Assembly (NCBI GenBank): GCA_025358205.1
Contig: JANYKG010000021.1
Coordinates: 1-33,502, forward strand
From: Armatimonadota bacterium
Lineage (GTDB): Bacteria; Armatimonadota; UBA5829; DTJY01
Direction of reading: 5' to 3'
DNA length: 33,502 bases
Shown here: positions 1 through 33,502 of the stretch, one piece after another
Numbering within the stretch: the stretch's first letter is position 1
Layout: every line of letters starts with the position of its first letter
Program-made: the position numbers and the translations under genes
Notes under the pieces: generated by a model
Databases searched by the model: none
Seen by the model: only the letters and a program-made list of their open reading frames with translations
Told to the model about the DNA's origin: nothing

Positions 1-1257
1 ATAATCGAGACCTTTGATCGCAACGGCGTGTCGTTTGTTAGCGTGACGCAACAGTTTTCCACGACGACATCCATGGGCAGGCTCACGCTCAATATACTGC
101 TCTCGTTCGCTCAGTTCGAGCGTGAGATTATCGGAGAGCGCATTCGCGATAAGGTGGCTGCGGCTAAGCGCAAAGGCAAGTTCACAGGCGGAACGCCACT
201 ACTCGGCTACGATGTCGACCCAGAGAAGACGCGCCTGGTCGTCAATCGCGAGGAAGCCAAGGTGGTCAAGCATGTCTTCCAACGGTTCACGGAAATAGGG
301 TCGCCTCTGACCATTGCGGAAGAGCTTAACAAGAAAGGCATCACGACCAAAGCTTGGATGACCAAGAAAGGCGTCTTTCGTGAAGGCCATCCCTGGAACA
401 AGATGCATGTCTACCGGGCGCTATATAACCGGACATACCTCGGCGAAGTAACCCACAAGGACAAGACCTATCCCGGTGAGCACGAGGCGATTATCACCAG
501 AGACCTTTGGGAACGGGCGCATGCGGTCATAGAAGACAACAAACGCAATCGTTCGCAGCATATCCGCTCGAAAGCTCCGGCACTTCTCAAGGGTCTCATC
601 CGATGCGGGGCCTGTGACAAGGCAATGAGCCCTGTATCGACCGGCACAGCCCCGAAGAATTACCGCTACTACACGTGCGGCAGGGCAGCCAAAACGGGCT
701 ATCACAACTGCCCGGTGAAGTCCGTGCCTGCCGGAGAGATAGAGGGGGCGGTCATTCATCAGCTTCGGTCGATATTCAGATCGCCTGAGATGGTTGCTCA
801 GACGTATCGCGCGACTCGGGAGCTTGAGGCAGAAGAGCTTGAACGACTGCGCACCGAGAGAACGGAACTGGAAGCGCGCCTCGCCGAACTCAAGCAGACC
901 GCATCCAAGCTCCTGGATTCCGGATCATCGGACCGCGAGACCACTGATGAGATACGACGGACCAATGAGGAGTTTGTCGACACTCAGCACCGGTTCCAGG
1001 ACGTGGACGACGAGATACAGGGGATGCAGGCACGGCTGGTGAGCGAGCGCGACGTTGCCGAATGTCTGCGCAGACTTGACCCGATCTGGGACGAACTATT
1101 CCCTCTGGAGCAGTCGCGAATCGTCCAATTGCTTATTGAGCGAGTGACCATAAGTACCGATGGCATGAACATCCGAATCCGGGGCAACGGTCTGCATTCG
1201 CTGGTGAGCGAGATGTGGGACACCACGGAGAAACACGAAAGGGGTTGCGCGGAATGA
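1..1257 (+). CDS. Large serine recombinase (resolvase/integrase family), 5' truncated by window edge
   Basis: Site-specific DNA recombinase of the large serine family, which integrates or excises mobile elements through a serine-DNA intermediate. The reading frame is open from base 1, so the GTG at 28 is not a real start and the catalytic serine lies off-window. The 418 visible residues begin in the C-terminal part of the resolvase domain (SMGRLTLNILLSFAQFERE, then the long helix). They continue through the Recombinase domain (about 60-190, with GTPLLGY and VVNREEAKVVKHVF) and a recombinase zinc ribbon with cysteines at fragment residues 202, 205, 226 and 237. A glutamate/arginine-rich coiled coil follows (about 275-350), ending in a short beta-rich tail. 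This is the usual architecture of phage, ICE or transposon large serine integrases. The stop overlaps the next gene (ATGA), suggesting co-transcription. The element it mobilises and the attachment sites cannot be identified here. Confidence 0.95.
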   Translation: MIETFDRNGVSFVSVTQQFSTTTSMGRLTLNILLSFAQFEREIIGERIRDKVAAAKRKGKFTGGTPLLGYDVDPEKTRLVVNREEAKVVKHVFQRFTEIGSPLTIAEELNKKGITTKAWMTKKGVFREGHPWNKMHVYRALYNRTYLGEVTHKDKTYPGEHEAIITRDLWERAHAVIEDNKRNRSQHIRSKAPALLKGLIRCGACDKAMSPVSTGTAPKNYRYYTCGRAAKTGYHNCPVKSVPAGEIEGAVIHQLRSIFRSPEMVAQTYRATRELEAEELERLRTERTELEARLAELKQTASKLLDSGSSDRETTDEIRRTNEEFVDTQHRFQDVDDEIQGMQARLVSERDVAECLRRLDPIWDELFPLEQSRIVQLLIERVTISTDGMNIRIRGNGLHSLVSEMWDTTEKHERGCAE

Positions 1258-1667
1258 CACCAGCAGCTACAGTGCAAAACGACGATCAAGGAATATCGGT
1301 CAACGTACCGCTAATGCTAAAGAAGCGTGGGGGACGCCGAGAGGTGATTCTGCCGCAGGCATTTGCATCGGGTAACCCGATGCATCCGTCTCACCAGGAG
1401 GCGTTGGTCATAGCAATCGCCCGCGCCCACAGGTGGCAGAAACTGCTCGACGATGGCAAGTTCGAGTCGGTCTCGGACCTCGCGCGGGAGATAGGGCTGG
1501 ACGTGTCGTTCGCTGCGAGGCTGATAAGACTCACGCTCCTAGCGCCGGACATTGTTGAGGCGATCCTGATGGGCGAAGAGCCGAGCGGATTGTCGCTGTC
1601 GATGCTGACGAAGCAACTCCCACTGCTATGGAACGACCAGAAGGAACTTCTGGGACTCACTGCATAA
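1254..1667 (+). CDS. Small helix-turn-helix protein coupled to the recombinase (ParB/KorB-like HTH)
   Basis: A 137-residue protein of unknown function. I chose the ATG at 1254 because it overlaps the recombinase stop as ATGA; an earlier in-frame start at 1215 would sit inside the recombinase gene. Residues about 46-66 form a helix (HPSHQEALVIAIARAHRWQK). Residues about 72-98 (SVSDLAREIGLDVSFAARLI) look like a ParB/Spo0J/KorB-type helix-turn-helix, followed by LLAPDIVEAIL. Small proteins of this shape are commonly encoded just downstream of serine recombinases in prophages and integrative elements. A role as recombination directionality factor or element regulator is inference only. No enzymatic motif is visible. 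It probably marks the end of the recombinase transcription unit, since 146 bp without a gene follow. Confidence 0.8.
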   Translation: MTPAATVQNDDQGISVNVPLMLKKRGGRREVILPQAFASGNPMHPSHQEALVIAIARAHRWQKLLDDGKFESVSDLAREIGLDVSFAARLIRLTLLAPDIVEAILMGEEPSGLSLSMLTKQLPLLWNDQKELLGLTA

Positions 1668-1755
1668 CTGCGCGATGCTACGGTAATACCCCTCCCCTGT
1701 GAATATCTTCGCCAATCGCGACGCATCTGACCGGAAAGCATGCGGGTGGAACCTG

Positions 1756-1784
1756 TTGACAAACACGCGGGCGCGCAATATAAT
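1756..1784 (+). promoter_or_regulatory. Consensus sigma70-type promoter for the DUF134-FmdE unit
   Basis: TTGACA at 1756-1761 and TATAAT at 1779-1784 are both exact consensus hexamers separated by 17 bp, the optimal spacing for housekeeping sigma factors. The promoter points at the DUF134 gene at 1814. Transcription would be expected to begin near 1790. A promoter this perfect would be strong unless repressed, which fits the palindrome overlapping its start region. Confidence 0.85.
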
Positions 1785-1798
1785 GAGCATATGCCCAT
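1783..1798 (+). promoter_or_regulatory. Palindromic operator candidate over the predicted transcription start
   Basis: ATGAGCATATGCCCAT is a 16-bp inverted repeat with a single mismatched pair around the perfect core GCATATGC (1787-1794). It begins inside the -10 hexamer and spans the expected +1, the classic place for a repressor to block initiation. The first gene downstream encodes a helix-turn-helix protein, so autorepression is an obvious inference. No binding data are available from sequence alone. Confidence 0.5.
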
Positions 1799-1800
1799 AA

Positions 1801-1806
1801 AGGAGG
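1801..1806 (+). promoter_or_regulatory. Strong ribosome binding site of the DUF134 gene
   Basis: AGGAGG lies 7 nt before the ATG at 1814, full anti-Shine-Dalgarno complementarity at ideal spacing. It fixes the start of the DUF134 gene. Confidence 0.85.
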
Positions 1807-1813
1807 GCCGCAA

Positions 1814-2272
1814 ATGCCAAGACCGAGAACGTGCAGATGCGTTCAAGCTCTGCCTAACGCCGACCATTTCCATCCATGCAACCGGCAGCCCACGGGCGAA
1901 GTAGTCCTAGCCGTCGAGGAACTCGAAGCCCTGAGGCTGGCCGATCTAGAACAAAAGACACAAGAAGAGGCGGCCAGCGGCATGAGGATATCTCGCCAAA
2001 CGTTCGGGCGAATTGTAGAGTCGGCTCGGTCAAAGGTTGCGGACGCCCTTGTGAGCGGAAAAAGCATCTTGATACAAGGAGGCACGTACGAAATGGAAAA
2101 GCGCGAATTCAAGTGTGCGGATTGCGGCCATGTGTGGGAAGCCCCTTTCGGGACTCCCCGGCCGGATGAGTGTCCTGAGTGTAACAGCGTGAATCTGCAC
2201 AGAGTCGGTGGGCCGCATATGGCAAGGCACGGCGAAGGCCACTGTTGCTGCAAAGAAGCGGGCACTGCGTGA
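1814..2272 (+). CDS. DUF134 family DNA-binding protein with C-terminal zinc ribbon
   Basis: A 152-residue DUF134-family protein, probably a DNA-binding metal- or redox-responsive regulator. The N-terminus opens with the family's RPR plus cysteine pattern (MPRPRTCRCV), and LAVEELEALRLADLE is the conserved core. Residues about 47-80 (TQEEAASGMRISRQTFGRIV) form a sigma-region-4-like helix-turn-helix. The C-terminal half adds a rubredoxin-like zinc ribbon, CxxC at 101/104 and CxxC at 120/123, and a Cys/His-rich tail (HCCCKE). The start is fixed by AGGAGG at 1801 and an exact-consensus promoter. The stop overlaps the next gene as GTGA, so both are probably translated together. Genes of this family often neighbour nitrogenase-cofactor-like (NifX/Mrp) iron-sulphur genes, but none is visible here. 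Autorepression at the palindrome at 1783-1798 is inferred. Confidence 0.85.
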   Translation: MPRPRTCRCVQALPNADHFHPCNRQPTGEVVLAVEELEALRLADLEQKTQEEAASGMRISRQTFGRIVESARSKVADALVSGKSILIQGGTYEMEKREFKCADCGHVWEAPFGTPRPDECPECNSVNLHRVGGPHMARHGEGHCCCKEAGTA

Positions 2273-2898
2273 GTGTAAACAAAGAAGTAGAAGTAATGCC
2301 TTATGATGAGTTACTTGAGCTAGGACAGAAGTTTCACGGACATAAGTGCCCGGCGATGCCGTTGGGACTGAGGGCCGCGCTGGCTGCGATGGATAAGCTC
2401 GGGGTCGAGCGCGCCACGGACAAGCAGCTTATGGCTCTGATTGAACTGGACGACGATCACTGCGCCACATGTTTTGGTGACGGTATTCAGGTCGCGTCCG
2501 GATGCACTTTCGGCAAGGGCAACATCAAGAAGCTCCACTACGGTAAGTGGGGAGTCACGCTGATAGACAAGCAGAGCAAGCGGGCTGTGAGGGTTGTTGC
2601 CAAGGCCGAGACGATGAAGAAGAACAAGGAGTCGGAGTTCATGCAGCTTCGGGCCTCCGGCGTTCCCGCATCCCAGATAGCATACGAGGTAGTGAAACCG
2701 CTGATAGAGATGGTATCAAGCGCGCCGGAGAACTCGCTCTTCAACATCAGTGAAGTGTTCGACTATGAATGGCAGGACGCTCCGCACACTTTTGAGTCAA
2801 CCGTGTGCGAGTCATGTGGAGAATCAGTTGTGACTAGGAACGCGCGGGTCAAGGACGGGAGAGTGGTTTGTATCCCCTGCTCAGGATACGGAAGATAG
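2269..2898 (+). CDS. FmdE-family protein with C-terminal TraR/DksA-type zinc finger
   Basis: A 209-residue protein of the FmdE family, named after subunit E of tungsten/molybdenum formylmethanofuran dehydrogenase. Bacterial members are stand-alone and their biochemical role is poorly known. The family signature is clear: FHGHKCPAMPLGLRAAL at about 22-38, the cysteine pair CATC at 65-68, and SGCTFGKGN at about 77-85. The C-terminus carries a four-cysteine zinc finger (C180, C183, C201, C204). I took the GTG at 2269, which overlaps the preceding stop as GTGA, an arrangement also seen in the defence operon of this window. The ATG at 2296 (MPYDELL) is a good alternative and begins where family members usually begin. 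Association with molybdenum or tungsten metabolism is inference from the family name. Confidence 0.85.
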   Translation: MSVNKEVEVMPYDELLELGQKFHGHKCPAMPLGLRAALAAMDKLGVERATDKQLMALIELDDDHCATCFGDGIQVASGCTFGKGNIKKLHYGKWGVTLIDKQSKRAVRVVAKAETMKKNKESEFMQLRASGVPASQIAYEVVKPLIEMVSSAPENSLFNISEVFDYEWQDAPHTFESTVCESCGESVVTRNARVKDGRVVCIPCSGYGR

Positions 2899-2971
2899 AC
2901 GATATGGCCACAGCTTGCATGGTAGGGCGCAATCAGTCGCTCCACCAAGCGCCTGAGATGTTACAGGGGTA

Positions 2972-4192
2972 ATGGATATGGGGGGTGTGAAAGCAGCAAT
3001 GACGAAAGACGGTGCGCCTGACACGAAAGCAGCTCACCCTTCTCTCGCTCAGATATTCTGGGCATTTCTTCGCCTTGGACTCACCGCTTTCGGAGGTCCG
3101 GCGATGGTGTCCTATATCGGGGAGATGGCGGTTACCAAGAAACGGTGGTTGTCAAAACCATCGTTCAAGGAAGGGGTGGCCGTTGCTCAGACGATTCCCG
3201 GTGCAACGGCTATGCAGACTGCCGCGTATGTAGGTTTGAGGATTCGCGGTGTTTCCGGCGCGGCGGCGGCGTATATCGGGTTCGGCTTGCCCGCGTTCCT
3301 CTTGATGCTTGGCTTATCCGCCGTATACGGTGCTACGCACAGCTCTCCAGCCAGCCTGTCGGTGTTCCGGGGTCTCCAAGTGATTGTTGTCGCCATCATC
3401 GCGAAGGCAGCTTTCACATTCGGACGATCTACTGTGAAGGCCTGGCAGGACGCTGTCATAGCCCTAGCTGCGGCGGTATATATCGCCCTCGGCGGGAACC
3501 CGATTCTGGCAATCGCGGCAGACGCGGCGGCGGGTCTACTCCTGTATGGAAGGAATGCGGGGATTGGCGAGACGGGCAAGTCTCACGAGACGCCATCGCT
3601 TCACTCCACCACTCGACCGGTGTTGCTGATCGTCCTGATCGCACTTGCGGGGCTGGCTGCGCTGCTTCTGGTAAGCCGCCGACTATTTGACCTTTCCGTC
3701 TTAATGCTGAGAGTAGACATGTTCGCGTTCGGTGGTGGGTTCGCATCTGTTCCCGTGATGCTTCACGAAGTGGTCGGAGCGAGGCACTGGATGAGCACTC
3801 GAGTCTTCATGGACGGGATTGCAATGGGACAGGTTACGCCGGGGCCGATTGTTATCACCGCTACGTTTGTCGGCTACCAGATAGCGGGGATCGCCGGGGC
3901 ACTGGCCGCGACAGTCTACATTTTCTTCCCGTCGTTTGTGATCCTGGCGCTTATCGTTCCGCGTTTCGACGGCGTAAAAGCAAATCCGTATTTTCAGTGC
4001 GCGATGAAGGGAGTATTGGCATCGTTCGTAGGACTGCTTCTGGCCGTGACGCTCAGGTTCGGCCTTGCCGTTCCGTGGACACCTGCATCCGCGCTGGTTG
4101 CTTGCGGCGCTTTCACCGCGCTTATGCTGAAAGTTGAGGTACCGTGGGTCGTGATCCCAGGTGCCATAGTATCTATGATAGTGTTCCGATAA
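2972..4192 (+). CDS. chrA: Chromate transporter family protein (ChrA/CHR, two-domain form)
   Basis: A 406-residue integral inner-membrane protein of the CHR family, which exports chromate in characterised members. Both homologous halves are present, so this is the long two-domain form. The first half has FGGPAMVSYIGEMAV at about 40-54 and AVAQTIPGATAMQ at about 70-82. The second half has FGGGFASVPVMLHEVV at about 253-268 and GQVTPGP at 286-292, the most conserved CHR motifs. Many hydrophobic segments fill the rest, with a polar linker at about 193-215. In-frame ATGs at 2978 and 2999 are alternative starts. It lies 73 bp after the FmdE-like gene and 18 bp before an ECF sigma factor gene, suggesting it heads the sigma/anti-sigma/efflux unit. 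Not all CHR proteins transport chromate, so the substrate is family-based inference. Confidence 0.92.
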   Translation: MDMGGVKAAMTKDGAPDTKAAHPSLAQIFWAFLRLGLTAFGGPAMVSYIGEMAVTKKRWLSKPSFKEGVAVAQTIPGATAMQTAAYVGLRIRGVSGAAAAYIGFGLPAFLLMLGLSAVYGATHSSPASLSVFRGLQVIVVAIIAKAAFTFGRSTVKAWQDAVIALAAAVYIALGGNPILAIAADAAAGLLLYGRNAGIGETGKSHETPSLHSTTRPVLLIVLIALAGLAALLLVSRRLFDLSVLMLRVDMFAFGGGFASVPVMLHEVVGARHWMSTRVFMDGIAMGQVTPGPIVITATFVGYQIAGIAGALAATVYIFFPSFVILALIVPRFDGVKANPYFQCAMKGVLASFVGLLLAVTLRFGLAVPWTPASALVACGAFTALMLKVEVPWVVIPGAIVSMIVFR

Positions 4193-4210
4193 CATTGCTC
4201 GGGCTAGTCT

Positions 4211-4807
4211 ATGTCCTTGTCACCAAATGCCGATGCACAACTCATGCTCACCTTTCAACGCGGAGACGAAAGCGCATTCGCCGCTCTCTTCGAGCGCTAC
4301 TGCACGCGTGTTCTAAACACCGCCTACCATTTCCTTGGCGACAAAGACGCCGCGCAGGACGTTGCGCAAGACGTGTTTGTCAAAATCTACACTTCACCCA
4401 AAGCCTACCGTCCTGACGCCCCATTCAGCACTTGGCTCTATCGCGTTATCGCCAACGCCTGTTTCGACGAGCTGAGGAAGTGCAAGCGGTCGTCAATCAT
4501 CGTGCCGGAGGAGACCGCCGAGTCAGTTCCCGACCCTGCACCATCACCGGAAGCTCAGGCCGAGTCGAACGAGTTGGCGCGAGAAGTGAGGGCAGCATTA
4601 GCATCTCTCCCGGAAAACCAGCGGATTGCGGTAGTGCTCCAGAGGTACGAGGGGCTTTCATACCGGCAGATCGCGGACGTTCTGAATATGAGATTACCAG
4701 CCGTCGAGTCTCTCCTGTTCAGGGCGAAGCATACACTGAGAGCCAGGTTATCATCGTATGTCGAAGGTGATGATCTGACTCCGGCGGCGGAGGTTGCCAC
4801 AGAGTGA
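4211..4807 (+). CDS. ECF-type RNA polymerase sigma factor
   Basis: A 198-residue sigma-70 family factor of the extracytoplasmic-function group, directing RNA polymerase to stress promoters. Region 2 covers about residues 10-92, with the core-binding and -10-recognition segments AAQDVAQDVFVKIY and FSTWLYRVIANACFDELR. A proline/glutamate-rich linker (about 98-118) separates it from region 4 (about 125-182), whose helix-turn-helix reads YEGLSYRQIADVLNMRLPAV. Length and two-region layout fit the ECF group. It follows chrA by 18 bp and is followed by a zf-HC2 anti-sigma gene, the standard sigma/anti-sigma pairing. A weak ribosome site precedes the ATG, so translation may depend on chrA upstream. 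Target promoters were not identified; autoregulation is the usual mode but is inferred. Confidence 0.93.
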   Translation: MSLSPNADAQLMLTFQRGDESAFAALFERYCTRVLNTAYHFLGDKDAAQDVAQDVFVKIYTSPKAYRPDAPFSTWLYRVIANACFDELRKCKRSSIIVPEETAESVPDPAPSPEAQAESNELAREVRAALASLPENQRIAVVLQRYEGLSYRQIADVLNMRLPAVESLLFRAKHTLRARLSSYVEGDDLTPAAEVATE

Positions 4808-4821
4808 AAAAACCTCACCTA

Positions 4822-4841
4822 CACCGCAAGTATTAGCGGTG
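4822..4841 (+). other. Small intercistronic hairpin between sigma and anti-sigma genes
   Basis: CACCGC (4822-4827) and GCGGTG (4836-4841) form a perfect 6-bp stem with an 8-nt loop. No T-tract follows, so it is not a convincing intrinsic terminator. It could be an mRNA-processing or attenuation element setting the sigma to anti-sigma ratio. The 66-bp gap ends with a good ribosome site (GAAAGGGA) before 4874. Confidence 0.4.
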
Positions 4842-4873
4842 ATGCTACGTTACATAGATAGAAAGGGAAACAC

Positions 4874-5353
4874 ATGGAATGCAGAGCGGCAAAAAGACTC
4901 ATACCGGCATTTCTAGATGGTGAGCTTGGGCCTGACAAAGAAGAGCTTCTGAGCGGGCACTTAGCTTCATGCTGTTCGTGCCGTGCCGAAATGGTCGCCT
5001 TGAAGCGAACGATGGATATCGTTGGCGCATGTCCTGATCTGGAGCCAGCATTTACTCTCGCTGACATCAGAGCTCGCGCGGCGGAACGACAGACCCAGCG
5101 CGGATGGTTCTTGCTTGCGCCTCGCTGGGCCACGGCGCTTGGTGTTGCAGTCGCGATCTTCGTGGGGACAGTCGGAGGTATCGGTCTGCAGGCAGTACAC
5201 CAATCCTCCACTCATTCTCCGGCAGTGTCGAGAGCGGTTTCTGACATCCTGGGTCTAGGAGCATCTGACGACCCACTAGCTAACTTGACGGTAGCAAGCG
5301 CATCGGAACCATCAACGACCCCAGGCAACGGCGGGACGGAGGGCAGGCCATGA
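4874..5353 (+). CDS. Anti-sigma factor with zf-HC2 zinc-binding domain and one membrane segment
   Basis: A 159-residue predicted membrane-bound anti-sigma factor that would sequester the ECF sigma encoded just upstream. The N-terminal cytoplasmic anti-sigma domain has the zf-HC2 pattern: Cys3, then His29, Cys33 and Cys36 in GHLASCCSCRAEM, the HxxxCxxC motif of ZAS-type factors. One hydrophobic segment (about 84-106, WATALGVAVAIFVGTVGGIG) anchors it in the inner membrane. A short Ser/Thr-rich C-terminal part (about 107-159) would face the periplasm. A ribosome site GAAAGGGA lies just before the ATG. Its stop overlaps the next gene, encoding a small periplasmic protein, as ATGA, so the two are likely translationally coupled. 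The signal (metal, redox or envelope damage) cannot be read from sequence. Confidence 0.88.
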   Translation: MECRAAKRLIPAFLDGELGPDKEELLSGHLASCCSCRAEMVALKRTMDIVGACPDLEPAFTLADIRARAAERQTQRGWFLLAPRWATALGVAVAIFVGTVGGIGLQAVHQSSTHSPAVSRAVSDILGLGASDDPLANLTVASASEPSTTPGNGGTEGRP

Positions 5354-5814
5354 GACGCGCTTATCTATTCTTGGCGCTGGTGATTCTGACGGCGGCTATC
5401 TCGTTCGGCGTATCAAGTCGGTATCGTTCGGAACAATCCCTTCCACGACCGTGTTCGCTCGAATCCCTGTCCGGCTATCTCTCGCTCACTATCGAGCAGC
5501 GGCGCGACGTAGAGCCGATGTTCGCGGAACTGGCGAAGAAGCGGGCAGAGATCCTGGGTAGGAGAGACAAAGCCGCAAGCCATCTTGTTTCCGTGCTGGA
5601 ATCAGACACGACGACGAAGGAGCAAGTCGCTCAGGCTCTTAAGGCTGTTGATGCTGAGCAGTCGCAACTCCGGAGCCTGACAGCCCAACATCTGCTGCGA
5701 CTGAAGACCGTACTCAACAAGAAGCAGACGGGCAAGCTGTTCGACTTGGTCCATCGCAGGCTGTGCGTCTCAGACGGCCAGGGAAGCGTGGCTTGCCCAG
5801 TGGCAAAGCCGTAA
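5350..5814 (+). CDS. Small Spy/CpxP-like (heavy-metal-resistance-type) membrane-anchored periplasmic protein
   Basis: A 154-residue protein with an N-terminal hydrophobic signal anchor (about 4-20, AYLFLALVILTAAISFGV) and a helical periplasmic domain. The segment LSLTIEQRRDVEPMFAELA (about 45-63) followed by a charged helix and a second helix pair (about 85-130) resembles LTxxQ-type periplasmic proteins of the Spy/CpxP/CnrX and heavy-metal-resistance group. Some members sense metal or misfolded protein and control an anti-sigma factor. It overlaps the anti-sigma gene by 4 nt, the CnrX-CnrY-CnrH kind of context, so a sensor role is a reasonable inference. Cysteines at about residue 35 and near the C-terminus could bind metal or form a disulphide. 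Assignment rests on pattern and context. Confidence 0.6.
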   Translation: MRRAYLFLALVILTAAISFGVSSRYRSEQSLPRPCSLESLSGYLSLTIEQRRDVEPMFAELAKKRAEILGRRDKAASHLVSVLESDTTTKEQVAQALKAVDAEQSQLRSLTAQHLLRLKTVLNKKQTGKLFDLVHRRLCVSDGQGSVACPVAKP

Positions 5815-5949
5815 CTCCATGATTTCGTGCTATCGCAGTGTGACCCTTTCTCAAGCGATGTAAGCGAGTAGACGACCTACCAGCAGCGGATATGCTGTTT
5901 TGGTATTGGGTCGCTCTGCTCTTGACCGTCTAGTAGAAAGGGAATCTCA

Positions 5950-7311
5950 TTGCGAACTACCAGCATTTCAATCCTCGCTCTAGCGGGGATCGCGCTCTGC
6001 GGCATGTCTTGCGGCGTAGCCGGAGCCGACCAACCGAGTGGTGGCAAACCCGGTCCAGCGTCTGCAGCGGCAGCGCAGTCGCTTACACTCGATCAGTGCA
6101 TTGCCATCGCACTGGGAAACCACCCATCCCTGCAAGGCGCTTGTCGAGAGGTGGCAGGAGCCAGGGCTGGAGTCAAAGCCAGCAAGGCCGCGACATTACC
6201 TCAGCTTACTGTAGCCGGAGCATACACCCAGAACAACGGCCAGCCTGTAGGCGGTTTCCTGTCTTCTCCTCCAGAGGGGTTCGCGGCGGCGATCTCAGCA
6301 AAGCAGTTGATCTATGACAGCGGGCGCACTCCCGCCGCCATACGCGACGCGAAGTACTCATTGGCCGCAAGCACCGCCGAATACAGCGATGTCGAGCAAA
6401 CAGTAGTGTTGGGAGTTCGCCAGAGCTATTACAGAGTCCTCGCCGCCGAGCAGCTTGTCGCCGCGCAGACCCAAGCGCGTGCGCTGTCTGAACTCCACCT
6501 CAAGCAGGCAAGCGCGCGTCACGCCGAAGGGATTGCCCCCAAAGCTGATGTTACCAAGGCGGAAGTAGAACTCGCCAACGCCGAGTTGAACCTCATACGG
6601 GCCAAAAATGAAGTGAGTCTCGCATACGCTGCTTTAGATAATGCACTTGGTTTGCCTCCGGCCACCCCGCTCAAACTGGCCGGTCAACTCCAGAACACCC
6701 AAGAACAGCCAAAACTGGACGATCTCCTAAATATGGCTTACTGCAATCGTCCCGAGTTGAAGCGCATCGAGGCTCAGATTCAGTCGGGGCAGGCAAAGGT
6801 CAAGGTAACGGGAGCGGCAACAAAGCCAGCGGTTTACCTGGCGGGAGGCGACGTCTGGCCTCGCACGATATCAGGCATAGGTCCGGTGAACGGCTCCAAC
6901 TGGACAGTCGGGGTGATAGCTTCGCTGAGCATTTGGGACGGCGGCAGCACCAAAGCGCGAGTCGAGCAGGCTCGTGAGGCAGTCGGTAAGCTGCAGGCAG
7001 ATCTGGCGAATGAGAAGCAGCAGGTGGGACTGGAGGTTCAGCAAGCCTATCTGAACGTGGTGGAGGCAGATCAACTGGTGGTTGCCGCCGCCAAGCTGGT
7101 CGAACAGGCTGAAGAGAACCACCGGATCGCGCAGGGGCGATATGAAGAAGGAGTAGGACCGATGATAGACGTTGTTGATGCCGAAACCCAACTGACGGCT
7201 GCGCGCACAAGCTATGTGCAGGCGCAACTGGACGCGCTGGTGGGACGGGCCAAACTCGATAGGGCAACAGGACAAGCAGTTGCGGTGAAAGAGGCATCTA
7301 ATGAAAGATAA
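5950..7311 (+). CDS. TolC-family outer membrane efflux channel protein
   Basis: A 453-residue outer-membrane efflux protein forming the exit duct of a tripartite pump. The start is a TTG at 5950, preceded by the ribosome site GAAAGGGA and followed by a signal peptide (about 1-25, SISILALAGIALCGMSC, cleavage likely after AGA). Two OEP repeats follow, each beginning with a conserved block: LTLDQCIAIALGNHPSLQG at about 45-63 and LLNMAYCNRPELKRIEAQI in the second half. Long alanine/glutamate-rich helices match the TolC barrel. The C-terminal DVVDAETQLTAARTSYVQAQ is typical of the family. It overlaps the adaptor gene by 11 nt. The 135 bp upstream are gene-free and may hold a separate promoter, but I see no clear motif there. 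Confidence 0.93.
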   Translation: MRTTSISILALAGIALCGMSCGVAGADQPSGGKPGPASAAAAQSLTLDQCIAIALGNHPSLQGACREVAGARAGVKASKAATLPQLTVAGAYTQNNGQPVGGFLSSPPEGFAAAISAKQLIYDSGRTPAAIRDAKYSLAASTAEYSDVEQTVVLGVRQSYYRVLAAEQLVAAQTQARALSELHLKQASARHAEGIAPKADVTKAEVELANAELNLIRAKNEVSLAYAALDNALGLPPATPLKLAGQLQNTQEQPKLDDLLNMAYCNRPELKRIEAQIQSGQAKVKVTGAATKPAVYLAGGDVWPRTISGIGPVNGSNWTVGVIASLSIWDGGSTKARVEQAREAVGKLQADLANEKQQVGLEVQQAYLNVVEADQLVVAAAKLVEQAEENHRIAQGRYEEGVGPMIDVVDAETQLTAARTSYVQAQLDALVGRAKLDRATGQAVAVKEASNER

Positions 7312-8812
7312 GCGCTCACCAGCACGCATCGTGATCCCGCTCTTGGTTTTCATTATTATTGTGGTGGTTGGCCTTCTAGTCCGCAAGCATCTTTCATCAA
7401 CAAACCAGAGTACCGGCATGGAAACCGCGACAGTAACCAGACGCACGCTGAACGCCACTGTTCTCGCCACAGGCACGGTTAAGGCCATTGTTGGCGCTGA
7501 AGTCAAGGTGGGTTCCCGCATCTCGGGGGTAGTTACGCACTTGCCGGTCAATATCGGTAGCGGGGTGCGGAAGGGGCAGATCATTGCGCAGCTCGACGAC
7601 CGCGAGGCGCAGAGCCAGGTCGATCAGTCGCGGTCTAACCTTGCAGCAGCGCAGGGCCGGTTGGCGGAACTCGAGGCCGGGTACAGCGCGCAGGTAGTGC
7701 AGAGCAAGACGGACATTGAGCGGGCTGACTCGAACCTTGCCGCTGCTCGTTCCCGACTCTCCCAGGCTCGCACATCCGAAGGCACTGTCCCTGTCGAGAT
7801 CACGGCGCAGATCCAGCAGGCCAGCACAAGCGTGGAACAAGCCGAGGCGAACCGCAAGAATGCGAAGGTCAAGCTCGACAGGATGGAGCACTTGCTTGCA
7901 CAGGATTTCATCGCGAGACAGGATGTGGACAACGCCCGGACTGAATTTGAGGTCGCCGACTCCCAGGTTCGCCACGCTCAGGCAGTCCTGGCAGCGGCTA
8001 AGGCAAACGCCTCACAGACGGAGATCAAGAAACAGGACGTGACACAGGCTGAGGAGGGGCTGCGTCAGGCCCGGTCGGCCTTAAGTATGGCGCACGCGAA
8101 TGTAGCCCAGGTGCGGGTCAAACAAGAGGCGATACGCACAGCCCGCGCACAGGTAGCGCAAACCCAGGCCGCTCTTCGCTATGCCGAGACCCAGCTTTCC
8201 TACACACGCATCGTCTCCCCCGTAAGCGGCGTGATCGCCTCGGTCTCGACGCAGGAGGGAGAGACAATCTCCGCCGGGCTTCAGGCTCCGACGTTTGTCA
8301 CTATCGTCGACCTTTCCCGGCTGCAAGTTGATGCACTGGTCGATGAGACCGATATCGGCCGGGTTAAGGTTGGCGACTCAGCCACATTTACTGTTGACTC
8401 ATACCCGGACGAGGAGTTCGAAGGCAGAGTGATGGCGATATACCCCAAGGCTATCACAGACCAGAATGTGGTGAACTACGATGTTGTCGTTACTATAACC
8501 AATCCTCGCGGCATGCTGAGGCCGGACATGACCGCCAATGTCACCATCAACATCGCTACAAAGAGCAACATTCTAGCCGTGTCAAACAAGGCCATCAAGC
8601 GTGAAGAGGGCACAAAGGTAGTCTATGTGATTGAGAATGGCAAGCCGGTGCGCCGCCGGATCAGGACCGGATGGAAGGACAGCGATTACACCGAGGTAAC
8701 TTCAGGGCTCAGAGAGGGAGACCGTGTGGTCGTCGGAGATATTCCCGGCTCTACTCGCGAGCAATCCGGGGCGGCACAGTCCAATCTTCCCCCTGGAGCT
8801 ACAGGCAGATAA
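7301..8812 (+). CDS. HlyD/MacA-type periplasmic adaptor (membrane fusion protein)
   Basis: A 503-residue periplasmic adaptor linking the inner-membrane ABC transporter to the TolC-like channel. An N-terminal membrane anchor (about 9-28, RIVIPLLVFIIIVVVGLLV) is followed by the first half of the lipoyl domain (about 67-100, VGSRISGVVTHLPVNIGSG). A very long alanine/glutamine-rich coiled-coil hairpin spans about 105-298. The second lipoyl half (about 300-325, IVSPVSGVIASVSTQEGE) and beta-barrel and membrane-proximal domains end at about 490. The hairpin is longer than in typical MacA proteins, which may suit its own channel partner. It overlaps the channel gene by 11 nt and lies 15 bp before the ATPase gene (AGGAGA before 8828). 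MacA-type function in macrolide, peptide or lipid export is family knowledge; the substrate here is unknown. Confidence 0.92.
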   Translation: MKDKRSPARIVIPLLVFIIIVVVGLLVRKHLSSTNQSTGMETATVTRRTLNATVLATGTVKAIVGAEVKVGSRISGVVTHLPVNIGSGVRKGQIIAQLDDREAQSQVDQSRSNLAAAQGRLAELEAGYSAQVVQSKTDIERADSNLAAARSRLSQARTSEGTVPVEITAQIQQASTSVEQAEANRKNAKVKLDRMEHLLAQDFIARQDVDNARTEFEVADSQVRHAQAVLAAAKANASQTEIKKQDVTQAEEGLRQARSALSMAHANVAQVRVKQEAIRTARAQVAQTQAALRYAETQLSYTRIVSPVSGVIASVSTQEGETISAGLQAPTFVTIVDLSRLQVDALVDETDIGRVKVGDSATFTVDSYPDEEFEGRVMAIYPKAITDQNVVNYDVVVTITNPRGMLRPDMTANVTINIATKSNILAVSNKAIKREEGTKVVYVIENGKPVRRRIRTGWKDSDYTEVTSGLREGDRVVVGDIPGSTREQSGAAQSNLPPGATGR

Positions 8813-8827
8813 AGGAGACAGATCAAC

Positions 8828-9559
8828 ATGATCATCGAAATGCAGGACATAACGAAAGTCTACGAGATGGACAGGCGAAGCCTGCGGGCGGTGGATGGCG
8901 TATCGCTCCAGGTAGAGGCAGGCGAGTTTGTGGCGATTATCGGGCCGTCGGGGTCCGGCAAGTCTACCCTGATGAACCTCATTGCCTGCCTCGACACGCC
9001 GACAAGCGGCACCTATGAGCTGGATGGCGTCGAGGTCGGCAAGCTGAACGACGATGAGCTTTCTCTTGCCCGCAACAGCAAGATCGGTTTGGTTTTCCAA
9101 TCCTACAATCTGCTGGCACGCATGACCGCACTGGAGAACGTGGAGCTTCCGCTCCTTTACGGAACACACTCCGCCGATGGAACCGCTGCCCGGCGAGCTC
9201 TGGAGACAGTAGGATTGAGTGAGCGTGCCGATCATTGGCCAAGTCAGTTATCTGGCGGCCAGCAGCAGCGGGTGGCCATTGCCCGTGCTCTCATAAACGA
9301 CCCGGCCATAATCCTTGCTGACGAGCCCACGGGAGCGTTGGATACCCGGTCTGGCCTGGAGGTAATGGCTATCTTCCAGCGGCTGAATCGAGAGGGCCGC
9401 ACGGTTGTGTTGGTGACACACGAGCAGACAATAGCCGAACACGCGCGCCGCGTCATAAGCATCCGGGATGGACGCATCGCATCGGACGAACCTGTCGATC
9501 AGCCTCGCGAAGCCGACGCGGAGATCGCGAAGCTGCCGGTTGAGGAGGCAAGACAATGA
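8828..9559 (+). CDS. ABC transporter ATP-binding protein, MacB/LolD type
   Basis: A 243-residue ATPase subunit powering the MacB-type exporter encoded around it. All nucleotide-binding motifs are intact: Walker A GPSGSGKST at 39-47, Q-loop glutamine in VFQSYNLL at about 91, signature LSGGQQQRVAIARAL at 141-155, Walker B IILADEPTGALD at about 161-172, and the switch histidine in LVTHEQ at about 198. This set is the classic LolD/FtsE/MacB pattern. The C-terminal tail of about 25 residues is charged. The gene has a strong ribosome site and its stop overlaps the first permease gene as ATGA. In E. coli MacB the ATPase and permease are fused; here they are separate. Confidence 0.95.
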   Translation: MIIEMQDITKVYEMDRRSLRAVDGVSLQVEAGEFVAIIGPSGSGKSTLMNLIACLDTPTSGTYELDGVEVGKLNDDELSLARNSKIGLVFQSYNLLARMTALENVELPLLYGTHSADGTAARRALETVGLSERADHWPSQLSGGQQQRVAIARALINDPAIILADEPTGALDTRSGLEVMAIFQRLNREGRTVVLVTHEQTIAEHARRVISIRDGRIASDEPVDQPREADAEIAKLPVEEARQ

Positions 9560-10791
9560 GTTTGAGGTTGACTCTCAAAGAAGCGCTTCGCGGGCTTTCG
9601 GCAAACAAAGTCCGCACTTTCCTGATGATGATCGGCGTCATCATCGGTATAGCCGCACTCATCAGCATCGTCGCCGTCGGCCAAGGCGCGAAAGCCAAAG
9701 TCGTGAAGAGCGCGGGCAAGATGTGGGGCACCAATCCGATTATGGTTACAGCCAGCGCCGGTGGGCCGAATGCGGGTCCACATATGGGAATGGGCGTTGG
9801 AGTCGGCGCTCAGACTCTAGTGATGGAAGACCTGCAGGCAATAGAGAAGGAAGTGCCGAACGTGCGGAAAGCCTCGCCGGGTCTGCTCAAGAGTGATGTT
9901 CAGGTGAAGTATCACCAGCAGGCGAAGACGACCGAAGTCTTCGGCATCACCCCCGAGTTTCGCGAGTACCGCAGTTGGGACGTAGACGGCGGGGAGTTCA
10001 TTTCCGATGATGATGTTCGGAGCTTGGGTCGCGTTGCGCTCATCGGACAGACCGTAGCCCAAGAACTCTTCGGCGACGCAGACCCTGTTGGATCAAGCAT
10101 TATGATAGACAATGTGAGCTTCAAAGTCAAAGGACTGCTGATGGCAAGGGGAACAAGCCCCGAGGGCAGCGATCTGGATGACCGGGTCATGATTCCCGTC
10201 ACGACCTTCTCCCGCAGGCTTTATAACGTAGACTATCTCAGCAACATTGTCGTACAGCTCAAGGACGTCAGCCGCATGGACGAGACAGCGTCAACCATTG
10301 CTGCTATGCTGCGTGATCGCCACCATATCGTGCCGCCCAAGCAGGACGATTTTGCGGTCCGCACTCCCAGTGGAGTTGTCCGGATGTTCGCGGGCACTAG
10401 CCAGACACTGACTCTGTTCCTCGGGATCGTGTCAGCCATCGCACTCCTGGTCGGCGGCTTGGTCATCATGAATATCATGCTTATCTCCATCGGCGAGCGC
10501 ACTCGCGAGATAGGCATCCGACGAGCACTGGGAGCCCGCCGCAAGGATATACTCAACCAGTTCCTTGCTGAAGCCGTGATGGTTACGCTGACAGGCGGCC
10601 TTATCGGGGTCGCGGCGGGTGTTGTGGTTGCGAGGGTGCTCAGCTTGATGAAGGGGATGCCAATAGTGGTCTCCTGGCAGGCAGTCGGGCTGGCTGTGGC
10701 GTTCTCTGTTGTCGTCGGCATCGTATTCGGCGTACAGCCAGCTCGTCGCGCGGCCTGGATGAACCCGGTGGAAGCTCTCCGGGGGAAGTAG
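9556..10791 (+). CDS. MacB-type ABC transporter permease (FtsX family), first of two
   Basis: A 411-residue permease with the MacB topology. It has one N-terminal membrane helix (about 19-41, RTFLMMIGVIIGIAALISI), a large MacB_PCD-type periplasmic domain (about 45-285), and three C-terminal helices of the FtsX domain (about 288-400). GERTREIGIRRALGARRKDI, at the start of the FtsX cytoplasmic loop, is the family hallmark. It would dimerise, probably with the second permease encoded 4 bp downstream, and use the ATPase encoded upstream (4-nt overlap). A glycine/methionine-rich stretch at about 73-85 (GPNAGPHMGMGVGV) in the periplasmic domain is unusual and could bind metal, but this is speculative. 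Confidence 0.93.
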   Translation: MSLRLTLKEALRGLSANKVRTFLMMIGVIIGIAALISIVAVGQGAKAKVVKSAGKMWGTNPIMVTASAGGPNAGPHMGMGVGVGAQTLVMEDLQAIEKEVPNVRKASPGLLKSDVQVKYHQQAKTTEVFGITPEFREYRSWDVDGGEFISDDDVRSLGRVALIGQTVAQELFGDADPVGSSIMIDNVSFKVKGLLMARGTSPEGSDLDDRVMIPVTTFSRRLYNVDYLSNIVVQLKDVSRMDETASTIAAMLRDRHHIVPPKQDDFAVRTPSGVVRMFAGTSQTLTLFLGIVSAIALLVGGLVIMNIMLISIGERTREIGIRRALGARRKDILNQFLAEAVMVTLTGGLIGVAAGVVVARVLSLMKGMPIVVSWQAVGLAVAFSVVVGIVFGVQPARRAAWMNPVEALRGK

Positions 10792-10795
10792 CGGG

Positions 10796-12019
10796 ATGAG
10801 ATATAGGCTCGGGATTCTTACTGCGCTGCGTGCTCTCTACGCACACAAGGTGCGCACTGGGTTGACTCTGCTCGGCATCGTCATCGGCACGTCCGCTGTC
10901 GTTGCGATGGTGGCGATAGGCCAGGGCACACGAGCAGAGGTGCTGCGCAAGGTCGAGAGCCTGGGCACGAACCTTCTCCTGGTAAATGCCGGACAGGTCA
11001 AACTCTATGCCGGAAGGCCGCGGCAGTCCGGCGCTGTAGTTATTACTCTTACGAACAAAGATGCCGAGGCCATCGCCGATGATAGCACGTCGGTGATGGC
11101 CGTTGCGCCCGCGCAGTCCAGGAAGATGCAGGTTAAGTACGGGGAGTCAACCACGACAACCTCGATTGTCGGCACGACTCCCCAATACCAGGATGTTCGC
11201 AACTTCCGCCCTGCCCAGGGGGAGTTCTTCGAAGACGATCAGGCTCGCAGTTCAGCAAGGGTAGCCGTTCTGGGACGGACCGTAGTCCAGAACCTGTTCG
11301 GCGGCAATGATCCGGTCGGAGAGACGATCCGCATCAACAGGGTTCCATTTGAGGTCATTGGCGTGATGGAACCCAAGGGCCTAGACATCTCTGGGCAGGA
11401 CCAGGACGACCAGATATTCATTCCACTGAGAACCGCGCTGCGGCGAGTGTTCAACCTTACTTATGTCAGCACGATCTATGTCAGCGTCCGTGACAATCGG
11501 GAAATGTATTCAGCATCTCTGGAGATACGCGATCTCCTACGCGAACGCCACCGCCTGAAACCAAATGTGCCTGATGATTTCACAATCCAGAGCCAGACAG
11601 CGATTCTGGATGCCCAGGAAGCGGTTTCCGGCACATTCACGCTGCTTCTCAGCAGCATCGGTGGGATTTCCCTGATCGTGGGTGGGATCGGCATCCTTGC
11701 CATCATGCTTATCGCGGTGCGCGAGCGAACGCGGGAGATAGGCATCCGGCGAGCACTAGGAGCGAGGCGCAAAGATATACTCCTACAGTTTCTGATAGAG
11801 ACGATGGTTCTGACTGTGTTGGGAGCGATAAGCGGCGTAGTGGTCGGACTTGTCGGCGCAAAGATAACCTCACTCGCCACCGGCTGGCCTATGCTCATTC
11901 CGTGGGTGGTTGCTGGCGCAACTGTTGTGTTCTCTGTATTGCTGGGACTTGCTTTTGGCGTCTATCCGGCGAGCAAGGCTGCGTCTCTTGACCCCGTGGT
12001 GGCTTTGCGCGCTGAGTAA
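10796..12019 (+). CDS. MacB-type ABC transporter permease (FtsX family), second of two
   Basis: A 407-residue paralogue of the preceding permease with the same layout: an N-terminal helix (about 18-42, TGLTLLGIVIGTSAVVAMV), a periplasmic MacB_PCD domain, and three C-terminal helices with RERTREIGIRRALGARRKDI. It starts 4 bp after the first permease and ends the + strand operon. Having two distinct permeases for a single ATPase points to a heterodimeric transporter, or to two exporters sharing one ATPase. No gene follows for 583 bp; the next gene converges from the - strand. Confidence 0.93.
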   Translation: MRYRLGILTALRALYAHKVRTGLTLLGIVIGTSAVVAMVAIGQGTRAEVLRKVESLGTNLLLVNAGQVKLYAGRPRQSGAVVITLTNKDAEAIADDSTSVMAVAPAQSRKMQVKYGESTTTTSIVGTTPQYQDVRNFRPAQGEFFEDDQARSSARVAVLGRTVVQNLFGGNDPVGETIRINRVPFEVIGVMEPKGLDISGQDQDDQIFIPLRTALRRVFNLTYVSTIYVSVRDNREMYSASLEIRDLLRERHRLKPNVPDDFTIQSQTAILDAQEAVSGTFTLLLSSIGGISLIVGGIGILAIMLIAVRERTREIGIRRALGARRKDILLQFLIETMVLTVLGAISGVVVGLVGAKITSLATGWPMLIPWVVAGATVVFSVLLGLAFGVYPASKAASLDPVVALRAE

Positions 12020-12137
12020 GAGGTGTGACATGCCCCACCGATAAGCTACAGGAGCTGAGAGTCGAGTATAACACCCGCTACTCCAATCGTGCGAACGCGG
12101 AATGGTTGCGAAATGTACCAAACCTGAGATCAAAACC

Positions 12138-12169
12138 TCCTTTGGACTTAAATGCAGAAGTCCAAAGGA
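12138..12169. repeat. Perfect 12-bp inverted repeat (hairpin) built from the AAGTCCAAAGGA motif
   Basis: TCCTTTGGACTT (12138-12149) and AAGTCCAAAGGA (12158-12169) are exact reverse complements separated by 8 nt. It sits about 120 bp past the last efflux gene and could stabilise or terminate that transcript, although no clear T-tract follows on the + strand. Further copies of the same motif in this gap suggest a repeat family rather than only a terminator. Confidence 0.75.
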
Positions 12170-12310
12170 AAAAGAGAATACCCGCCCAATAAGAGAAAAC
12201 GGGGCTTTGATGTGTGATTTTGGCCCGGAAGCCAGTCCAAAGGATGGGGTATTTGGCGATGGCGGATACATCGCCTCTGAGCACGATTTCCACGCGTAAA
12301 ATGCCGAAAA

Positions 12311-12333
12311 CGCCGGGATTCACATCACCGGCG
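12311..12333 (-). terminator. Possible intrinsic terminator (best orientation: - strand)
   Basis: CGCCGG (12311-12316) and CCGGCG (12328-12333) form a 6-bp all-GC stem with an 11-nt loop. Read on the - strand it is followed by TTTTCGGCATTTT, a broken U-tract, so it could end the defence-operon transcript about 270 nt past the last stop. On the + strand only CTTTCG follows. Stem length is modest, so this is tentative. Confidence 0.4.
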
Positions 12334-12400
12334 CTTTCGCTAGAGAGAAACCTTGTTCCAGGTTGTTTGGTGGAGGAAATGAGCCCTCCGCAAAAAGTGA

Positions 12401-12430
12401 CGGCGGTTTTCTCTCAAGTCCAAAAGAACC
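12401..12430. repeat. Direct repeat copy A (about 30 bp)
   Basis: This copy (first bases CGGCGGTTTTCTCTCAAGTC) matches 12491-12520 at 25 of 30 positions, with starts exactly 90 bp apart. It contains the AAGTCCAAAAGA variant of the motif that forms the 12138-12169 hairpin. Two copies with divergent surroundings do not make a CRISPR array. Confidence 0.65.
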
Positions 12431-12490
12431 TCAGAGGCAACCTCGTCCGACATCTATATTGTAACACATACCCGCGAACCACGTGAAGCA

Positions 12491-12520
12491 CGGCGGTCTT
12501 CTCTCAAGTGCAAAGGACCG
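12491..12520. repeat. Direct repeat copy B (about 30 bp)
   Basis: Second copy, first bases CGGCGGTCTTCTCTCAAGTG, containing AAGTGCAAAGGA. It differs from copy A by five scattered substitutions and lies about 80 bp beyond the 3' end of the SbcC-like gene. Function unknown; it may be a remnant of a dispersed genomic repeat or part of transcript 3' ends. Confidence 0.65.
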
Positions 12521-12602
12521 TCGCTTGATTCCCCATCACCAACCGCTGCGCATGTTGTAGAGCGAGCAGGCTGATGTCAGTACGCGAGCAACGAGGCAAT
12601 GA

Positions 12603-15600
12603 TCACGTGCGCGCAAAAGTCGCCAACTCGTGCATGCTTACGCGGTCGGTGCCCACGGAATTCCCAGCGAGCTCCACGATGTGTCTATGGTGCGTGAAAT
12701 AGAGAACCTGTGTCTTTTGGGAGAGTTGCGCAAGTGCTTCCAGGGCGGCGCAAGCCCTCTCGTCATCGAACTCGATCAACACGTCGTCCACGATAAGTGG
12801 CAGAAGCACTCCGCCTTTGAGATGTTGCTCAAGGCTCGCGATCCTCAGCGCAAGATAAAGCTGATCGCGCGTGCCGTCGCTCATCCCGCCAACATCCACC
12901 TGTGTCCCGCTTGGACGCACCCCCACGATTACCTGATTACCTTTCGTAGTATGCTGTGTCGCCACCTTCTCGAATGATCCCAGTGTAAGCTGCGGGAATA
13001 TCTCACTAGCCCGCGAGAGCACCGGGTCCTGGTTCTCCTTTTGGTAGCGCTCTATTTCCATCCCGAGAATCTCGGCCGCCAAGTGCAAAGGTACATAGCG
13101 CTCAACCGCAGACCGCGCCTCCGCAAGCGCACTCTGTGCCTTCTGGACCTCTTCGGCGAGTTCGCCACTGTGGTCGAGATCGCCCAGTTCTCTCCGCTTA
13201 TTCCCGCGCAGATCACTGAGTTCGTCACGCCTGGCATCAAGCCCTTGCAACTCACGCGCGAGCCCTGCGATCAGTGCGGGGAGTTCGTCCTCGCTTATCT
13301 CGGATATCTCTGCAATCAGATCCTCTACACTCGCTCCCGCAGAGTGAGCTGCGAGCATCTCATCGAGTTCCTTCTGCCGCGTCTTGAGCTGATAGTATTC
13401 CTCCGAATCCACGACCGCCGTTTCGAGCGCCTGCAGGTCCACACAGGCCACTTCGCCCGCCAACGCTATCAGATCATTCTCGGCTGTGTTCTGTGCGTCG
13501 CTTGCGTCATTGATCTGCGATTCAAGAAGGTCAAGTCCCGCATGATCCTTGGCTGCCTGTTCGAACTTCTCCTGGATTCCCTTTGCTGCCTCGCCAGCTT
13601 CCCTGCAGGCAAGCTCAGTCATCTGAGTCTGCGCAAGCATCTGCGCCACGTCTGAACTGAAAGTCGCTACTGAATTCTCCATCTGCTGCACCCTCGATAG
13701 CGCATCGTTGCCCTGTTCGACCTTGAGTGCGAGTTCCTTCAGTCTGACTGCCGACTCGATTAGGTCCCTGCTAAGGCTGATCAGATACTGAAGTGTGGTG
13801 TCATCGGGAATTACTGACACACCCACACTGGCCAACTCCTCGAGTATTTGCGTGCGGTGGCTGGTGATCGCCTCCTGTATCTCAGCAAGCTTGGTTTCCT
13901 TGTCGCGGATATCCTTGCAGAACTGAACCAACCTTTCATGCCTGCGCAGCCACTCCCGCATCTCTGCGGGACTAAGCGGTTCACTGATCTCTACCGGTGC
14001 CCAGAGCTCGGTCCACTGCGCATCTTTTTCCTGGTGTTGAGACCGGAGGTTCTGAAGGTCAACGCCTAATCCCTCGAGTTTGCTTTCGGCTTTGGCAACT
14101 CCCGCCTTAAGCTCTGCAAGGCTGGCCACTCGATCAGCCTCAAATCGCAGCCGATCTGCCGTGTCATCCGCCTTGTCTACGCTGATCTCATATGCTTGTT
14201 CGAGCGAGTGATCTGGATCGAAATGCGCCAACTCGGCGACGACAGGTTCTCCGTCGAGCCAGCCCCGGCGGACAAGTGCCCATCCTTGCTGCCTACGTTC
14301 GCGGTCTTGGGTCAGTTCGTTCTCGGTCGGGACGGGCCGCGTACCTTCGAGCACGCTTATCTTCTCTTCATTTGCCTCAAGGTCGCTTTCGTGCGACTGC
14401 ATGTCACGCTCGATGTCACGAATGGAGCTGTCGATGCCGCTGAACTCACGTTCGAACCGGCTGACGGTCTGATCGAGCGGCACAGGAAGTTCCGCAAGCT
14501 TTTCGAGAGTACCCTGCCAGAGCGTCAATGACCTGAGAGCGTTGTCTGCCTCCTCCTTGAGAGCGGCAAGCTTCTTACACGCTTCCAAAGCAGTCTGCTC
14601 AATCCTGCCCTCGTCAGCCGCTGCCTCTATATGCCGTTTCAAGCCGGATGGGTCTTTGGCTTGGCTGGACAACACCTTTGTCCTCGGCATCTCGGCACCA
14701 AAATGCTTCATTGCGAACTCTGCGATGGCAGTCCGCTGAATGACGCCTATGCACAGGAACGGGGGACCGTGCAGTGCCTGTTCGACACCCATATCCTGTA
14801 GAATTCCCTTCGCGTCGGACTCGTGGCGGGTTTGCTCACCAGCTACTTTCGGCAGGTCTTTCCGCGCGGACTCGTATTGCAGAAGCCTGCTCTGCAAGCT
14901 CGCGATCTCATCCTTGTGACGAATCAATCGCCCAATCAGCCCGGCGTCGCTCCAGCGCGCCTCGATCTCACATTTCTGTTTTGTTATTCGGTCCCGCTCT
15001 GCAGCGGCATTCAGCAGTCTCTCGTTAGCGGATCGGTACCGCTCAACCTGAGACTCCGTTAGAATCTGTTCGGTGGGAAGATCGGAGAGGGACTGGTGAA
15101 TCACACCACGTTGTGAGGCGAACGGGAACGCCTTTTGGAATCGCTCGAAGCGTGTCTTCTCCGCCAAGTGCTTGTCGTAAGTCTTCCTTACGTCTTCAAA
15201 GTCGGCCTCAATGCTCTTTATCTCATCTGCAAGCTTGTGCCATTCCTTGGGGCGCACCGCGAGGTCACCTACATTCTTCATAGCCTCTTTGTACTGTCGG
15301 AGCGCCGAGTTCATCACAGGTGTCGAGGCGTTTGACCTCGGCGAGAAGACACCATCCTTTTCTCGCTGCAATCCCTCAAGTACGCCGCGCAACCCGGTGA
15401 TGCCCATCCCAGCCTGAAACAGGCTTTCAGCGAGATCGCCTTTGCCTTCTTTCAGGTCCTGCCTACCTTTTAGCAGGAGCTGGTAGTCGAAGCCAAACAT
15501 CGTAGTAAAGGCGTTCATCGTAATGCCGCACAGGAAACTCGCAAGTATGCCTTCGTCGATTGGCTGTTGGTTCGCATCGAGGAGGGTGGCTTTGTTACCT

Positions 15601-15863
15601 TTCCTGCGGATGAATGTGGCCATGCCGCCATCCATCTTCCCCAGGGTCGCAGTCAGCCGCATATCTTCATATGAATACAGGAACGCGTCTGTTGTCTGGG
15701 CCGGGATGCCATAGAGCAGGTTGACGATGGCACGTAGCATGGTGCTCTTGCCCGCCTCGTTGGGCCCGTACACAATGTGGAAGTCGCTCGACCCGGTAGA
15801 AAGGTCAAGTAACTGTTCCTCAAAGGAGCCGAAGCGCTCAATTTTGAACGTATGTATCTTCAT
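12603..15863 (-). CDS. SbcC/Rad50-like AAA ATPase with long coiled coil (YhaN type)
   Basis: A 1086-residue ATPase of the SMC/Rad50/SbcC class, expected to form a DNA-end-processing complex with the phosphoesterase encoded immediately upstream. The N-terminal half-domain carries Walker A in VYGPNEAGKSTMLRAI (about 31-46). Long coiled coils run from about 180 to 960. The C-terminal half-domain has the ABC-type signature MSDGTRDQLYLALR (994-1007), Walker B LPLIVDDVLIEFDD (1021-1034) and a switch FTHHRH at about 1057. The IVDD form of Walker B and the DGTRDQ signature resemble the YhaN branch rather than canonical SbcC. I see no CxxC zinc hook at the coiled-coil apex. GGAGG (15869-15873 on the complement) precedes the ATG, which directly follows the previous stop (TAGATG). 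It is the last gene of the - strand operon. Confidence 0.88.
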   Translation of the reverse strand: MKIHTFKIERFGSFEEQLLDLSTGSSDFHIVYGPNEAGKSTMLRAIVNLLYGIPAQTTDAFLYSYEDMRLTATLGKMDGGMATFIRRKGNKATLLDANQQPIDEGILASFLCGITMNAFTTMFGFDYQLLLKGRQDLKEGKGDLAESLFQAGMGITGLRGVLEGLQREKDGVFSPRSNASTPVMNSALRQYKEAMKNVGDLAVRPKEWHKLADEIKSIEADFEDVRKTYDKHLAEKTRFERFQKAFPFASQRGVIHQSLSDLPTEQILTESQVERYRSANERLLNAAAERDRITKQKCEIEARWSDAGLIGRLIRHKDEIASLQSRLLQYESARKDLPKVAGEQTRHESDAKGILQDMGVEQALHGPPFLCIGVIQRTAIAEFAMKHFGAEMPRTKVLSSQAKDPSGLKRHIEAAADEGRIEQTALEACKKLAALKEEADNALRSLTLWQGTLEKLAELPVPLDQTVSRFEREFSGIDSSIRDIERDMQSHESDLEANEEKISVLEGTRPVPTENELTQDRERRQQGWALVRRGWLDGEPVVAELAHFDPDHSLEQAYEISVDKADDTADRLRFEADRVASLAELKAGVAKAESKLEGLGVDLQNLRSQHQEKDAQWTELWAPVEISEPLSPAEMREWLRRHERLVQFCKDIRDKETKLAEIQEAITSHRTQILEELASVGVSVIPDDTTLQYLISLSRDLIESAVRLKELALKVEQGNDALSRVQQMENSVATFSSDVAQMLAQTQMTELACREAGEAAKGIQEKFEQAAKDHAGLDLLESQINDASDAQNTAENDLIALAGEVACVDLQALETAVVDSEEYYQLKTRQKELDEMLAAHSAGASVEDLIAEISEISEDELPALIAGLARELQGLDARRDELSDLRGNKRRELGDLDHSGELAEEVQKAQSALAEARSAVERYVPLHLAAEILGMEIERYQKENQDPVLSRASEIFPQLTLGSFEKVATQHTTKGNQVIVGVRPSGTQVDVGGMSDGTRDQLYLALRIASLEQHLKGGVLLPLIVDDVLIEFDDERACAALEALAQLSQKTQVLYFTHHRHIVELAGNSVGTDRVSMHELATFART

Positions 15864-17126
15864 CTAGACCTCCTTGCCCAGAAGCCGCGAAACCAGTAAT
15901 TGCTGAACGTCAGGAAGTGCCCGTACGACCACCGCCGGGTCGGAGAGAATGATCGGATCTTCTCCCGTGCGAAGCTCGACCGGCAGTCTCGTCTCTAACT
16001 CGGCCAGCCCGCGCAGCAATGCCTGCTGCGTTTCAGGCGAGTTGCCGATCTGCGATATGGAATCCAGCAGTTCCTTCCAACCATCAGCACATTCGTCGCT
16101 GTTCTCGTTTTCCGTGAGCACATTGACCTTCTCAATCCAGACCTGATCAGACACAGCATTCGCACGGATCTGGCTGCCCCAACGGTCAGTATTCGTGCGC
16201 AGTGTTGGGTTCGCAGAGCAACTGCCGCATATCTCAACCCGAAGAGCGAGTAGATGCTCTGGCGCTTTCGCCATCTTCTCTTCAACTGACAACTGCACGC
16301 GGTGCATAACATCGTCGGGAGTCGCTGCATCCGTTGCATCAACCGTGCACAGATACCACCGAACCACATCGAGGTCCTTGTGCTCAACGGTAGTGATCTC
16401 GCCGTCCGATACCGTGACTATTGTGCAGCCTTTGGGCCCAGTTTCTCTGGCATGACGGCCCTGGACGTTACCTGGAAAGACAACCCAGGGGGTCATACCA
16501 TCTCGACCCTCGGGGCGACAGACTTCCTGTCGTTTGTGGATGTGCCCCAACGCCCAGTAGTCGTAGCCTTTTGCCGTAAGGCTTGCGACACTGCAGGGAG
16601 CGCATTCGTCGTGCCCGGAATATCCCATAGCGCTTGTGTGCAGAAGCCCTATGTTGAACAAACCTCGAACAGGGTCGGCGTAGCCTCTGGCAAGATCGGC
16701 TGCCACTCCTCGGCTCGCAAAGCTCTGACCGTGGACAGCCACCCCAAGGTCGTCCAATGGTATCGTTTCAGGATGGCTTGTGGAGAAGACTTTTACATTT
16801 GGCGGCAGGTTCAGATACTTCGTAATCTGGCTCTCCGCATCGTGGTTACCTTTAACAATGAACACGGGGACGTTCGCATCCTCAAGAATTGACATCTGTT
16901 TGGCAAAGAAGAGCCCTGTATTGTAGTCCCGCCAATCACCATCGTACAGGTCCCCGGATATCAGCAGGAAATCGATCTCTTGTTCAGAGTCTATTGCCAG
17001 GTTGACGAGGTTTTCCAATGCTCGCCGTGTCGCCCCGCGGATATCATCAGCAGGCGCGCCCTCATAATTGGACAACCCCCGCAGTGGACTATCAAGGTGA
17101 ATATCAGATGCGTGAACGAACCTCAT
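15864..17126 (-). CDS. SbcD/Mre11-like metallophosphoesterase (YhaO type DNA exonuclease)
   Basis: A 420-residue calcineurin-like phosphoesterase of the SbcD/Mre11/YhaO group, a probable DNA nuclease working with the adjacent SbcC-like ATPase. The metal-binding motifs are complete: D8 and H10 in FVHASDIHLDSPL, GDLYDGDW at about 58-65, GNHD at 93-96, a histidine in LLHTSAMG (about 163), and GHIH at 194-197. The C-terminal 180 residues form a cap and ATPase-binding part. GGAGG (17136-17140, complement) lies 9 nt before the ATG. A 77-bp gap separates it from the BrxA-like gene, wider than any other gap in this operon, so this pair may be an appended module. Housekeeping repair is the alternative, but the same-strand position at the end of a defence operon argues for a linked role. 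Confidence 0.88.
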   Translation of the reverse strand: MRFVHASDIHLDSPLRGLSNYEGAPADDIRGATRRALENLVNLAIDSEQEIDFLLISGDLYDGDWRDYNTGLFFAKQMSILEDANVPVFIVKGNHDAESQITKYLNLPPNVKVFSTSHPETIPLDDLGVAVHGQSFASRGVAADLARGYADPVRGLFNIGLLHTSAMGYSGHDECAPCSVASLTAKGYDYWALGHIHKRQEVCRPEGRDGMTPWVVFPGNVQGRHARETGPKGCTIVTVSDGEITTVEHKDLDVVRWYLCTVDATDAATPDDVMHRVQLSVEEKMAKAPEHLLALRVEICGSCSANPTLRTNTDRWGSQIRANAVSDQVWIEKVNVLTENENSDECADGWKELLDSISQIGNSPETQQALLRGLAELETRLPVELRTGEDPIILSDPAVVVRALPDVQQLLVSRLLGKEV

Positions 17127-17203
17127 AACAGTCTGCCTCCTCGTTGATGCTGAAACTGCTCATCTATCAGCAATCTGGTTGCCTTTCTGTGTTCTTGCAT
17201 GCA

Positions 17204-17941
17204 CTACTTGAGCTTGACGAGTTCGTAATCCAGCCCGTGTCGTATCATCTCCAGACGACTGTTGCGCTCGACGTCCGAGGGCTTCAGCACTGAAATATCC
17301 AACGAAAACAGTGCAGGCGAAGCTCGAACTTCACTCAGCGTGCCAGAGGATGCACCGGACAACAGCATTGCTTCGAGAATCCAGGCGCTAAGTTCAGGAT
17401 CAGTGATTCTCGTTCTCTGGCCCAGATGATAAACGCCTTTAACGTCTGTATCAGTCAAGACTCCCCAGTCGACAAATGACCTTAGAGCCCTTTGGCAAGA
17501 TCGAGAGACTGTCTGTCGCTCCCCGTAAGTCTCCTTGATTCGGCGTAGCACTTGGGATACTGAAGCTGTGCCTTGCAGTCCCAAGAGTCGACCAGTGATC
17601 TCTGCGACATCTCTCCAGAATGGGTATGTAGCCATCAGCGCCGACCAGTGAATAGCCAAATGCTCATCCACAGGTGTCCGCCCAAGTATCTGCAATCCCG
17701 CATTCTTGAACGGTGAGAGGCGAGTAGGTGTATTTGCCCAGACCCGCATAAGCACGGTTATCGTCTTCTCTCTGCATCCTCTGCCGGAGTCACCTCCACC
17801 GGAGAGAACGTCTTTGAGCTTCTCTTGCAGGGCAGCCGCGATGTCTTCTTTGCTGTTTCCTGCCATAACCAGTGAAGCAGTATACTCCAGCCACTCATGC
17901 CTGATTCTTCGGTCAATCCCGACTGGTCTTTCCTGATTCAC
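17204..17941 (-). CDS. BrxA-like winged-helix protein (candidate BREX component)
   Basis: A 245-residue protein that best fits the BrxA family by size, position and pattern. It starts with GTG at 17941, overlapping the PglZ stop as GTGA. The middle part reads HWSALMATYPFWRDVAEITG (about 98-117) and then a winged-helix-like stretch with SVSQVLRRIKETYG (about 127-140) and RALRSFVDWGVL (151-162). Helix-turn-helix elements near YPFF/YPFW are a feature I associate with BrxA proteins, which bind DNA and are small accessory parts of BREX systems. In type 3 BREX the brxA gene follows pglZ, exactly as here. Sequence similarity within this family is low, so the identification rests strongly on context. 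No catalytic motif is visible. The next gene starts after a 77-bp gap. Confidence 0.62.
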   Translation of the reverse strand: MNQERPVGIDRRIRHEWLEYTASLVMAGNSKEDIAAALQEKLKDVLSGGGDSGRGCREKTITVLMRVWANTPTRLSPFKNAGLQILGRTPVDEHLAIHWSALMATYPFWRDVAEITGRLLGLQGTASVSQVLRRIKETYGERQTVSRSCQRALRSFVDWGVLTDTDVKGVYHLGQRTRITDPELSAWILEAMLLSGASSGTLSEVRASPALFSLDISVLKPSDVERNSRLEMIRHGLDYELVKLK

Positions 17942-19962
17942 TGTTTCCCCCGCTTCACTTCAACAAACGGAACGACAACTTCCTCAAGCGATATTCCGCC
18001 ATGACTCACAACTGTCTCGCCAACCGGAATGAACCCATATCGTCGTCCTGCCAGCAATGGCAAGTAATTCTCTGGCAGGCCAATAGCTGGCCATTCTAGG
18101 GCATCTGGGAACTGCGCCTTAGTCAGCGACCGCAGCTCAGCACTGGGGTACACCCGAACCCTCTCACCGCGAACATCGGCAACAGCGCCCTCGAGAGGAC
18201 GACCGATTCCAGTGGATTCCACGTTTCCGTGGTCCGACGTCAGGAATACGCGGAAGTCAGCGTCAATCAGCATCCGAACAATGTCCGACAACAAGCCCTG
18301 CTGTACCCATTGCAGAACCTGATTCTGCATTCCTGCTGCACCGAGCTCCATCCCATGCATGATCTTGTCGAGTTTGTCGACCACAATTGCTAACGCACGC
18401 TTTCTCGAGCGACCGACCAACTCGGACAGATCGGCCAAGTCCCGGCGTTCGCCCATTCCCTTGATATAGCCGACCTCGGTCGCATTCAGCCCGTGTTCAC
18501 TCCAGAACTGCTGCCACAACCTGGGCTCGGCATCAGTAGAACCTATGGTGGATGGGAAATAGAACGGTGGCTTGCCTGCTAGTATCGCCTGTCTTGATAT
18601 TGAGGTAACTGTCGGCACCCATGCAAAAACTGCGTTCTCTCCAAACAACAAATCGCATTCTTGAACGATCAGAGCCTCTCGTATTGTCACCCATTGGTCA
18701 TACGCCATTCCGTCCAAGATGACAAGCGCGATTTTTGCTTTCGGAGTGCCTTCCATCTGCCTTGCCAGAAATCTGGGGATGTGGTGCACCATGACTGGTG
18801 GCATAGGCGGCTGATTGTGCAGCACTATGTATTTCCTCAGCATCCAAGCAACAAACGCGGAGTCCACTCGTTCCTGGACTGATCTGAAGCAATCCGCGAG
18901 ATCGTTTTTGCCATGCTCATCGGTCTTGTGGAAGCTGGCGGTCAGTTGTGCCCAGCGATGCGCGAAGAGCATCCAATCCTGATAGCTACAGTCCTCGCCC
19001 GGAATCGAGCGATCCGAACTATCGAGCATCTCACGCAATCTTGGTGTTGAGTCACCATCGCTCTCCGATTTGATGCCTACTGTGATCCAGCTATCTCTAC
19101 CGGAGAGCCGCCCGGCTACGCCTGCATCATCCACTCCAACAGTGTGTAAGTACCCCTCGAGGAACAGATCGTCAACGTATACGTGCACATCATCATGACT
19201 GAATGGTAGGTCGGCCGGGCCGCTGAACTTGAGGTGCTCACGCATCTGATCCGGCATAACATTTCCCGTGTCGACCCCAAGCGTTTTGCTCACGAAGATC
19301 GGCCAGCGCTCCTGGAGAAATGCATAGAAGAATTCTGTATGCGGCACGATCTCTTCAAGTGGCCATTCATTGAACCCACCGTTCTGTCGAAGAATCTGGA
19401 TAAAGCGATCATCCAGATTCTTCGGAATCCTTTGACCTGTGTAGTGACGGCGCAGAAGTACACGCAGTAGATCAGGCGACGTCTTGATCAGTTCCGGAGC
19501 GATTCCGAAAACGTGCCGTAGGATGAATTCCCTTGTGGAATTGTCGCCGAGTCTGTCTGGATTCTGTTGTTGTTGAGCGATGAAAAGGCTGTCCAGATCG
19601 GCACGATCCAGCGTGGATACTACAGAACAACTGAGGTTAGGAAACATATCTCCGATGCTAAATGAAAGCAGCCTTCCGCCTTTCAGTAGATCGTAAGGCA
19701 CGGTGCGCGGATCATCGGTGTCAAACCTGACCACCACTGACGAGTCCAGCGCCTCTCCTATGTCCCATCTCGAACGGTACTTCGATTCATAGGTGTAGCG
19801 GAATGAAACTGCGTCTTCGAAGCTAATGATGTCAAACCCCTTGCTTCTTACACCATCCGCCAGACGTTCCTCTCTGATCAAGCCATCGGGGTCCAACGCC
19901 AACGTCAGACTCGATACATCGACAGTGAATCTTCTTAGTATCTGATCACGCCATCCGCTCAC
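17938..19962 (-). CDS. pglZ: PglZ-family phosphatase-like protein, BREX (type 3-like)
   Basis: A 674-residue PglZ protein, the hallmark of BREX and Pgl anti-phage systems, with an alkaline-phosphatase-superfamily core. The N-terminal 400 residues are helical and poorly conserved. The PglZ domain starts at ALVILDGMAYDQW (about 412-424, metal-ligand Asp417). It continues with WVPTVTSISRQAILAG (about 448-463, candidate nucleophile Thr/Ser), FLTSDHGNVES (about 573-583, D577 and H578) and SHGGISLEEVVVPF near the C-terminus. All expected metal ligands therefore appear present. The start is a GTG at 19962 overlapping the helicase stop as GTGA; its own stop overlaps the BrxA-like gene the same way. 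PglZ is needed for phage exclusion and, in several systems, for methylation, but its exact reaction in the cell is not settled. Confidence 0.9.
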   Translation of the reverse strand: MSGWRDQILRRFTVDVSSLTLALDPDGLIREERLADGVRSKGFDIISFEDAVSFRYTYESKYRSRWDIGEALDSSVVVRFDTDDPRTVPYDLLKGGRLLSFSIGDMFPNLSCSVVSTLDRADLDSLFIAQQQQNPDRLGDNSTREFILRHVFGIAPELIKTSPDLLRVLLRRHYTGQRIPKNLDDRFIQILRQNGGFNEWPLEEIVPHTEFFYAFLQERWPIFVSKTLGVDTGNVMPDQMREHLKFSGPADLPFSHDDVHVYVDDLFLEGYLHTVGVDDAGVAGRLSGRDSWITVGIKSESDGDSTPRLREMLDSSDRSIPGEDCSYQDWMLFAHRWAQLTASFHKTDEHGKNDLADCFRSVQERVDSAFVAWMLRKYIVLHNQPPMPPVMVHHIPRFLARQMEGTPKAKIALVILDGMAYDQWVTIREALIVQECDLLFGENAVFAWVPTVTSISRQAILAGKPPFYFPSTIGSTDAEPRLWQQFWSEHGLNATEVGYIKGMGERRDLADLSELVGRSRKRALAIVVDKLDKIMHGMELGAAGMQNQVLQWVQQGLLSDIVRMLIDADFRVFLTSDHGNVESTGIGRPLEGAVADVRGERVRVYPSAELRSLTKAQFPDALEWPAIGLPENYLPLLAGRRYGFIPVGETVVSHGGISLEEVVVPFVEVKRGKQ

Positions 19963-22748
19963 TGACCAGACCCTCCATTGACTCGCACGATTAGCAGAGG
20001 GAACATCTCGGGACTGATCTCGGACTTCGTCTCAAGCTGCCGCAGCGATTCATTCTCTTCTTGGGCCAGCTTCATAAGCCTGTGGTCGCGCACGGCGGGA
20101 AGACCGATCCTTGACACTGCGATCCTACGTCGGGAGAAGGCGTAGTCTCCCTTCTCTCGTTCGCGAGATAGCCTGGCGCGATGCTCTTGCACCAGTTCAT
20201 CGTATATACTCCTACCAATGTTCGTGGCTGCGTTCTCGCTGCTCTCATACTGGTGCCCAGCATCCTCTATGATCTTGCTGTCGATCTCAAAGCTCTCTGC
20301 GAGTAGCTGATCCCAGATGCTGCGCGCAGTTGGCGTAAGAACCCGTCCGTCGTCGTGAACGAATATCGGCATGACCCTGCCCTGATTCCAGTCTGGAGTA
20401 CGCAGGCATATCTGCCAAAGAGACCATATTCCACTCACATCACTGGGGAGAGAATGCACACGAACTGCCGGAAGAGGTTGCCCTTTGGCAAACCTGGGAA
20501 GGCGCATTGCGAGACCTCTCACTCGGGTGTCCTCGAGCGTAAGATGCCGTGCTACGGGGCTGATCTCTGCGTCTCGTAGCGTGAACACCACGCTGTCTTC
20601 CTTGATTCCATCGGGCCAAGTGATCTGCCACGTGCGTCCGTTTTTCGCGGCGCTCCCATTGTGAGACAGGAGATAGCTGGTTGTCATCTTCTCTACCCAG
20701 TCGGGCAACGGGTGAGTGCGCAACTTTTCGGCATCGCCGGGATCAAGTTCCGTTGAAGAACCCAAGACTGATGAGGTTTCCCGTGCAACCTTTGCTTGTT
20801 CCTGGATCTCCGATACCACGGCTTCCACTTTGGTGCTGAGGCTGTCCGGGTCGAGTATGGCATCCACGTACAGGCTATCGAACATCTGACCTGACTGGGC
20901 GGAGTCAAGCACGTCGCTGGTCTTATCAACGCCAAACTCTTCTAGAATGATGGCAAGCTTCTCTTCCAGGACCTGCCGCACCCGAAATTCGACGGTGTCA
21001 TTTAGGACGAAGTTGAGAGCACGCACAACGTGCTCCTGGCCGATACGGTCCACGCGGCCGATGCGCTGCTCCATCTTCATCGGATTCCAGGGAATGTCAT
21101 AGTTGATGGCCACGTGGCAAAACTGCAGATTCAGACCCTCGCCACCGGCGTCGGTAGAGACCAGTATCCTGGCGCTTTCGGCAAACGTTGCCTGCGCCTT
21201 TTCCCGCTCTTCAAGGCTCATTCCGCCATTCAATGTGACAACCGAGAAACCACGGGCGGTCAGAAACTCACGCAGCATTTCCTGGGTTGCCACGAACTCC
21301 GTGAAGAGAAGCACTTTCAGGTCAGGGTCGCTTTCCTCTTGCTGAAGTCGATATATCCAATCGAGAAGAGCTACCGCCTTTGCATCAGGTCCGCTTGCTT
21401 CTGTAAGTTTGGCGAGATCGAGCAAAGCCTTTACTTCGACGCGCTCGTTTCTCATAGCCGATACCCGAGCGGACAACAGGGCGTCAATCTGCTCTTGACC
21501 ATCCATCTCTGACCAATCGTCTTCCATCAACGAAGGGAACAGAGACGGCTGCTCACTTGACGGTTGCAGTATCTCCAGCCTTCTTTCCAGCATAGTTCGA
21601 ATCGCTCTGGTAGAGGATGTCACTAGTCTTTGGGTCAGGATCATGAGGAAACCGAGATAGTTCTTCCGCTCCTGGACGGACTGGTTGTAGCCTTGCCGAA
21701 CATACTCGGTCGTCGCTTCGTACAGGAGTTTCTGATTCCTAGACCTCTCATCCCAGCACACGGGAAACAATTCCGTCCGTCGCGGTTTGAAGAGCGGCTT
21801 CCCTTGCGCGTCTATCGCATTCCGCTTCTCTGTCCTGATCACGTAGGGCTGGACGCGTTCCCGTGTCACACTTGCGGCATCAGGAAAAGCGTCCGTGTCG
21901 ATCAGAGAAACAAGTCGATGGAAAGCATCGCTTTTCCCCTGATGAGGTGTGGCCGACAGTAGCAGCAGATAGGGAGCAGCTTCGGCTAGTCCTTGGCCAA
22001 GCTTGTACCGTGCGACTTGCTCAGTGCTACCACCAAGGCGATGCGCTTCGTCGACCACAACCATATCCCAGCCTGCGGATATCAGATCCTCAAATCGATC
22101 TCTGTTGTAGTCGGAGAGTCGTTGCTCCGTCCATCCGCGTCTGCCCTCAATAGGCTTTACCGAATCTAATGAACAGACGACTTGGTCAAAGCTGCGCCAG
22201 ATGTTATCTTCACGGACGATCCGGCGATATGCCTCAAAATCGCTTGGGATGAGCAGTCGGAAATCCTCACCGAAGTGTGTGCGCATCTCCGCCACCCACT
22301 GATTCACAAGACCTTTGGGCACGATTATGAGTATTCGTTTGACCAGCCCGCGCAGCTTCAACTCGCGGATAATGAGCCCTGCCTCGATGGTCTTTCCTAG
22401 ACCTACCTCATCAGCCAGCAGGAAGCGAACACGATCATTGGAAACGGCTTGGGACAGAGCTCGTATCTGATGCGGTAGCGGGATCACAGATGCCTCGATT
22501 GGCGCTATCAACACGTCCTTAGTCAGGGCGTCGGCAACTCGCGAAGCTGCAGCAATGTAGGTTATCATCTCAGAGCTCATCTGCAGCGATTCGCTAATCG
22601 GTTTTAGCTTGTCGGCAAGGATGCGAACAACAGTGTCTTGGTCTGGCAACCAAACACGGCACATGGTCTGCCCCCACAGAGTCTGTTCGTCGAGAACCTT
22701 GCACAAGCAGTCGTGGATAGTGCTGAATTGCCACTCAGATTCCATCAC
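19959..22748 (-). CDS. SNF2/RapA-type superfamily 2 helicase (BrxHII/DrmD-like)
   Basis: A 929-residue SF2 translocase. Walker A is in LLADEVGLGKTIEAGLIIRE (about 110-129), motif II is VVDEAHRLGG with DEAH at 233-236, and motif III is LLLLSATPHQGKSD. The C-terminal RecA lobe carries VSTDAGGEGLNLQF and QRIGRVDRIGQEH at roughly 530-570. These are the signatures of the HepA/RapA branch of SNF2 proteins. The helicase of type 3 BREX (BrxHII) and DrmD of DISARM belong to this broad group; the PglX/PglZ neighbours favour BrxHII. The start is GTG at 22748 (GTGA overlap with the protease gene) or ATG at 22745 (TGATG). The last 300 residues are a family-specific extension. It would remodel or translocate along DNA as part of the defence complex. 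Confidence 0.9.
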   Translation of the reverse strand: MMESEWQFSTIHDCLCKVLDEQTLWGQTMCRVWLPDQDTVVRILADKLKPISESLQMSSEMITYIAAASRVADALTKDVLIAPIEASVIPLPHQIRALSQAVSNDRVRFLLADEVGLGKTIEAGLIIRELKLRGLVKRILIIVPKGLVNQWVAEMRTHFGEDFRLLIPSDFEAYRRIVREDNIWRSFDQVVCSLDSVKPIEGRRGWTEQRLSDYNRDRFEDLISAGWDMVVVDEAHRLGGSTEQVARYKLGQGLAEAAPYLLLLSATPHQGKSDAFHRLVSLIDTDAFPDAASVTRERVQPYVIRTEKRNAIDAQGKPLFKPRRTELFPVCWDERSRNQKLLYEATTEYVRQGYNQSVQERKNYLGFLMILTQRLVTSSTRAIRTMLERRLEILQPSSEQPSLFPSLMEDDWSEMDGQEQIDALLSARVSAMRNERVEVKALLDLAKLTEASGPDAKAVALLDWIYRLQQEESDPDLKVLLFTEFVATQEMLREFLTARGFSVVTLNGGMSLEEREKAQATFAESARILVSTDAGGEGLNLQFCHVAINYDIPWNPMKMEQRIGRVDRIGQEHVVRALNFVLNDTVEFRVRQVLEEKLAIILEEFGVDKTSDVLDSAQSGQMFDSLYVDAILDPDSLSTKVEAVVSEIQEQAKVARETSSVLGSSTELDPGDAEKLRTHPLPDWVEKMTTSYLLSHNGSAAKNGRTWQITWPDGIKEDSVVFTLRDAEISPVARHLTLEDTRVRGLAMRLPRFAKGQPLPAVRVHSLPSDVSGIWSLWQICLRTPDWNQGRVMPIFVHDDGRVLTPTARSIWDQLLAESFEIDSKIIEDAGHQYESSENAATNIGRSIYDELVQEHRARLSREREKGDYAFSRRRIAVSRIGLPAVRDHRLMKLAQEENESLRQLETKSEISPEMFPLLIVRVNGGSGQ

Positions 22749-25399
22749 TCGATACCTTCGCTCAGTTGCTGGATTTGGATGGCAGGCACAATCCGAGCGC
22801 GGATTTCGTCATAAACGGCAATATCGACACCTTCACTGACCTCTAAGGAAACAGCCATGCCATACGGAATGGGCGTAATAATCTTTCCTGCATCCTCACG
22901 GCAATTGACCTTGATCTCCATAGCATCACCATCAATAAACGGCTCCGCTCTTTGACCCTCAAGAACCTCATGCTGAACTGTTCCCCGGCGTACTGCCTGC
23001 CAATCTGCATCACTTCGGGTTGGAACAAGATTGCTGTTCTTAGTTTCGAACCACAGACTTGCTGTCCGGTATTTCTGCGTGTTTGCGGACAAGGGGGAAA
23101 GCCATGCGAGAGTAACGGTCAGTCTTCTCCATTCGGGGCGTGAACCAAGAGAAGGCGGCAGGGGCAAGCGGAATACGTGTGCTTGGCCATCCGTTAGCTG
23201 CCCGAATCCCAATAGAGAGGCGCGTTGCTCAGTGCAATCAAGGACTCGATCCATCTGCGGCATGCCGTAGCCTAACCAACGAGAGAGAAGTTTCTTATAC
23301 TGCCTGTTTACCTCTTTGACTCTTTCAGCAGGTCTAGAATAGAGATTCTGAGCCCTTTGAGAAATGGAATCCCCAATCTCCGAGTTCGCGATGGCCTCCA
23401 GTAGCCTTTCGCCCATGTCAGCCCACATGCATCCGTGAACAAGCATCGCCTTGAGCAACGGGGTGATATAGACATCGGCGTTGATATCAGATGCCTGATC
23501 GCTGATTATCTGCATCAACGAGTCATAACAGATCCCTGCAGATCGGCTGATCAACGCAGTAGCATTGCTTGTTCCACAGGAATACGAAGTGGCCGTAAGC
23601 TCTCCCTCCAAGCTCCCAGGCGATGCCACCTTGTTCCCAGGTGCTACTCGAAAGATAGCAGGCTCAATGACCGTTGGATCGGTTCGTGCTAATGGCAATC
23701 GGTACCATTGTCTCCCACCTACAAACACGATGTCGGGCTTTACAGATCTGCGGTAGCCGCTTCCAAAAGCAGACACTGGGCTGGGAAACACCTGCTCGAA
23801 GGGGTCAAATCGACTCCTTGGAACAATCCCTTCTGATCTGTCAAAATGCACGGCACCAACCGTTATTCCGTTGAGGCTCTCCGCTGGAGAAAGCAGCTTG
23901 CGGTGTCGTGCGTCTTCATAGAGGGATTTGATTGTGGCCTTTTCGAGTTCGTTGGGCTGAAGCCCTTCGAACTCATCGCGAGTAATGCCCAAATGAATTG
24001 GCGTGCAGTGGTTCCCTGCACTGATGATGAACAATACATTGTACCTGACGCTCAGCCAATCCAAGAGCCTTGCGACAGGACTCATTGCCTGTGCGAAATG
24101 CCTACTTGGATCCCCTATGGACAGATTGATAATTCTGACGTGCGGGGCAACTGGTTCCTCTCCCGCATCGCCCTCAAAAATCCTCTTTACCGCACGATGA
24201 ATCAAATCTACTGCAAGAACGTCGTCTGGCACATACTCACGCCGTGGTGTCCGGAAATCGTTTGGTAGTGGTTTCGTAATTGGACGGACGTAGACGGGCC
24301 GCGCCAGCGGTGAGACACCATCATTCAGGTCACCCTGCACAACCAAGGAAGCCATCGATGTTCCGTGAACGCGTTCTGATGCAGCATAATCGGAAGACCA
24401 ATCATCGGGATCGTCAATCACCAGTCTGTCTGCCAACAAGCGGTGATTCGCCAGTGGAAGCCCATCTAGGATTGCGATCACAGGATCGCCAGTCGGTAGT
24501 GGCATTTCCTCGAATGTGCTGATCTCAGGCTCACCTTCGGCTGGGTGATCACCGGCTGACATCTGCCCAACTGGCCTAAAGAACATGACATTATCGCACT
24601 TGACCAATTCAGTTGTCGGATCACCGATTATCGTCCGTACGGAGTTGGCTGGCAGCTCAGCTAGTAGCCCATGATAGGCGATTTCCTCTAGAACAGATTG
24701 GCCCAGGACGCGCCCTCCAGCTTGCTGTACCAGATTTTCGACTTGATTTCGGCTGAGCTGCCTCTTCTCGTCGCTTCCGCGAAACCAGAGCTCAGCCTCG
24801 AATCGGAGTAATCTGTCGCCATCATATTCCAGGTCCTCGCGCCATGCGTCAATGACGCCAGTCTCCAAAAGACGGTCTTGAACATCCCACCTGCGGATAT
24901 CTTTGAGACAGACAAAGACATCCCTGAATCTGGTGAATCCGCGCTCGAATTGCATATTGGCATCAGCCTGATATCGACGCCATAGAGAGAGCATTTCATC
25001 TAGTGCCCTCTGATTGGTCATTATCAAATATAAGCGACCGCTCAGTTCCTTTGCTGGCTTCGATGCATCGAAGAAATCCTCATCAGGAGTTATCTCATCG
25101 ACTTCGATCTCTCCCATCCACTCCAAGCCTTCGATGTATTTCACTGCGTTAGCGAACTTGTCAATGCCTCCGATGGTCTCAATAACAAGAACCTGTTCGG
25201 GATCAATTCCGGCAGTTGACTGCTGTATTTCAACTCTTCGGGTTTCGAATGCCTCCTGAAGATGGTTAAACATCGGCACTAGCCGATCCCCTTGTCGTTG
25301 ATGAGATGGCTTTGCTATGTTACTCGGGCCTCCACCTGGGCTTGATTTGGATGCCATTTCCGGTGCTGGAAAAAGAAGAAGCGGGCGCTCAGGCATCAT
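22745..25399 (-). CDS. Subtilisin-like S8 serine protease, IetS-like
   Basis: An 884-residue cytoplasmic subtilase with no signal peptide. The catalytic set is intact: Asp312 in IAILDGLPLANH, His345 in VHGTSMASLV, oxyanion Asn463 in ISAGNH, and Ser611 in SCGTSNATALISR. A region of about 300 residues precedes the protease domain, and about 250 residues with a jelly-roll-like end follow it. It is encoded directly after an AAA ATPase (11-nt overlap), the exact composition of the two-gene defence system ietAS, in which both ATPase and protease activities are required. The ribosome site GGAGG (25403-25407 complement) fits the second of two adjacent ATGs (25396) better than the first (25399). Activation by the ATPase and cleavage of a phage or host target are inferred; the substrate is unknown. 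Confidence 0.9.
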   Translation of the reverse strand: MMPERPLLLFPAPEMASKSSPGGGPSNIAKPSHQRQGDRLVPMFNHLQEAFETRRVEIQQSTAGIDPEQVLVIETIGGIDKFANAVKYIEGLEWMGEIEVDEITPDEDFFDASKPAKELSGRLYLIMTNQRALDEMLSLWRRYQADANMQFERGFTRFRDVFVCLKDIRRWDVQDRLLETGVIDAWREDLEYDGDRLLRFEAELWFRGSDEKRQLSRNQVENLVQQAGGRVLGQSVLEEIAYHGLLAELPANSVRTIIGDPTTELVKCDNVMFFRPVGQMSAGDHPAEGEPEISTFEEMPLPTGDPVIAILDGLPLANHRLLADRLVIDDPDDWSSDYAASERVHGTSMASLVVQGDLNDGVSPLARPVYVRPITKPLPNDFRTPRREYVPDDVLAVDLIHRAVKRIFEGDAGEEPVAPHVRIINLSIGDPSRHFAQAMSPVARLLDWLSVRYNVLFIISAGNHCTPIHLGITRDEFEGLQPNELEKATIKSLYEDARHRKLLSPAESLNGITVGAVHFDRSEGIVPRSRFDPFEQVFPSPVSAFGSGYRRSVKPDIVFVGGRQWYRLPLARTDPTVIEPAIFRVAPGNKVASPGSLEGELTATSYSCGTSNATALISRSAGICYDSLMQIISDQASDINADVYITPLLKAMLVHGCMWADMGERLLEAIANSEIGDSISQRAQNLYSRPAERVKEVNRQYKKLLSRWLGYGMPQMDRVLDCTEQRASLLGFGQLTDGQAHVFRLPLPPSLGSRPEWRRLTVTLAWLSPLSANTQKYRTASLWFETKNSNLVPTRSDADWQAVRRGTVQHEVLEGQRAEPFIDGDAMEIKVNCREDAGKIITPIPYGMAVSLEVSEGVDIAVYDEIRARIVPAIQIQQLSEGIE

Positions 25400-26393
25400 T
25401 CACCTCCATCTCACCTTGCTGCTCCACCTTGACAGATCTTGCAGACCACTGCTGGAGAGTTCTGGTGACAATCTCCTTCATGTCAGAACCGGGCTGTTCC
25501 AAGACATACTGGCGGAATGCCGTTGTTCCAAACTCCTCCACTTCCGCGAAATTCGATCCGAGTAGTCGTTTGGCCAGTGTTGCCGGGGAATGGCCGAGAG
25601 ACACATTAATACGGCGTTCGTATCTTTCAAACCACTCAGTCAACCGCGCTCTGGTTGGTTCAGGCAGGTTCATGCGAACTTGAAAACGCCGCCATACAGC
25701 GCGGTCGAGGAGTTCCGCATGATTTGTGGCACCGATCACCATGACATGACTTGGCAGGCTGTCGATCTGGAGAAGCAATGAACTGACAACCCGTTTGATC
25801 TCCCCTGTCTCGTGGGTGTCTCCGCGCTCCTTGCCGAGGGTCTCGAACTCGTCAAAGAAAAGGACGCATTTCCTAGTAGCAGCATATTCGAAGAGTTTCC
25901 GCAGACGAACCGCAGTCTCACCAAGATATGTGCCGACCACGCTCTCGTATCGGACAACCAAGAGGGGTACGAGCAAAGCTTCTGCGATGGCTTCTGCCAA
26001 AGACGTTTTCCCATTTCCGGGAGGCCCGATGAGAAGCAGGCGATTGCGGGGTTCTAGGTTATAGGACCGCAACAAATCGGAGCGATGGTGCTCCTGCACA
26101 AGACCCTGGCAGATCTGAATGACGTGATCGGGCAGTATAAGGTCAGCCAGTTTCCATTTTGGCATGATCTCGTGAACCATGTTTGCCATGCGCTGGTCGA
26201 GCATGGGCATGCCGTTTGGTACAGGACGGTCCACCGGCGTACTGTTCAGTATCTCCTCAAGTCTTTCGGCCAGCACTTGGTGCTGCTTGGATCGTTCCTC
26301 CGCTATAATGGCCTCAATGACCTTGCGCAATGTAGCCTTGTCACCCTGAATGCCTGACTGAACCAGGCGGATCAGTAGGTCCGCTCTAGCCAT
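25389..26393 (-). CDS. AAA ATPase partnered with the subtilase, IetA-like
   Basis: A 334-residue classical AAA ATPase with one nucleotide-binding domain. Walker A is GPPGNGKTS at 123-131, Walker B is CVLFFDEFETLG at about 176-187, sensor 1 is IGATNH at about 220-225, and arginine fingers lie in RAVWRRF at about 231-237. The pore-loop-like segment YLGETAVRLRKLF (about 156-168) resembles FtsH/spastin-type remodellers, and residues 1-85 form a helical partner-binding region. It overlaps the S8 protease gene by 11 nt, so the pair looks like an IetAS unit: an ATP-driven unfoldase or sensor controlling a protease. GGAGG (26400-26404 complement) precedes the ATG, and the methyltransferase stop overlaps it by one base (TAATG). 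A role as a general protein-quality factor is the less likely alternative. Confidence 0.9.
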   Translation of the reverse strand: MARADLLIRLVQSGIQGDKATLRKVIEAIIAEERSKQHQVLAERLEEILNSTPVDRPVPNGMPMLDQRMANMVHEIMPKWKLADLILPDHVIQICQGLVQEHHRSDLLRSYNLEPRNRLLLIGPPGNGKTSLAEAIAEALLVPLLVVRYESVVGTYLGETAVRLRKLFEYAATRKCVLFFDEFETLGKERGDTHETGEIKRVVSSLLLQIDSLPSHVMVIGATNHAELLDRAVWRRFQVRMNLPEPTRARLTEWFERYERRINVSLGHSPATLAKRLLGSNFAEVEEFGTTAFRQYVLEQPGSDMKEIVTRTLQQWSARSVKVEQQGEMEVNDA

Positions 26394-29119
26394 TAGTTAC
26401 CTCCCATCCTGGTCACCGCTTGATCGTACCACATCAACAGCTTCGGATCTTCCTGGAGCACGGCGTCAGGTATCTTGTTTGCGACTTCAATGATCGTTTG
26501 GTAGTCTCGGTCTTGCCAAGCTCTTCTGAACCCAGCACGGACGGCCTCCAATCGGAAAACTTTCAGCTTTCGCTGCGCAGACTGCCGATAGTCCTCGAAC
26601 TCTCTGAGCAGGGTGCGCTCACGCAGCTTTTCCAAGTCGCCTGCCTTGTTGGGATCAGGCACATACCAGCGATCCTTGGCTTTGTTCTGAAGATCTGGAT
26701 CATCCTTGGTCAGATTGCGCATCTCACGGAAGTCCGTAGAAAGGTAACTGTGGATCTGGCTTGGCACATCGCCCTTGCCGTCATAACGGAGGAAATTCTG
26801 CTCCAGCAGATCCGAGAGTTCCAGTGCCTTCTCGTGCTTTGCCCATCCGCCAATCTCTCTCATGAACTGCGGGTGCATATCCTGGAATGTCTGCGGCTTC
26901 TTCGTGAGTTGTTGTTTCAGCCACTGGATGGCCGACGATTCATCCGTCACGAATAGATCAAGCTGCAGAACCTCGCTCACGGTCATCCGCTTTCGGTCGT
27001 ACTCGGCAACCTGATCGGACATGAAGTACATCCCGTCCCGGACTGGGAACCTCTGCTCTAGTCCAGCATAGAATTCTGCTGCGGACGCTGGCACAGAAAA
27101 ACCCCTCTGGACATGGAATGCGACCATACGGTCGAAAAGCAGGTAGTTCTGACGTTCCACAACAACCTGAGCTTTGCCATCGTCCGCAACGAATACGGGC
27201 AATTGCGTCAAGTGAGTGCGTATGAAATCCCAGACTCCTGCCTCAGTACCGGCATCAAGCTTGAAGCGCTCCTCAAGTCCGCCGTTCGGCCTGTAGGCTG
27301 AGATGACGAGGTCCTGTTTGGCGATGTTTGCATGTGTTCCCTGCAGCATGGTGATCTTCCTACGATCCAGTACGCGGACATCGGCAATAACCAGTCCTGC
27401 CTGCCACAAAGCGGTCTGAATCGCTTGCCACACCGAGTTGTTGGAATTGTGGAACTCGATTGTGACCCATCGGCCAGGTTTGAGCACGCGGTAGATCTCG
27501 TGAAGAGCACGTGTCATTAACTGACGATAGCTGTCCAAGTCCTTGTGCTGTGTACTATTCTGGATCGCCTCCGGCTCTGCATTCGTGAAGACTCCGAGCC
27601 AGTATTCGTTCAGGAAGTTGAGTTCCGAATACATAAGGTTGGCACCGAACGGAGGGTCAATAAAGACATAGTCTATGCTATCATCTGGGATCTGTGACAC
27701 TGCCGTAGCCGACTGTGTACTAACGATGTAGTGCTGAGTAGCCAGCATCCGAGCGCACTTCCTGTGAGTAGGCACTTTGTCTCTCAAGTAGGCGATGGGC
27801 TCTCTCTCCACCTGCAACGGAGGCATATAGAGAGTGCCTGAGAACGGCCCAACGACCCCGCTACCGTTCTTCGTTGGGATAAACCTGTTCATCCGTGTAA
27901 GACGGTTCAAGAGCGACGTGAACACGAAGAGACCGTAGTTCCCATATGCGCCTACCAGAGCTTCACGCACGTCGCAGGCTATGCATAGGACTCTGGCATC
28001 GAAGAACTGGTGCACGTGTGTCATTCCGAAGTGGTAGCCAGACCGATACATGTCCCCCCTAATGAGCTCACGAGGAGTTGGTAAACCTGCTGGCAATCTT
28101 GACTCATATTCTCCGGCAATGCGCACATCCTGTTCATCAGGATCCTTTTCCCTGCGACCATCTATTGCCTCATGATTGATGAGGACGAGTTCGCGCTTGA
28201 TGCGTTCAGCAGGCGCAGCTAACACTGCATCGAAGTAGGATTCATGCACCTTCTGGCACGTTAGACTACTGATGGCAGCTCCGCAATGGGGGCACCCGAA
28301 TTCCTTATGCATTTTGCCTGTCTGGATCTCCACGCCATTTCCCCAGAAAACAACCTCGTGTGAGCAATCGGGGCAGTATACTATGTCGCTCCAAACGCCG
28401 AACTGAATGTGGGCTTGCTTGCCGTTCACCAGGGTCACTATTCCGTCCCTGTGTTTCTCCTCAAGTGTCCTAATAATCGATTCCACACCAGGAAGGGCGC
28501 GCCTAGCATCCGGCACAAGGTAGTTATGATTGATGAAACCACAGATCGGTGACAGGTCTATACAGATAGGGATTCTTCCGGCCAACGAGGCCGCTACACC
28601 CGTCATACCACTACCGGCGAAAACATCGAGCACAAGGTCTCCCGGCTCAGTGAAATGATCAATGAAATGCGATATCGACTTGTAAGGCACCTTGGTATGG
28701 TAGCTGTGTAACTTGTAGATCGGATCGTTCTTTCCCTCACTAACATCCACAGCGAATGGTTCTCTATGGTACGGCGTGTTCGGGTCGTACGGTTTGCCGT
28801 GGTGCGCAATGAACTCAGCGATGAATGGATTCGGACAGGCCGTGTAGTACGGCGGATCCGACAGACGCAAGATGTCCTCATCGCTGCCGAGCGGGAAGCC
28901 TTCGATCTTCCTGAACTCGGTGTCCTGCAGCTTCTCCCGCAGCTTCCCGAGGAAATAAGCCCGGCGGGCGTCATCACTCTCGAACGTCATCCCAAGGCAT
29001 TCCACACGCGCAGACTCATTGGCTAACTGCTCAGGAGTCTTGTCGATCAGGTTCATTTGCCCATCTTCTCCTATGAACAATCCACCCGTGGCTGAGCTAG
29101 ATCGTCGGCGTTTGCTCAT
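26393..29119 (-). CDS. PglX-type adenine/cytosine-N DNA methyltransferase with zinc ribbon (COG1743/DUF1156-like, PglXI candidate)
   Basis: A 908-residue DNA methyltransferase, the probable modification arm that marks self DNA. The S-adenosylmethionine-binding motif is VLDVFAGSGMTGVAA (about 163-177). The catalytic motif is FIDPPFGANLMYSE (487-500), with DPPF at 488-491 diagnostic of N6-adenine or N4-cytosine methylation. Between them is a zinc ribbon with CPDC (249-252) and CPHC (276-279). Near the N-terminus DPPYYTACPNPF (88-99) is a second DPPY-like sequence that is conserved in my memory of this subfamily. COG1743-type enzymes are the methylases (PglXI) of type 3 BREX. The last 300 residues, after about 600, have no recognised domain and may mediate specificity or complex assembly. 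Its ATG overlaps the preceding stop as ATGA. Confidence 0.88.
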   Translation of the reverse strand: MSKRRRSSSATGGLFIGEDGQMNLIDKTPEQLANESARVECLGMTFESDDARRAYFLGKLREKLQDTEFRKIEGFPLGSDEDILRLSDPPYYTACPNPFIAEFIAHHGKPYDPNTPYHREPFAVDVSEGKNDPIYKLHSYHTKVPYKSISHFIDHFTEPGDLVLDVFAGSGMTGVAASLAGRIPICIDLSPICGFINHNYLVPDARRALPGVESIIRTLEEKHRDGIVTLVNGKQAHIQFGVWSDIVYCPDCSHEVVFWGNGVEIQTGKMHKEFGCPHCGAAISSLTCQKVHESYFDAVLAAPAERIKRELVLINHEAIDGRREKDPDEQDVRIAGEYESRLPAGLPTPRELIRGDMYRSGYHFGMTHVHQFFDARVLCIACDVREALVGAYGNYGLFVFTSLLNRLTRMNRFIPTKNGSGVVGPFSGTLYMPPLQVEREPIAYLRDKVPTHRKCARMLATQHYIVSTQSATAVSQIPDDSIDYVFIDPPFGANLMYSELNFLNEYWLGVFTNAEPEAIQNSTQHKDLDSYRQLMTRALHEIYRVLKPGRWVTIEFHNSNNSVWQAIQTALWQAGLVIADVRVLDRRKITMLQGTHANIAKQDLVISAYRPNGGLEERFKLDAGTEAGVWDFIRTHLTQLPVFVADDGKAQVVVERQNYLLFDRMVAFHVQRGFSVPASAAEFYAGLEQRFPVRDGMYFMSDQVAEYDRKRMTVSEVLQLDLFVTDESSAIQWLKQQLTKKPQTFQDMHPQFMREIGGWAKHEKALELSDLLEQNFLRYDGKGDVPSQIHSYLSTDFREMRNLTKDDPDLQNKAKDRWYVPDPNKAGDLEKLRERTLLREFEDYRQSAQRKLKVFRLEAVRAGFRRAWQDRDYQTIIEVANKIPDAVLQEDPKLLMWYDQAVTRMGGN

Positions 29120-30951
29120 TTCTCATCTCCATTGCCAGTCTTTGCATTCGTGGAAAGACGTCTCGCCTTGAGCTCGACTCCCGCCTCTGTTAGCACATAA
29201 GCTTGCCCCGGGTGATTCGGCTGCTCAGGGTATTTCAGCCGTAAGATGTTGCCTAGGAGCATTGGCTTCAGGTGCTTTCGCACAAAGAATGATCTGTGTG
29301 TCAGTTTCAGGTGCTCCATTATGCTATCAAGCGATTGTGGAACGTCGCAGAGCATCAGGATTCGCCACTGAGTCTCGCTTAGCTCCTTGAGAACTACACC
29401 TTGGTCAGTGACCAACTCCTCTCGATTCCTAGGAACTTGGTCAGTGACTAAGTTCGCTTCAGGCGTTTCAGGTTGGTCACTCTTGACCGTCCGGGGCGCG
29501 AATCTCCCTTTGAAGTGTTCCTTGACGATATAATGCGCCTGATGAGAGCCGTCGACACGGTCAATCAGCGACTGCACGACCAACCTATCAAGTAGTTCCT
29601 GGGCATCCGGCGAGCTGAGTCCCGTTACCGCCTTCACATCCACGAGCCCAACCAAGTCTTGTCGACAAGCGAGGGCAAAAACGGCCGCTTCAGCTTTGCT
29701 TAGGCGAACGCCTATGCCCGCCTGGAGTAACACCTGCTCCTCTGTGAGCAGCTCCTGCTTCGGTAGCACTATCTCGAATGAGCCACCAGCCTTGTCATTG
29801 CGTATCTCCGGAGGAATCCTGCCCAACTCGCGCCAGCTCTTGAATATCGCCCGGACACCAGTTCCAGCTTGCTCGCTGAAGCCAATCCTGCGGAAGGCAT
29901 TGACTATTCGAGGATTGCGGACCGGTTTCTGACCCGGTTCCAGAAGCTCCTCTGTTGAAGAGTCCCCAGGATTCCACAGGACCGTGCAATCCCGGTAGAA
30001 CTGCACAACCGGAATGCGCTTGTGGTCTCCATAGTCCTGATGAATCAGCAGGTTAATAACCGCTTCGCGCATGGCGATGTAGTCCGGCGGCGTGTCGTCG
30101 CGCTGCAGTGTCTTCGAGTCAACGGAGAAGGGATTCTCGCTGTTCTTTCCATAGCGCTGAACAAAGCCACGCCACGCCTGAATGATATTGGCCTCGACGA
30201 CCAAGCGGTCATCCCAGCGCTTGCTGGGTAACTCATCAAATCTGCTGATGTTAACCCACTGGCAATCGAGCACGGGTCTTGGGAGCACCTGTCGAACGAC
30301 TTGCTCAGCGCCGAATACGAGAATTCCCGCCCTCGTAGGCAAAAGCTTTTCGGGTAGCTCTTTGACGAGTCCCCAGTGGTGAAGATACTCCAAATCTGTG
30401 AGCGTATCGTCATTACCCGGATGGAGGTTTCGATACCATTGGACCGAGTCGCTATCAAAGCAATGCTCAGGATCGAAGTCAAGAGTCTCACCATCGTACT
30501 CATCGCCTGCGGCGTCGCGCAGGAACCGATGGATCTCGTCCATAGTGCACTTCTCATCGCAGGCACCACGGCGGACGTATGAGCGCTTGATATCGCCGTT
30601 CAGGCATACCGGCTTGTCTTGACGCCGAGCCTCTGGAATGCGAAATACTAGTAGTGTTTTACTTTCATGGGACAGCATCTGTTCGTCCGGATTGACTACC
30701 AAGCCGAGCTTGTCCCCTGCACGCAAACACGATAGGAAGTCATTCTGAACCTTGTCTACTTCTATTACTCCGACGATATCGTAGGTCCCGCTCGCCTCCT
30801 TGATGCCAAAGACAAGCCAGCCTCCAGAAGTATTGGAGAATGCCGAGACAGTCTCATAGGCAGAATCAGACACTTGCTTCTGTGCCGCCTTGAACTCCAC
30901 ATCCGTCCATTCATAGCCCTTGAGCCTTTCGAGCAGTTCATCTTTGGTCAT
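29116..30951 (-). CDS. AlbA_2 (Schlafen AAA_4-like) protein with GHKL-type ATPase region and winged helices
   Basis: A 611-residue protein of the group often mis-named RecG-like helicase. The N-terminal AlbA_2 domain (about 10-145) shows EWTDVEFKAA and the conserved AFSNTSGGWLVFGI (about 37-50), with SYVRRGA at about 124-130. A GHKL-like ATP-binding region follows, with MREAVINLLIHQDYGDH at about 300-316 and an ATP-lid-like FSEQAGTGVRAIF. Two winged-helix-like domains lie at about 410-480 and 535-600. They are joined by a linker with LVTDQ repeats, encoded by palindromic DNA at 29401-29488. It has no helicase motifs. Such proteins act as transcriptional regulators or nucleic-acid binders, and related Schlafen domains cleave RNA; which applies here is unknown. 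It lies between the BrxC-like and PglX-like genes (5-bp gap, 4-nt overlap), so it belongs to the operon. Confidence 0.82.
   Translation of the reverse strand: MTKDELLERLKGYEWTDVEFKAAQKQVSDSAYETVSAFSNTSGGWLVFGIKEASGTYDIVGVIEVDKVQNDFLSCLRAGDKLGLVVNPDEQMLSHESKTLLVFRIPEARRQDKPVCLNGDIKRSYVRRGACDEKCTMDEIHRFLRDAAGDEYDGETLDFDPEHCFDSDSVQWYRNLHPGNDDTLTDLEYLHHWGLVKELPEKLLPTRAGILVFGAEQVVRQVLPRPVLDCQWVNISRFDELPSKRWDDRLVVEANIIQAWRGFVQRYGKNSENPFSVDSKTLQRDDTPPDYIAMREAVINLLIHQDYGDHKRIPVVQFYRDCTVLWNPGDSSTEELLEPGQKPVRNPRIVNAFRRIGFSEQAGTGVRAIFKSWRELGRIPPEIRNDKAGGSFEIVLPKQELLTEEQVLLQAGIGVRLSKAEAAVFALACRQDLVGLVDVKAVTGLSSPDAQELLDRLVVQSLIDRVDGSHQAHYIVKEHFKGRFAPRTVKSDQPETPEANLVTDQVPRNREELVTDQGVVLKELSETQWRILMLCDVPQSLDSIMEHLKLTHRSFFVRKHLKPMLLGNILRLKYPEQPNHPGQAYVLTEAGVELKARRLSTNAKTGNGDEK
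29401..29488. repeat. Three intragenic palindromes encoding the TDQ-rich linker
   Basis: TTGGTCAGTGACCAA (29401-29415) is a perfect 15-bp odd palindrome. A copy with one mismatch, TTGGTCAGTGACTAA, is at 29437-29451, starting 36 bp later, and a looser GGTCA/TGACC pair lies at 29475-29488. They code for the (T/S)DQ repeats of the AlbA_2 protein linker. They may simply reflect codon use of a short peptide repeat that is common in this family, or a regulatory or slippage-prone site. Confidence 0.6.
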
Positions 30952-30956
30952 ATCGT

Positions 30957-33502
30957 CTACTCCAGCACTATCCGGACTTTGTTCGCATCCTTACCCTTGG
31001 CTAGTTCCGCGAGGAAGTCCTCGAACCGACCGCGCAATTCAGAAGGAGTCGCGGGCGATCCGCCCTTCAGTAGTGCCACGCGTAGCTCGTCCGACTTGAC
31101 GGCCACTTTGCTCAGGCCGGACAGCACCTCTTGCACCGCGTGGATGAAGTCCTGGCTAAGGCTCTCTGGCAAGCTCCTAGACGTCAAGAAACCGTCCACC
31201 AGCGTCTTTGCGTCAGGCTTGAGAAGACTGAGGTTCTCACGGGTCACCGGATCCTCGAGATTCGCAAGGAGCGTGTTTGTCCACCCGGAAACCAAAGCAT
31301 CCAGTTCACCATCCAAGCCCGAGAACACTGTGCTGGCAGATGTCAGCACGAATTCAGCGCTGGGTCTGAAACCACAGTGAGGACAGACCGGGTTAGCGAG
31401 CAGTTCCTGTTCAGTCAAAGCGAAGCATGATCTCAGCTCGGCCAGCTTATCTTGGAAGTCAATTAGCTGCTGACGAGGCATCAGGTCTATCGTGGATAGC
31501 TTCTGAAGTCGACCCAGACGGTCGTCCTGCGTCAACTGCGCTTTGCGCTTATCCTCGTTAGTGCCAAGTCTCGCCTTCGAGTGCAACGATATGTAGGTGG
31601 TCACGTACGTCGACTTTAGATCCGTGAGCTTCTGAGTAACCTGCTGACGAAATGTCGGTTCGGCACGCTTTGCGTGATCCAGCAGTTGGGCTAATACATC
31701 GTCGCGATCTGACTTCATCTTCGCGGTCCATCCGCTATCCATCGGCAGGACGGCCTCTGCAGTAGACAGGTACGCAGCAGTACCGCCGAGATCGACGGCA
31801 AGCGCCTGCAGCACCTCGATCTCACCGAGTACCTCCAGACCGGCCCGTCTTGAGGCTACGTCTGCAACGTCGTATCGAAAGTTCTTCAGTTTGCCCGGTG
31901 ACGAGTAAGCCTGCAACGACTCAAGAAATGTCTTTACGTCTTCGAGGCGTCCACGGTATTGCTGTGACTCCTCTTCTCCAATCAACGTGCGGCCCCAGAA
32001 CGGTATGTTTCCTTGCAGACTCTGCTGCGCCCTCACGAGCCTGTCTACCCTCTGAACCACGGCCACCTGCATCTGCTGAACGGCCTTGTCCGCCGAATCG
32101 CCGCCCAGCGTGATATCATTTGCCAGACCAGGAGGGAGACTCAGCACTTCGAAGAGCGCCTTGAGAGCGGCCAAGTTCCATTCCTTCGGCCTTTCCACAT
32201 GCTTGAAGTTCGCCAGATCATCAATCGCCGTACCCGCCAGCACTGCGAGGTTTGAAGAGTCAAACTTCGACCCGGGAATCGCCACAACGAGCTGTCCATC
32301 GTAGATAAGCCCAGCCAACAGCACTACAACCCATTCAGGCTCCAATCGAAGAGTCCCTGGGGCCATATACTCAACGCCCAAAACATCCTGAATGATCTCG
32401 GATCTGTTCAGCACCTGACCTTGTCCCTTTTGGCTGAGCAAGTTCCTGACAAAGCCAGCGTATTTCGAATTGGAGGAATCCAGCCTATCGCCATCCAGAA
32501 GCTCAAGTGCATCCAGCACGGCGGTGGCTTGTTTTGTCCTAGCCGCGCCACCGATGGCTCTCAGGGCATCCTGCGCTGCCTGGCTGCGATTGGCCCCAGT
32601 TACCAGTACGGAGAATACCGGGTAGTCAGGAGCATCGTCCTCAAAATGGGCGGAGAAACAAACCGATGCGACCGCATTCACAATGTCTCTCACGTTGGCG
32701 GTGCCACCACTTGCACCAAGCCTCCCCTTTACCCAGTTGAGCAAAGACTTCGTCTTGCCTTGGTACGTCACATCAAAGGCGGTCGTGATATGCTCTTGCA
32801 GCCACTTGACCAAATCACGCAGGAAGTCAGATGCCTTGGACTCGTAGACTGATTTTGCCTGCCCGGACGAGGTGGACGCCAGATCAAGTGCAGCGGCATA
32901 CGATTTTAGTTTTGTTCTGAAATCGTCATCTGCTCCAGTAAGGCTAAAGAACACCTCATCAGCATTCTTCTCATCCCTGTAGTGCGGAGCGTCGTATAAC
33001 TGTATGAAGTAGAGGTAGAAATCGCGCGCCGGTACGGCTGTGGATCGTTCATTGGGTGCTCCGAAGAAGAGATAGCCCTGCCTCGTAGCGCGACGTTCTG
33101 TCCATTCCACTTCATACTGCCAAATCCGGTAACCGGTAACATACGTCTGATCTGTCAACTCCATCACACGCTTGAGCGCTTCATAGTAGTAACGATCCAA
33201 CTGCGAAGACTCGAGACTCTCGGCCCTTTTGTCGATAAGGGCGTCATAGTCGTCCGTCTTCTTCAGGTCCAGATAGAACTGCCGGTTGTCTTGATTCGAT
33301 GATATGAACTGCCCGCTGACAGTCTTGTGGATCTCTCGCAGAACCGTCTCCACTAGAGATAGCAGATCATCCGCAGGTTCGCCTCCGAGGTCTTCAATGC
33401 CTGGTTGATACAGACAAAGGCCATCGCGAAGCTCATCAGGTGTTGCGCCCATCGGCGAGTAGATATCTCCGGTAGTAAGCCGGTGAACGGAAAGCCCGTG
33501 AA
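30957..33502 (-). CDS. DUF6079 family protein, BrxC/PglY-like ATPase of BREX (N-terminal part off-window)
   Basis: The C-terminal 847 residues of a DUF6079 protein, a large P-loop ATPase family found beside pglX and pglZ in BREX/Pgl systems (PglY, BrxC). The frame is open to the window edge, and upstream of the ATG at 33452 it encodes [20 protein letters not shown], the conserved linker after the ATPase core; 33452 is therefore not the real start and the Walker motifs lie off-window. Recognisable family blocks are [36 protein letters not shown] and [19 protein letters not shown]. Near the C-terminus is a zinc-knuckle-like [12 protein letters not shown] (fragment about 720). It is the first gene of the operon visible here, 5 bp before the AlbA_2 gene. 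A brxF-like gene and the promoter would be expected to the right. Confidence 0.85.

Follow-up and report, generated by a model that had tools for sequence, protein, structure and literature searches.

Pairs formed by an AAA ATPase and a subtilase are known both from anti-phage defence and from the maintenance of plasmids and genomic islands. The IetAS pair is usually described as a stand-alone two-gene system. In SgiAT of SGI1, a proven toxin–antitoxin system, the subtilase SgiT is the toxin and the AAA protein SgiA is the antitoxin (PMC5006074). That a toxin–antitoxin system can be embedded in a modification system has a tested precedent in DarTG2, which is flanked by hsdS and hsdR in a type I restriction–modification (R-M) system (PMC12255303). 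For BREX, the main text of one paper describes auxiliary nuclease effectors, including Schlafen, OLD and HEPN proteins (PMC12839542), and a literature search for links between BREX and subtilisin-type proteases found nothing relevant. Here we describe an IetAS-like pair that lies inside a type 3 BREX operon, and compare the locus with its relatives.

The host operon

The window, that is, the whole stretch of DNA analysed, comprises 33,502 nucleotides of an Armatimonadota bacterium (contig JANYKG010000021.1), and the operon is encoded on its minus strand. Around the pair it contains genes for BrxC (DUF6079; 30957..33452; PADLOC PDLC02482, 1151 bits, profile positions 409-1231), a Schlafen/AlbA_2 protein that also carries HATPase_c_4 (29116..30951; Pfam PF04326 and PF13749), the type 3 BREX adenine methylase PglXI (26393..29119; PADLOC PDLC02541, 1235 bits), the Swi2/Snf2 helicase BrxHII (19959..22748; PADLOC PDLC02500, 1490 bits), type 3 PglZ (17938..19962; NCBIfam NF033449, 762 bits against a cutoff of 250) and BrxA (17204..17941; PADLOC PDLC02444, 269 bits). 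PglXI, BrxHII, PglZ-3 and BrxA thus follow one another in the order that characterizes type 3 BREX. The contig ends at 33502 and cuts BrxC, so that the N-terminal ~408 residues of this protein, together with BrxF, lie outside the view. An earlier, sequence-only reading had placed the pair between PglX and the helicase of a BREX operon; the position and the system hold, the latter being of type 3, and the methylase is the type 3 PglXI, not classical PglX.

The AlbA_2 gene occupies the interval between brxC and pglXI, which, judged from gene order, is a second accessory position in the operon. An AlbA_2 gene is found at the equivalent place in L022, L114, L117, L148 and other loci, and it is absent from that place in the IetAS-bearing BREX-3 loci L016, L017, L149 and L145.

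The IetA-like and IetS-like proteins

The two open reading frames run from 26393 to 25389 and from 25399 to 22745 on the minus strand, as first read. The upstream gene (25389..26393) encodes an IetA-like AAA+ ATPase of 334 amino acids that matches the PADLOC IetA profile over residues 1-325 (PDLC04232, 498 bits), and the downstream gene (22745..25399) encodes an IetS-like subtilase of 884 amino acids, or 883 from a second ATG at 25396, that matches the IetS profile over residues 2-877 (PDLC04233, 1115 bits; Pfam PF00082). These end-to-end matches bear out the IetAS-like identity proposed earlier and rule out an assignment to unrelated AAA/S8 families. The pair scores far below the curated cutoffs of the NCBIfam IteA/IteS equivalogs (223 bits against 510, and 73 bits against 900), and so do members of its PADLOC subfamily from rhizobial plasmids, where this subfamily is common; the pair was therefore assigned to the broader IetAS family only.

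Both proteins retain the residues expected of active enzymes of their kinds. In the IetA-like protein the Walker A and B motifs, the sensor N224, the arginine fingers R235/R236 and an aromatic Y/F-L-G pore loop are invariant (34/34 homologues), which is the motif set of the FtsH/PAN-like motors of AAA+ protease machines; its AlphaFold model (pLDDT 80) has the 26S, PAN, FtsH and p97 motors as its closest folds. The catalytic D312/H345/N463/S611 of the IetS-like protein (numbered from the first Met), noted as intact at the outset, are kept in all of the 44 homologues compared. Its model (pLDDT 90, pTM 0.92) is closest to pro-Tk-SP (3afg), and a search by sequence found no solved structure that matches it.

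Gene borders

The entrance to the pair (26393..26405, minus strand) consists of a GGGAGG Shine–Dalgarno-like sequence in the last codons of pglXI followed by TAATG, in which the pglXI stop and the ietA start overlap by the one base originally reported. A GGAGG-like sequence at the 3' end of pglXI is kept in most sampled relatives, with some cargos starting farther away. The other two overlaps depend on the start codon chosen: the 11 nt claimed between ietA and ietS apply from the first ietS ATG and become 8 nt (ATGCCTGA) from the second, which is the start used by relatives and gives an overlap common to BREX-3 members, and the 4 nt claimed between ietS and brxHII apply with a GTG start of brxHII and shrink to 1 nt with an ATG start. 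These overlaps with the neighbouring genes suggest coupled translation.

An exchangeable interval between pglXI and brxHII

The order pglXI–ietA–ietS–brxHII recurs in six other loci from several phyla (L016, L017, L022, L025, L145 and L149), a recurrence that, on gene order, is more than chance. The pair is thus no loose insertion, as had been argued from its overlaps, and the idea that no relative carries genes at the junction can be rejected. The IetAS pair is nevertheless one occupant among many. When type 3 loci were sampled by their methylase, the interval was occupied in 12 of the 13 that could be resolved, and by IetAS in only two of these 13 (L145 and L149), although an integral BREX component would be present in most members of the subtype; L153 was omitted from these counts, because the helicase taken for its BrxHII is only distantly related and does not lie within the operon order. 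The remaining occupants include PsyrTA (PsyrT 993 bits, PsyrA 445 bits), Gabija (GajA 910 bits, with a UvrD-like gene), AIPR/AbiU, a Hachiman-like helicase (PDC-M23B), DUF3644 (PDC-S19), DUF5343 (PDC-M34A) and a kinase, and SIR2, Dazbog DzbA and Ppl genes follow pglXI in loci where the far border was not resolved. L148, three plasmid BREX-3 operons and distant BREX-3 loci of the same phylum have no gene at this junction. No insertion was found at the pglZ–brxA junction (0/18).

A single genome (G338) holds two BREX-3 copies with 78-82% DNA identity, a similarity that breaks off at the pglXI stop and at the brxHII start. What sets the copies apart is precisely the cassette in between: IetAS in one, an AbiU-like gene in the other. 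On these comparisons, the pglXI–brxHII interval is a cassette slot in which one defence system replaces another, unrelated one, and similarity ends at the gene borders. Its being filled nearly always in the sampled subgroup may mean that some partner is needed there.

History of the pair

Phylogenetic analysis points in the same direction. On the tree of the BREX core at least four changes of IetAS presence are required, the IetAS and BREX core trees disagree, and monophyly of the BREX-3 IetAS was rejected (AU p 5.6e-37). The partner of the window pair in the IetAS tree is encoded beside a type I R-M system (support 100/100). In one IetAS subclade seven of the nine members lie in BREX-3 (support 89/91), a concentration that could reflect adaptation to BREX instead of free cargo. 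A trace of exchange is also seen in the helicase: the BrxHII proteins of L016 and L145 resemble that of an IetAS locus over their initial 18 residues (78% to L022), but those of their core neighbours over the block that follows (88% and 68%). Read as a crossover signature, this pattern indicates that the first ~18 brxHII codons travel with the IetAS cassette; the shared N-termini could instead reflect contact with IetAS.

Outside type 3 BREX, IetAS was found in operons or neighbourhoods of type I R-M systems (L014, L023, L073 and L091), in an Hma operon (L019), beside a BREX-1-type PglX (L026), and as stand-alone pairs on plasmids and chromosomes (L008-L013 and the close relatives L018 and L021). 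In the host genomes of nine non-BREX IetAS relatives no type 3 PglXI was found. An apparent enrichment of modification systems near members of the window clade (Fisher p 0.004-0.02) is given no weight here, since some of the reference proteins came from that clade themselves.

Function of the embedded pair

The reading that we favour, with moderate confidence, is that the pair is an IetAS-family toxin–antitoxin-like protease module in an exchangeable pglXI–brxHII slot, forming a translationally coupled second layer of defence. IetAS would be expressed together with the BREX operon and would act largely on its own. IetA, as an AAA+ ring of the substrate-threading type, would hold IetS inactive or feed substrates to it; a phage cue would upset the balance between the two, and IetS would then cleave proteins of the host or of the phage, so that phage growth or the cell itself is halted (abortive infection). 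The toxin role of IetS is putative, being carried over from distant relatives. In a broader form, which we put forward tentatively, the interval in this BREX-3 subgroup would be a dedicated effector socket, in which the ribosome-binding site in the conserved 3' end of pglXI drives any complete defence system plugged in behind it and recombination within pglXI and brxHII swaps one cassette for another. BREX would then be a platform that gives expression, and perhaps licensing, to interchangeable second-line effectors, of which IetAS is a common one.

PrrC guards a type Ic R-M system and PARIS senses Ocr, and by analogy IetA might silence IetS while BREX works, a phage inhibitor of BREX (a DNA mimic, a SAM hydrolase or an inhibitor of BrxC) then releasing the protease. 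The recurrence of IetAS beside or inside BREX-3, type I R-M, Hma and BREX-1-type PglX systems fits such a guard, as does the presence in the slot of PsyrTA, an abortive system of the toxin–antitoxin type; yet stand-alone relatives occur on both plasmids and chromosomes, and the methylase is the only component common to the systems that host the pair, so that we regard guarding as unlikely. A little less likely still is an addiction module, in which, as for pTiC58 IetAS and SGI1 SgiAT, loss of the operon or of its mobile element would be lethal to the cell and the DNA would thereby be kept; phage defence would then be secondary, if it occurs at all. Among characterised pairs the nearest are indeed maintenance toxin–antitoxin systems (PMC5006074), and the subfamily's frequency on rhizobial plasmids agrees with such a role, but the slot otherwise holds dedicated anti-phage systems (Gabija, PsyrTA, AbiU-like) and not typical addiction modules.

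The sequence-only reading had instead made the protease an integral effector or regulator of BREX that would cut, for example, PglZ, the AlbA_2 protein or some phage protein; on this view BREX would require that cleavage. Tight overlaps, an identical position in seven loci and the concentration of BREX-3 IetAS largely in one subclade speak for this proposal. The comparison does not support it, and it appears very improbable: the junction is empty or holds unrelated genes in most relatives, with complete, unrelated defence systems in most of the close ones, the nearest IetAS relatives belong to genomes lacking type 3 BREX, and several IetAS-bearing operons have no AlbA_2 gene. Such free swapping would not be expected of a protease that served only PglZ or the AlbA_2 protein.

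Comparison with known systems

The story of one system, with a protease built into BREX, thereby turns into a testable rule, namely that one gap in type 3 BREX takes complete, unrelated defence systems, the genes overlapping and the breaks lying at their borders. If the rule is true, scanning that gap across genomes would lead directly to defence systems not yet described, and G338, with its two copies, would offer a ready means of finding out if cargo and BREX work jointly or each on its own. A 2024 preprint by Payne et al. (doi 10.1101/2024.01.29.577857, cited in PMC12255303) reportedly lists guilt-by-embedding candidates, that is, defence genes embedded inside other defence operons, and three PADLOC candidate families (PDC-S19, PDC-M23B and PDC-M34A) fill the same slot as IetAS. 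Proteolytic effectors also enter a field that has until now been described mainly through nucleases. The auxiliary BREX nucleases are likewise optional second-layer effectors in BREX loci, including a Schlafen-type gene as in the window, whereas the main-text catalogue of that paper covers nucleases only and mentions neither subtilases, IetA nor an exchange slot (PMC12839542).

Compared with the PADLOC IetAS anti-phage pair, the window pair is alike in its end-to-end matches, gene order and intact active sites, and differs in being embedded in a BREX operon. It shares with pTiC58 IetAS and SGI1 SgiAT the arrangement of an AAA ATPase gene upstream of a subtilase gene in one operon; those pairs serve to maintain a plasmid or an island, and SgiAT has a putative promoter of its own, whereas the window genes overlap pglXI and brxHII. 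The DarTG2 island resembles the locus as a complete toxin–antitoxin-type defence module inside a modification-based operon, and differs in its toxin chemistry, its host operon and its control by the repressor RptR.

Identity and anatomy of the pair

Both open reading frames that the sequence-only reading had described as an IetAS-like ATPase–protease pair were confirmed on the minus strand, between the gene for the type 3 BREX methylase (pglXI) and that for a Swi2/Snf2 helicase (brxHII). When scored against PADLOC, the AAA ATPase (26393-25389) matched IetA over residues 1-325 (498 bits) and the subtilase (25399-22745) matched IetS over residues 2-877 (1115 bits), in agreement with the proposed identities. 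The NCBI curated equivalogs IteA and IteS also match the pair, with scores far under their cutoffs. Members of its PADLOC subfamily from rhizobial plasmids likewise fail these, so the pair belongs to a broad IetAS subfamily outside the NCBI names. The catalytic Asp/His/Asn/Ser of IetS, read earlier as intact, are identical in 44/44 IetS proteins, whilst all 34 of the IetA proteins compared retain Walker A and B, the sensor Asn, both Arg-finger positions and a Y/F-L-G pore loop. The claimed gene overlaps are real: pglXI and IetA meet in TAATG, with a GGGAGG sequence six bases upstream of the start; IetA and IetS share ATGCCTGA (8 nt, or 11 nt if counted from an upstream ATG); and IetS and brxHII share GTGA. 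A second, distant IetAS pair is present in the window's genome (G000:C108; L004:1674-5226), with an IetA 31% identical to that of the window and PADLOC scores of 232 (IetA) and 121 bits (IetS).

The host operon

The pair's neighbours are BrxC (DUF6079), a Schlafen/AlbA_2-HATPase protein, PglXI, BrxHII, PglZ-3 (762 bits vs a cutoff of 250) and BrxA; with BrxC, PglXI, BrxHII, PglZ-3 and BrxA together, the host operon is a type 3 BREX (BREX-3). Position 33502 is the last of the contig, so neither BrxF nor the beginning of BrxC can be seen. The AlbA_2 gene (29116-30951, minus strand) fits the Schlafen proteins with a minimal histidine kinase that are presented in the main text of a 2026 survey as common auxiliary effectors of BREX (PMC12839542). 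It lies in the brxC-pglXI interval, a second accessory position holding mostly Schlafen/AlbA_2 proteins, with other genes in some loci (L144, L145, L150, L151). An Mre11-like phosphoesterase and a Rad50/YhaN-like ATPase (AAA_27) follow closely after BrxA (12603-17126, minus strand) as possible members of the BREX island, and a zinc-ribbon serine recombinase at the opposite contig end (28-1257, plus strand) hints at a possible mobile island.

Cargo of the pglXI-brxHII slot

Type 3 methylases were searched independently of IetAS in the window's phylum and in that of L022, a Desulfobulbus locus, and their neighbourhoods were read. Among the 13 loci of the L022-phylum search with both borders resolved, 12 carried cargo, IetAS in 2 of these, a count from which L022 itself (the search centre) and L017 (previously found via IetS), both with IetAS, were excluded. 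Other cargo, named by Pfam and PADLOC, comprised PsyrT with PsyrA (L150), GajA with a UvrD-like gene (L151), AIPR/AbiU (L141), a Hachiman-like helicase (L144), DUF3644 (L137), DUF5343 (L140), a kinase (L139) and an AAA_21 protein (L152). SIR2 with HerA (L143), SIR2 (L147), DzbA (L146) and Ppl (L153) follow pglXI in loci whose far border was not resolved. In G001, a complete genome of the window's own class, DUF3644 fills the slot (L113) next to a BrxHII 65% identical to that of the window. Little or no cargo occupies the slot in plasmid BREX-3 (L114, L115, L117) and in the majority of the distant BREX-3 loci from the window's phylum. The pglZ-brxA junction was occupied in 0/18 loci, and that between brxHII and pglZ seldom is.

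Extra genes with similar starts lie between brxHII and pglZ at L016:15376-16158 (Aminicenantes), with a weak HhH-GPD base-excision match, and L113:14245-14613. The Aminicenantes brxHII (L016:12612-15382) is broken into two frames, by a frameshift or an assembly error, and the BREX-3 methylase of G001 (L113:7253-10361) is divided over two frames that are separated by stop codons.

IetAS inside and outside BREX-3

Genome contigs were scanned for IetS, which yielded 80 loci. The order pglXI-IetA-IetS-brxHII is exactly repeated in Aminicenantes (L016), Deltaproteobacteria (L017), Desulfobulbus (L022) and Desulfovibrionaceae (L025), and is also present in L145 and L149. Close relatives of the window pair are not limited to BREX: one (L014; 84% IetA, 73% IetS identity) lies 214 bases downstream of a type I R-M hsdR, and others lie between hsdS and hsdR (L023), within an Hma system (L019), after a BREX-1-type PglX (L026) or stand alone (L018, L021). 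Type 3 PglXI was found in 0/9 genomes with non-BREX members of this clade, searched throughout. Family members on the plasmids examined stand alone. Type I R-M or DUF1156/DUF499 (Hma-like) genes also border pairs of other subclades (L073, L091, L068, L094, L043), so the association of IetAS with modification systems is wider than the window clade. A further relative (L020:5438-7786) adjoins an AAA_13 (PrrC/RloC-type) protein.

Exchange of cassettes

One genome, G338, holds two BREX-3 copies, with an AbiU-like gene in the slot of L141 and IetAS in that of L145. Their DNA is 79% identical in brxC, 78% in pglXI and 82% from the brxHII start onward; similarity ends about eight bases upstream of the pglXI stop and returns near the brxHII start. 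IetAS presence requires at least four changes on the PglXI, BrxHII and PglZ tree, with which the IetAS tree conflicts; a single clade of BREX-3 IetAS was rejected on the latter (AU p 5.6e-37). Residues 1-18 of BrxHII from L016 and L145 are 78% identical to those of L022, an IetAS locus, vs 50% and 33% to their core neighbours, whilst the next 40 are 88% and 68% identical to the core neighbours vs 45% and 50% to L022 (permutation p 0.001 over 16 loci). Adaptation of the BrxHII N-terminus to the neighbouring gene is the alternative reading of this contrast; the simplest account of the sequences is that homologous recombination swaps cassettes, with a border that would fall within the brxHII 5' end. 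At the other border, the pglXI 3' end in the window's subgroup mostly has TRMGG/TRTGE-like codons containing a GGAGG-like sequence, a predicted ribosome-binding site ahead of the cargo, although the cargo start is not always this close to it.

Proposed mode of action

The structure of IetS was predicted with high confidence (pLDDT 90, pTM 0.92): a subtilase that has a beta domain at its C-terminus and a large region at its N-terminus. The segment immediately before the catalytic domain (residues 197-275) is predicted to fold in strand-helix-strand-strand-helix-strand order, like subtilase prodomains, and the top PDB match is the pro-subtilase 3afg; IetS may be autoinhibited. IetA resembles the motors of FtsH, PAN, p97 and 26S. 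Pairs related to IetAS are toxin-antitoxin systems in which the subtilase is the toxin (PMC5006074). Together with the predicted structures, this favours a proteolytic second layer that is self-contained, silent under normal conditions and expressed with BREX. The sequences themselves show the pair's anatomy, the slot, the exchange of its cargo and the occurrence of IetAS in genomes lacking type 3 BREX; beyond this, the pair would be co-expressed with BREX and, upon a putative trigger, IetS would become toxic, with a probably abortive outcome. A guard role for IetAS, as for PrrC or PARIS, is a less probable alternative, and an addiction role is slightly less probable still.

Comparison with known systems

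Defence genes within other defence operons reportedly feature in a 2024 preprint by Payne et al. The theme is a known one, as for DarTG2 in type I R-M (PMC12255303). The main text of the 2026 BREX survey describes nuclease auxiliaries only (PMC12839542); compared with that main text, the finding of IetAS among the cargo of BREX, and of an exchange slot with sharp borders, appears to be new.
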